Shown here one piece after another: positions 1-64,000 of a stretch of DNA of 64,000 bases (its first letter is position 1; every line of letters begins with the position of its first letter). This DNA comes from Zygnema cylindricum (lineage: Eukaryota > Streptophyta > Zygnematophyceae > Zygnematales > Zygnemataceae): assembly GCA_037447655.1 (NCBI GenBank), contig JBBHKE010001377.1, positions 436,241-500,240 of the forward strand. Reading direction: 5' to 3'. Position numbers and translations under genes: made by a program. The notes below the pieces were generated by a model. It was not told the DNA's origin. It ran no database searches and saw only the letters and a list, made by a program, of their open reading frames with translations.

Positions 1-155
1 TGCTGAATTTGGTGTGATTTGTACTTGTGAATCAGGTTTTATAGTGAGTAAAACATCAGTGTTTGATTGGTTTCTTGGTTAGCTTCTGTTTAGGTTATGT
101 CTACTTCTACTAGTATTGCTGGAGCTCCACGTGTACCACTAGTCATAGAACAACA
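1..155 (+). repeat. End of the 5' LTR of element A
   Basis: The LTR is inferred to end at CA (154-155), because the next bases, GGTTATGGGCC at 156-166, match the primer site found directly after every other copia LTR in this window. The upstream part lies outside the window and there is no second LTR to compare. Confidence 0.6.
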
Positions 156-1010
156 GGTTATGGGCCTCTCTCCAAGAATACCTTAATAGGCATAAATATG
201 CTTACTGGGCGGATATGGTTGAGTCATATTTTGAATCTGCAGGCTGGAGGTGATGGATGGATCACTTGATGAGACTGATCCATCATGGGCGAAGAAAAAT
301 TCATTTGCTCGGAACGCTTTAAAGCTTTGTCTATTGGAGAACATGATTATGCCTCAAATCAAAATGAGAAAGGGAATTGATGTTTGGACTTCCCTCAAAT
401 CGTCTTATGAAAAGGCGAATGTTCAGGAAGAATTTTTGTTGGCAGGAAAAATCAGGGATTACAAATACTCGTGGGAAACGATGGCGAAATATACTGTTAA
501 CTTTATAACTCTTTAGAACTTATTGATTCTCATGCGTGTGCTGGTGGCTCTTTCCCGGAGTTTCAGCAGGCTGCTTTAATCATTAGAGGTCTTCTTAGCA
601 GTATGAAAGATGCATCTGCTGAAATGAAAAAGCATGATAAAGTTAACTGGACACTTTAGTTAGCTATCAATATTATTTTGGAAAAATAATCTACTTCAAA
701 GATGCTTAATAAAGAGAAGCAAGTAGAAGCTTTTAGCACAAATTTTGTCAGAAAAGGTCAGTTTAGTCAGTTAAAGAATCAGTTTAATCAGCTCAAAAAT
801 CACGGTCTTAGGATTTCAAGATAGTTTAATCAATTCAATCAAGGGCATAATTGGAAGTCTTTTACTACATGCTTTTAGTGTTCTGAGAAAGGTCATGGAT
901 ATAGGTACTGTCATAAGCTCAAAAAGGCAAATGAAACTGGTTTATATAGGCCAGGGTGGCAACAAAGTCAGTTTAATCAAGGCATTTCTAGTAATCGTTT
1001 ACAAAACAAC
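97..1010 (+). pseudogene. Copia gag (element A), broken
   Basis: A frame opens at ATG 97 inside the LTR, runs through the primer site and stops at about position 180. Further gag-like pieces follow, including an open stretch at 250-516 with the typical gag wording 'DVWTSLKSSYEKANVQEEFLLAGKI' split over its length. A zinc knuckle CX2CX4HX4C is recognisable from Cys 870-872 to Cys 909-911, but a TAG occupies 876-878 between its first two cysteines. Gag would form the virus-like particle and bind element RNA. Several stops and frame changes make this copy non-functional. Family assignment rests on the knuckle and on its place upstream of a clear copia protease. Confidence 0.75.
156..166 (+). promoter_or_regulatory. 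Primer binding site, half-tRNA type (element A)
   Basis: GGTTATGGGCC is the reverse complement of part of the initiator tRNA-Met anticodon arm. The match is 11 nt here against 15 nt in elements C, D, F, H and J. It lies inside the gag frame that starts with ATG at 97, where it encodes V-M-G. Confidence 0.6.
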
Positions 1011-1013
1011 TCC

Positions 1014-4000
1014 TTGTTTTCTTCGTCTGTAACTCAGGATGATGAGTCCTCTGGTTTCGATGAGCAGAATACACCGGAGTTATTTGCAATGACAACAACA
1101 ATGGAAGGGTCAAAAGACACCGAGTGGATCATGGACACGGGAGCCTCGGCTCACATGTGTTGGAACAAGAGCCTTTTTACTACTCTACAGACTACACCTG
1201 CAAAGAATATATAATATACTTGAGGCATGAGTGTGCAGACTTCTGCTCAGGGTGATGTTTCATTGCTGGTAGACATAGGAGTCAAGTCGGTTGAAAGAAC
1301 TTTACATAATGTATTCTATGATCGAGACTTCAAAAAGAATTTGTAATCTACATCTCTAGTTGAAAGAAAATGCTTTGAAGTGACCCTTAAAGGGGGTGGA
1401 CAAGTTTTCAGCAAGCTAGAAAAAGTAGCAGTCACACGAACTAGAGATAAAAGCAAAATGTATCGCATGGATATGGCAGATTCTAAGGAAAATGATGTTC
1501 TCAACTCGAGTGTGATAACTAAAAATGAATTCTGGCATAAAAGGCTAGGTCATTTTAATTATGACAGCTTGAACAAAATGGTGAAATCTGGCAAAATAGA
1601 TGGTGTCTCCTTAACCGATCAGCCAGTTAAAGCATGTGATGGCTGCTCTTTGGGAAAGATTCACAAGCTACCTTTTCCACAAGAATTGGAGCACAGGTCA
1701 ACGAAGGTCTTGCAGCTCATTCATTCTGATGTGTCGGGACCGACACAAGTACCATCTGCTGGGGGGGTTCTCTTAATGGTGACTTTTACTGATGATTTTT
1801 CCAGATTTACTAAGGTGTATTTCATGAAAGAGAAATGTGAGGTTTTTTCCCTTTTCAAACACTACAAAGCTTGGGCGGAAAAGCTACATGGTGTTCCAAT
1901 TCTGGAACTCAGATCGGATAATGGAGGCGAATATATGTCTAATGAGTTTAAGCAGTTCCTTCTAGATAAAGGCATCGATCATCAGCTGACTATTCCATAC
2001 ACACCTCAACAAAATGGTGTTTCAGAGAGGTTAAAAAGGATGGTTATAGAGTGTGCTAGATCTATGCTTGCTGATAAAAGTATAGAAATGAAATTATAGG
2101 TTGAGGCCCTAAATTGTGCAGTTTATATCAAAAATAGACTTGGGTCCAAATCGGTTAGCACAACACCTTTTGAATTATGGACAGGTAGAAAACCCAAGGT
2201 CAATCATTCTAGGGTGTTTGGGAGAAAATGTTTTATTTTAAATACTTATCAGTTCACATGGAAAATGGAGCCAAAAGGGTTACAAAAAATACTAATGGGT
2301 TATGAAGATTATTCAAAAGGGTATCGAGTATATGTTCTAGAAAAGGACAAGTTTGTGGTGTCCAATTTTTTTATTGTAAAATATGAAGGAGATTCAGCAG
2401 ATTTATTTACAATAACTAACAAACAGGCTGAAGAGAAATCTCAACATTATGTCATTTTTGATACTGTCAGAACCACATACTTTTTAGTGGTTTTGCAACC
2501 TATTGCAGCGCAAGTTTTGTCTGATCAACAAGATCATGTACAGCCTCAGCATGAGCAGGCTGAGAGGCTCCAGGAGCGGACACAGCAGGTTACAAGACAA
2601 ACAAGGAACGCAAGACAGCCATCGATCTCAGCCTCAAAATTTCCGGGGGGAAGGAGATCTACCAGCCGTCTACGATCAGGTTCCCACTTTGCATTTTCTT
2701 CAACTTCAGGAGAACCTTTGACCATCCGCGAAATCTTCTCATCAACAAAAAGAACTCACTGGATTGAGGCAACAAATGACAGGATGAAATCAATAATGGA
2801 AGCTCAAACATGGGAGTTAGTTGATCTTCCTCCGGACAAGAAAGCTATTGTTTGCAAATGGGAATTCAAAGTGAAGTTAAATCCGGATAAAACGATCAAG
2901 AGTTACTAAGCAAGACTTGTGGCAAAGGGCTACAATCAGAAAGAGGGAATTGATTTTGAGGAAACCTTCTCTCCGGTGGTAAGGTTTCCAACTGTCATAA
3001 TTCTGATGAGTCTAGCTGCAATTGAAAATGTGGATGTTCATCAAATGGATATTAATACAAATTTTCTTCATGGAGAGCTTGAAGAAACTATCTATATGAA
3101 GTAACCAGAAACGTATGAAGAGACAGGAAAGGAAAGACTAGTTTGCAAACTGCTGAAATCTTTGTATGGTTGAAACAAGCCCCTAGACAATGGAGCTTGA
3201 AGTTGGATGAGTTCCTAACAGGACTAGGATTTAAAAAATTTAAGTTCACATCACTCTGTGTATGTTCTACAAGGAAATGATGGGATACTCTATATTGTTG
3301 AATATGTAGATGATCTACTACTTATCACCAAATCTATGGATGAAATAAATCGTATAAAGGGAGCCTTAAACTCAAGATTTGAGATGAAGGATCTTGGTGA
3401 AGCTAAATATATACAACGGATACAAGTAGAGAGAGATAGAAATAAGAAACAGATAATGTTAACTCAAATTGAAGCCATATGTTCCTTGCTTGAAAAATTT
3501 GAAATGAAGGAACTAAAATGGTGTGAAACGCCTATAAAATTCCGGCAAAAATTAGAGGGAAGTGACTTTGATTGAAGAATTCTAGTCAGTGAGAGCCTAA
3601 AGTTATGGGAGGAGGAATTTATGGCATCAAAACCATACAGGCAGATAGTCCGTAGCCTCATATATTTTAAGAACAACACGAGGCCTGACATTGCAACTGC
3701 TGTTGGCTCCTTAAGTAGAAGTCTACAAAATCCGAAAAAGGTAGACTCGGTGGCTGCAAAGAGAGTTATGAGATACCTGGCAGGAACTAGAAACCTCAAG
3801 CTTGTTCTTAGAGGAGGAGAAGTAAAACTACAAACTTGGAGTGATGCTAGTTTTGGCGACATGCGTAACAAAAAATCTATTAGAGGTTTTGTTTTGCAGA
3901 TTGGAAATTGAACTTGCTGCTGGAGCAGCAAACTTCAAAAGGTCACAGCTCAGTCAACAATAGAATCGGAATATATGGTAGCAAGCTCTGCCCCCAAGAA

Positions 4001-4268
4001 ACTCTTATGGGTAAATGCACTTTTATAAGAATTGGGATATATGCAAACTGGTCCCCAGATCATCTGGTGTGACAACCCGACAGCAATTGGAATCGCCTCC
4101 AATCCCACCCACCACTTTAAGAGTAAGCACATGGATGTCAGACTTCACTTTGTCAAAGAAAAGGTGCTTGCTAAAGTCATAAAACTGTGCTATTTGCCTG
4201 ATGAAAACATGGTTGCAGACATGCCAATTAAAGGTGTGCCTGCACCTAAATTAGAGTTCTGTAGATAG
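1014..4268 (+). pseudogene. Copia pol (protease, integrase, RT, RNase H) of element A, broken
   Basis: Protease: the motif DTGAS has its catalytic Asp at 1134-1136. Integrase: an open frame at 1380-2099 carries the GAG-pre-integrase module (HKRLGHFNYDSL, CDGCSLGK) and the core signatures HSDVSGP, RSDNGGEY and PQQNGVSERL. Reverse transcriptase: pieces at 2760-3575 include [40 protein letters not shown] and the catalytic YVDD near 3306. RNase H: pieces at 3621-4268 include TWSDASFGD, CDNPTAIGIA and the C-terminal HFKSKHMDVRLHFV. Stops interrupt the RT (after 2909 and 3104) and RNase H (after 3911), and frameshifts separate other pieces. The domain order is diagnostic for Ty1/copia. It is not expressible as one polyprotein. 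Confidence 0.92.
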
Positions 4269-4454
4269 GCTGTCGTGCATGAGAAGCAAGCAAGCAAACA
4301 TGCATCACAACCAGCAAAGTCATGCTCACAAACATACACAACAACGGAAATAAATATGAAAAGTCATAAAAATATATACACCATGAGAAAAACAAAGGTG
4401 AAAATGACCCAAGAAATATGGGAAAGAATACTCCCCTAGAGTGAAGTGAACCCA
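4269..4454 (-). repeat. Fragment of a B-family LTR lying end to end with the next LTR
   Basis: These ~186 bp closely match 6306-6492, the right-hand end of the complete B LTR, and both copies end in ...AACCCA. Only 8 bp (ATAATTTA) separate this end from the TG that starts the next LTR at 4463. The left edge is the break with copia A. Confidence 0.8.
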
Positions 4455-4462
4455 ATAATTTA

Positions 4463-6492
4463 TGCTAAGCCAAGAGGTAGCCACTAGGCTCTCTGGTCTT
4501 TATCACATTCCCTACAAGAGTTATCCCGTTACGACAGCAAAGCAAGAAATATTCCAATCGGAACAAGGGAAAATCCAATTCCGATCAAAAATACACTCCT
4601 TCCAAGCCAACCAAAATACAAAAAAGACAAAAACACACAACCAAACCGTCAAGCTGCCCGAGGAAGGCACAGCAAGGTACGGATGTGCTCCCCCACGATC
4701 TCCAATTCCACACTTCCACCAAAAGACCAAGTTTGGAGGGAAACCTTCCGGACGTGGCCTTAGGCCGTGTGGATTAAAAACGTGGGCAAAAATAAAAGGG
4801 GAAATATTCTTAACCTATCTAGCCTCTACAGCTAGCAAGCAAGGAGAAGAAAGACACGTGGGCAATCAGTGAGAGAGAGAGCAAGAGAAAAGCTCCGCTG
4901 CCAAGAGAAAATTCTTGTCCAAAAGCTAAATTCTCTAAGTCTGAGAATTAGGCTAAATAGGAGCTACGCTAGGCCTAATGAAAATTAGCCTACGTCTAGT
5001 CTACTTTACATGCATGAAACTACTAAGGATGTTGGCCAATAGGCGGCCAACATCGTCTGCCGTACGTCTAACAAAATCCACTGTCCGAGGGTAAAAACCC
5101 TCCCTATCTACATGCGCGCGAACCTACATGGGTTCGCGACTTAAATAAATATATGTATTGAAGCGTCGCCCGGAAATCGCGATACGCCTCCAAAAAATAC
5201 TTCACGTCGATACTCCCAAAATCGCGTGCATACGAAAGAAACGAAACATACCGCACGAAATAAAAGGTCTAGCACGAAATACTTGAAATCGCGTCACGTC
5301 GCCAAAACAATGTTTCGCGTCCAACTTCGAAAATCGTTTACCTACGCACGAAATGAAACATATCGCACGAACTTCGTACTACTCAATGAAACCTAAAAAA
5401 ATGAATCGGAATTAAATCGCACGTGAGAACGAAACTTATATATGCGTGCGAAAATCGTGCGTGCATGCATAAAACCGCGCGTGCATACAAAAAACCGCGC
5501 GCGCGTGCCTTAAACTGCGCGTGCATACAAAATACCACGCGTGCGTGCAGAATATCGCGCGTGCGTGAGAAATACTGCGCGTGCGTGAGGAATACTGCGC
5601 GTGCGTGCAGAATACCGCGCGTGCGTGCATGATAACGTGCGCGCGAGCAGCCGACACAATGCGGCATGACAGCTGTCGTGTAGTACTACTCAATGAAACC
5701 TAAAAATATGAATCGGAATTAAATCGCACGTGAGAACGAAACTTATATATGCGTGCGAAAATCGTGCGTGCATGCATTAAACCGCGCGTGCATGCATAAA
5801 ACCGCGCGCGCGTGTCTTAAATTGCGCGTGCATACAAAATACCACGCGTGCGTGCAGAATACTGCGCGTGCGTGAGAAATACTACGCGTGCGTGAGGAAT
5901 AGTGCGCGTGCGTGAGAAATACTGCGCGTGCGTGCAAAACACCGCGCGTGCGTGCATGATAACGTGCGCGCGAGCAGCCGACACGATGCGGCTTGACAGC
6001 TGTTGTGTAGTACTACTCAATGAAACCTAAAAATATGAATCGGAATTAAATCGCACGTGAGAACGAAACTTATATAGGCGTGCAAAAATCGTGCGTGCAT
6101 GCATTAAACCGCGCGTGCATGCATAAAACCGCGCGCGCGTGCCTTAAATTGGGCGTGCATACAAAATACCCTGCGTGCGTGCAGAATACCGCGCGTGCGT
6201 GAGAAATACTGCGCGTGCGTGAGAAATATTGCGCGTGCGTGCAAAATACCGCGCGTGCGTGCATGATAACGTGCGCGCGAGCAGCGGACACGATGCGGCA
6301 TGATAGCTGTCGTGCATGAGAAGCAAGCAAGAAAACATGCATCACAACCAGCAAAGTCATGCTCTCAAACATACACAACAACAGAAATAAATATGAAAAG
6401 TCAGAAAAATATATACACCATGAGAAGAAACAAAGGTGAAAATGACCCAAGAAAGAAAGGAAAGAATACTCCCCTAGAGTGAAGTGAACCCA
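4463..6492 (-). repeat. Left LTR (3' LTR) of element B
   Basis: It begins TGCTAAGCC and ends AACCCA; a pyrimidine run (polypurine tract on the minus strand) follows directly. The part 4463 to about 5370 matches 10907 to about 11820. It is larger than the right LTR because it holds three ~300-bp minisatellite-bearing units instead of one. Confidence 0.8.
5377..6305. repeat. Three tandem ~310-bp units, each carrying a 20-bp GC-rich minisatellite
   Basis: Units start at TACTACTCAATG at 5377, 5684 and 6011. Each ends in a run of 20-bp repeats built on gcgcgtgcgtg plus an AT-richer half such as agaaatact. Because 20 is not a multiple of three, every frame cycles through all phases, and the minus strand stays open in all three frames with a 20-residue period (HARAVF..THAQY..RTR). 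These open frames are a repeat artefact unless shown otherwise. The region is very CpG-rich. Confidence 0.9.
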
Positions 6493-6511
6493 ATAATTCC
6501 CCCACCTAGCT
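6493..6511 (-). promoter_or_regulatory. Polypurine tract of element B
   Basis: On the minus strand this reads GGTGGGGGAATTAT directly before the LTR start TGGGTTCAC. This is the expected place and composition for priming plus-strand DNA synthesis. Confidence 0.65.
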
Positions 6512-6513
6512 CC

Positions 6514-7239
6514 TTAGCTTGTGGAGGAGCTCGTCATCACAGTTGAGGGCCTAGAACAGATACGAAGGTAGCAATGGTTAGCCGGGTTGAAAGATAATGG
6601 AGAAGAGAGGCACTCCCTATGGAACCCATGATCACCACCTGTACATGCATATACACTCTGCAAACTCAACATCTCATTAGTATTGCTATCCACCACATTG
6701 AGAATGCGTGGAAAGACCTCGGTGTCGACGATATGGATTCTTTCGGAGAAAAGCGAGTCGCCATTGTCTTCCCGAAGTTTGATACTAGAAAATGCAAGGA
6801 GAGCGGAAGCCAAATGTGCCATAGTGGGCAACGGCTTGTGAGAAGAGACAAGGGGGAGGCAGATTTTGCAACCGAGAAAATTAGAGGGACAGTAGGAGAA
6901 AGTCTGATCATGCATATCTACTCCTCCTTCGATTCGGAAAATAACATCCTGTCCCACTAAGCATTCGTAGTCGTTTGATTTGGTGACCAATGCTCGGACA
7001 GAAACCTCTACGGACTCACTGTCGGTTCCGTTGTGAAACCAAAAGACAAGCGGGTCCTTGGTAATTCGAAGCACCGACTCCGTGGTATCGGCAGAAGTAA
7101 GAAGCCAAGTAGACGTGGCTTGGAGCTTGTCTGCTGTCAGACCAAGCTTGAGCGCAAATCCGGATCCAAGGATCACGGGTTTTGCTCTGGTGTCCATGAG
7201 AGGGAGAGAAGGAGAAACACTATTAACAGAGAAGGACAT
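6514..7239 (-). pseudogene. Retropepsin-like protease region of element B, active site altered
   Basis: An open frame of 241 codons follows the zinc-knuckle region without a gap. Near its start is LMDTRAKPVILGSGFALKL, which fits a retropepsin flap-and-active-site start (D-T/S-G-A) except that the Gly after D-T is Arg. The related element L has the same segment with other damage at 60875-61072 (MESGVKLVIL), so the ancestral motif was probably D-S/T-G-A. About 80 residues further on, YECLVGQDVIFRI is shared with element L. The C-terminal ~100 residues, from about 6830 down, do not match the element L sequence and I do not recognise them. A stop at 6514-6516 ends the frame just before the polypurine tract. 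Aspartic protease is the best call; activity is unlikely. Confidence 0.6.
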
Positions 7240-8181
7240 TCAAGAATTGTCTAGAAAACTGATGAGAGGATCAAGGTCACGGCGCTCATCCGCGGTAACC
7301 GGCTGAATGACTGAAAGACTACGGTTCAGTTGAAACGCCCTCAAAGCGGCAGCTGCAGCGAACTCGTCAACAAGGGGAGAGGCTTTGGGAACCTCATTAG
7401 AAAAGGGAGAGGCCCTGGGGGCCTCATCAATCATGGTAGAAAGGATGCTTAGCCGTTTCTTGACTCGATGTGCATCATGTATGGTATTATCCAGAATGGT
7501 GAGAGCTTCAACCACAATGGAGGAAGCTGTGTCTGGTAGAGGAGATAGAGATTCTTTCTCGAAAGAAAGTGGAATACGGGAATTCTGTAATTTACCGTCC
7601 CGATTATGATCAGGGGATCCCTTATCAAAAGAGGCTGCCCGTTGTTGGACCATGGAATCATGGAGGATTCGACCAACCAAGGATGGCGTGTGGACGACTG
7701 TCCTTGCCATCCCCGTGAATTGGGGTTTCATTTCGGCCATGAAGGCGGCAAATTGTTCCTTCATCATGGCGGCCATCATGACTTGTAACTCGGCCTTTTC
7801 CCTCTCTCTGCGAGAGGTCTTAGGCGGAGTCGCCTCTTTCTCTGTCTCGGTAGGAGGAGTGACCGGCTTGGCAGAACGGGCAGGTATTCCACCGTTCTGA
7901 ATCTGATTCTGATAGGAAAAATTAGGGTCCTTAACATGACAGCGGTGGACATAATGTCCCTTTTGGTTGCAATAAGTGCATGTGGCCGACTTATCCGGGC
8001 ACATGCGGGCATCGTGCCCCGTGTTTCCACATCGGAAACACAATCGGTATCCGGAATTAAATGGCGGATTTCCCATGGTCGGCGTCTTTAGAGGCCTATT
8101 GTTGGGCCATGGGCTACTCGGTGGAGAAAGTGGGGAAGAAACTTCCGCACGATCATGAGCTTCCCACCAACATGATTGCAT
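7240..8181 (-). pseudogene. Gag nucleocapsid region with two CCHC zinc knuckles (element B)
   Basis: The frame carries two knuckles in tandem: CFRCGNTGHDARMC (first Cys near 8040) and CTYCNQKGHYVHRC. Both fit CX2CX4HX4C, as in Ty3/gypsy gag nucleocapsids that bind element RNA. A basic, glutamate-rich segment (REREKAELQVMMAAMMKEQF) follows and probably forms a helix. The frame is separated from the capsid part only by one TAG at 8182-8184. The same position in element L reads TAC (Tyr), so this stop is a point mutation. The segment also overlaps smoothly into the protease frame at 7239-7240. Confidence 0.82.
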
Positions 8182-8184
8182 CTC

Positions 8185-9224
8185 CTATTCTACCGCATAT
8201 TGAGCGGCTTGATCAAATGTAAATTTCAGACAGTAAGTCTGAGTGAGATGACTTTGTATAAAACGTTTCAATTGATCTCGAAACTGTCCAACAAATTTTT
8301 GAACAGCTTCCGCATCGAACATCAGGTCCGGTAAAACTTCTTGCAAAGTCTCCATGCGAGCACGTAAAGCAGGCGCGGTTTCTCCTGGTTTACGCGTGAA
8401 ATTCATCAATTCTTTCACCTGATTAGGGTTTTGCATCCGATACTCAGCTTCTAAGAAATCGAACATAACAGATAGTGGATCCCGCAACGGAATTATCATC
8501 CCTGGTCGTGCTGGGACGGCAGCACGAGCGGCCACAGCATATTGGCGAGGAATTTCTGGGACTGCAGGAATTAGGACAACGCCTTGGGCATCTAAGACCT
8601 CGGGAAAAGCGGCTTGGAATGGAATATCCGCTTGACCTATAACCTCGGGTTTACTAGCAAAAGGAGGGGAAAATTCTGTCATCGCGAGTATAACATCATA
8701 CTTGCGGGAATATAATGTAAGGGCTGAACCCTTGAGGTACCGGCCAAGAAGAGAAAATGCCACACGAAGATCAAATCGATCTTGATAGCGAAATGCCAAA
8801 TCACGCATTTCGGTATTATAAAGCATACCGAAATGGGATAAAGACATGGTATCTTTCATCCCTGAAAAGCAAAATTGCATTTCCCCATGCCCCCCTCTGA
8901 AGAGGAAGCCATGTCGTCAAAGGAAGAATGCACTAGTGGTTCCAAAATGTTATTAACCGGAAATGGAAATGTGAGAGGATAGGAAAATATTTCCTTTGAA
9001 AAGTTTTCTTCGGTTCTATCCAGGTATGACCTAGAGGAAACCGATGACAATGAGGAGACTGTGGTCAATACCGACCGAACTGACAGAGAATCAGGGACCG
9101 CAACCGAAAATGGGGCGTCTGTAGACTCGGAGAAACTGGAAAGATCTAACTACAGTGGACAAAAAATTGTCCCGCTGCGGGTAGATCCGGATTGATAACG
9201 TAAGTTATCCCAATCCGTGGGCAT
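8185..9224 (-). pseudogene. Gag capsid region of element B, broken by a stop and a frameshift
   Basis: I place the start at the ATG at 9222-9224 (minus strand), because the sister copy L starts with a related peptide at 62962 (MPIDSDNLDY there, MPTDWDNLRY here). An in-frame TAG at 9150-9152 interrupts the N-terminus and a frameshift lies near 8870. From 8880 to 8185 the frame is open and matches element L over MRDLAFRYQDRFD, GRYLKGSALTLYSRKYD, VIGQADIPFQ and EAEYRMQNPNQVKEL. The pattern resembles the retrotransposon gag capsid domain: helical, with a QFRDQLKRFIQSHL segment near the end. The product would assemble particles. The assignment rests on the sister copy and the downstream zinc knuckles. 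Confidence 0.75.
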
Positions 9225-10224
9225 AAACGAAGAGAAAACCCTCGATTACGACTATGAGAGCACGGAACGGCCTAATCGAGGTGCGTCAAATGGAAGGCCA
9301 AACCACACAAGACAAGTCAACACGCAGAGTCTCTATCAAGACCCGGTGGTCAGATCTAGCAAGAAGCCGGAATACGAAAACCTCTACCCTGCAAACAATG
9401 GGCAAGGCCGAAGGGCCAGATCTATAAAAACAAACACAGAACTATCCAGGCACCTTTCGGTGCAGATCTACAGCGGCACAGACAGAAAATTGTCTAAACA
9501 GTGCCACCAACGACAAGATCTATGAAAGAAAATCCAATCCAGATAATCACACGGAACTCAGGGCCACACACGGCCAGATAGCATGCAAGGAAAGCAAGGA
9601 AAATGCAAATGCTCAAAAAGAAAGGTTCGTAATAGAACCAATCCACACCGATTCCTCTACACGAGTGTCCACACTATATCGTGAAGAACCTGTACCCGCA
9701 AGGCATCGGGATACTTACAAACACTTTTAATACTCTGGTGAGTACTAAAAGTGAACCAGACTTGGTTGAAGCAAGTCGGATTTTGCAGAGTCCTCAGGAA
9801 CGTGATCCGCCTCGGTTCCGAATAGTCGTACCCAGGACCACCACTAAACACCCAGGCAATTAGTATCCTGCTAGGGTATGCGTATCAGCGCTATGCCACG
9901 CTATACCCAACTATAAAGCAATGATAATTATATGTTATAATTCGTGCAAATCTAATATATATGAATATATATTTTTACTTTGCTAGGTTTTATGAATGAT
10001 TAGATTTGGCAAAGGATAAAGAAAGAGAATATAAAATCCACCACAAACCAAACATCAACTAGACAGCAAAGGAAGTTGCACTAAAGGAAAGAAAGATAAG
10101 AAATATTCAGAAAAGTTCAAAATAAAACACAAAATAAGGTAAAATTGGGCAAAAAGGTTTCTCAAACCCTAATACCACGCTGCAAAAATCAAAAATCTGC
10201 GACCAAGGGATGGTAATATGCTGA

Positions 10225-10345
10225 CCTAGGGTTAAGAATTCCAAAAAATAAACCCTAAATCCGCCCAAACCCTAAATCTGCGGCCCAAACCCTAAATCTG
10301 CGGCCAAACCCTAATTCCGCAGATTAACCCTAAAAATCTGACACA
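10225..10345. repeat. Short cluster of plant telomere-like AAACCCTA motifs
   Basis: Five or more AAACCCTA or CTAGGGTT motifs occur in 120 bp, partly as a ~20-bp unit (CCCAAACCCTAAATCTGCGG and variants). This is the plant telomere-box sequence, here inside a transposon leader. Confidence 0.7.
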
Positions 10346-10437
10346 AAATCAGACCTAAATCTGCAGACTAGAAATAGAGTGGCAACAAGATAGAAAGAAA
10401 AGATTGCAAGAAAGAAAGAAAAAGAACAAAACAAAAT

Positions 10438-10520
10438 GTTTTTTTTTTCCCTTTTTTTTTTTTTTTCTTTTTTTATAAAATAAAATTTATAAATTTATTT
10501 ATTTTTATAATATTTTATTC
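10438..10520. repeat. Poly-T tract followed by A/T-only sequence
   Basis: A run of nearly 40 T interrupted by a few C is followed by A/T-only sequence. Low complexity; no coding content. Confidence 0.85.
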
Positions 10521-10906
10521 AAAGGCAAAACTGAAAGCAAAAGCAATAATGGAGGGACAGTAGAATGAAGCTTGTAGAAAAATAAAGCAAAGTCAAAAGG
10601 AAAAAACCAACTCAAAATATAGGTGGGAGAAAATCTTGAAATGAAAAAAATAGATTTTCTATTGAAAATAATTTAATTTTTATATTTTTCTTCCTCCAGA
10701 TTTATTTTATCACACAAAACTGAGAAGTACAACTGAAACTGAAAGGTAAATAGGCAGGAAAATAGAAAGACAAAATAAGAATAAAAACCGGATATGAAAG
10801 GTAATATTTTTTTAATGAAATAAAATGTATATTTTTAATAATTTAATATTAAAAAAATAGACTTTTAGAAAATGTGATTTTGAAAAGTGGAGCTTTTGGA
10901 CAAGAA

Positions 10907-12116
10907 TGCTAAGCCAGGAGGTAGCCACTAGGCTCTCTTGTCTTTATCACATTCTCTACAAGAGTTATCTCGTTACGACAGCAAAGCAAGAAATATTCCA
11001 ACCGGAACAAGGGAAAATCCAAATCCAATCAAAAATACACTCCTTTCAAGCCAACCGAAATACAAACAAGACACAAACACACAACCAAACCGTCAAGCTG
11101 CCCGAGGAAGGCACAGCAAGGTACAGATGTGCTCCCCCACGATCTCCAATTCCACACTTCCACCAAAAGACAAACTTTGGAGGGAAACCTTCCGGACGTG
11201 GCCTTAGGCCGTGTGGATTAAAAACGTGGGCAAAAATAAAAGGGGAAATATTCTTAACCTATCTAGCCTCTACAGCTAGCAAGCAAGGAGAAGAAAGACA
11301 CGTGGGCAATCAGTGAGAGAGAGAGCAAGAGAAAAGCTCCGCTGCCAAGAGAAAATTCTTGTCCAAAAGCTAAATTCTCTAAGTCTGAGAATTAGGCTAA
11401 GTAAGAGCTACGCTAGGCCTAAGCAAAATTAGCCTACGTGTAGTCTACTTCACATGCATGAAACTACTTTAGATGTTGGCCAATAGGCGGCCAACATCGT
11501 CTGCCGTACGCTTGACAAAATCCACCGTCCAAGGGTAAAATCCCTCCCTGACTACATGTATGCGCGAACCTACATGGGTTCGCGATTTAAATAAATACAT
11601 GTATCGAAGCGTCGCCCGGAAATCGCGATACGCCTCCAAACGATACTTCACGTCGATACTCCCAAAATCGCGTGCATACGCACGAAACGAAACATACCTC
11701 ACGAAACGAACCATATCGCACGAAATATCCCTGGAAATCGCGATGCGTCGCTCAAACGATATTTCGCGTCCATAATTTGAAAATCGCATACCTGCGCACG
11801 AAATGAAACATATAAAACGTGTGCACGGAATTAGTATGTGTGTAATTGTATGTGAACGCAAATCGCGTTCACATCATAAACAAATGAACCGACGAAAACT
11901 CGCACGTGCGAACGCAAAAATCAAACGTGCGTGCATCAAATCGCGCGTGCATGCACAAAACCACGCGTGCTTGCGATATATCGTGCGTGCGTGCAAAATA
12001 CTGCGCGTGCGTGAGAAATTCCGCGCGTGCGAGCATTATATCGTGCGCGCATGCCAAATATTTCGCGTGCGGGCATGATATCGTGCGTGCGGGCAACCGA
12101 CACGATGCGGCATGAC

Positions 12117-12117
<1 letters not shown>
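10907..12117 (-). repeat. Right LTR (5' LTR) of element B, truncated
   Basis: It matches the left LTR from TGCTAAGCC to the minisatellite. The 20-bp repeat is present once as a block at about 11920-12100 rather than in three units. Homology stops at ...CGGCATGACA, and the last ~190 bp of the left LTR (6306-6492) have no counterpart here. Confidence 0.75.
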
Positions 12118-12148
<31 letters not shown>

Positions 12149-13794
12149 GCGCTTTCACTGCTTTTGCTTTTGCGAAATGGCGTCTGTTGGTCGAGACCCC
12201 TCCACGGCCCCTATACGAAAAAAAGCGCACGGAAAAAAGTCACGCACAGGTTGAAAACGTTTAGTGGGCTTTTTTCCGTACTCCGCGCACAAAAATTGTC
12301 AAATTTTTCCGGCACGTGCGACCGCATCTGCCTATTCGCCCACCTCACCGAACTTTATTTAAAATCACCACGCGAGGTGATTATATATAAAGTTTAAAGA
12401 TGAGTTGGAGGGACGGGAAAGTGGGGCGAAACGCGCTAGATGACAAACTGTATCGCGCTAGACGACAAAATGCTGTATATATAAAGTTTTAAGGTAACGT
12501 AACTTGATAGGTGATCATTTTAATTTTTTGGTACGGCTGCAAATTTTCTCGTTTTTTTCAAAGTTAGAGAGGAAAACGACGCAAAATAACTGTAACTTTA
12601 ACACATGGGAAAGTGCCTTTACTTTGTATTTTAGCGAGGATCAAGCGGACCCGGATTTTAGGTGGCTCATATGTTTACTCGAAATTGTTACTTAAGTTTG
12701 TGACGATTATATACGTCGACAAAGCTCGTGACGGCTGTGAGTGTGTACAATCGGTCTTGCCGCACCGTATTTTCCGAAACTTTTTGAAGCGTCGCAAGAC
12801 ATATCGTAATTTTTGAAATGATTTGGCATGTCGCATGTCGTTGCGTGACATTGTAGACGTACAGCCTTACAACCGTGGTTGTACGACATGCCTTTGAATA
12901 AACTTCTCCCGTCTGGCCGCCATGACTTCGCAGGGACGACCACCATGACATTGGATATTTTTCACCTTCGCAAATTTTTCGCCTTCCCGTGAAATGACAC
13001 TGCACCATCGAGACCCTTTCAAAAATAAACCGTACAAAGGTGCATGTGGAAAATAATGAACATCCCTGTACTTTTTTTAGGCGTCAAAAAAAATTGAAAA
13101 CTTTTCACACGTGGGAATATACTTTTCTATTAGTGTAAATGGTTTTATTTAGCTTAAAACACATAACCGATGTGGTTTATGATAAGTTTGAAGATGATGT
13201 GACAGTGGGTCGAAAAAACACAAGACGACAAATTTTTGTACATCCTAAGTTCGAGAATGACGCAAATTGTAATTTACAAATTTACTATTTCTTCATACGG
13301 TTTCAACTTAGGCAGCACGACGCTTAGTTATAAAGGAAAACGACATTAGAAAACCTGAACTTAGCCACATGGGGCCATAACTTAACGTAGTTTAATTACC
13401 ACATTGTAATATAACACCGTCGTAAACAACGGGACCAGACAGTACACCGTAATCGACTTTTTACTACATAAAGTACATAGTTTTTTCTCATGAGTATAGC
13501 GGTTAGCCTGGGATTTTGGTTGACTTTGAACCGCTTCTAAAATCAACACTTAGAAAAAACAATTAGTATTGCTAACGCTATTTTATGTTGAATAATACAA
13601 GATCCAGCACCGAATTAGAGTGTCATTCTAGCAGACAAAAAGTGGGGTGGTTTACAGAAATTGGCGCCTATCTCGTACCAGGTCGTAGCGCTTTTTTTTT
13701 TTTATGCAGGAACAACAATACAGAAATTCCTGCCAATATTCTCCAAAGTTTAGGGGGGTAACAATGACCGTTGGATTTATTTTCACGAAGCATT
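12118..13794. other. Unidentified non-coding sequence, starting with a GA microsatellite
   Basis: A (GA)n tract occupies about 12117-12150. The rest has no frame I can assign. It contains divergent repeated phrases, such as AAGTTTAAAGATGAG...GACAAA near 12393 and AAGTTTGAAGATGAT...GACAAA near 13187, and ATATATAAAGTTT near 12385 and 12477. It continues after element D at 20230. Confidence 0.5.
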
Positions 13795-14856
13795 TGAAAC
13801 ACTGAGACCTCCATAAGTCCTCAGAGTGGACAGCTTCCAAGAAGCCTCTAGGATAACACTGACCCCTTTATGTTTCAGCAAAAACAACTGCCACCCTGGC
13901 AGACAATAACTCTGACCAACTTCACCCCTGTGAAGGCAAGACTCCCCTAAGTCGATAGCAAAAAGAATCTCTGACTTTGCTCCCCTGAGCAGTAAGTTAT
14001 GGAGGGTCAAAGTTGACCTTTTGTACAGAAGCTCTCTGGGAGAGTGGGTCCTATCTCCTAATTTTTCTAAGTCCTATCTCTTTCACAGACTGTATCTACT
14101 GATGTACGGATCCAATCAGATTACAGTTCCGTACACAAAAGTATAGCTGCCAGTGTACTTTCTGTACGGACACTGTACGACATGGCCTAAATGTCGACAC
14201 GTGGTGTGTCCGGATTCGCTCTCGTAATCCTCGGAGATGCCGCGATCCAATGTCATTCCGCCACGTGTCATCCGATGTGGCGATGATCACAAACTCCCGA
14301 AATCCTCTTCCGCGATCTCGACGTTAATTTCGGCCGTCCGATTAAATTCACATTTAATCGTAGGCGTAATAAATACATGCGCGGTATTCGTTTCATTAAA
14401 GAAATAAATGCGCGGTGTTGGTTTCTTATCCGTACCGTTATCCGTACTTTTACATTAATGGATGTATGTCTCTCGTAAACAGTTACAGTTAAATAAATTA
14501 TCCTACTTGACAATGTTTAATTAAATATCAAACCATATAGTATGTAACACTAGTTAAAGACTTAATGGCTAAGGCTATCGGCTACCGGCTACCGGTTGTG
14601 TGCCGTCCGGTAGGTACCAGGATCAAATCCTGTGGCCGGCACATACCTTTTAGTAAATAAACCCCTAACTAATATATATTTCCGGTAAACCTCTGGATAG
14701 CCTAGGCAGCCATGGCTCTAGCTCCCTCTCCAATTTCTCAGTGATTGCGACAAGTTTGAGAGTTCGAGAGAGAAGTTAGAGGTAGACTGCCTCGGCTTCT
14801 TTCTATATTTCTATTTAGACCTAGAAAATACTTAAAATGGACTATTAATTTCTACA
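13795..14856 (-). repeat. 3' LTR of element D
   Basis: Plus-strand ends are TGAAACAC and TTTCTACA. It contains the antisense tRNA-like segment (about 14566-14645), several GTAC sites (14030-14190) and the AGCCATGGCT palindrome near 14709. Confidence 0.94.
14566..14645 (+). promoter_or_regulatory. tRNA-like segment in the LTR, antisense to element D
   Basis: TGGCTAAGG (A-box-like) is followed about 55 bp later by GGATCAAATCC (B-box-like, consensus GGTTCGANTCC). The same pair recurs in the other family I LTRs, always opposite to the element's sense. I see no full cloverleaf. It may be a pol III promoter relic or a tRNA-derived insertion in an ancestral LTR. Confidence 0.45.
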
Positions 14857-14873
14857 CTCCCCTTATTTTCTAG
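14857..14873 (-). promoter_or_regulatory. Polypurine tract of element D
   Basis: CTCCCCTTATTTTCTAG on plus reads as a purine-rich AAAATAAGGGGAG on the element strand, directly before the 3' LTR. The same tract precedes the 3' LTRs of C, H and J. Confidence 0.8.
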
Positions 14874-17800
14874 TCAACCTTTATTTTTAGACCACACTTC
14901 TCCCTGCAGAAAATTAGCTTAGGGGAAGGCACAGGTTTGGTCATCATATCTCCTACCATCTCACTATCTGGTCGGTACTCTAAACTAATTATTTTGTTTT
15001 ATACTTTCTCTCTAACAAAGCTGAGTTTGATGTCCATGTGTTTGGCTTTAAAATGATGTTTAGGATTGGTAGAAATAGCGATTGCTGCCTGATTATCACA
15101 AAAAAAATTCTGCACACCACTCTTAAGGTGACCAAGCTCACCAAGCAAAGACTTGACCCACATCAACTCTTTTACAGCAGAGCAAGAGGCCATATACTCA
15201 GCCTCCATGGTGGACTGAGCAATAACTTTTTGCTGTTTGCTACTCCAATAGTAAGCCCCATCACCCATATATAATACATATCCAGAAGTGCATCTCCTCA
15301 TCGGAGCATCACCATAACTGGCATCACTCCAAGTAGTGATGTCAGTATTCTCCCCACCCAAATGCAACCATAGATCCCTAGTTCCTATCAAATATCTAAG
15401 GACTCTCTTAGCTGCCTCCCAATCCCTCTTAGTGGGAGCATTTAGACTTTTACTCAGCACTCCTACAGCTGCAGCTAAATCCGGCCAGGTAGAATTCATA
15501 AAATAGATTAGACTTCCCACTACTTGCTTGTAAGGAATAGTCTACATGAACTTCTGTTCTTCAAGAGATAATTCCTCGTCTAAGACTATGAATATTTCTT
15601 CCTCACTCCCGTCACTTCCCTTTTTGAACTCCATTTGAGTTGTACAACTATTAGCTTATCCATTTGAAATTTTTCAAGCATGTTCCCTATTGCTTCCTTT
15701 GAGTCAATCTTATAATTTTTCTTTTTCGGTCTCTCTCTACTTGAATTCCCAAAATATATTTTGCTTCCTCCATATCCTTCATTTCAAATCTCCCCTTAAG
15801 ATGGGTTTTCAGTTTATTAATTTTTTCCATTGATTTACTTAAAACAAGCAAATCATCAACATAAATTGCAATAAATATAAAACCTTCCTCATCTTTGAAA
15901 ACATCGATTGAGTGATCTGAGCTGATCCGGATATATCCCCGACCGGTAAGAACCTCATCAAGCTTCTTATTCCACTGTCGAGGCGCCTGTTTTAAACCAT
16001 AAAGAGATTTAATCAGCCGGCATACCTTACTCTCCTCTCCTTTCTCCATAAACCCTTCGGGTTGTCGCATGAAGATCTCCTCTTCCAATTCTCCATGCAA
16101 AAAGGCTGTTTTGATGTCCATCTGGTGCACTTCCATGTCCTCCGCTGCTGCCAAGCTGAGAAGTATGCGGACGGAGGGAAATCTGACCACCGGGGCAAAG
16201 GTTTCCTCGTAGTCAATTCCCTATTTTTGTGTAAATCCCTTTGCCACTAATCGGGCCTTGTAGCGCTCAATTGTGTTATCTGGGTTTAGTTTTAATTTGA
16301 AAACCCACTTACAACCGATTGGTTTTCGGTTAGGTGGACAATCCACCAGCTCCCAAGTATCGGCTGCCATAATTGAGGCCATCTCCTCATTGATGGCTGT
16401 CTTCCACCTGTTTCTTTCTAGACAAGTCATCGCCTCTCCATAAGTTTGAGGTTCATCTTGATGAGATAGTTTAGTTACCTTGTTATTAACCTATTTTTCT
16501 TCTAGTCTTTTGCTACTTCTCCTTCCCCCCTCAAAATCTGAGGCCGGAATAGATGGTTCTCGTTGATTCTTTCGAACAAACTCGGCTTCTCCCCTATCCC
16601 TTGATTCCGAATCAATTTCTACCACGTCTTCCGCTTTGGGTAGAGTTGTCACTGGAGTTTCCACAGCCGAGTCCTTTTCTGTTTGATTTGTATCTGCAAA
16701 AATGTCATCTTCTCTAAAACCCGGATAGTTAGGGAGCTCAAAGTCATCGGAATTTTCTGACTCAAATCTGATTTTTACAGACTTTGTATATTTGAAGGGA
16801 TCCACAGACTTTCCTTCATCCATAACTACTAGATGCTTTACTAAGATTATATCTTCTCTTTTTAGATCATAAACTCTATATCCTTTAACATCCTCATCAT
16901 ATCCTAATAAGTATCCCGGTTTTCCTTTAGGATCTAGCTTCCAATTAGACCGATCTGTATCAAGATTGAATACTTGACTGCCGAAAACCTTTAAGTGAGA
17001 TATGTCTGGTTTCTGGCCTGTCCATCTCTCATAAGGTGTTTGATCTTTTATAGCTGAAGTAAAAACTCTATTTTTGAGGTAATTAGCACAGTTCATTGCT
17101 TCTGCCCTAAACCTTTTTCCTATCTTCTTATTTGACAACATACTTCTAGCACTATCACTTAGTGTTCTATTTAACCTTTCAGCTACCCCATTCTGTTCCG
17201 GGTTTTCTGGAACTGTCTTTTGGTGTTGAACCCCATCTTCCCTCAGAAAATCCTCAAACTGGTAAGAAGTATACTCTCCACCATTGTCACTCCTTATTCT
17301 CTTGATTGGAGTTTCATGAAGTTTTTTGCTCCATGCTTTATATTGTCAAAAACAATCCTGAGCTTCGGACTTGTTTTTTAAAAAATACACTCGGGAATAC
17401 CGAGACCAATCATCAGTGATAGTCATCATAAATCTCTTCCCCCCCGGTGAGGGCACTTTAGCCGGTCCCCAAATATCTGTGTGTACTAGATCTAGAATTT
17501 TTTCTCCCTTATAGGTGGCTGTTTTAGGAAAGGGTAATCTGTGTGTTTTACCTTGAGCACATCCACTAAAATCACTTATATTATCACTCTCATTGAACTT
17601 AATCCCTTCCACCACTCCCATCTTTTTCATCTCTCTTAACTTGTCTAGATTCACCTGCCCAAGCCTCTTACGCCACATCATAATATCATGAACACTAGCA
17701 TAATAAAGTTTCTTCTTTTCATTACTTAAAACCAGCCTAAACATCCCTTGGCTACCTTTCTCAGCAATGAAATAGACATCCTCCTCAAAAGTAGCAGTAA

Positions 17801-19225
17801 AGACTCTTTCCCTAGTGCTAGTAAAAAAACCCTTATCATCTAATACGAATGTAGAGATGAGGTTTTTGTTCAGCTCCGGAATAAACAATACATCGGAGAA
17901 TGTTACCATGGATGTCTTTCATTCTACTAACACTTTCAAATCTTCCGATCCTACAAGAGTAGTGGTGACTATCCTTCCATCCCCGTACGCTATCTCTACG
18001 GTGGGAATATTTCTTATCTTAGTGAACAGGTGCCTATCCTTACACATGTGCATGGAGGCACCTGAATCTACAATCCAGCCTGCTTCACCTTTCAATCCAC
18101 TGTAAGCACATTTCTGCCTTCGTGGTATTTCGACCTCCTTTTTCGCCTCCAACTCCTCATCCAAAAGAAGCTCATCGTCCTCGTCCTCGGATTCCGCCTC
18201 ATGTACCTGTGTCACGAGGGCCTTTTTTTTTCCTCTCGGGGTACCACCGGTCTGCCCCTCCTTTAACCGAAGCTCGGTTAGCTTAGTGCACTCTGCCATA
18301 TAGTGCCCAGGTTTCTTATAAATATGACATAAACCTTTGGGAGCCCTTAGTCCGAACTCGTCGATCTGATTTTTCTGCTCGCTCCCCCCATAGTTTCCGA
18401 CCGGTTTCCGCGAATCCTTGTTCCTCCAATCGGTCGCAGTTGCCAAGGCTTGGCCACTCTTTCCTCCCCTTCGGATTTCAATCGTATTCTCCTGAACGAG
18501 AATCATCCCTACCACTGAGTTCCATATCCACCTTGAGTCCGGCAAGTCTTGCACACGGTTGACTATGTTCTCGAACTCATCGGGTAACTTCATCAGTAAA
18601 CAATTAACGTTTTCTTTTTCACTAAAATCTTTTCGCGTATTCTCTAGCTCCATGAAGAGTGTAGCAAGCTCATTGCAAAATTCCAACATCTTCCCCCTTT
18701 TGTATACATACTCCTTAACTTTTTGATCAGCCAACTGTTGTTGCTGAATCGTACCACTTCGGTACATCTCTATGAGAGCCATCCAAAGATTGGATGCCCT
18801 TTCTACCTGCAATTGAGGACATGCAAGTCGTTCAGTGAGATGGCGTAGGATGAAGTGCTTTGCCGCCATATTGTTGAAGTCCCAGGTTTCAGTATCATTC
18901 TCCTCGTTCCTGGAATAGGTAACATGAATGCCAAACCAGCTGTTATTCGTGTGGTCGCCTCCTTCTCCTTTCCTTTGTCCACCACCTCTCCTTCTTTTGT
19001 TTCCTTCGTTGAAGGTGGATCCTCTTTTCAGGTGAATTTGCTTCCTCCAAACCCTAGAGGAATTCCAAGACTTGATGGACGCCCCAACCGTCCACTCACT
19101 ATCCCCCAAAACCTTTTTTCGCATAGAGCTCCTATCATCATACTTTCCCAATATATTAAGCCAGTTCCATTAAAGATTGGTTCCCTAGAGGGTGGGCCCA
19201 TAACCTGAAACTCTAAGACCTCCAT
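14874..19225 (-). pseudogene. Copia gag-pol polyprotein of element D, broken
   Basis: The ATG at 19225 lies 20 nt inside the LTR, and the frame runs through the primer site (M-E-V-L-E-F-Q-V-M-G-P-P). A frameshift near 19060 moves it to the frame that stays in use to about 15690. Along it lie the CCHC knuckle (GLCHIYKKPGHYMAEC, with a Cys replaced by Tyr), protease DSGAS, the integrase signatures HTDIWGP and KRIRSDNGGEY, the RT (YVDDLLVLSK) and RNase H (TTWSDASYGD). In-frame stops end the open stretches at 17919, 17346, 16491 and 16221, and a second frameshift lies near 15690. The final part at 15520-14999 ends in a stop before the usual C-terminus. All copia domains are present, but at least four nonsense and two frameshift changes make it inactive. 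Confidence 0.94.
19191..19205 (-). promoter_or_regulatory. Primer binding site, half-tRNA-Met (element D)
   Basis: Plus-strand GGTGGGCCCATAACC is identical to 15 nt of the plant initiator tRNA-Met anticodon arm, as I recall that tRNA. It abuts the LTR end at 19206. On the element strand it encodes V-M-G-P-P of gag. Confidence 0.85.
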
Positions 19226-20229
19226 AAGTCCTCAGAGTGGACAGCTTCCAAGAAGCCTCTAGGATAACCCTGACCCCTTTGTGTTTCATCAAAAACAATT
19301 GCCACGGTGGCAAACAATAACTCTAACGAACTTCACCTCTGTGAAGGCAAGACTCCCCTGAGTCGATAGCAAAAAGAATCTCTGACTTTTCTCCCCTGAG
19401 CAGTAAGTTATGGAGGGTCAAAGTTGACCTTTTGTACAGAAGCTCTCTGGGAGAGAGGGTCCTATCTCCTAATTTTTCTAAGTCCTATCTCACTCACAGA
19501 CTGTATCTACTAATGTACGGAGCCAATCAGATTTCAGTTTCGTACACAAAAGTACAGCTGGCGGTGTACTTTATGTACGGCCATTGTACGACATGGCCTA
19601 AATGTGGACACGTGGTATATCCGGATTCGCTCCCTTAATCCTCGGAGATGCCGCGATCCATTGTATATCCGCCACATGTCATCCGATGTGGCGATGATCA
19701 CAAACTGCCGAAATCCTTTTCCGCGATCTCGGCGTTAATTCCGACCGTTCGATTAAATTCACATTTAATCGTAGCCGTAATAAATACATGCGCGATATTG
19801 GTTTTTTATCTGTACCGTAATCCGAACTTTTACATTAATGGATCTATGTCTCCCGTAAACAGTTACGGTTAAATGAATTATCCTACTTGACAATGTTTAA
19901 TTAAATATCAAACCATATAGTATGTAACACTAGTTAAAGACTTAACGGCTAAGGCTATCGGCTACCGGCTGTCTGCCGTCCGGTAGGTACCAGGATCAAA
20001 TCCTATGGCCGGCACATACCTTTTAGTAAATAAACCCCTAACTAATATATATTTCCTTTAAACCTCTGGAAAGCCTAGGTAGCCATGGCTCTAGCTCCCT
20101 CTCCAATTTCTCAGTGACTGTGACAAGTTTGAGAGTTAGAGAGAGAAGTTAGATGTAGACAGCCTCGGCTTCTTTCTATATTTCTATTTAGACCTAGAAA
20201 ATACTTTAAATAGACCATTAATTTCTTCA
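19206..20229 (-). repeat. 5' LTR of element D
   Basis: Plus-strand ends are TGAAACTC and TTTCTTCA (TTTCTACA in the 3' LTR). It lacks the small duplication GGCTACC seen in the 3' LTR tRNA-like segment. It carries the gag ATG at its inner edge. Confidence 0.94.
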
Positions 20230-21051
20230 GCATTGGCTTCAAAAGTTTATGTAAATGGTGATGTACCTTGTCGAGGTACGTCACTATTTACAAAAAAATT
20301 TGAGCCGCGACACGTTGGATAAGGAACATTCGTGTCAAGACGAAAACCAACATAAACCAAAAAATTTCGCATAGATACATCCATTCAAAAATCCTAACCG
20401 AAATCACAAAAGTAATCTCAATGAGCTTTCGTCACGCTATTTTTGTCATTGCCCATTCGTCACACTATTTGTGGCAGCGCTCATCTGTCACGGGAAAAAA
20501 CAAAAAGTCAAAAAACCCTAAAAAAAAATGAGCTGGTATTTGAGAATGAGTATGCAAAGAGTACAAAAATTATGTCATACAATGACTTGGTCCACACGTA
20601 CATGGTACGCAAATGAAGTTTTCAAGTTGAAGCTGGTCGGTGAGAAAATTATTTTACGATTTTCAATATACGATCTTATCTTACGTGATACCATTCAATT
20701 TTGAGCACGTGGATTACAAACTCTACGAGATAGAACATCATTCAAAATATAGCATCTTGTAATGTTCAATGTACGATTACAAAATTTACTGATGGAACAC
20801 CACCTTTAGTAACATTAACGCCTCACAGTGCGTTTAAATTTTACTAATTTGACACAATGATTGCCGCTCAACGCCCTACATTTTACAAATGAACATATGG
20901 TTTATTAGTGTTCTGTATCGGAAAGAAATTTATCGCGATAGCACCGGTACCGATAGTTATCGGTTATGGAACGGTCAAAGGTCCCCATATATTGCTCCGA
21001 GACCAACAAATCCCATATCGGTGATAAGTGGGAAAAATATAGTACGCTATA
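20230..21051. other. Unidentified sequence between elements D and J
   Basis: Continuation of the pre-insertion sequence left of element D. No coding frame is supported. It contains a near-perfect inverted repeat with arms at 20252-20267 and 20275-20290. Confidence 0.5.
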
Positions 21052-22048
21052 TGCAATTCTGTGTCCCCTATTGGATCACAAAATTCAGGAAGCCTGTAGA
21101 TAGCTCTTGGCTAGCCCTCTTTCTATTTCGATCACTAATACCCAAGCAGGCAAGTAAACAATCTGACTGCACCCCTGTGCAGTCTGGACTCCCCTGAGTC
21201 CACAACAAAAAGAATCTCTGAAAATGCCCAACCATGCGATTGATTATCAAGTGGCAAAGATGCCAATATTTATACAAGCTTGTTGGGAGAGAGGGGGCTA
21301 CCTCCTCAATCCTCTAAGTCCTAAACCCCTCTCTCAACCTCTATCTACTGATGTACGAACCAATCAAAAGAGTGCTCAGTACAGAAAGGTACTAAGGCCG
21401 ATGTACATTCTTTACGGCTTGTGCAAGACTAGGCCATGGAGTGGACGTCTGTCTCTTTCGCACTCGTTCTCATGTTCTCCGGGATTTCCTTTTCTCAATG
21501 ATACCTTGCCATGTGCCGCCAGGTTATGTCACATCCGAAAAACGCCAAGGTGGCCATTCCAAGATCTCGGCGATGATGCGGGCCGTTTGATCCTAAATCG
21601 AATTTAAATGTTCGCCGTTCAAAAACATATATCTGGTATATTTGTTACGTGCATACTGAAAGTCAACTAGTTTCTATGTCCGCACTTTGTTATCACGTTA
21701 ATCGGATTAATGATCTAGTTAATGTTTAAATAGAGGTTAAACCCTATGTATCCTAACGAACTACTACGACAGACCGGTAAGAGCTGACGGCTACGCCTTA
21801 CTCTGCCGGTCGGAGGTTCGAGTCGTGCCGGACTTAACCTTTTGTTGAGAGTGAATTAGGACACTCTTTAGTCCAGCCTATGGAGCTGAGGTAGCCATGG
21901 CTCCACCGCCCTCTCTCTCTTTCAGTGACTACAACAAGTATGAGGGCTAGAGAGAGAAGTTGGAGGCAGGCTGCTTGTGCTTTTCTTTTAACTATTTTAA
22001 CTAGTTAAGACCTTGAAAATACCTCCCCTAAATCTAGTGATTTGAACA
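21052..22048 (-). repeat. 3' LTR of element J
   Basis: TGCAATTC...TTTGAACA on plus, followed by CTCCCCTTATTTTCTAG, the polypurine tract on the element strand. It contains a tRNA-like segment at about 21770-21838 with B-box GGTTCGAGTC. Confidence 0.93.
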
Positions 22049-22560
22049 CTCCCCTTATTTTCTAGTCTAATTATAGTTTCTCTATTAAGCCACACTTTTC
22101 TCTATAGTATTTGAACTTGGAAGAGGGCACAGGTTTTGTCATCATATCAACCACCATTTCCCCATCACCCGTATACACCAAGTTCACAATTTTGTTTTCA
22201 ACCTTTTCCCTCACAAAACTCAATCTTATATCCATATGTCTAGCCTTCAAATGATGTTTAGGATTGGCTTTAATTGCAATTGGAGCTTGATTATCACAAA
22301 ACACTTCATGCACTCCCTTTTTTATGTACCCCAGTTCTTGCAATAAAGACTTGACCCACATCAGCTCTTTCACAGCCGAAAATGAAGCCATGTACTCAGC
22401 CTCCATAGTGGACTGAGCAACCACCTTTTGTTGCTTCCTACTCCAACAACAAGCGCTTTTCCCCACATATAACACCTACCCAGAAGTGCATCTTCTCATA
22501 GGTGCATCCCCATAATTGACATCTCTCTAAGTAGTGATGTAAGTGTGCTCTCCTCCCAAA
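22049..22560 (-). pseudogene. C-terminal RNase H of element J
   Basis: The minus-strand frame 22475-22071 reads QSTMEAEYMASFSAVKELM, CDNQAPIAIKANPKHHLK and HMDIRLSFVREKVENKIV, the standard copia RNase H C-terminus, and stops just before the polypurine tract. Upstream coding continues at 35370 beyond element H. Confidence 0.93.
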
Positions 22561-23563
22561 TGCAATTCTATGTCCTCCATTGGACTACAGAATACACGAA
22601 GCCTCTAGATAGTATTTAACTAACCCACTTTAAGCCACAACCACTTCTGCCCAAGAAGGCAAACTGAGAATTTGACTGCACCCCTGTGTAGCCTGGACTC
22701 CCCTGAGTCCGTAGCAAAAAGAATCACTGAAAACGGCCAACCAGGCGATAAGTTATGAGCCGGCAAAAATGCCAATTTATACAAAGCTCTCTTAGAGAGA
22801 GGTGTCTGTTTACCAAATATTTCCTAAGTCCTAAATCCCTCTCACAACCCCTATCTACTAAAGTACGAACCAATCGTATTACTGTAAAGTACAGAAAGGT
22901 ACTATGGCCGATGTACTTTCTGTACGGCCGGTGTACGACAAGGCTCTTGAGTGGACGCGTGTCATTTTTCCACTTGTCCGTATTTCCTCCGGAATTCCCG
23001 CGACCGAATGTCATCCTTCCACGCGGCGCCACGTCATGCCACGTCCATAAAATCCAAAGTGACCATTCCGCGATCTCGGCGACGACGTGCGCCGTCGGAT
23101 TAAATCCGACATTAAATGTCGACCGTTAAAAGTGTTTGTTTCATTTGTTTCGTGCGAAATGACGTTTCGCACTAAACCTTAACAAGTTCTATGTTCGTTT
23201 CGTTTCATATTCCAGTTAGATCATTTCGGTACTATACAACAGTTTATATATGAATGAAACCCTATATAATCTAACGGACTTCTACGACAGACTGGTTAGA
23301 GCTAACGGCTACGCCGCGCTCTACCGGTCGGGGGTTCGAGTCCTGCCGGACTCAACCTTTTGTTGAGAGTGACTTAAGTCACTCTTTAGTCCTTCCTATG
23401 GAGCTGAGGCAGCCATGGCTCCATCGCTCTCTCTCTCTTTCAGTGACTACAACAAGTATGGGGGAGAGAGAGAAGAGATGGAGGCAGGCTGCCATCATTT
23501 CTTATATATGTTTTCGCTAATTTATTTTAAACTAGAAAATACAAAAAACTACTTATTTCAACA
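22561..23563 (-). repeat. 3' LTR of element H
   Basis: TGCAATTC...TTTCAACA on plus, followed by the polypurine tract complement CTCCCCTTATTTTCTAG. It includes a GTAC-rich inverted repeat at 22889-22925 (GTACAGAAAG...CTTTCTGTAC). Confidence 0.94.
23286..23357 (+). promoter_or_regulatory. tRNA-like segment in the H LTR, antisense to the element
   Basis: TGGTTAGAGC (A-box-like) is followed 40 nt downstream by GGTTCGAGTCC, a perfect pol III B-box. True tRNA genes have a spacing of about 44 nt. A partial T-arm can be drawn, but I found no matching acceptor stem, so this is not called a tRNA gene. Equivalent segments lie at about 35086-35157 (H 5' LTR), 21770-21838 and 39930-40000 (J), and on the other strand in the G and F LTRs (about 53230-53305, 58600-58670 and 49290-49350). 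Confidence 0.5.
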
Positions 23564-23581
23564 CTCCCCTTATTTTCTAGT

Positions 23582-25711
23582 CTATTTTAATTTTTCTTTT
23601 AATCCACATTTTTCCCTACAGTATTTTAACTTTGGTGAGGGCACAGGTTTGGTCATCATGTCCGCTACCATTTCCTCATCAGATCTATATACAAGATTCA
23701 CTATTTTATTCTCAACTTTTTCTCTTACAAAACTTAATCTTATGTCCATATGTTTAGCCTTAAAATGATGTTTTGGATTGGCTGCAATTGCTATGGCCGC
23801 TTGATTATCACAAAACACTTCATGCACTCCCTCCTTCATATACCCCAGTTCTTGCAGCAAGGACTTGACCCACATCAACTCTTTCACAGCAGAACAAGAG
23901 GCCATGTATTCAGCCTCCATAGTGGACTGAGCAACCACCTTTTGTTGCTTACTGCTCCAACAGCATGCACCTTCCCCAACATACAACACATACCCAGAAG
24001 TGCATCGTCTCATAGGTGCGTCCCCATAACTGGCATCACTCCAAGTAGTGATGTCAGTGTGCTCTCCTCCCAAATGCAACCATAACTCTCTGGTTCCTAC
24101 CAGATATCTCATGACTCTCTTGGCTGCCTCCCAATCCCTCTTCCTAGGATCATTAAGACTCCTACTGAGTACTCCAACTGCTGCCGCTATGTCCGGCCTG
24201 GTACAATTCATAAAATAGATTAAACTTCCTACGACCTGTCTATAAGGGATAGTCTTCATAAACTCTCTCTCTTCTGTACTCATTTGATCATCTAAGATCA
24301 TCACTCCTTCTACACTCCCATCACTTACTTTTTTCAAGTCCATGGGAGTGGTACAACTGTTAGCATTTTCCATCTGGAATTTCTCAAGCATATTACCTAT
24401 TGCTTCTTTCTGAGTAAGTCTGATAATCTTCTTCCCCCTATCTCTCTCAATTTGAATCCCCAAAATATAGTTTGCCTCCCCTAAATCCTTCATATCAAAT
24501 CTGCTTCTAAGATCTGTTTTTAACTTATTGATCTTTTCCAAGGGTTTACTCAACACAAGCAGATCATCCACATAAATTGCAATAAAAATGACACCATTCT
24601 CATCTTCAAACACATAGATAGAATGGTCAGAGCTGATACGGATATATCCCAGACTGGTTAGAAACTCATCTAGTTTCTTATTCCACTGTCGCGCAGCCTG
24701 CTTCAGTCCATATAAGGACTTTATGAGCCTGCAGACTTTGCTCTCTTTTCCTTTTTCCACGAACCCCTTGGGTTGTCTCATGAAATTTCTTCCTCTAACT
24801 CACCATTAAGAAACGCAGTCTTAATGTCCGTCTGGTGGATTTTCATGTCTTCCGCTGCTGCCAGGCTGAGGAGAATCCTTACTGATGGGAACCCAACAAC
24901 TGGAGCAAAGGTCTCCTCATAGTCGATCCCCTCGTTTTGGGTGAACCCCTTCGCTACCAATCGAGCCTTATATCTTTCAATGGTATTATCTGGGTTCAGT
25001 TTTAGTTTAAATACCCATTTACACCCAATAGGTTTTCTGTCTGGAGGACAATCTGCTAATTCCCAGGTATTTGCTTCCATGATAGAAGCCATCTCATCAT
25101 TTATAGCTCTAATCCATCTTTCTTTCTCTGGACTATTCACTGCCTCCGAGTAAGACTGAGGCTCATCAGGGTGAGATAGCTTAGTTACCTTATGAGCGAC
25201 TTGTTTTTCCTGTAATCTTTTGATGCTCCTACTTCCTCCCTCAAACTCTGAAGCAAGAATGGATGGAAGTCTTGGATTTCTTCTCACTGTTTCATCGGCT
25301 CCCCTGTCCATGGAAACCGGTTCTTGTCCCGCTTCTTCTATCTCCTCGAAGTCCATAGGAGTATGTGAGGTTTCTGGTGAGTCTCCTGTATCTTGGATCT
25401 CCCCTGAATCTGTAATCACGGTGTCACCCATATCCCTTTCGGGAACGACCGAGTTCTCCTCACTTTCAGACTCAAATCTGATCCTAATCTTCTTTGTATA
25501 TTTGAAGGGGTCAAATGACTTCCCTTCATCCATGACAACTAAGTGTTTGACCAGAATGATATCTTTCTTTGCCAAGTCATATACTCTATATCCCTTAACA
25601 TCCTCATCATATCCCACAAAGTATCCAGGTTTTCCCTTAGCATCTAGTTTCCAGTTTTTCCTATCCGTGTCAAGACTATAAACTTGGCTACCAAATACTT
25701 TAAGGTGTGAG
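23582..25711 (-). pseudogene. Integrase C-terminus, RT and RNase H of element H
   Basis: This is the second half of the H polyprotein, split from the first by element C. It runs from the integrase-RT linker (GYDEDVKGYRVYDL near 25615) through the RT (NEGIDYEETFAPVVGFPSV; catalytic YVDDLLVLSK near 24570) to RNase H (TDITTWSDASYGDA near 24050; CDNQAAIAIAANP). A single-base loss near 24780, just before MRQPKGF, shifts the frame; otherwise the two pieces (25617-24778 and 24781-23582) are open. An Arg-to-Gly change is seen in the VRFPSV motif (VGFPSV). The C-terminus ends normally before the polypurine tract. Confidence 0.95.
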
Positions 25712-26380
25712 ATATCTGTAGAAACTAATGGTTTTATTAGTATTTTCTAGGTCTGAAAAGAAATATAGAAGTCGAGGCAGTCTATCTCTAACTTCTCTCT
25801 CCAACTCTCAAACTTGTCGCAGTCACTGAGAAATTGGAGAGGAAGCTAGAGCCATGGCTACCTTGGCTATCCTGAGGTTTACGGGAATTTTATATTAGGG
25901 TTTATTTTATTTAATTAAAAGGTATGTGCCGGCGGCAGGATTTGATCCTTGTACCTACCGGCCGGCAGACAGGAATTAGCCGGTAGCCTTAGCCGTTTAA
26001 TCTAGCGGTAGTGTTACGTAGCATATAGTTTGATATTTATTTAAATATGTATACGTGCGATAAACCATTTAACTAATGAATTACGGGATACATAGATCCA
26101 GTAATATATAATGTACGACTTACGGTACGGACAAAAATCAGTACCGCGCATTTGTTTCGTAGCTGAAACAAATACCGCACATGTATTTATTACGGCTACG
26201 ATTAAAGCCGAATTTAATCGGACGGCCGGGATTAGCGCCGAGATCGCGGAGGAAGATTTCGGCGGTTTGTGGCCATCGCCACATCGGATGACGCGTGGCG
26301 AAATTCCGTTGGATTGTGGAATCTCCGGAGATTATGGCACCGAATCCGGATTTGACATGTGTCGACATTTTGGCCATGTC

Positions 26381-26455
26381 GTACAATGTCCGTACATAAA
26401 GTACACCGGCATCTGTACTTTTACGTACGGAACTCAATTCTGATTGGTTCCGTAC
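26381..26455 (+). promoter_or_regulatory. GTAC cluster in U3 of element C
   Basis: Six GTAC cores occur in 75 bp (26381, 26392, 26401, 26415, 26425, 26452), several as CGTAC, next to an ATTGG (reverse CCAAT) box at about 26443. GTAC is the core site of plant SBP-box factors. Binding here is inference. Similar clusters occur in D, H, J, F and G. Confidence 0.4.
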
Positions 26456-26605
26456 ATCAGTAGATAGAGTCTGTGAGAGAGATAGGACTTAGAAAAATTA
26501 GAAGATAGGACCCCCTCTCCCAGAGAGCTTCTGTACAAAAGGTCAAATTTGACCCTCCATAACTTACTGCTCAGGGGAGCAAATTCAGAGATTCTTTTTG
26601 CTATC

Positions 26606-26619
26606 GACTCAGGGGAGTC
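26606..26619 (+). other. Conserved short hairpin in the LTR
   Basis: GACTC-AGGG-GAGTC follows the conserved ATTCTTTTTGCTA. The stem recurs in most LTRs in the window and extends to 6 bp (GGACTC/GAGTCC) in H and J. Confidence 0.5.
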
Positions 26620-26745
26620 TTGTCTTCACAGGGGTGAAGTTGGTCAGAGTTTTTTTTTTGCCAGGGTGGCAGTTATTTTTGCTTAAACACAAAGGGGTCA
26701 GGATTATCCTAGAGGCTTCTTGGAAGCTGTCCACTCTGAGGACTT

Positions 26746-29700
26746 ATGGAGGTCTCAGAGTTTCAGGTTATGGGCCCACCCTCTAGGGTACCAATCTTTA
26801 ATGGAACTGGCTTAATATACTGGGAAAGTATGATGATAGGAGCTCTATGCGAAAAAAGGTTTTGGGGGATAGTGAGTGGACGATTGGGGCGTCCATCAAG
26901 TCTTGGAATTCCTCCAGGGTTTAAAGGAAGCAGATTCACCAGGAAAGAGGATTCACCTTCAACGGAGGAAACAAAGGAAGGAGAGGTGGTGGACAAAGGA
27001 AAGGAGAAGGAGGCGACCACACCAATAGCAACTGGTTTAGCATTCATGTCACCTATTCCGAGGAACGAGGAGAATGATACTGAAACCTGGGAATTCAACA
27101 ATATGGCGGCAAAGCACTTCATCCTACGCCATCTCACTCAAGGACTTGCATGTCCTCATTTGCAGGTAGAGAGGGCATCCGATCTTTGGATGGCTCTCAT
27201 AGAGATGTACCGAAGTGGTACGATTCAGCAACAACAGTTGGCTGATCAGAAAGTTAAGGAGTATGTATACAAAGGGGGAAATATGTTGGATTTTTGCAAT
27301 GAGCTTGCTACACTCTTCATGGAGCTAGAGAGTGCGGGTAAAGTTTTTAGTGAAAAAGAAAAAGTTAACTGTTTACTAATGAAGTTACCTGATGAGTTCG
27401 AGAACATAGTCAACCGTGTGTAGGACTTGCCGGACTCAAGGTGGATATGGAACTCAGTGGTAGGGATGATTCTCGTTCGAGAGAATACGATTGAGATCCG
27501 AAGGGGAGGAAAGAGTGGCCAAGCCTTGGCAACAGCGACCGATTGGAGGAACAAGGATTCCCGGAAACCAGTCGGAAACTATGCGGGTAGGGAGCAGAAA
27601 AAACAGGTTGGCGAGTTCGAACCAAGGGCTCCCAAAGGTTTATGTCATTTTTGTAAGAAACCGGGGCACTATATGGCAGAGTGCACCAAGCTAACCGAGC
27701 TTCGATTAAAGGAGGGGCAGACCGGTGGTACCCCGAGAGGAAAGAAAAAGGCCCTTATCACACAGGTACTTGAGGCGGAATCCGAGGACGAGGACGATGA
27801 GCTCCTTTTGGATGAGGAGTTGGAGGCGAAAACTGAGGTTGAAATTCCACGAAGGCAGAAATGTGCTTACGGTGGATTGAAAGGTGAAGCAGGCTGGATT
27901 ATAGATTCAGGTGCCTCAATGCACATGTGTAAGGATAGACACCTGTTCACTAAGATAAGAAAGATTCCCACCGTAGAGATAGAGTACGGGGATGGGAGGA
28001 TAGTCACCACTACTCTTGTAGGATCGATAGATCTGAAAGTGTTAGTAGAAGGAAAGACATCCATATTAACATTCTCCGATGTATTGTTTATTCCGGAGCT
28101 GAACAAAAACCTTATCTCTACATCAGTATTAGATGATAAGGGTTTTTTCACTAGCACTAGGGAAGGAGTCTTTACTGCTAGTTTTGAGGAGGATGTCTAT
28201 TTCATTGCTGAGAAAGGTAGCCATGGGATGTTTAGGTTAATCTTAAGTAATGAAACGAAGAAACTTTATTATGCTGGTGTTCATGATATTATGATGTGGC
28301 ATAAGAGGCTTGGGCATGTGAATCTAGATAAGTTAAGAGAGATGAAAAAGATGGGAGTGGTGGAAGGGATTCAGTTCAGTGAGAGTGATGATATAAGTGA
28401 TTGTAGTGGGTGTGCTCAAGGTAAAGCACACAGATTACCCTTTCCAAAAACAGCCACCTACAAGGGAGAAAAACTTCTAGATCTAGTACACACAGATATT
28501 TGGGGACCGGCTAGAGTGCCCTCACCGGGGGGGAAGAGATTTATGATGACTATAACTGATGATTCGTCTCGGTATTCCCGAGTATATTTTTTGAAAAACA
28601 AGTCAGAGGCTGAGGACTGTTTTAGACAATATAAAGCATAGAGCGAAAAACTCCATGAAACTCCAATCAAGAGAGTAAGGAGTGACAATGGTGGAGAGTA
28701 TACTTCTAACCAGTTTGAGGATTTTTTGAGGGAAGATGGGGTTCAACACCAAAAGACAGTTCCAGAAAATCCGGAACAGAATGGGGTAGCTGAAAGGTTA
28801 AATAGAACACTAAGTGATAGTGCTAGAAGTATGTTGTCGGATAAGAAGATAGGAAAAAGGTTTTGGGCAGAAGCAATGAACTGTGCTAATTACCTCAAAA
28901 ATAGAGTTCTTACTTCAGCTATAAAAGATCAAACACCTTATGAGAGATGGACAGGCCGGAAACCAGACTTATCTCATTTAAAGGTTTTCGGCAGTCAAGT
29001 ATTCAGTCTAGATACTGATCGGTCCAATTGGAAGCTAGATCCTAAAGGAAAACCGAGATACTTATTAGGATATGATGAGGATGTTAAAGGATATAGAGTT
29101 TATGATCTAAAAAGAGAAGATATAATCTTAGTAAACCATCTACTAGTTATGGATGAAGGAAAGTCTGTGGACCCCTTCAAATATACAAAGTCAGTAAAAA
29201 TCAGATTTGAGTCAGAAAATTCTGATGACTTTGAGCTTCCTAACTATCCAGGTTTTAGAGACGATGACATTCTTGCAGGAACAAATCAGACCGAAAAGGA
29301 CTCGGCTGTGGAAACTCCAGTGACAACTCTACTCGAAGCGGAAGACGTGGTGGAAATTGATTCGGAATCAAGGGATAGGGGAGAAGCCGAGTTTGTTCGA
29401 AAGAATCCACGAGAACCATCTATTCCGGCCTCAGATTTTGAGGGAGGGAGGAGAAGTAGCAAAAGACTGCAAGAAAAACAGGTTAATAACAAGGTAACTA
29501 AACTACCTCATCAAGATGAACCTCAAACTTATCGAGAGGCGATGACTTGTCCAGAAAGAAACCGGTGGAAGACAGCCATCAATGAGGAGATGGCTTCAAT
29601 CATGGCAGCCGATACTTGGGAGCTGGTGGACTGTCCACCTAACCGAAAACCAATCGGTTGTAAGTGGGTTTTCAAACTAAAACTGAACCCAGATAACACA

Positions 29701-31101
29701 ATCGAGCGCTACAAGGCCAGATTTGTGGCAAAGGGATTTACACAAAAGGAAGGAATTGACTACGAGGAAACCTTTGCCCCGGTGGTCAGATTTCCCTCCG
29801 TCCGCATACTTCTCAGTTTAGCAGCGGCGGAAGACATGGAAGTGCACCAGATGGACATCAAAACAACCATTTTGCATGGAGACTTAGAAGAGGAGATCTT
29901 CATGCGACAACCCGAAGGGTTTGTGGAAGAAGGAGAGGAGAGTAAGGTATGCCGGCTGATTAAATCTCTTTATGGTTTGAAACAGGCGCCTCGACAGTGG
30001 AATAAGAAGCTTGATGAGTTTCTTACCGGTCTAGGATATATTCGGATCAGTTCAGATCACTCAATCTATGTTTTCGAAGATGAGGAAGGTTTTATATTTA
30101 TTGCAATTTATGTTGATGATTTGCTTGTTTTAAGTAAATCAATGGAAAAAATTAATAAACTGAAAACCGATCTTAAGGGGAGATTTGAAATGAAGGATAT
30201 GGGGGAAGCAAAATATATTTTGGGAATTCAAGTAGAGAGAGACCGAAAAAGAAAAATTATAAGATTGACTCAAATGGAAGCAATAGGGAACATGCTTGAA
30301 AAATTTCAAATGGATAAAGCTAATAGTTGTACAACTCCAATGGAATTGAAGAAGGGAAGTGAGGGGAGTGAGGAAGAAGGAGTCATAGTCTTAGACGAGG
30401 AATTATCTCCTGATGAACAAAAGTTCATGCAGACTATTCCTTACAGGCAAGTAGTGGGAAGTCTAATCTATTTTATGAATTGTACCCGGCCGGATTTAGC
30501 TGCAGCTGTAGGAGTGCTGAGTAGAAGTCTAAATGCTCCCACTAAGAAGGATTGGGAGGCAGCTAAGAGAGTCCTTAGATACTTGGTAGGAACTAGAGAT
30601 CTATGGTTGCATTTGGGTGGGGAGAATACTGACATCACTACTTGGAGTGATGCCAGTTATGGTGATGCTCCGATGAGGAGATGTACTTCTGGATATGTAT
30701 TATATGTGGGTGATGGGGCTTGCTGTTGGAGTAGCAAACAGCAAAAGGTTATTGCTCAGTCCACCATGGAGGCTGAGTATATGGCCTCTTGCTCTGCTGT
30801 AAAAGAATTGATGTGGGTCAAGTCTTTGCTTGGTGAGCTTGGTCACCTTAAGAGTGGTGTGCAGAAAATATTTTGTGATAATCAGGCAGCAATCGCTATT
30901 TCTGCCAATCCTAAACACCATTTTAAAGCCAAACACATGGACATCAGACTCAGCTTTGTTAGAGAGAAAGTAGAAAACAAAATAATCAGTTTAGAGTACA
31001 GACCAGATAGTGAGATGGTAGCAGATATGATGACCAAACCTGTGCCTTCCCCTAAGCTATTTTTTTTGCAGGGAGAAGTGTGGTCTGAAATTAAAGATTG
31101 A
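26746..31101 (+). pseudogene. Copia gag-pol polyprotein of element C, one frame with two TAG codons
   Basis: A single frame of 1452 codons starts at the ATG inside the LTR. It is interrupted only by TAG at 27421-27423 (the D copy has Gln) and at 28639-28641 (the D copy has Trp). Domains by codon number: gag; CCHC knuckle CHFCKKPGHYMAEC from about codon 300; protease D-S-G-A with Asp at codon 387; GAG-pre-integrase HKRLGHVNLDKL and CSGCAQGK; integrase triad Asp 584, Asp 647 and Glu 683, giving D-62-D-35-E; RT with YVDD at about codons 1122-1125; RNase H with TTWSDASYGDA and CDNQAAIAI. All catalytic residues I can check are intact. The product would carry out the full copia cycle if the stops were absent or suppressed. 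Both stops are C-to-T or G-to-A changes, so decay is the simpler reading. Confidence 0.96.
26766..26780 (+). promoter_or_regulatory. Primer binding site, half-tRNA-Met (element C)
   Basis: GGTTATGGGCCCACC directly follows the LTR. All 15 nt complement the plant initiator tRNA-Met anticodon arm as I recall it. The site is translated as V-M-G-P-P within gag. Confidence 0.88.
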
Positions 31102-31104
31102 CTA

Positions 31105-31118
31105 GAAAATAAGGGGAG
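31105..31118 (+). promoter_or_regulatory. Polypurine tract of element C
   Basis: GAAAATAAGGGGAG lies immediately before the 3' LTR at 31119 and 3 nt after the polyprotein stop. Confidence 0.85.
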
Positions 31119-32170
31119 TGTAGAAACTAATGGTTTTATTAGTATTTTCTAGGTCTGAAAAGAAATATAGAAGTCGAGGCAGTCTATCTCTAACTTCTCT
31201 CTCCAACTCTCAAACTTGTCGCAGTCACTGAGAAATTGGAGAGGAAGCTAGAGCCATGGCTACCTTGGCTATCCTGAGGTTTACGGGAATTTTATATTAG
31301 GGTTTATTTTATTTAATTAAAAGGTATGTGCCGGAGGCAGGATTTGATCCTTGTACCTACCGGCCGGCAGACAGGAATTAGCCGGTAGCCTTAGCCGTTT
31401 AATCTAGCGATAGTGTTACGTAACATATAGTTTGATATTTATTTAAATATGTATACGTGCGATAAACCATTTAACTGTAATGAATTACGGGATACATAGA
31501 TCCAGGAATATATAATGTACGACTTACGGTACGGACAAAAATCAGTACCGCGCATTTGTTTCGTAGCTGAAACAAATACCGCGCATGTATTTATTACGGC
31601 TACGATTAAAGCCGAATTTAATCGGACGGCCGGGATTAGCGCCGAGATCGCGGAGGAAGATTTCGGCGGTTTGTGGCCATCGCCACATCGGATGACGCGT
31701 GGCGAAATTCCGTTGGATTGTGGAATCTCCGGAGATTATGGCACCGAATCCGGATTTGACATGTGTCGACATTTTGGCCATGTCGTACAATGTCCGTACA
31801 TAAAGTACACCGGCAGCTGTACTTTTACGTACGGAACTCAATTCTGATTGGTTCCGTACATCAGTAGATAGAGTCTGTGAGAGAGATAGGACTTAGAATA
31901 ATTAGAAGATAGGACCCCCTCTCCCAGAGAGCTTCTGTACAAAAGGTCAACTTTGACCCTCCATAACTTACTGCTCAGGGGAGCAAATTCAGAGATTCTT
32001 TTTGCTATCGACTCAGGGGAGTCTTGTCTTCACACGGGTGAAGTTGGTCAGAGTTTATTTTTTGGCCAGGGTGGCAGTTATTTTTGCTTAAACACAAAGG
32101 GGTCAGGATTATCCTAGAGGCTTCTTGGAAGCTGTCCACTCTGAGGACTTATGGAGGTCTCAGAGTTTCA
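31119..32170 (+). repeat. 3' LTR of element C
   Basis: It matches the 5' LTR with few differences (for example CAGGATTTG context GGAGG against GGCGG, and a 3-bp TGT gain near 31475). It ends GTTTCA before the ATATC duplication. Confidence 0.97.
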
Positions 32171-34379
32171 ATATCTGGTTTCCTTCCAACCCATCTCTCA
32201 TAAGGTGTGACTCCCTTTACTGCTGAGGTGAGGACTCTATTCTTAATATAGTTGGCACAGTTCATTGCCTCTGCCCAAAATCTCTTTCCTATTTCTGGTC
32301 TGCCAACATACTGCATGCACTATCTCCTAGTGTTCTATTCAACCTCTCAGCTACCCCATTTTGTTCCGGGTTATATGGTACAGTTTTCTGGTGTTGCACT
32401 CCCTCATCTCTCAGATATTCCTCAAATTGGTTAGAGGTATATTCCCCCCCATTATCACTCCTTATCCTCTTAATAGGGGTTTCATGCAACTTCTCACTCC
32501 AAGCTTTATATTCTTTGAAGTAAGTGGATGCTTCAGACTTATTTTTCAGAAAGTAGACTCTAGAGTATCTAGACCAATTATCAGTTATTGTCATCATAAA
32601 CCTCTTTCCTCCAACCGAAGGTACTTTTGCAGGTCCCCAAATATCTGTGTGGACCAAATCTAACACTTTCTCACCTCTATATGTGGCGGCTTTGGGAAAG
32701 GGAAGTTTGTGAGCCTTACCTTGAGCACAACCACTACAATCATCCATTATTTCATTATCCCCAAACTGAATGCCATCTACTACCCCAAGCTTTTTCATTT
32801 CCCTTAACCTATCAAAATGCACATGCCCCAAACGCTTATGCCAAATCATCACCTTAGGAACAGCAACATAGTAAGCATTCTTCTTTTCATTACTCAAGTT
32901 AAGCCTAAACATTCCTTGGCTACCCTTATCTGGTGTGAAGTAAACTTCATTCCCATACTTAGCTGTAAAGACTCCCTTTCTGGTGAAGGTATCAAACTCT
33001 TTGTCATCTAACACAGACGTAGAGACAAGATTTTTACTCAACTGAGGAATGTAAAGTACATCTGAGAATGTAAGTATAGAGGTCTTACCCTCCACTAAGA
33101 CTTTCAGATCTACTGATCCCACTAGATCTGTAGTAACCACTCTCCCATCCCCATACTCTATCTCTACAGTAGGAATCTTTTGTAGCTTAGTGAAGAGTTC
33201 TTTATCACGGCACATATGCATGGATGCACCTGAGTCGATGATCCATCCTTCCTGTGGAGCTTCCCGAATTGCTCCAAGGGCACACTTCTGCCTCCGAGGG
33301 ATCTCCTTCTCCTCCAGACTCTCGTCAAGAAGAAGCTCCCCATCCTCCTCAGATGACTCATCCTCGATTTCTCCTGACACTTTTGTAACCACAAGTGCCT
33401 TTTTCTTCCCTCCGGAAGAACCCCCTCCACGGTTTTCTTGGAGCCTCAGCTCTGACAACTTGACACAATCTGCAATAAAGTGTCCCGACTTTTTGCAATA
33501 ATGACAAAGACCCTTTGGGGGCCTCTGTCCCCCAGAATTATCTCTTTCCCCTCTATAAGGTTTCTTCGGATCCTTCCCCCATCGGTCCCCTCCTGCTGCT
33601 AGAGCTTGAATGCTCTTTCCTCCTCTCCTAATCTCCATTGTGTTTTCATGCACAAGTATCATCCTGACTACTGTGTTCCATTTCCATGAACTATCAGGCA
33701 TTCCCTGTACTCGGTACACTATGTTTTCGAACTCATCTGGTAATTTCATGATAAGGGTGTTAACTTTCATTTTCATTGTACCTGTCCACCCGGCACTTTC
33801 CATTTCCATATACAAACAAGAAAGATCATTATAGTAATCTAACATCTTTCCTCCTTTGTAAGTGTAACTCAATAGCTTTTGCTCAGCCAACTGGAGCTCC
33901 TGAATAGTTCCAGCTTTATAAATCTCCACCAAACTCTCCCACAATTCCTCTGCCTTGTAAATGTGAAGATGAGGAGTGGCCAAACTTTGAGTGAGGTGCC
34001 TCAAAATGAAGTTCTTGGCAGCCATGTTTACATCCTCCCACATTTGAGTATCGTTCTCCACGGTCTTCACGGTCGCCGTTCCTGATACTGTGGCAATAGG
34101 AGTGAGGGGTGTCTCCTTCCCTTTCTCTTTTTCGGACACACTGCTGTCCCCATCATCTGCCTCCTCCGCTGAGGCAGCCGTTGTTGCAGAAAACCTTACT
34201 CCCCCAAATCCTGGTGGAGTTCCCGAAGGTGGACGTTTCACTTGTCCACTGACGATGCCCCAGTATCGTTTTTCACACAAAGCTCCCATCATCATGGCTT
34301 CCCAATAGATGAACCCAGATCCATTGAAGGTGGGCACCCTAGAGGGTGGGCCCATAACCTGCAATTCTGTGTCCTCCAT
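32171..34379 (-). pseudogene. Gag, protease and most of integrase of element H
   Basis: One open frame of 696 codons runs from the ATG at 34379, 20 nt inside the LTR, to 32289. It begins M-E-D-T-E-L-Q-V-M-G-P-P, reading through the primer site. It then shows a gag body, the CCHC knuckle CHYCKKSGHFIADC, an acidic stretch (ESSEEDGELLLDESLEEKE), protease WIIDSGASMHMC, the GAG-pre-integrase HKRLGHVHFDRL and the integrase signatures HTDIWGPAKV, RSDNGGEYTSN and NGVAERLNRT. A small indel near 32290 (ADQK then stop) shifts the frame shortly before the break caused by element C. Gag and protease appear intact, so this is the best preserved family II 5' half besides F. Confidence 0.96.
34345..34359 (-). 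promoter_or_regulatory. Primer binding site, half-tRNA-Met (element H)
   Basis: Plus-strand GGTGGGCCCATAACC abuts the LTR at 34360, a 15-nt match to the initiator tRNA-Met anticodon arm. Confidence 0.85.
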
Positions 34380-35364
34380 TGGACTACAGAATACAGGAAG
34401 CCTCTAGATAGTATTTAACTAACCCACTTTAAGCCACAACCACTTCTGCCCTAGAAGGCAAACTGAGAATTTGACTGCACCCCTGTGTAGCCTGGACTCC
34501 CCTGAGTCCGTAGCAAAAAGAATCACTGAAAACGGCCAACCAGGCGATAAGTTATGAGCCGGCAAAAATGCCAATTTATACAAAGCTCTCTTAGAGAGAG
34601 GTGTGTGTCTACCAAATATTTCCTAAGTCCTAAATCCCTCTCACAACCCCTATCTACTAAAGTACGAACCAATCGTATTACTGTAAAGTACAGAAAGGTA
34701 CTATGGCCGATGTACTTTCTGTACGGCCGGTGTACGACAAGGCTCTTGAGTGGACGCGTGTCATTTTTCCACTTGTCCGTATTTCCTCCGGAATTCCCGC
34801 GACCGAATGTCATCCTTCCACGCGGCGCCACGTCATGCCACGTCCATAAAATCCAAAGTGACCATTCCGCGATCTCGGCGACGACGTGCGCCGTCGGATT
34901 AAATCCGACATTAAATGTCGACCGTTAAAAGTGTCTGTTTCATTTGTTTCGTGCGAAATGACGTTTCGCACTAAACCTTAACAAGTTCTATGTTCGTTTC
35001 GTTTCATATTCCAGTTAGATCATTTCGGTACTATACAACAGTTTATATATGAATGAAACCCTATATAATCTAACGGACTTCTACGACAGACTGGTTAGAG
35101 CTAACGGCTACGCCGCGCTCTACCGGTCGGGGGTTCGAGTCCTGCCGGACTCAACCTTTTGTTGAGAGTGACTTAAGTCACTCTTTAGTCCTTCCTATGG
35201 AGCTGAGGCAGCCATGGCTCCATCGCTCTCTCTCTCTCTTTCAGTGACTACAACAAGTATGGGGGAGAGAGAGAAGAGATGGAGGCAGGCTGCCATCATT
35301 TCTTATATATGTTTCCGCTAATTTATTTTAAACTAGAAAATACAAAAAACTACTTATTTCAACA
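34360..35364 (-). repeat. 5' LTR of element H
   Basis: TGCAATTC...TTTCAACA on plus. Three differences from the 3' LTR occur in the first ~110 bp and very few after. A TATA-like TATAAATT (element sense) lies near 34574-34582. Confidence 0.95.
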
Positions 35365-35369
35365 CCAAA

Positions 35370-38300
35370 TACAACCATAAGTCCCTAGGTCCCACTAGGT
35401 ATCTCATTACTCTCTTGGCTGCCTCCTAGTCTCTCTTTCTAAGATCATTAAGACTCCTACTGAGGACTGCAACTGCTGCTGCTATGTCTGGTCTGGTACA
35501 ATTCATAAAGTAGATTAAACGTCCTATAACCTGTCTATAAGGAATAGATTTCATAAACTGTCTTTCTTTTAGACTCATATGATCATCTAAGATTAACACT
35601 CCTCCTTCTACACTCCCATCACTTACTTTCTTCAAGTCCTTGGGAGTGGTACAACTGTTTGCCTTATCCATTTGGAATTTCTCAAGCATATTTCCTATAG
35701 CTTTTTTTTGAGTAAGTCTGATAATCCACTTCTCCCTATCTCTTTCTATTTGAATTCCCAATCTGTTTTTTGCCTCCCCTAAATCCTTCATGTCAAATCT
35801 GCTTCTAAGATCTTTCTTTAGCTTATTGATCTTTTCCATAAACTTACTTAACACCAGCAAATCATCCATATAAATTGCAATGAAAATAACACCATTCTCA
35901 TCCCCAAACATGTAAATAGAATGGTCAAAACTTATTGGGATATATCCTACACTGGTGAGAAACTCATCTAGTTTCTAATTCCTTTGTTTGGGAGCCTATT
36001 TCAGTCCGTATAAAGACTTTATTAGTCTGCAGACTTTACTCTCCTCTCCCTCTTCTACAAATCCCTCAGGTTGCCGCATGAAGATTTCTTCCTCTAGTTC
36101 ACCGTTGAGGAAGGCGGTTTTAATATCCATCTAGTGTATTTCCATGTCTTACCGCAACTTCGAGACTAAGGAGAATCCTTACACATGGGAATCGAACCAC
36201 TAGAGAAAAAGTCTCCTCATAATCGAGTCCCTCTTTTTGAGTGAACCCATTTGCTACCAATTAAGCCTTATATCTCCCAATGGTATAATCTGGGTTCACT
36301 TTTAGTTTAAACACCCATTTGCACCCAATGGGTTTTCTGTTTGGAGGTCAGTCCACCAGCTCCCAAGTATTAGCTTCCATGATTGTTCCCATCTCATCAT
36401 TTATGGCTCTGACCCATCTATCTCTCTCCGGACTGTCCATTGCCTCTATCTATGATTGAGGCTCATCTGGGGGAGATAACTTTGTTACCTTGTGAGCAGC
36501 CTGTTTTTCTTGTAGGCTTTTGCTGCTCTTGTGTCCTCCCTCAAAGTCAGAAGCTGGAATGGAGGGAAGTCTTGAATTCCTCCGTGCTGTCTCATCAGCT
36601 CCCCAATCCATGGAAATCGGGTTCGGCTCAATTCCTCTTTCTCCTTAGAGTGTATAAAAATATGAGGAGATTCGCGTATATCTCCCCCATCTTAGATCTC
36701 CCTTGAATCTGCAATCATCTTTTCACTTGTGTCCCTTCTGGGAATATATGAGTCCTCCTCACTCTTGGACTCAAAACTGATTTTTATTTTCGTAGTGTAT
36801 ATGAAGGGATCAAATGACTTTCCTTCATCCATGACTACAAGATGCTTTACCAGAATGATATTTTGTTTAGCTAAGTTATAGACTTTATATCCCTTGACAT
36901 CCTCATCATATCCCACAAAATATCCTGGTTTTCCCTTAACATCTAGTTTCCAGTTTTTCTTATCTGTGTCAAGACTGTAAACTTGACTACCGAATACTTT
37001 CAAGTGAGAAATATCCGGTTTCCTTCCAACCCATCTCTCATAAGGTGTCATTCATTTAATGGTTGTAGTCAGGAATATATTCTTAATGTAGTTAGCACTG
37101 TTCATGGCTTCTGCCCAAAATCTTCTTCCTATTTTCTTGTCAGCCAACATACTAAATACACTATCTTCAGAGTCTGGTTTAACCTCTCAGCTACCCCATT
37201 TTGTTCTAGATTATTTGGTACTGTTTTCTAATGCTGAACTCCCTCATCTTTCAAGTATTCCTCAAACTGGTCAGAGGTGTACTCTCCCCCATTATCACTC
37301 CTTATTCACTTAATGGGGGTTCCGTGCAACTTCTCACTCCAGGCTTTGTATTTTTTGAAGTACTTTGGTGTTTCAGACTTTGTTTTTAGGAAATATACTA
37401 TAGAATATCTATACCAGTCATCAGTAATTGTCTGCATATACCTCTTTCCCCCAACCGAACGTACTCTTGCTTGTCCCCAGATATCTGTGTGGACCAGATC
37501 TAGTATATTCTCACCTCTATATGTGGCAATTTTGGGAAAAGGTAGTCTGTGAGCCTTACCTGGGCACAACCACTACAATCATCCATCCTTTCATTATCGC
37601 CAAACTAAATGCCGTCTACTAAACCTAGCTTCTTCATTTCCCTCTACCTATCAAATTGCACATGCCCCAACCGCTTATGCCAGATCATCAAGCTTGGGAC
37701 ACTACCATTGTAAGCAGTTTTCTTTTCATTACAAAGGTTAAGCCTAAACATTCCTTAGCTACCCTTATCTGCTGTAAAGTAGACTTCATCTCCAAACTTA
37801 GCTGTAAAGACCCCTTTTCTAGTGAAGGTATCAAAATCCTTGTCATCTAATACAGTAGTAGACACAAGATTTTTACTCAACTGAGGAATGTAGAGTACAT
37901 CTGAAAAGGTGAGTATAGAAGTCTTACCCTCCACTAAGACTTTCAGATCTACCAAGCCCACTAGATATGTAATAACTACTCTCCCATCCCCATACTCTAT
38001 TTCTACAGTATGGATCTTTCTTAGCTTAGTGAAGAGGTGCGTTTTAGGACACATATGCATGGATGCACCTGAATTGATGATCCATCTTTCATGTGGAGCT
38101 TCTCGAATGGCTCTAAGAGCACACTTCTGTTTTTGAGGGATCTCCTTCTCCTCAAGATTCTCATCGAGAAGAAGCTCCCCATCCCCCTCCTTAGAGGACT
38201 CTTCCTCCTCAGTCTCTCCTATTACTCGTGTGACCACAAGTGCCTTCTTCTTCCCTCCGGAAGAACCCCCTCTACGGTTTTCTTAGAGTCTCAGCTCCGA

Positions 38301-39233
38301 CAACTTGATGCAATTAGCTATGAAGTGTCTCGGCTTTTTGCGGAAATGACAAAAACCCTTTGGGGGCCTAGGTTCTTCAGATTGATCTCTTTCTCCTTTG
38401 AAGTTGTTGTACAGCTTCTTCGGATCCTTCCTCCACCAGTTCGTTCCAGCAGCTACAGCTTGAACGCTCTAACCTCCTTTACGGATCTCAATAGTGTTCT
38501 CCTGCACGAGTATCATTCAGACCATGGTGTTCCACTTCCAAAAACTGTCATCCATTTATTGCACTCGGTACACTTTATTTTCATATTCCTCAAGGAGCTT
38601 CATGATGACAGTGTTAACTTTCATCTTCATTGTGCTTGTCCATCCGGCACTCTCCATCTCCATATACAGGCAAGATAGATCATTACAGTTATCTAACATC
38701 TTCCCTCCCTTGTAAGTATAACTCCCCAACCTTTGCTCCGCCACCTGGAGCTCCTAAATGGTAGTAGCTCTGTAGATCTCCACTAAAGTCAGCCACAACT
38801 CCTCAACCTTGAAGATGTAAAGATGAGAGGTCGCCAAAGCTTGAGTGAGGTGCCTCAAAATGAAATGCCTGGCATTCATGTTGGTGTACTCCCACATTTG
38901 AATATCGTTTTCCTCGGTATTCACGACCACCGCTCCCGGTGTTGTGGCAATTGGAGTAAGAGTTGTCTCATTTCCTTTCCCTTTTTCGGACACACTGCTA
39001 TCCCCATCATCTGCTCCTCCGTTGGAGCAGATGTTGCTGCAAAAAAACCTCACTCCATCAAACCCTGGTGGGGTCCCGTGAGATGGACGTTTCACTCGTC
39101 CACTGATGAAAACCCAATATCGTTTTTCACACAATGCCCCTGTCAACATGGCTTCCCAGTAAATGAACCCAGATCAGTTGAGGATGGGCACCCTAGAGGG
39201 TGGGCCCATAACCTGCAATTTTGTGTCCCCCAT
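35370..39233 (-). pseudogene. Gag, protease, integrase and RT of element J, heavily broken
   Basis: Continues the RNase H piece left of element H. The ATG at 39233 lies inside the LTR and opens M-G-D-T-K-L-Q-V-M-G-P-P. Recognisable pieces: gag 39149-38754 and 38744-38556; acidic linker and protease 38237-37755 (INSGASMHMC, with the catalytic Asp replaced by Asn); GAG-pre-integrase and integrase 37569-37306 (HTDIWGQARV); 37051-36692 (GRKPDISHLKVFGSQVYSL); RT end and RNase H start 35911-35426 (YMDDLLVLSK in place of YVDD, and GRLIYFMNCTRPDIAAAV). Many stops and frameshifts separate them. The protease active-site change and fragmentation mark it as dead. Confidence 0.92.
39199..39213 (-). promoter_or_regulatory. 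Primer binding site, half-tRNA-Met (element J)
   Basis: GGTGGGCCCATAACC abuts the LTR start at 39214; perfect 15-nt match despite the age of the element. Confidence 0.85.
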
Positions 39234-40213
39234 TGGATCACAGAATTTAGGAAGCCTCTAGATAGCTTTTGGCTAGCCCTCTTTCTATTTGGATCACTGC
39301 TACCCAAGCTAGCAAGTAGACGATCTGATTGCACCCCTGTGCAGTCTGGACTCCCTTGAGTCCACAGCAAAAAGAATCTCTAAAAATGCCCAACCATGCG
39401 ATTGATTATCAAGTGGCAAAAATGCCAATATTTATACAAGCTTGTTGGGAGAGAGGCGGCTTCCTCCTCAATCCTCTAAGTCGTAAACCCCTCTCTCAAC
39501 CCTTATCTACTGATGTACGAACCAATCAAAAGAATGTTTAGTACAGAAAGGTACTAAGGCCAATGTACTTTCTGTACGGCATGTGTACGACAAGGCCATG
39601 GAGTGGACGTCTGTCTCCTTCGGACTCGTTCTCATGTTCTCCGGGATTTCCTCTTCTCAATGATACCTTGCCACGTGCCACCAGGTTATGTCACGACTAA
39701 AAACCGCCAAGACGGCCATTCCAGGATCTCGGCGATGATGCATGCCGTCGAATCCTAAATCGGCTTTAAATGTTCACCGTTCAAAAACGAATGTTCAGTA
39801 TATTTGTTTTGTGCGTACTGAAAGTCAACTAGTTTTTATGTCCGCACTTTGTTATCCTGTTAATCGGATTAATGATCTAGCTAATGTTTAAATAGAAGTC
39901 AAACCCTATGTATCCTAATGAACTACTACGACAAACCGATAAGAGCTGACGGCTACGGCTTACTCTGCCGGTCGCAGGTTCGAGTCCCGCCGGACTCAAC
40001 TTTTTGTTGAGAGTGACTTAGGACACTCTTTAGTTCAGCCTATGGAGCTCAGGTAGCCATGGCTCCACCGCCCTCTCTCTCTCTTTCAGTGACTACAACA
40101 AGTATGAGGGCTAGAGAAAGAAGGTGGAGGCAGGTTGCCTGTGCTTTTTCTTTTAGCTATTTTAACTAATTAAGACCTAGAAAATACCTCTCATAAATGT
40201 AGTGATTTCAACA
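39214..40213 (-). repeat. 5' LTR of element J
   Basis: TGCAATTTTG...TTTCAACA on plus; flanked by the CTATA duplication at 40214-40218. Clearly more diverged from its partner than the H or C LTR pairs. Confidence 0.93.
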
Positions 40214-40502
40214 CTATATAATAGTAAATTTTAATATACTGAATTATATTTTTCACTCTATATAGCGTGGCATACCATGTGTTACCTTATGTTTTGTACT
40301 CTATGTAACGAGATAACGACGATGGAGTAAGTCAAAATAATCCGTACAAATGTACATATGAACAGTATAATTATTGCTACTAGTGTTATCGCGATAAAAA
40401 ACTTATATTATCAGTTTTTTATCGTCGATAATACCAGTTTCGATATATCGTGTGAGTACATCGATTATCAGCAAGTAAAATAATGGTAAAAATCAATTAT
40501 CG
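40214..40502. other. Unidentified sequence with a strong hairpin
   Basis: Pre-insertion sequence to the right of J, no frame supported. An imperfect palindrome has 18-19 bp arms at 40386-40403 and 40413-40431 (TTATCGCGATAAAAAACT and AGTTTTTTATCGTCGATAA) around a 9-bp loop. Confidence 0.6.
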
Positions 40503-40762
40503 TGTCTAGCGTGCTTGAGAAACATGAGAGAAGGGCCCACTGCGAGGAGTATTCGGCATCGAAGTCCTGCAAATAACCCCCAAAATGCGAATGCTTTTCA
40601 TAATAATGATTATGCCCACTGCTGCCCGCATTCCTCCTATGGACATGCATGCAAAATAGGGATGAGTGCATGGGGAGGGCGAAAACATATCTCCTCCCCC
40701 TTCCTTTTCCCACTTGGCCGGGGAAAGGGGTTGGGTTCTTGGTAATTGAGTCGGTGTCCTGA
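40503..40762 (-). repeat. 260-bp direct repeat, copy 1 (LTR-like)
   Basis: Matches 41956-42215 along its whole length (TGTC[T/G]AGCGTGC ... GGTGTC[C/T]TGA). Copy 2 sits next to the polypurine tract of element K, so this is probably a second LTR of the same family. Its ends are not clean TG...CA. Confidence 0.65.
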
Positions 40763-41955
40763 TTTTGTTATGATCTGTTGGAAGTCTAACAAATGTCCTC
40801 TCAAAATCCACTATTCTGGTACAAAAGATTTTGGTAATCAACCCCGGAGGAAAACCAACCGAAGCCCCAAAAAGGACTACCAAAGAGAGAACAAAGACAC
40901 TCCCACTGAGAATAATGATAGGATGAAATAAAAATAGGCTGTCTCAGAATAAACAATATCACCTTGCCCTAGAAATTAGAGAATAAAGGTATAATTTGGA
41001 ATGATAGCAAGCGAGCTCAACATACCCCCAAAATGTAACATTGACAACAAGAGGAGTCAAAATCTCTCTCGAAGACACCAAAGCAGGTAAAAGCCTCCTT
41101 AACTCCTCGGTTTCCGCAACCCGGAACCGGCAAGACCCTTCTCCGTATCCAACAGACACTATTCCCAAATCGCCCAAACAGGAAAGATAGTGCCAACTAC
41201 CCAACCGGACTACGACTTCCACAAATGACAGATGCTAACAAAGATGGCAATAGGGTTACAATCACATACAAAAAAAAAGTTCTCCAAAAGAAAGTTTGCG
41301 CAAATTTCTAAGATTTTTCTCAGGAGACAGTAAAGAAACAGCAACTTGTGTCCTTCGGCCCCAAGCACCTTATACAACAAAGTTTGTCCAGTTTCAGATC
41401 CAAAAGGTCAACGTAATGCAAGGAGCCAATGAGCGGAGAGCATTTGCTATCGAACTCACATAGGACAAATAAAGCCGTTCCACAGGGCAAAAATTTCTGC
41501 TTCAGACTCCGGCTAAATCCAAAACTGAGAGTCCAAATTGGAACCACTAATCCACCAAAAATCCTGAACCGGCGTAGGAACACCAGACTTTGACTTAGGG
41601 TGATTAATGGACTGAAAGTCATCTGAACCTGAACTGAATTCCGACTGATAGATAATAGCATAATCTAAATGACAATCCAAAAAGTTATGTGGCCATCCAC
41701 AATGTACCCCCCACTATGGCAGGAGGAAGCTAGTCGTTGGTAACAGAATTGCAATCTTTGAGACGGGAGAACTTGGCCATCCGACCTCCGTTAGGGGTGA
41801 AATAAAGTGCGTCCCGCTCAATTTGAAAAATAAAAGAATCATGTTTAGCTGTGTACACTCGTTCCTCCGTACTTTGATGTCCGTACAGGGGAAAATGGGC
41901 CCGGAAATCCTTGGTGAAATAAAAGGGTGCGTGTAAAGCACATGAGCTTGACAGT
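40763..41955. other. Unidentified sequence between the two 260-bp repeats
   Basis: About 1.2 kb with only short minus-strand frames (40883-40506, 41222-40959, 41661-41320) that I cannot assign. It may be the internal part of a small non-autonomous element bounded by the two repeats. Confidence 0.4.
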
Positions 41956-42215
41956 TGTCGAGCGTGCCTGAGAAACATGAGAGAAGGGCCCACTACCAAT
42001 AGTAGTCGGCATTGGAGTCCTACAAAGAACCCCCAAAATGAACATTCTTTTTATATTAATGATTATGCCCACTGCTCCCCGCATTCCTCCCATGGACATG
42101 CATGCAAAATAAGGATGAGTGCATGGGGAGGGCGAAAAGATATCTCCTCCCCCTTCTTTTTCCCACCTGGCCCGGGAAAGGGGTTGGGTTTTTGGTAATT
42201 GAGCCGGTGTCTTGA
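41956..42215 (-). repeat. 260-bp direct repeat, copy 2: probable 3' LTR of element K
   Basis: Same sequence as 40503-40762. A pyrimidine run TTCCCCCCCTCTTA at 42217-42230 follows, which is a polypurine tract on the minus strand, and then the pol frame of K. Position and context fit a short 3' LTR. Confidence 0.65.
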
Positions 42216-42258
42216 TTTCCCCCCCTCTTAGTCAACCGTGACTAAGACATAAGAATAA

Positions 42259-42912
42259 TTACCCACCCAATTCGCAGTTCCTGCAGAACAAGAGGGAAGA
42301 GGCTTTAGGACGAGAGTCCCAAGAGGATGGAAGGCAGGACTGATGCCAACATTGGTCACATCGGTCACACACTAGTATAGGACCCGCAGAAGATGACAAG
42401 AGGCAGCCGGAGGAATATGAAGGTGGGTCGGCAAAATATGTGAGGTGAAAAGTCAGCTCGTCTTCCAATCCTCGTAGGTGACAGGGAGGTACATTGATCT
42501 GATTCTCCTTGATTTTCCGACCATCTTTCCCTTCCAGTGTCAAAACACCCTTATTGGAAACCTCTACCATTTTTAAGATCACCCAAACTGCCGAAATGTC
42601 CAGCGTGTCCTTTTTCTGTTGCATCCAATACACGAAATCTCCGGGCATAAATCGTCGTTGCCGCTGGACAAAATTCTCGCTCCGGCGTTGCGAATACCAA
42701 AGTTGATCTCGGTGCTGAGCTGCTTGTAAATTCCCCATGGCTAGAGGCATTTCTCGGTGAAATACCTTGGCTCTGTCGGCAATCAGTTTCTCGACCGTCC
42801 CCTTACTATCCTTCACCGGAAAGACCACTAATTGGGCGGAGGGAGCGCTGGATAGGGTTCGATGTCGTCCAAACAAAATGAAATAATGATTGTACAAGTG
42901 GAGGGAGGCCTG
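42259..42912 (-). pseudogene. Integrase C-terminal domain fused to a PHD-finger-like zinc module (element K)
   Basis: The open frame 42897-42259 (212 codons) continues the integrase frame after one TAG at 42913-42915. Residues 1-150 hold the usual gypsy integrase tail (ADRAKVFHREM, RRFMPGDFVYW, VSNKGVLTLEGKDG). Residues 162-208 then show S-S-G-C, CDRCDQCWHQSCL and CRNC. This fits the PHD pattern C4-H-C3 with Cys165, Cys177, Cys180, His185, Cys188, Cys205 and Cys208 in place; the first ligand is Ser162 (TCC, one base from TGC). An aromatic Trp sits before the His, as in canonical PHD fingers. The frame ends four residues later. Many plant gypsy integrases carry a chromodomain at this place, so a histone-reader role in target choice is a reasonable inference. 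A chance run of cysteines is unlikely given spacing and order. Confidence 0.75.
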
Positions 42913-43760
42913 CTAGCTAAATTTGTACCCTATGGCAATCGAAGGCACCCTTTTATCCCACTCTCCTAAATCCTCTTCAATATCATATTTCCGCAGCGAT
43001 TGCTTCATTGTTTGTACGCACCTTTCGGCCAAACCGTCGGCTTGTGGGTGGTCTCGGCTGGTCAGCCGGTGGTCGATGAGGCACAATTCCAACAAGTTGA
43101 AGAATTCTCCCGCGAATTCGGAGCCCTTGTCAATCAGAACTTTGGCTGGTAACCCAAATTGGGACAGCACTCTCTCTAAGAATGCGTCCGCAATAGCCTT
43201 GGACTCCTTCCGCGGTAAGACCACCAATTCGATCCACTTGGAAAAATGCTCTATCATTACCAATACAAAGCGGTTTCCTCCTATGTTGGTAGGGAGAGGA
43301 CGTAGCAGATCCAAAGACCACCAATTAAACATTCCCTAGATGGGAAGGGATTGAAGCTGGGCACCTCATTTTTTGTCGAAAGCTGCTTTGACTCGGTCAC
43401 AAGAAGAACGCATCTGCAAAATCAGGTTGACTTTGGTCCGCAACTTGTGCCACCAATACGATCCTGTGACTAGAGAGGTGGTCTGTTTCTACCCAAAATG
43501 GCCACATTATTGGTGGAGGCGAAAAATAAGAGTCTCCCTGTCAACCGATAGGGGGACCACTTTCCTCGTCTCGTCTGCCCATTTCCGGATTAAAATGCCT
43601 CTTTCCCACTCGTATGCCGCCATTCGAGTTTGAACCCAGGATAACTGAACTCCAGACAAATAGGGAAGAGGGGAACCTTGATTGATAGATTGAAATGTAT
43701 CAAGGTTATTCCAAATATCTTTCCGCCCGGCCCCTATTAGCGCTTGCCCCTCCACGTTTG
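42913..43760 (-). pseudogene. Ty3/gypsy integrase N-terminus and catalytic core (element K)
   Basis: The core frame 43332-42913 contains the three catalytic contexts: SLDLLRPLPT (first Asp), VLIDKGSEF (second Asp) and DHPQADGLAERCVQTMK (Glu). The upstream zinc-binding part (43760-43340) has histidines (RLHQ, CGHFG) and one CDR, but the second Cys of CX2C is replaced by Val, and stops lie at about 43506 and 43345. The core would insert the DNA copy into the host genome. Nonsense codons on both sides make it inactive. Confidence 0.85.
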
Positions 43761-43788
43761 CAAAGAAAGTTGACAGTTTCCCCCCAGA

Positions 43789-44330
43789 TTAAGGAAGCCA
43801 AATAAAGGTAGTGGAAGCTCGAATGCGTCCCAAACTGATTTCGGGATCCTCATCGTGACGAGCCCCGGTAGAATCTCTGGTGGAAGGGTCAGGATTTCTG
43901 CTAAGTCTGTCGGCATTCCCATGGATTTCTCCGGCCCGCTGGATTATGTCGAAATCATATTCTTGCAGTATTAACACCCATCGGGCGAGCTTGCCAGTTA
44001 ACTTACTGTTTTCTATAATCCACCTGAGAGGTTGGTGATCCGTAATCAGGGTGAAGTGATCCCCGTAGAGATATGGTTTGAAATGTCTGATTGCCGAGAC
44101 AGCTGTGAGTAACTCCCCGTGGTAGCTACTGTAATTCCCCTCGTCTCGGTTGCTACTTCTACTGGCATAAGCCACCACATATTCGGCCCCCGCATCGTCC
44201 AATTGAGCTAAAACAGCTCCCAATCGAAACCTGCTCCAATCAGTGTAAAGGAGGAACGACCTCTGATGATCGGGCATCCAGAGCACTAGGTGTTGTTTAA
44301 GGGAATCCTATAGAAATTGGAATGATATCT
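43789..44330 (-). pseudogene. Ty3/gypsy RNase H (element K)
   Basis: The open frame 44286-43789 shows YTDWSRFRLGAVLAQLD, AYASRSSNRDEGNYSSYHGELL, LITDHQPLRWII and EIHGNADRLSRNPD, the standard RT-RNase H order with the acidic residues D, E and D in place. A linker typical of gypsy RT connection (FIREFSSHAQPLNQLL) precedes it with stops. The enzyme degrades RNA in the RNA-DNA hybrid. Confidence 0.88.
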
Positions 44331-44416
44331 GTTGTCTCCCTTCACTGCCACCCATGGTCCTTCCGCAACAACTGGTTCAAAGGCTGAGCGTGACTGCTAA
44401 ATTCACGGATGAACTT

Positions 44417-45056
44417 CTAACAGTAGTTAGCCAAGCCTAAGAACATGCCTAGTGCAGAGAGGTCTTGAGGAGGGGGAAGGGTATCAAAAGATGCCACCTT
44501 GACCATATGGGGACCCACCGTCCCGGGTGTAACTTCATGTCCCAGGTAAAAAAAATTCTGCATCACAAAAATTCCCTTACCTAGGTGACATTTCAAGCCC
44601 GCTGCTTGGAGAGCCCGGTGTACAATCTGTATGTGCTCCGTGATCCTCGAGGGTCTTTGAGAAGATAATAATATTGTCGATATAGCACCGTGCACAGTCG
44701 ATTCTCTGGAGCGCCTTCTCCATGGCACGTTGGAATTTGGCTGGTGCGTTCTTTAGCCCGAATGGCATGTAGAGCCATTCATAAAACCTGGAACCTGTCC
44801 AAAACGTTGTCCTTTCTCGGTGTCTTGGCTCCATTGCGATCTGATGGAACACATTCTTCATGTCTAAAGTGGAAAAAATGGTGGCCCCGCCCAACGAGTC
44901 GAAAATCTCTTCCAAGGTTGGCATTGGGTATCGATCTGGTACGCTCGCCGTGTTAAGCATCAGGTAGTCTCCACACATGTGAAAGTCTACCGTTTTCCCA
45001 GACGAGTCCTTAGGTGGGAGAACTGTTAGGGACACAAACCCATGGACGTCAAAGCA
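44417..45056 (-). pseudogene. Ty3/gypsy reverse transcriptase, N-terminally truncated (element K)
   Basis: The frame 45035-44577 carries FHMCGDYLMLN, STLDMKNVFHQIAM (first catalytic Asp), YMPFGLKNAPAKFQRAM and CYIDNIIIFS. The YXDD box reads YIDN, so the second catalytic Asp is lost. A frameshift near 44660 leads to 44728-44417, which contains YLGHEVTPGTV and LGMFLGLANYC. The N-terminal fingers upstream of KDSSG are absent. The enzyme would be inactive. Confidence 0.88.
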
Positions 45057-45301
45057 TCCTACCTTAACATCATTGTACCTCTAAACCCTTATTATTATTT
45101 TCTAAAGACCTGATTAATGGAACATTATTTTTTATTACTTAACTAAAAAACAATGTTATTCAGGTATTTACATATATTGGACCGTACACAAAACGTTCCA
45201 ACCGTACACAAAACGTTCCAAATGCTTAGTCAGCGGTAGTCGCTAAAGTCCAATTGAATGTGGTCGTGTAGTACGAAGCACCTGAGTGCTTCGTCACTTG
45301 T
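45057..45301. other. Unidentified sequence left of element E, with a 20-bp tandem duplication
   Basis: No frame supported. A perfect tandem repeat of ACCGTACACAAAACGTTCCA fills 45181-45220. Confidence 0.7.
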
Positions 45302-46355
45302 TGTAGAAATTAATGGTCCATTTTAAGTATTTTCTAGGTCTAAATAGAAATATAGAAAGAAGCCAATGCAGTCTACCTCTAAATTCTCTCTCCAACTCTC
45401 AAACTTGTCGCAGTCACTAAGAAATTGGAGAGGGAGCTAGAGCCATGGCTACCTAGGCTTTCGAGAGGTTAACAGGAAATATATATTAGTTAGGGGTTTA
45501 TTTACTAAAAGGTATGTGGCGGCCACAGGATTTGATCTTTGTACCTACCAGCCGGCAGACAGTCGGTAATCGGTAGCCTTAGCCGATAAGTCTAGAACTA
45601 GTGTTACGTACTATATGGTTTGATAACTAATTAAACATTATCACGTATGATAATTCATTTAACTGTAACTGTTTACGCGATACATAGATCCAGTAATGTA
45701 AAAGTACGGATTACGGTACGGATAAGAAACCAATACCACGCATTTATTTCTTTAATGAAACGAATATCGCGCATGTATTTATTACGGCTACGATTAAATG
45801 TGAATTTAATCGGACGGCCGGAATTAACGCCGAGATCGCGGAAGAGGATTTCGGCGGTTTGTGGTCATCGCCACATCGGATGACACGTGGCAGAATGACA
45901 TTGGATCGGAGCATCTCTGAGGATTAAGGGAGCAAATCCGGACATACCACGTGTCGACATTTAGGCCATGTCATAGAATGGCTGTAAATAAAGTACACCG
46001 ACAACTGTACTTTTGTTTACGAAACTAAAATTTGATTGGCTCCGTACATCTGTAGATAGAGTCTATGAGAGAGATAGGGCTTAGAAAAATTAGAAGATAG
46101 GACCCTCTCACCAGAGAGCTTCTATACAAAAGGTCAACTTTGACCCTCCATAACTAACTGCTTAGGGGAGCAAATTCAAAGATTCTTTTTGCTATCAACT
46201 CAGGGGAGTCTTATCTACACAGGGGTGAAGTTGGTTAGAGTTTTTGTCTGCCGGGGTGGCAGTTAGTTTTTCTGCAACACAAAGGGTTCAGGGTTATCTT
46301 AGAGGCTTCTTAGAAGCTGTCCACTCTGAGGACTTATGGAGGTCTAAGAGTTTCA
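45302..46355 (+). repeat. 5' LTR of element E
   Basis: TGTAGAAATTAATGG...GAGTTTCA, 1054 bp, homologous to the C and D LTRs. The primer site after it reads CTTTATGGGCCCACC, with its first two bases changed from GG to CT. Confidence 0.94.
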
Positions 46356-49082
46356 CTTTATGGGCCCACCCTCTAGGGTACCAATCTTAAATGGAGCTGG
46401 CTTCATATACAAGGGAAGAATGATGATAGGAGCTCTATGCAAAAAAAGGTTTAGGGGGATAGTGAGTGGACGGTTGGGGCGTCCATCAAGTCTTGGAATT
46501 CCTCCAGGGTTTGGAGGCAGTAGATTCACCAGAAAAGAGGATCCACCTTCAACGGAGGAAACAAAAGAAGGAGAGGTGGTGGACAAACGAAAGGAGAATG
46601 AGGCGACCACACCAATAACAACTCGTTCGACATTCATGTCACCTATTCCGAGGAACGAGGAGAATAATACTGAAACTTGGGACTTCAACAATATGGTGGC
46701 AAAGCACTTCATCCTACTCCATCTCACTCAAGGACTTGCATGTCCTCGTTTGCAGGTAGAAAAGGCATCCGATCTTTGGATGGCTCTCATAGAGATGTAC
46801 CGAAGTGGTACGATTCAGCAACAACAGTTGGCTAATCAAAAAGTTAAGAAGTATGTATACAAAGGGGGGAAGATGTTGGATTTTTGCAATGAGCTTGCTA
46901 CACTCTTCATGGAGCTAGAGAATGCGGGAAAAGATTTTAGTGAAAAAGAAAAGGTTAATTGTTTACTGATGAAGTTACCCGATGAGTTCGAGAACATAGT
47001 CAACCATGTGCAGGACTTGCCGGACTCAAGGTGAATATGGAACTCAGTGGTAGGGATGATTCTCGTTCGGGAGAATACGATTGAGATCCGAAGAGGAGGA
47101 AAGAGTGGCCAAGCTTGGCAACTCCGACCGATTGGAGGAACAAGGATTCCCGAAAACCGGTCGGAAACTATGGAGGGAGGGAGCAAAAAAATCAGACCGA
47201 CGAGTTCGGACCAAGGGCTCCCAAAGGTTTATGTCATTTTTGTAAGAAACCTGGGCACTATATGGCAGAGTGCACTAAGCTAACCGAGTTTCGGTTAAAA
47301 GAGGGGCAGACTGGTGGTACCCCGAGAGGAAAGAAAAAGGCCCTTGTGACACTGGTACATGAGGCGGAATCCGAGGACGAGGACGATGAGCTCCTTTTGG
47401 ATGAGGAGTTGGAGGCGAAAAACGAGGTCGAAATACCACGAAGGCGGAAATGTGCTTACGGTGGATTGAAAGGTGAAGCATGCTGGATTGTAGATTCAGG
47501 TGCCTCCATGCACATGTGTAAGGATAGGCACCTGTTCACTAAGATAAGAAATATTCCCACCGTAGAGATAGAGTACGGGAATGGAAGGATAGTCACCACT
47601 ACTCTTGTAGGATCGGAAGATTTGAAAGTGTTAGTAGAAGGAAAGACATCCATAGTAACATTCTTCGATGTATTGTTTATTCTGGAGCTGAACAAAAACC
47701 TCATCTCTACATCCGTATTAGATGATAAGGGTTTTTTTACTAGCACTAGGGAAGGAGTCTTTACTGCTACTTTTGAGGAGGATGTCTATTTCATTGCTGA
47801 GAAAGGTAGCCAAGGGATGTTTAGGCTGGTTTTAAGTAATGAAAAGAAGAAACTTTATTATGCTGGTGTTCATGATATTATGATGTGGCATAAGAGGCTT
47901 GGGCATGTGAATCTAGACAAGTTAAGAGAGATGAAAAAGATGGGAGTGGTGGAAGGGATTAAGTTCATTGAGAGTGATAATATAAGTGATTGTAGTGGAT
48001 GTGCTCAAGGTAAAACACACAGATTACCCTTTCCTAAAACAGCCACCTATAAGGGAGAAAAAATTCTAGATCTAGTACACACAGATATTTGGGGACTAGC
48101 TAAAGTGCCCTCACCGAGGGGAAGAGATTTATGATGACTATCACTGATGATTGGTCTCGGTATTATTAGGTGTATTTTTTGAAAAACAAGTCCGAAGCTC
48201 AGGATTGTTTTAGACAATATAAAGCATGGAGCGAAAAACTTCATGAAACTCCAATCAAGAGAATAAGGAGTGACGATGGTGGAGAGTATACTTCTAACCA
48301 GTTTGAGGATTTTCTGAGGGAAGATGGGGTTCAACACAAAAGGACAGTTCCAAAAAACTCGGAACAGAATGGGGTAGCTGAAAGGTTAAATAGAACACTA
48401 AGTGATAGTGCTAGAAGTATGTTGTCAAATAAGAAGATAGGAAAAAGGTTTTGGGCAGAAGCAATGAACTGTGCTAATTACCTCAAAAATAGAGTTCTTA
48501 CTTCAGCTATAAAAGATGAAACACCTTATGAGAGATAGACAGGCCAGAAACCAGACATATCTCACTTAAAGGTTTTCGGCAGTCAAGTATTCAGTCTAGA
48601 TACAGATCGGTCTAATTGGAAGCTAGATCCTAAAGGAAAACCGGGATATTAGGATATGATGAGGATGTTAAAGGATATAGAGTTTATGATCTAAAAAGAG
48701 AAGATATAATCTTAGCAAAGCATCTAGTAGTTATGGATGAAGGAAAGTCTGTGGATCCCTTCAAATACACAAAGTCAGTAAAAATCAGATTTGAGTCAGA
48801 AAATTCCGATGACTTTGAGCTCCCTAACTATCCAGGTTTTAGAGAAGATGACATTCTTGCAGATACAAATCAGACCGAAAAGGACTCGGCTGGGGAAACT
48901 TCAGTGACAACTCTACCCGAAGCGGAATACGTGGTAGAAATTGATTCGGAATCAAGGGATAGGGGAGAAGCCGAGTTTGTTTGAAAGAATCCACGAGAAC
49001 CATCTATTCCGGCCTCAGATTTTGAGGGGGGAAGGAGAAGTAGCAAAAGACTACAAGAAAAACAGGTTAATAACAAGGTAAC
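46337..49082 (+). pseudogene. Copia gag-protease-integrase of element E, broken
   Basis: The LTR-borne ATG (46337) is followed after two codons by TAA, where C has TCA. Coding homology resumes from 46360: gag to 47034, where TGG has become TGA; CCHC knuckle CHFCKKPGHYMAEC; protease DSGASMHMC; GAG-pre-integrase HKRLGHVNLDKL; integrase HTDIWG. A deletion near 48110 shifts the frame; integrase continues at 48170-48538 (RSDDGGEY, with Asn changed to Asp) to a TGG-to-TAG stop. A short deletion near 48650 and a CGA-to-TGA stop at 48982-48984 follow. Several of these nonsense changes are C-to-T or G-to-A transitions. Confidence 0.93.
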
Positions 49083-50129
49083 TGTTGAAATTTATAGATT
49101 TCTAGAGTATTTTCTAGGTTTAAATATGTTTTTATAAAAGGAAAAAGAAAAGGACGGACAGCCTGCCTCCACCTCCGCTCTCTAGCCCCCATACTTGTTG
49201 TAGTCACTGAAGGAAAGAGAGAGAGGTTGATCCATGGCTGCCTTAGTTCAACAGACAGCTATTTTTAGTAGGTTACTAAAAATATACTTGAGGGACCAGA
49301 GATTTGATCCCGGTACCTGCGGTTCGTCAAATCGACCGGTAGCGGTCAGCTTTATCCTAATAGACTAGGACCAATGCTAAGTGCTATGGTATGTGATAGA
49401 TATATATTTAGTTCGAAAGGATAAAGTTCATTTAACTAAAACTGTTTACGGCGTACATATATACAGTTTTATAAAGTACGTCGTACGACGCTAATTCAAA
49501 ACGGATACCACGCATTTTATTTCTACATCGGAACAAATATCGCGCAAGTATTTATTCCGGCCAAGATTACGTTTCGCATATAATCCAACGGCGCACATCA
49601 TCGCCGAAATCCCGGAGTGGTCACTTTGGCATTTAGTGACGTGGCATCACCTGGCGCCATGTGGGGAGACATCATTCGGTCGCGGGAATTCCGAGGAACG
49701 TACGCATGAGTGGAAAGTATACACGCGTCCACTTATGGCCTTGTCGTACAGAGGCCGTACAGAAAGTACATCGGCAGTAGTACTTTCTAGTACTATACAG
49801 TTTTGTGATTGGTTCGTACAGGCAGTAGATAGGAGCTGTGAGAGGGAATTAGGAAAAACTAGGACTTAGGAAAATTTAGGTAGATAGTCCTCTCTCTCAG
49901 AGAGTTTGTATAAATTGGCATCTTTGCCACCCTATAACTTATCGCCTGGTTGGCCGTTTTCAGTGATTCTTTTTTCTACGGACTCAGGGGAGTCTAGGCT
50001 ACACAGGGGTGCAGTCAAATTGTCAGTTTGCCTTCTAGGGCAGCAGTGGTTGTGGCTTAAAGTGGGTTAGTTAAATACTATCTAGAGGCTTCCTATATTC
50101 TGTGGTCCAATGGAGGACACAGAATTGCA
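49083..50129 (+). repeat. 5' LTR of element F
   Basis: TGTTGAAATTT...AGAATTGCA, 1047 bp. It has a TATA-like TATAAATT near 49906, several GTAC sites upstream and the hairpin GGACTC-AGGG-GAGTC near 49980. Confidence 0.93.
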
Positions 50130-51631
50130 GGTTATGGGCCCACCCTCTAGGGTGCCCACCTTCAATGGATCTGGGTTCATCTATTGGGAAGCCATGATGA
50201 TGGGAGCTTTGTGTGAAAAACGATACTGGGGTATCGTCAGTGGACAAGTGAAACGTCCACCTTCAGGAACTCCACCAGGATTTGGGGGAGTAAGGTTTCC
50301 TGCAACAACGGCTGCCTCGGCGGAGGAGGCAGATGATGGGGACAGCACTGTGTCCAAAAAGGGGAAAGGGAAGGAGACACCCCTTACTCCTATTGCCACA
50401 GTATCGGGAGCGGCAATCGTGAAGACCGTGGAGAACGATACTCAAATGTGGGAGGATGTAAACATGGCTGCCAAGAACTTCATTCTAAGGCACCTCACTC
50501 AAGGTTTGGCCACTCCTCATCTTCACATTTACAAGGCCGAGGAGTTGTGGGTGAGTTTGGTGGAAATTTATAGAGCTGGAACTATTCAGGAGCTCCAGTT
50601 GGGTGAGCAAAAGCTATTGAGTTACACTTACAAAGGAGGAAAGATGTTAGATTACTGTAATGATCTTTCTTGTTTGTATACAAAAATGGAAAGTGCCGGG
50701 TGGATAGGTACAATGAAAATGAAAGTTAACACCCTTATCATGAAATTACCAAATGAGTTCGAAAACTTAGTGTACCGAGTACAGGGAATGCCTGATAGTT
50801 CATGGAAATGGAACACAGTAGTCAGGATGATACTTGTGCAGGAAAACACAATGGAGATTAGGAGAGGAGGAAAGAGCATTCAAGCTCTAGCAGTAGGAGG
50901 GGACCGATGGGGAAAGGACCCGAAGAAACCTTATAGAGGGGAAAGAGATCATTCAGGGGGACAAAGGCCCCCAAAGGGTCTTTGTCATTATTGCAAAAAG
51001 CCGGGGCACTTTATTGCAGATTGTGTCAAGCTATCAGAGCTGAGGCTCCAAGAGAACCGTGGAGGGGGTTCTTCCGGAGGGAAGAAAAAGGCACTTGTGG
51101 TTACAAAGGTGTCAGGAGAAACCGAGGATGAGTCCTCTGAGGAGGATGGGGAGCTTCTTCTTGACGAGAGTTTGGAGGAGAAGGAGATTCCTCAGAGGCA
51201 GAAGTGTGCCCTTGGAGCCATCCGGGAAGCTCCACAGGAAGGATGGATCATCGACTCAGGTGCATCCATGCATATGTGTCGTGATAAAGAACTCTTCACT
51301 AAGTTAAGAAAGATTCCTACTGTAGAGATAGAGTATGGGGATGGGAGAGTGGTTACTACAGATCTAGTGGGATCAGTAGATCTGAAAGTCTTAGTGGAGG
51401 GTAAGACTTCTATACTTACATTCTCAGATGTACTTTACATTCCACAGCTGAGTAAAAACCTTGTCTCTACGTCTGTGTTAGATGACAAAGAGTTTGATAC
51501 CTTCACCAGAAAAGGAGTCTTTACAGCTAAGTATGGGGATGAAGTTTACTTCACAGCAGATAAGGGTAGCGAAGGAATGTTTAGGCTTAACTTGAGTAAT
51601 GAAAAGAAGAATGCTTACTATGTTGGTGTTC
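50110..51631 (+). CDS. Copia gag-protease, partial but open (element F)
   Basis: From the ATG 20 nt inside the LTR the frame is open for over 500 codons with no stop in the copia part. It contains the gag body (RYWGIVSGQVKRPP; MAAKNFILRHLTQGLATPHL), the CCHC knuckle CHYCKKPGHFIADC near codon 296, the acidic segment ESSEEDGELLLDESLEEKE, protease WIIDSGASMHMC near codon 380, and the start of the GAG-pre-integrase linker (MFRLNLSNEKKNAYYVGV). The last ~16 codons before the stop at 51678 are read from element L sequence and are not copia. Gag and protease are therefore potentially functional, although integrase, RT and RNase H are missing. It could supply particles in trans if transcribed. Confidence 0.9.
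50130..50144 (+). promoter_or_regulatory. Primer binding site, half-tRNA-Met (element F)
   Basis: GGTTATGGGCCCACC follows the LTR directly; perfect 15-nt match to the initiator tRNA-Met anticodon arm. Confidence 0.86.
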
Positions 51632-51758
51632 GAAAGCGTGAGAGTGTGTGTAAGACACTAGAGTGGGAAGAACTTTGAGTGGTTGACTCGAGACGTTAAT
51701 GAAATTTTATGGGTTACATTCCCCCATAGAGTTCGCAGATCCAAAGAAAAGCTTATCT
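51632..51758. repeat. ~127-bp direct repeat, copy 1 (copy 2 at 51881-52005)
   Basis: Both copies contain methyltransferase sequence, GTTAA and the first ~60 bp of LTR M in the same order, offset by 247-249 bp. This points to a local duplication made after M had inserted. Confidence 0.75.
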
Positions 51759-51948
51759 GTGAGACCATGGGCAGCCGTAGTGTTGAGAAGGAAATGCATG
51801 AGGTGTTTCCGTTCTGTGGTTGTAGGCTCATCTAGGCCGCCTGTGTGAATATTTTTGAGTAGGCCGGGCCCATCGCCAGAGAAAGCGTGAGAGAGTGGGT
51901 AAGACACTAGAGTGGGAAGAACTTTGAGTGGTTGACCCGAGACGTTAA
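51707..51948 (-). pseudogene. C-terminal part of a C5-cytosine DNA methyltransferase (element L)
   Basis: The minus-strand frame reads VSGQPLKVLPTLVSYPL, SHAFSGDGPGLL, GGLDEPTTTERKHLMHF and NTTAAHGLT. I recognise this as the segment between target-recognition region and motif X in a group of plant and microbial C5-MTases. The frame is in phase with the piece ending at 59601 when LTR M and one GTTAA are removed. The last residues (DKLFFGSANSMG) look like motif X, but the ~60 bp that encode them also match the end of LTR M, so that part may be a fusion. The domain would transfer methyl groups to cytosine. As it stands it is split and inactive. Confidence 0.7.
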
Positions 51949-53026
51949 TGAATTTCTATAGGTTATATTCCCCCACAGAATTTAAAGATCCAAAGAAGCT
52001 TATCTAGATAGTGCCAACTCCAAGTTTATACAAACCCAAATGATTAACACCTTGACAGTCAAAACTCAAATACAGCTTCAACCCCCGTGAAACAAGACTT
52101 TGTGTGTGCTCAGTTCCCCCACAGAATGCAAATTTAGAATATGAGTATTTGGACACATTCCCCCACTTTGACTTTCCCTTAGAAATATAGCCACCCTCGC
52201 AGGCAAAAACTTTGACTTACTACAGCGCTGTGTAGCCTAGACTCCCTTGAGTCCGCAACAAAAAGAGTATCTGAATTTGCTCCTCGAGCATTAAGTTTTA
52301 GTTGTTCAAAGACAACGAATTTTTACAAAATGCCTCTGGGAGAGAGGGCTTCCAAAAATGTCTAAGTACTAAGAACTTACTCAAATTATCATATACTGTA
52401 TAACGTACAAACAAAGTATGCTAGCCGCCGTACTTTATGTACGAAATTATGCGGCACCACTCTCGGTCTGCCACGTGGCATATAAGTCGCACCATTGTGT
52501 CTTTTTCTTCTCCGGCATCCTATAGGATGTTGCCACGTGTCATTTTCTCTATTTTCGCGAAGTGTCTCCAAAATAGCTATTCGTGCATGCAAGCACTCAC
52601 GTGGGCCGTCCGTTTGAAATACGACGATCAACGTCAGTTGTTTGATCTTGACGACGCGCCAAATCTTTTTCCGACCGTTGAATTTCTAACGCCCTCGTCC
52701 TTTTTCACGTTCGTTGAAATTCTACCGACGTAAATTCGGTACATTAAATGAAAACGTCGTCATTAACTTTCTATTCAAATTTCAAAATAGAAATTCTATC
52801 TGTTTTTTTTGCCTTAATGGATAAGTAGAACGACTATTACTAGTCTGCCGACCACGTTCAAATCTGGACAAAGGCAACATAATGGTAATCTTCTTAATGA
52901 GATTCTCTACGTATTAACCTTATATATCTATTCTACCCTAAATAACTCAACATTGGTCCAAGACTATTGGATAAAGTTACCGAATGTATTTGATTTGACG
53001 GACCGTAGGTACCAGGATCAAATTCT
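51949..53026 (-). repeat. LTR M (solo copia LTR), left part
   Basis: It starts TGAATTTC after GTTAA and shows LTR hallmarks in minus orientation: CTAGATAG near 52004, the hairpin GACTC-CCTT-GAGTC followed by CGCAACAAAAAG near 52245, and the B-box-like GGTACCAGGATCAAAT near 53010. Interrupted at 53026 by element G. With the right part it is about 1281 bp. No internal region accompanies it, so it is a solo LTR. Confidence 0.8.
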
Positions 53027-54033
53027 TGTTGAAATAAGTAGGTTTTGTTGTATTTTCTAGGTCTAAAACTAATTAGCGGAAACATATAAAGAAAATGTAG
53101 GCAGCCTGCCTCCATCTCTTCTCTCTTGCCCCCATACTTGTTGTAGTCACTGAAAGAGAGAGAGAGCGATAGAGCCATGGCTACCTCAGCTCCATAGGAA
53201 GGACCAAAGAGTGACTTAAGTCACACTCAACAAAAGGTTGAGTCCGACAGGACTCGAACACCCGACCTGTAGAGCACGGCGTAGCCGTTAGCTCTAACCA
53301 GTCTGTCGTAGAAGTCCGTTAGGAGATATAGGGTTTCATTTGTATTTAAACTGTTCTATAATACATAAACCATTTAACTGTAATATGGACGAACGGACAT
53401 AGAACTTGTTAAGGTTTAGTGCGAATGTCATTTCGCACGAAACAAATGAAACGGACATTTGTTTTAAACGGTCGACATTCAATGTCGGATTTAATCCAAA
53501 GGCGCACATCATCGCCGAGATCGCGGAATGGTCATTTTGGATTTTAGGGACGTGGCATGACGTGGCGCCGCGTGGAAGGATGACATTCGGTCGCAAGAAT
53601 TCCGGAGAATATATGAACGAGTGGAAAAGTGACACGCGTCCACTCAACAGCCTTGTCGTACACCAGCCGTACAGAAAGGACATCGGTCGTAGTACCTTTA
53701 TGTACTTTACAGTAATATGATTGGTTCGTACTTCAATAGATAGGGGTTGTGAGAGAGGTTTAAGACTTAAGAAATTTCGGTAGATAATCACCTCTCTCTA
53801 AGAGAGCTTTGTATAAATTGGCATTTTTTGCCGGCTCATAACTTATCGGCTGGTTGGTTGTTTTCAGTAATTCTTTTTGCTACAAACTTCGGGGAGTCCA
53901 AGCTACATAGGGGAGCAGTAAAACTGTCATATTACCTTCCTGGACAGCAGTGGTTGTGGCTTGAAGTGGGTTAGTTAAATACTATCTAGAGGCTTCTTGT
54001 ATTCTGTGGTCCAATGGAGGACACAGAATTGCA
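53027..54033 (+). repeat. 5' LTR of element G
   Basis: TGTTGAAATAAG...AGAATTGCA. It includes the palindrome near 53173, an antisense tRNA-like segment at about 53230-53305 and a TATA-like TATAAATT at 53812. The primer site after it reads GGTTATGGCCCCACA, two differences from the family sequence. Confidence 0.95.
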
Positions 54034-57000
54034 GGTTATGGCCCCACACTCTACGGTGCCCACCTTCAATGGATCTGGGTTCATCTATTGGGAAGCCATG
54101 ATGATGGGAGCTTTGAGCGAAAAACGATATTGGGGTATCGTTAGAGGACAAGTAAAACGTCCACCTTCAGGAACTCCACCAGGATTTGGAAGAGTAAGGT
54201 TTCCTGGAGCAACGGCTGCCTCAGCGGAGGAGGCAGATGATAGGGACAACAGTGTGTCCGAAAAGGGGAAAGGGAAGGAGACACCCCTCACTCCTATTGC
54301 CACAGTCCCAGAAGCGGCGACCGTGAAGACCTCGAAGAACGATACTAAAATGTGTGAGGATGTAAACATGGCTGCCAAAAACTTTATTCTGAGGCACCTC
54401 ACTCAAGCTTTGGCCACATCTCATATTCACATTTACAAGGCCGAGGAGTTGAGGGTGAGTTTGGTGGAGATTTATAGAGCTCGAACTATTTAGGAGCTCC
54501 AGTTGGCTGAGCAAAAGTTAGTGAGTTACACTTACAAAGGATAAAATGTTAGATTATTGTAATGATCTTTCTTGTTTGTATATGGATATGGAAAGTGCCG
54601 GGTGGACAGGTACAATGAAAATGAAAGTTAACACTTTTATCATGAAGTTACCAGATGAATTTGAGAACATAGTGTATCGAGTACAGGAAATGGCTGATAG
54701 TTCATGGAAATGGAACACAGTGGTCAGGATGATACTTGTGCAGGAAAACACAATGGAGATTAGGAGAGGAGGGAAGAGCATTCGAGCTCTAGCAGCAAGA
54801 GGGGACCGATGGGGGAAGGACCTGAAGAAACCTTACAAAAGGGGAAAGAGATCATTCTGGGGGGCCGAGGCCCCCAAAGGGTCTTTGTCATTTTTGCAAA
54901 AAGCCAAAACACTTCATCGCAGATTGTGTCAAGCTGTCGGAGCTGAGGCTCCAAGAGAACTGTGGAGGGGGTTTTTCCGGAGGAAAGAAAAAGGCACTTG
55001 TGGTTACAAAAGTGACAGGAGAAACCGAGGATGAGTCCTCTGAGGAGGATGGGGAGCTTCTTCTTGACGAGAGTCTGGAGGAGAAGGATATTCCTCGGAG
55101 GCAGAAGTGTGCCCTTGGAGCAATCCGGGAAGCTCCATAGGAAGGATGGATCATCGACTCAGGTGCATCCATGCATATGTGTCGTGATAAAGAACTCTTC
55201 ACTAAGCTAAGAAAAATCCCTACTGTAGAAATAGAGTATGGGGATGGGAGAGTGGTTACCACAGATCTAGTGGGATCAGTAGATCTGAAAGTCTTAGTGG
55301 AGGGTAAGACTTCTATACTTACATTTTCAGATGTACTCTACATTCCACGGCTGAGTAAAAATCTTGTCTCTACGTCTATGCTAGATGACAAGGAGTTTGA
55401 TACCTCCACTCGAAAGGGAGTCTTTACAGCTAAGTATGGGGATGAAGTGTACTTCACGGCAGATAAGGGTAGCCAAGGAATGTTTAGGCTTAACCTAAGT
55501 AATGAAAAAGAAGAATGCTTATTATGTTGGTGTTCCTAAGTTGAAGATTTGGCATAAGCGGTTGGGGCATGTGCATTTTGATAGATTAAGGGAAATGAAA
55601 AAGCTTGGGGTAGTAGAAGGCATTCAGTTTGGGGAATAATGAAATGATGGATGATTGTAGTGGTTGTGCTCAAGGTAAGGCTCACAGACTTCCCTTTCCC
55701 AAAGCCGCCACATATAGAGGTGAGAAAGTGTTAGATTTGGTCCACACAGATATTTGGGGACCCGCAAAAGTACCTTCGGTTGGAGGAAAAAGGTTTATGA
55801 TGACAATAAATGATGACTGGTCTAGATAATCTAGAGTCTACTTTCTGAAAACAAAGTCTGAAGAATCACCTTACTTCAAAGAATATAAAGCTTGGTATGA
55901 GAAGCTGCATGAAACCCCCATTTAGAGGATAAGGAGTGATAATGGGGGGGAATATACCTCTAACGAGTTTGAGGAATATCTGAGAGATGAGGGAGTGCAG
56001 CACCAAAAAACTATACCATATAACCCGGAACAAAATGGGGTAGCTGAGAGGTTGAATCGAACACTAGGAGATAGTGCATGCAGTATGTTGGCAGACAAGA
56101 AAATAGGAAAGAGATTTGGGGCACAAACAATTAATTTTGCTAACCACATTAAGAATAGAGTCCTTACCTCAGCTATAAAGGGAGTGACACCTTATGAGAG
56201 AGGGTTAGAAGGAAACCAAATATCTCACACCTTAAAGTACTTGGTAGCCAAGTTTAGAGTCTTGACACGGATAGGAAAAATCGGAAACTAGATACTAAGG
56301 GAAAACCTGGATACTTTGTGGGATATGATAAAGATGTTAAGGGATATAGAGTCTATGACTTAGAAAAGAAAGATAAAATTCTGGTCAAACACTTAGTCGT
56401 TATGGATGAAGGGAAGTCATTTGACCCTTTCAAATATACAAAGTAGATAAGAATCAGATTTGAGTCCGAAAGTGAGGAGAACTTGGTCGTTCCCGAAAGG
56501 CCCGAAAGGGACATGAGTGAATTCGTGATTGCAGATTCAGGGGAGATCCAAGATACAGGAGACTCACCGGAAACCTCATATACTCCTATGGACTTCAAGG
56601 AGATAGAAGAAGCGGGACAAGAACCAACTTCCATGGACAGGGGAGGCGATGAGACAGTGAGAAGAAATTTAAGACTTCCATCTATTCCAGCTTCAGAATT
56701 TTAGGGAGGAAGGAAGAGCAGCAAAAGGATACAGGAAAAACAAACGTCTCATATGGTAACTAAGCTATCTCACCCAGATGAGCCTTAGTCTTACTCAGAG
56801 GCAATGAATAGTCTAGAGAAAGAAAGATGGATTTTAGCCATAAATGATGAGATGGCTCCTATCATGGAAGCAAATACTTGTAAATTAGCGGATTGTCCCC
56901 CAGACAGAAAACTTATTGGGTATAAATAGGTATTTAAACTAAAACTGAACCCAAATAATACCATTGAGAGATATAAGGCTCGATTGGTAGTGAAGTGGTT

Positions 57001-58372
57001 CACTCAAAAGAAGGGGATTGACTATGAGGAGACCTTTGCTCCAGTTGTTTGGTTCCCCTCAGTAAGGATTCTCCTCAGTCTGGCAATAGCGGAAGATATG
57101 GAAATCCACCAGATGAATATTAAGACAACTTTTCTTAATAGTGAGTTAGAGGATGAAATTTTCATGAGGCAACGCAAGGGGTTCGTGGAAGAAAGAGAAG
57201 AGAGCAAAGTCTACATGCTCATAAAATCCTTATATGGACTGAAGCAGGCACCTCGACAGTGGAATAAAAAACCAGATGAGTTTCTCACCGATCAGGGATA
57301 TATCCGAATCAGCTCTGACCATTCTATCTATATGTTTGAAGATGAGAATGGTGTCATTTTTATTGCAATTTATGTGGATGATCTGCTTGTGTTGAGTAAG
57401 TCTTTGGAGAAGATCAATAGGCTGAAGAAAGATCTTAGGGGCAGATTTGATATGTAGGATTTAGGGGAGGAAAAATATATTTTGGGGATCCAAATGGAGA
57501 GAGATAGGGGGAAGAAGATTAGCACACTTACTCAGAAAGAAGCAATAGGTAATATGCTTGAGAAATTCCATATGGAAAATGCTAACAGTTGTACCACTCC
57601 CATGGACTTGAAAAAATTAAGTGATGGGAGTGTAGAAAGAGGAGTGATGATCTTAGACAATCAGATGAGTCTAAAAGGGAGAGAGTTTATGAAATCTATC
57701 CCTTATAGATAGTTCGTAGGAAGTTTGATCCACTTTATGAACTGTACCAGGCCGGACATAGCGGCGAAAGTTAAAGTACTCAGTAGGAGTCTTAATGATC
57801 CTAGGAAGAGAGATTGGGAGGCATCAAAGAGAGTTATGAGATATTTGGTGGGAACCAGAGAGTTATTGTTGCATTTGGGAGGGGAGCACACTGACATCAC
57901 TACTTGGAGTGATGCCAGTTATGGGGACGCACCTATGAGACGATGCACTTCTAGGTATGTGTTGTATGTTGGGGAAGGTGTTTGTTGTTGGAGCAGTAAG
58001 CAACAAAAGCTGGTTGCTCAGTCCACCATGGAGGCTGAGTACATGGCCTATTCTTCTGCTGTGAAAGAGTTGATGTGGGTCAAGTCCTTGCTGCAAGAAC
58101 TGGGGTATATGAAGGAGGGAGTGCATGAAGTATTTTGTGATAATCAAGCAGCCATAGCAATTGCAACCAATCTAAGACATCATTTTAAGGCTAAACATAT
58201 GGACATAAGATTAAGTTTTGTAAAAGAAAAAGTTGAGAATAAAATAGTGAATCTTGTATATAGATCTGATGAGGAAATGGTTGCTGAGATGATGACCAAA
58301 CTTGTGCCGTCTCCAAAGTTGAAATATTGCAGGGAAAAATATGGATTAAAAGAAAAGAAAAAATTTGAATAG
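54014..58372 (+). pseudogene. Copia gag-pol polyprotein of element G, many stops and frameshifts
   Basis: It starts M-E-D-T-E-L-Q-V-M inside the LTR. Pieces in order: gag 54014-54493 and 54546-55034, with the knuckle CHFCKKPKHFIADC frameshifted near 54890; protease SGASMHMC near 55160; linker 55171-55539; GAG-pre-integrase and integrase 55629-55829 (HTDIWGPAKV) and 55995-56291 (NGVAERLNRT); RT 56984-57457 (EETFAPVVWFPSV, YVDDLLVLSK) and 57482-57712; RNase H 57725-58372 (TTWSDASYGDA, CDNQAAIAIATN). At least ten disruptions are present. Despite similar LTRs, coding decay is strong, so either the LTRs have been homogenised or the copied parent was already defective. Confidence 0.94.
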
Positions 58373-58385
58373 AAAATAAAGGGAG

Positions 58386-59392
58386 TGTTGAAATAAGTAG
58401 TTTTTGTTGTATTTTCTAGGTCTAAAACTAATTAGCGGAAACATATAAAGCAAATGTAGGCAGCCTGCCTCCATCTCTTCTCTCTTGCCCCCATACTTGT
58501 TGTAGTCACTGAAAGAGAGAGAGAGGGATAGAGCCATGGCTACCTCAGCTCCATAGGAAGGACCAAAGAGTGACTTAATTCACTCTCAACAAAAGGTTGA
58601 GTCCGGCAGGACTCGAACCCCCGACCGGCAGAGCCTGGCGTAACCATTAGCTCTAACCAGTCTGTCGTAGAAGTCCGTTAGGAGATATAGGGTTTCATTA
58701 GTATTTAAACTGTTGTATAATACATAAACCATTTAACTGTAATATGGACGAACAAACATAGAACTTGTTAAGGTTTAGTGCGAATGTCATTTCGCACGAA
58801 ACAAATGAAACGGACATTTGTTTTAAACGGTCGACATTTAATGTCGGATTTAATTCGACGGCACACATCATCGCCGAGATCGCGAAATGGTCACTTTGGA
58901 TTTTATGGACGTGGTATGACATGGCACCGCGTGGAAGGATGACATTCGGTCACGAGAATTCCGGAGAATATACGAACGAGTGGAAAAGTGACACGCGTCC
59001 ACTCAGCAGCCTTGTCGTACACCAGCCGTACAGAAAGAACATCGGCCGTAGTACCTTTATGTACTTTACAGTAATATGATTGGTTCGTACTTCAATAGAT
59101 AGGGGTTGTGAGAGAGGTTTATGACTTAGGAAATTTCGGTAGATAATCACCTCTCTCTAAGAGAGCTTTGTATAAATTGGCATTTTTTGCCGGCTCATAA
59201 CTTATCGGCTGGTTGGCCGTTTTCAGTAATTTTTTTTGCTACGGACTCAAGGGAGTCCAAGCTGCATAACGATACAGTCAAACTGTCATTTTGCCTTCCA
59301 GGACAGCAGTGGTTGTGGCTTGAAGTGGGTTAGTTAAATACTATCTAGAGGCTTTCTGTATTCTGTGGTCCAATGGAGGACACAGAATTGCA
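58386..59392 (+). repeat. 3' LTR of element G
   Basis: Preceded by GAAAATAAAGGGAG (polypurine tract). It ends AGAATTGCA before the ATTCT duplication and retains the hairpin GGACTC-AAGG-GAGTCC near 59242. Confidence 0.95.
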
Positions 59393-59397
59393 ATTCT

Positions 59398-59600
59398 GGG
59401 TTCGTCAAACTGCTTTTGTGGTAAGTCTACCAAACCTATTCTCTGTCTCTTTAGAGAGCTTTGGCAACCATCACTCTATTTCCCTCTCTAACCTTCAGTG
59501 ACTACGACAAGTGTGGGGGCTAGGAGAAGGGAGTTAGAGACAGACTGCCTTTGCGTTTTTCAATCCCAATATAAACTTAAAAAATATAAAAATATCAACA
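59398..59600 (-). repeat. LTR M (solo copia LTR), right part
   Basis: It completes LTR M after element G. It contains the shared CAGTGACTACGACAAGTGTGG phrase (about 59490-59510) and ends ATATCAACA, followed by GTTAA. Confidence 0.8.
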
Positions 59601-60060
59601 GTTAATGTTGTAATTCAACGGGTGATCAGGCTGAAGACATGTTGGGACTTTATCAAAAGGCATAAGTGCGGTATAAATATCTGAAAAAAGGGGTATGACA
59701 AAAAAATTCCCTTCTCTAAAGCGACCAATATCAATCAAGTTGGTCCATTTAGATCGGACCCAATGGGCTAAGGACCCGTGACGAGTGGCATCAATGATAA
59801 GAGGAGGATCAATTAATACTTATTTCCGCTTGTAATCAGCTAACATTGCAGGTCGAGGATCGTTATAGGCTGCCACATTTTCCAAAATATATCCCAATGG
59901 TCAATCTAATGATTGCAGAAAAATGCATAATACGAAGTAATTCAAAATATAATTGAGTGCGAGGATCTGCTAAGTCGAGACCTTTGCCTGCTCGTGACAT
60001 TCCTTGACACTCCTAACTAGCAAAGAGAAGATTGATTGGTTTCACATCAAAAAGGTGTTG
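59601..60060 (-). pseudogene. C5-cytosine DNA methyltransferase domain, central part (element L)
   Basis: On the minus strand I read LPQDIRLIG, then ECQGMSRAGKGLDLADPRT and LYFELLRI (motif IV context; the usual PCQ reads ECQ, with a TAG at 60013-60015 just before it). After a one-base frameshift comes YILENVAAYNDPR (motif VI, ENV, at 59874-59882), and then IIDATRHGSLAH and WVRSKWTNL at 59772-59735 (motif VIII region; the usual R-x-R is changed). From about 59870 to the break at 59601 the frame is open except for one TAA, and it continues in phase at 51948. Motif I was not found upstream; sequence at 60500-60060 is too damaged. In this enzyme family the cysteine in motif IV attacks the base and it is present (TGT). 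The domain is non-functional here. Confidence 0.75.
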
Positions 60061-60069
60061 ATTACCTAT

Positions 60070-60600
60070 CAAACGAATATCTTGAGGTAAGGTTGTATGC
60101 ATGTGAGCAAAGGCGGATTTGGGAAAAAGATGTGAATATTGTCCGTGTAAAATATTACAGTGATGTGTCTGGGCTTTCCGAGCTAAGGGTCAGTGTGGAC
60201 TAAGTAGTAGTGCTTGATAAGTAATCCATTGCGAAGGCATGAGGGTAGATAGGTACCTATAAATTTGAATAGATAAAAAATGACCAGTCAATCTTGATTA
60301 GGGTTAAGCTGAATTCGTTTCCAATTAATGGGAAGAAAACCAGAAAGGATCTACTAAAATGAGAGGAGAGGGTGGAACTCGAGATAAATGAATTTGAATT
60401 GTGTTTTTGTAAATGTGATCAAACTTGCGAGAATCAATAATAAAACCTAGATTATCCAAAATTTTAGGCAAAGAAGGACTATCGGGCGAAATTTCCTCTG
60501 CGGATAGAGAATGGAAAATTTCAAATCCCACAGAATTTCTGTAATAAGAAAAGACAGGTTAGGCTCTGTGAGCAATAATGGGTATAGGTTGTCCTGCTGA
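60070..60600 (-). pseudogene. Linker and probable N-terminal methyltransferase region of element L, unresolved
   Basis: One open piece, 60531-60325 (FHSLSAEEISPDSPSLPKIL), and fragments such as MPSQWITYQALLLSP and PKSAFAHMHTTLPQDI near 60240-60080. The latter plausibly precede motif IV, but stops and frame changes prevent assignment. Element B has no counterpart of this segment. Confidence 0.45.
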
Positions 60601-61072
60601 AATTAGAGGAATGCATATTTTAGTTTTCCGGATAATTGGTAGGACGGTATGAAAATGTGTGATCGTACATGTGAATGCCGCCTCCTACTCTGAAAATCAC
60701 ATCTTGCCCCACTAAACATTCGTAATCACTACATTTGGTGACAAATGCGTGAGCACGGACTTTTGCATAATGAGATTTTGTACCACTTTGAAACCTAAAA
60801 CATAGTGGATCCTTTGTAATGCCCAGAACTGGTTCGGTTGTTCCCGTTGAGGTGAGTAAACGTGTGGCAGAAGGCTAAAGTTTATTTGGTGTCAGGCATA
60901 GTTTAAGTGCAAAAGATGACCCCAAAATAACTAGTTTTACACCACTCTCCATAAGTGGTAATGATTGGTTGACACCATTGCCTGAAAATGCACCCTTCCC
61001 ATTATCTACAAAAATTGATGTGTGTGTCAAGTGAACTACGCTCATCGGTAAAGATAGGCCTAAGAGTGTCAA
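60600..61072 (-). pseudogene. Retropepsin-like protease region of element L
   Basis: SLPLMESGVKLVILGSSFAL at 61000-60930 aligns with the protease start of element B. Here the catalytic Asp is Glu and the following Gly is kept, the reverse of the damage in B. Downstream, YECLVGQDVIF and HTFSYRPTN are shared with B. Stops at about 60872 and 60620 break the frame. Confidence 0.6.
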
Positions 61073-61199
61073 GATTACGGTTCATTTGTAAAGCCTGTAA
61101 TGCTGCAGATGGGATCGATGAGACATTAGTTTTAGGGTTGGGAGAATCGAAAATCATAGTAGATAAAATGCCCAATCTTTCCTTAACCCTATGACGATC

Positions 61200-61926
61200 C
61201 TAAATAAAGCGGTCAAGAATGGTGAGTGCTTTCGTCGTGATGGTGGAAGTTGTTTTGGGCAAATTAGTTAGGGACTCTTTCGAAAATGATAATGGAAGAC
61301 GCGTGCTAGACTGTTTACCCTCATGATTGTGATCAACTGTCCCCTTTTCAAACGTGGTTGCCCGCTTTTGGATGGTTGAATCTCGTAAGACTCGACCAGC
61401 TAGCGTGGGAAGGTGGACAACTGTACGGGCCATACAACTTAGGCGAGTTGGTGGTTCCATTTGAGCCATAAGGGCTATAAACTGGTCTTTGATCATGGCG
61501 ACCATTTGAGTTTGCATTTCCTCTCTCTCTTTTTCTCTCCGAGTCATTTTAGGTAGAGAATCTTTTTTTGGCTCTTTAACTGGTTGGACTAGTTAGGCGA
61601 ATCGGGCCAAAATTCTGCCATGTCGAATCTGATTTTGGTATGAAAATTCAGAGTTTTTTATATGGCAGCTACACACGAAATGGCCTGTCTCTTTGCAATG
61701 TGTACAGGTCGCAGATTTATCCGTACACATCCGAGCATCGTGCTCAATCTTACCACATCAGAAACAAATCCGATTGGATGGTTAGTTTGGTGGAGTTCCT
61801 ATAGATAGGACCCTTGGTGGCCGATTATTTGGCCCTAAGTTACCACGATTAGGTGGATTGAAAGGGTTTGGTTCCTTTTGAGGAGCTTTTGGTCGATCGT
61901 GAGCTTCCCACTAACAATTTGTCATC
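61200..61926 (-). pseudogene. Gag zinc-knuckle region of element L
   Basis: Two knuckles lie at about 61770-61660. The first, CF-stop-CGKIEHDARMC, has a TGA or TAG in place of its third residue. The second, CTHCKETGHFVCSC, is intact (CX2CX4HX4C). They are followed by the basic, Met/Gln-rich stretch MTRREKEREEMQTQMVAM and an open frame 61547-61200. Homologous to 8181-7240 in element B, including DARMC-D-KSATCT. Confidence 0.78.
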
Positions 61927-62962
61927 TCGTATTCTACGGCGTATTGAGCTGTCTGGTCAAAAGTAAATTTGAGACCGTATGTTTGGGTAAGATGTCTTTG
62001 AATAAATTTCTTCGACTAAAAAGGAAACTATTGTACAAACTTTAGAGCGGCTTGGGCTACTAAAATTAAATCCAGTAAAGCTTCTTGGAAAGTCTCCATG
62101 GGGCTTGTAAAGCGGGGGCAGTTTCGCTCGGTTTACGCTCAAAATATATTAATTATTTAACTTGGTCAAGATTTTGCATACGATACTCTTCGTGTAACAA
62201 ATTAAACATTATGGTGAGAGGGTCTCGTAACAAAATGGTCATCGCGGGTAGTGCTGAGACAGTGGCTCGTTGTGCAATGGCATATTGGTTGGGAACTTCC
62301 GCCACAGCCAGGTAAACAACATTGCTGTGTGCATCTAAGGCCTCATAAATAGCAATTTGATAAGGGATTTCTGCTTGACCTATAACCCCAGGCATCCCTG
62401 CAAACTGTGGGGAATATTGAGTCATCACAAGTATGGCATCATAGTTGCGAGAATATAAGGTAAGGGCGGAATTGCGAAGGTAACGCCGGAGAAGGGAAAA
62501 AATGACATGCATGTCGAATCTTTCATCATAACGAAAAGCTAGATCTCGCATTTCACTATCAAACAACATTCAAAAAAGGGATAAACTCATAGTATCCTTC
62601 ATTCCGAAAAACATAATTGAAGTTTACTGGAAGGGTTCTCTGATGTGGAGGCCATCAAAAGAGATAAGATAGTTGAATTCAAAACCTGAATCGGTACTAT
62701 GGAGACCAAAAAGAAAGAGAATCCCAATAGGATCCCCCTTCTTTATCAACCTCTTCCACAGATAGTGTGGATGAAATGGATGATAAAAATGACAAGGTGT
62801 TGTATTTGAGCGGGTAGACAACGTTGTAGATGCAATTGGAGGACTTGACGTCAAAGGAATCGAATTCAATAGATTTCGTCGATCAAAATTTGACGAACGG
62901 AAAGTTCCACCACTACGTGTAAATCCGGTTGAGTAGTCAAGATTATCCGAATCAATGGGCAT
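61927..62962 (-). pseudogene. Gag capsid region of element L, broken
   Basis: ATG at 62962. The open N-terminal piece to 62624 has low-complexity Ser/Thr-rich sequence (TSSPPIASTTLSTRSNT). The capsid piece 62569-62153 matches element B over SEMRDLAFRYDERFD, RRYLRNSALTLYSRNYD, VIGQAEIPYQ and EEYRMQNLDQVK. A further piece, 62142-61957, reaches AQYAVEYEM, where element B has a stop in place of Tyr. Frameshifts lie near 62600 and 62150. Confidence 0.75.
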
Positions 62963-64000
62963 AAAAGTGACCGAGATAGAAACTAATTTACTGACGGATA
63001 CGCCCTATACGAAATGCACCGAATGCCAATCTACGCCACACACGTAGGAAACAATCTCAAAAAGTCTTTAACAAGGCCACGATGGCCAAATCTAATCAAC
63101 AAGCCGCTTTTACCAAAACCTCTACCCTACAAACGAGTAGGCAACGCCAAAGGGCTAGATCTATAAAAGTCGAATATGGCTAAACAAGCACTCGGAGGTG
63201 CAGATCTAAAGCTCCATAGGCGAAAAATAGCTCTATTCAAGGCCACCAACGACCAGATCTAGCCAAAAAATTTCACGCCAAACATACAACAATAAAATTA
63301 CAAGGCCACTCACGGCCTGATGGCAAGCATGGAAAGCGTGGACAATGCAGATGCTCAATACAATTGGGTCCAATTGAACCCAATCCACTCACGTACCCTC
63401 TAAACAATTAATAAACTATCGTAACAAGCGCCTGCACCCTTAATGCATTGTAATATTTACAAACCACTCTTAGCAACCTGGTGATTGCCAAGGGTAAACT
63501 GAGGTTCTCGCCACTACCAGAGTTTTGCAGAGCTCCCAAACAGATTCGCTGCACCAACTCCACTTCTTAGTAAGGTATGTCAAAATGGGAAGAATCGATG
63601 CCTCCGATCAACAAAGAGAAAACAACAAAAAACAAAACACTAAATTAGTGTAGTATATTCTTGGCCGAAAACTGGCCAAGGAGATAATTCTGTCCATTAA
63701 CAAGTAAATAAAAATTAAAAAATACAAAGCTAGTAATAGATTTTGTTTTCTCTAGTTTTTTTTTTCAAACAAACTATTACAACTTAGCACAAAAATCCCA
63801 AAATGCAAGGATCTATTATCAAATCGCAGAAATAAAAAGAAATACTGTCAAATTTACATCGAAGAAAATAAAGAAAAACCGACAATTTTGAATTGCAGAA
63901 AAATAGGGAAAGAAGACAATTTGAAATTGCAAAAAACAGGAAAACCTGACAATTTTAGGTTGTGGAAAATTAAGAAAAAAAGAGACAATTTCAAGAGCAC
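62963..64000 (-). other. Leader of element L, continuing beyond the window
   Basis: Related to 9225-9850 of element B up to about 63550. AT-rich beyond that, with no coding frame. Confidence 0.6.

Follow-up and report, generated by a model that had tools for sequence, protein, structure and literature searches.

DNA Methyltransferases in Retroelements

Retroelements bearing a DNA methyltransferase (DNMT) are on record for few lineages, and the literature describes their role as unclear (PMC5890265). The closest known system is KnitGypsy-Dnmt3 of Klebsormidium nitens, whose repeats were likened to those of DIRS elements (PMC5890265). By this account, it shares with the elements of Zygnema cylindricum described here a streptophyte host, gypsy pol domains, a DNMT3-type methyltransferase (MTase) inside the polyprotein, a DIRS-like order of repeats and purifying selection on the MTase (PMC5890265).

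The window, i.e., the whole stretch of 64,000 nucleotides that was analysed, contains a copy of such an element, designated L. An earlier note had described it as a gag-protease element carrying a C5-MTase. That a C5-MTase is carried by a retroelement is borne out in two ways: the window copy matches C5-MTase profiles, and one relative has every domain in a single unbroken frame. The gag, CCHC region and protease indeed precede the MTase, but the description as a gag-protease element was too narrow, since relatives have a full pol. Very probably, L is a decayed gypsy-type copy of a family, F1, which encodes a gag-CCHC-protease-DNMT3-like C5-MTase-RT-RNaseH-integrase-PHD polyprotein, has split direct repeats and would operate by the mechanism outlined below.

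The Window Copy of Element L

The left repeat of L, on the minus strand like the coding parts, lies mostly beyond the window. Only its inner end (63999..64000) falls within it, and the 67-bp match (75%) to the left repeat of a related element, B, reaches 64064 in window numbering (L031). The gag (61932..62611) contains stops and a frameshift, and tblastn with the gag of B gave 65% identity over 170 amino acids and 60% over 63 (E 3e-75). It is followed by a nucleocapsid region with a CCHC zinc knuckle (61011..61928), which is 49% identical to that of B (E 2e-97) and matches PF00098 at 3.6e-4 (20.9 bits with a cut-off of 20.8), and by an aspartic protease (60991-60632) with a linker (60621-60430), which are 61 and 32% identical, respectively, to their counterparts in B. 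A Pfam search with the proteases of L and B gave no match; the assignment is based on likeness to the protease of relatives, one of which (L013) matched Asp_protease_2 at 2.2e-4, slightly below the cut-off. The own right end of L has been lost.

The MTase is present in two halves on the minus strand, where the peptides quoted in the earlier note were found as stated. Half 1 (59601..60263) comprises motifs I to VIII and is 64-80% identical to F1 relatives (those matched in one main piece), and half 2 (51757..51948), which runs to HGLTD, is 52-86% identical to F1 relatives. When read across two frameshifts with X at stops, half 1 matched PF00145 at 5.9e-7 (29.7 bits; Pfam cut-off 22) and PHROG 116 at 6.6e-10; a 108-residue piece with X at one stop also matched PF00145 above the cut-off (6.9e-6). 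One reversed and two shuffled versions of half 1 found no PHROG family at E 10, and the reversed version found no match in the PDB. Among solved structures, DNMT3A matched half 1 collinearly along 121 residues (E 0.006), and a tRNA C38 methyltransferase had a marginally better score (0.0046) on a shorter stretch. Half 2 alone matched nothing in Pfam, PHROGs, NCBIfam or the PDB, and was therefore identified through relatives. In one of these, L009, half 1 matches 4767-5438 and half 2 matches 5433-5630 in the same frame; thus, the joining of the window halves in phase after removal of the insert, as proposed earlier, is correct. Past HGLTD (~51757), relatives continue differently, so this sequence is not MTase, and the peptide LFFGSANSM, a candidate for the end of the enzyme, was rejected. 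Motif IV reads stop-E-C-Q (60015-60004) instead of PCQ, the ENV of motif VI is intact and the RxR of motif VIII reads WVR. No homologue of the window MTase emerged from protein searches that gave 588 candidates at E 0.01 and 750 at E 10, and no Klebsormidium sequence was among the matches. By its sequence, the MTase of L is a decayed DNMT3-like cytosine methyltransferase in two halves.

The insert that splits the MTase (51949..59600) has TTAAC at both flanks. It does consist of Copia-type LTR sequence, in agreement with the inserted LTR of the earlier note, but it additionally encloses a complete Copia element on the plus strand (53028..59392), with LTR matches on either side of it. This nested element has LTRs that are 94.4% identical and a target duplication, ATTCT. 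A protein search with Copia pol gave at best 47% identity among the 120 matches listed of 7906. The LTR match stops 140-170 bases short of half 2, which leaves the right end of the insert incompletely explained. A tandem duplication on the minus strand (51632..52005), in which 52005-51881 is repeated at 51758-51632 (89%), spans the insert end and the start of half 2.

Relatives in the Genome

A search of the genome with PF00145 gave 123 scored matches out of 782 first-look candidates. Of 37 distinct places that were read, 35 are MTase retroelements belonging to two families, F1 and F2, one is a host DRM-type gene (L036) and one is unassigned. Thus, such elements, called rare in the earlier note, are not so in this genome. 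As every relative was found through PF00145, the impression that the MTase is always present is biased.

L009 has a single frame of 2395 codons for the entire F1 polyprotein, gag to PHD, in which Pfam recognized PF00145 (2e-11, 44.4 bits), RT, RNaseH, integrase and PHD, and zf-CCHC below the cut-off. Gag and MTase thus share one frame in an intact relative. Such a complete frame was found in only one of 20 long stretches, and the MTase inside a pol polyprotein with RT, RNaseH and DDE integrase, seen in L009 and in L011 of F2, is not preserved in the window copy. Among the 15 F1 stretches fetched, the protease is upstream of the MTase in all and RT is downstream in 14. Neither of the two outcomes that had been named as speaking against the proposal, i.e., no C5-MTase match for either half, or gag-protease never followed by an MTase in intact relatives, was observed: half 1 matches C5-MTases, and the relatives, found through the MTase, carry it. 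In a tree, L020 and half 1 of the window copy form a group with a support of 99. Between F1 subfamilies, pS was 0.75-0.85 and pN only 0.11-0.19 in 18 of 28 pairs, showing that the substitutions in the compared copies were mostly silent.

Element B (4264..12118, minus strand) has split direct repeats (A1 12118-10906 and A2 5672-4462, 86%; B1 6498-6302 and B2 4460-4264, 95%), gag, CCHC, protease and a remnant of the PHD region. Relative to L013, a 4.3-kb deletion removed MTase, RT, RNaseH and integrase. As judged from this alignment, an internal deletion made B a non-autonomous derivative, its MTase being lost together with pol; this decides for loss where gain or loss had been left open. Because relatives show a full pol, L and B were rejected as natural gag-protease elements without RT. 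No target duplication was evident at the ends of B, and neither its protease frame nor a Copia pol picked up a relative in scans of viral contigs. An AlphaFold model of the protease frame was uninformative (mean pLDDT 33.8).

F2 is represented in the window by a truncated pol with RT, RNaseH, integrase and PHD (42259..45080, minus strand; Pfam). Its RT, RNaseH and integrase are 69-88% identical to those of L011, L012, L019 and L028, in which the MTase lies upstream of RT; by this identity, the fragment belongs to F2 and was discarded as L's own pol. In F2, a conserved stop, TAG-CAATTC, precedes the MTase in 13 of 17 places. In both families, the MTase is read in one frame with unpermuted motif order, and the best match among the solved structures compared is DNMT3A (1.2e-10 and 5.6e-13). 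F1 and F2 MTases are 37-42% identical to each other vs. 29-31% to DNMT3A, which suggests that they derive from one capture; in the MTase tree, the two outgroups fall together, and hence it is silent on one vs. two captures.

Possible Role of the Methyltransferase

The unbroken copy, whose repeats are nearly identical, has its MTase in the open frame of gag and pol. The protease might free it within the particle, whereupon it could methylate new cDNA or a fresh insertion, as proposed for Symbiodinium DIRS-type elements, and the PHD finger may read histone tails at the target. Alternatively, the MTase could act on DNA of the host or of rival elements, or mark the element so that it coexists quietly, instead of protecting the element's own cDNA. 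We regard this as somewhat unlikely, although several such roles were listed by de Mendoza and colleagues, who, in the passages used, call the role unclear (PMC5890265). In Zygnema cf. cylindricum SAG 698-1a, PHD-family regulators are reported to outnumber those of the other Zygnema strains under study at least 9-fold (PMC9915684). If this strain is the host, PHD fingers of retroelements could explain its high count.

The residue before the catalytic Cys is Glu in all 20 F1 sequences, where relatives read W/S-E-C-Q at motif IV, whereas F2 has PCQ in 18 of 18. To our knowledge, this Pro-Cys is otherwise fixed in C5 cytosine methyltransferases, and the F1 MTase may therefore be less active, inactive or changed. 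Perhaps, it no longer works as an enzyme and persists as a module that binds DNA or a partner, comparable to DNMT3L, which serves DNMT3A as a non-enzymatic partner. The consistent Glu and the continuing constraint on the F1 sequence would fit such a role. However, most translated F1 copies retain the catalytic Cys, the ENV/ENI Glu and the motif VIII RxR (the latter is broken in L025), none of which would be needed for pure binding, and we consider a pure binding module unlikely.

Split Repeats and Integration

In DIRS/Ngaro elements, split direct repeats are arranged as A1-internal-B1-A2-B2, a tyrosine recombinase is used and no target duplication arises. B and C1344 show the same repeat order, but the Pfam matches (E 0.01) of L009 and L011 include an rve integrase and no tyrosine recombinase. 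The C1344 copy has repeats of 931 bp (100% identical) and 243 bp (99.6%) in this order, outer ends TG...CA and a 4-bp target duplication, TTGG, on both sides. Thus, the unbroken copy combines DIRS-like split repeats with a DDE integrase and a 4-bp duplication, the latter seen in this one copy only. The right-hand repeats of the F2 fragment in the window (40503..42218, minus strand) consist of B1 (42218-41956) and B2 (40765-40503; 90%) around ~1.2 kb, with a junction that reads GACA-AC-TGTC. GACA-N2-TGTC junctions, TG...CA ends and the 4-bp duplication suggest that the DDE integrase might insert DNA opened at such a junction, which would generate split repeats without a tyrosine recombinase.

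The pattern could also reflect ordinary LTR elements in a tandem or nested array. Consistent with this, A1 and B1 are present without A2-B2 in C783, the left repeat was not found in C1407, and C1374, of F2, shows no such split repeats. Nevertheless, the full order in both B and C1344, the B1-A2-B2 of the window F2 copy, and the outer ends and flanking TTGG of C1344 make an array quite improbable. A chance landing of a gag-protease element beside a host DNMT gene or pseudogene, of which the MTase would then be the remnant, has virtually no probability left and is refuted by the sequences of the relatives: the host does have DNMT genes of its own, e.g., L036, but half 1 is 16% identical to this gene vs. 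64-79% to F1 relatives, the L009 MTase shares its frame with gag and pol, and the protease-MTase order recurs in every F1 stretch.

Within the preferred reading of L as an F1 element with its own MTase, a more specific scenario is put forward tentatively. The F1 lineage, under purifying selection, may keep a Glu-Cys MTase with changed chemistry or a DNMT3L-like scaffold function, and the DDE integrase would open its circular intermediate at a GACA-N2-TGTC palindrome inside the element, with DIRS-like split repeats as the result. The sister lineage would keep Pro-Cys and have a readthrough stop ahead of its MTase, which would then be synthesized only together with pol.

Comparison With Known Systems

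SymbioDIRS-Dnmt3 and SymbioLINE-Dnmt likewise have a DNMT inside a retroelement, but they are described as dinoflagellate DIRS and LINE elements, not as gypsy elements with a DDE integrase (in the passages used of PMC5890265). Metazoan DNMT3A/3B resemble both MTase families in being their best PDB match and in motif order, which is not rearranged; at ~29-31% identity to DNMT3A, the Zygnema MTase differs in being part of a polyprotein. Like TR-GAG non-autonomous elements, B has gag without RT, but it differs by its split repeats, protease and PHD remnant. The role of the MTase becomes testable in this genome, i.e., whether new cDNA or a new insertion is methylated and whether catalysis matters, because there are many copies in two diverged families, at least one of them unbroken and with near-identical repeats, and Glu-Cys can be compared with Pro-Cys. 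As KnitGypsy-Dnmt3 was already described, novelty is limited (PMC5890265, in the part used). Candidate differences of the Zygnema elements from KnitGypsy-Dnmt3 are the 123 scored MTase matches in one genome, the existence of two diverged families, the Glu that takes the place of Pro in F1, the conserved TAG that precedes the F2 MTase, a terminal PHD and a deletion derivative.

The Broken Methyltransferase of Element L

Element L, a decayed gypsy-type copy, carries on the minus strand, in this order, gag (62611-61932), a CCHC region (61928-61011), a protease (60991-60632, with a linker to 60430) and a broken DNA cytosine methyltransferase (C5-MTase), half 1 of which lies at 60263-59601 and half 2 at 51948-51757. 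The earlier note had placed a C5-MTase downstream of gag, CCHC and protease, and it stands: half 1, read through with X at stops, is above the PF00145 cut-off (5.9e-7), as is a 108-residue piece of it (6.9e-6). Half 2, for which the same profile had been proposed, found no match alone in profile or PDB searches. Half 1 also matched PHROG 116 (6.6e-10); one reversed and two shuffled half-1 sequences found no family at E 10. In the PDB, DNMT3A was collinear with half 1 across 121 residues (E 0.006), and a DNMT2-type tRNA C38 methyltransferase ranked slightly above it (0.0046) but across 68 residues; reversed half 1 gave no matches. The protease regions of L and of the related, MTase-less element B had no Pfam match.

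The in-phase join of the two halves is borne out, because both match a single frame of the unbroken relative L009, half 1 at 4767-5438 and half 2 at 5433-5630. The break runs from 59601, the last base of half 1, to 51948, the first of half 2, and TTAAC flanks it on both sides. An inserted LTR had been proposed there; the sequence between the halves is Copia-type LTR sequence, 59600-59393 and 53022 to 52119-52088 matching LTRs of the window, but the insert also holds a complete Copia element (53028-59392; LTRs 94.4% identical; target duplication ATTCT), and its right end is not fully explained, since the LTR alignments stop ~140-170 bases short of half 2. The segment 52005-51881 is duplicated at 51758-51632 (89% identity). 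Nested Copia elements occupy much of 13.8-59.4 kb, and in one of them (28642-31101) pol is open over 819 aa, with protein matches at most 47% identical among the matches listed.

Two MTase-Bearing Families in the Genome

A PF00145 search of the genome (352.8 Mb, 2689 contigs) yielded at least 123 scored matches, all above cut-off, from 782 first-look candidates; these figures are minima, and the listing does not include the decayed copy in the window. For Zygnema cf. cylindricum SAG 698-1a, the published account gives 359.8 Mb in 3,587 scaffolds, 29.8% Copia vs. 5.9% Gypsy, and a PHD expansion of at least 9-fold (PMC9915684). Thirty-seven distinct places of the 123 were covered by 20 stretches of 9.9 kb, mostly picked for long open frames, 12 further stretches of 1.6 kb, picked for varied match ranges, and five non-overlapping search loci (L001, L002, L003, L007, L008). 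Two retroelement families, F1, to which L belongs, and F2, account for 35 of the 37 places, all found via the MTase. F1 comprises 15 of the 20 longer stretches (L009, L010, L013-L018, L020, L022-L027) and three of the 12 shorter ones (L037, L040, L042); the other five longer stretches (L011, L012, L019, L021, L028) and four of the five search loci belong to F2, and eight shorter stretches are F2-like (L032-L035, L038, L039, L041, L043). L007 matches neither family, and L036 (C2414:27000-28600) is a host DRM-type MTase gene with a 345-codon open frame and rearranged motif order. DRM is described in one survey as confined to streptophytes (PMC12344493), which makes a streptophyte host probable.

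The earlier note had allowed for relatives without an MTase after gag-protease; among the F1 stretches, all found via the MTase, a protease lies upstream of it in 15 of 15 and same-strand RT downstream in 14 (exception L025), and RT is likewise downstream in all five F2 stretches, also found via the MTase. Gag and MTase share one frame in L009, and its 2395 codons include zf-CCHC (16.6 bits, below cut-off), PF00145 (2e-11), RVT_1, RNaseH, Integrase_H2C2, rve and PHD in Pfam. This frame had no protease family match in Pfam, and its protease was located by likeness to element B; in L013, Asp_protease_2 fell just below cut-off. A frame of this length occurs in none of the remaining 19 of the 20 stretches. 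Over the 200 residues ahead of the F1 MTase, the frame is uninterrupted in L009, L010, L013, L020 and L025; scattered stops occur there in L015, L016, L018 and L024. Of the F1 sequences in the tree, L020 lies nearest to L, with 79% identity across 222 residues and a support value of 99.

Motif and Constraint of the MTases

DNMT3A is the best PDB match of the MTases of both families; that of F2 also reaches DRM2 (3.7e-4). The residue preceding the catalytic Cys is Glu in all 20 F1 sequences, which stand for 18 places because L004 overlaps L026 and L005 overlaps L020; the motif is spelled WECQ in 15, stop-ECQ in two, SECQ in two and WECH in one, and the window copy agrees. All 18 F2 sequences (17 places; L006/L012 overlap) have Pro at this position. 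Constraint was assessed in eight F1 and six F2 copies with a full-length ungapped MTase, frameshifted or gapped copies being excluded. Eighteen of 28 F1 pairs were saturated (pS 0.75-0.85, pN 0.11-0.19), and the remaining 10 gave dN/dS values of 0.10-0.41; 14 of 15 F2 pairs gave 0.12-0.57, and one pair was identical. The sample includes decaying copies (stops in L020, L026, L028), which should push these ratios upwards.

A Conserved Stop in F2

At 13 of 17 F2 places, TAGCAATTC occurs exactly and in frame, the stop lying 159-195 nt upstream of the MTase alignment start. The in-frame TAG-CAATTC between protease and MTase is found in L001, L002, L003, L008, L011, L012, L028, L032-L034, L038, L039 and L043. 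L041 has TAGCAATTC exact but out of frame, L021 has TAGTAATTC and L035 TAACAATTC at the site, and among the 17 places the stop sequence was not found in L019. Subfamilies with the common stop differ down to ~53-57% MTase identity (L003; L032). The context presumably resembles the tobamovirus-type readthrough context, and readthrough-type stops occur in plant LTR elements. Such conservation suggests programmed readthrough; in the simplest reading of the sequences, it would yield a small amount of MTase-pol.

Split Repeats and the Origin of Element B

Around L009 on contig C1344, the split direct repeats A1/A2 (931 bp, 100% identical) and B1/B2 (243 bp, 99.6%) are arranged A1-frame-B1-A2-B2, with outer ends TGTC...GACA, TTGG on each side and a B1/A2 junction GACA-GC-TGTC. 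Split direct repeats, a DDE integrase, TG...CA ends and the 4-bp duplication TTGG are found together (L029+L009+L030, C1344:85514-96154), possibly pointing to an integrase route towards DIRS-like repeats. On C1407, B1-A2-B2 is present and the left repeat was not found within the stretch examined. The F1 copy at C783:159700-171100 (L046+L018+L047) has the left repeat A1 and B1 only, without A2-B2, and may be the outcome of another mode of integration or recombination. The F2 contig C1374 showed no split repeats within 14.4 kb. In the window, an F2 fragment (RT-RNaseH-integrase-PHD, 45080-42259; 42218-40503) retains B1-A2-B2 ends; its relatives have an MTase upstream of RT.

Element B (4264-12118, minus strand) shares the C1344 order, with older repeats (86% and 95%); no target duplication was evident on reading its ends. 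Between its B1 and A2 lies a tandem array (6314-5376) of three 327-bp copies with many 20-bp units. The alignment of B with L013 covers protease and linker (window 7292-6789), picks up again at L013 8773-8845 (window 6726-6654) and then at the purine tract (window 6536-6499). Since the missing ~4.3 kb span MTase, RT, RNaseH and integrase, B is non-autonomous and would have an MTase-bearing ancestor; of the gain or loss left open in the earlier note, the deletion argues for loss rather than gain.

Relation to Known Systems

In the mainly open-access literature on DNMT retrotransposons and readthrough, no report of the Glu-Cys motif (not queried by name), the F2 stop or such elements in Zygnema was found. 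According to a 2019 opinion article, land plants lack methylase transposons (PMC6338049), and a 2025 survey mentions DNMT3 within LTR Copia and DIRS elements (PMC12344493). The MTase-bearing gypsy family described here is real and multi-copy; its kind is already known, and it has variant features that make its role open to test. The closest known system is KnitGypsy-Dnmt3, described as a gypsy element with DNMT3 within pol, DIRS-like repeats and purifying selection.
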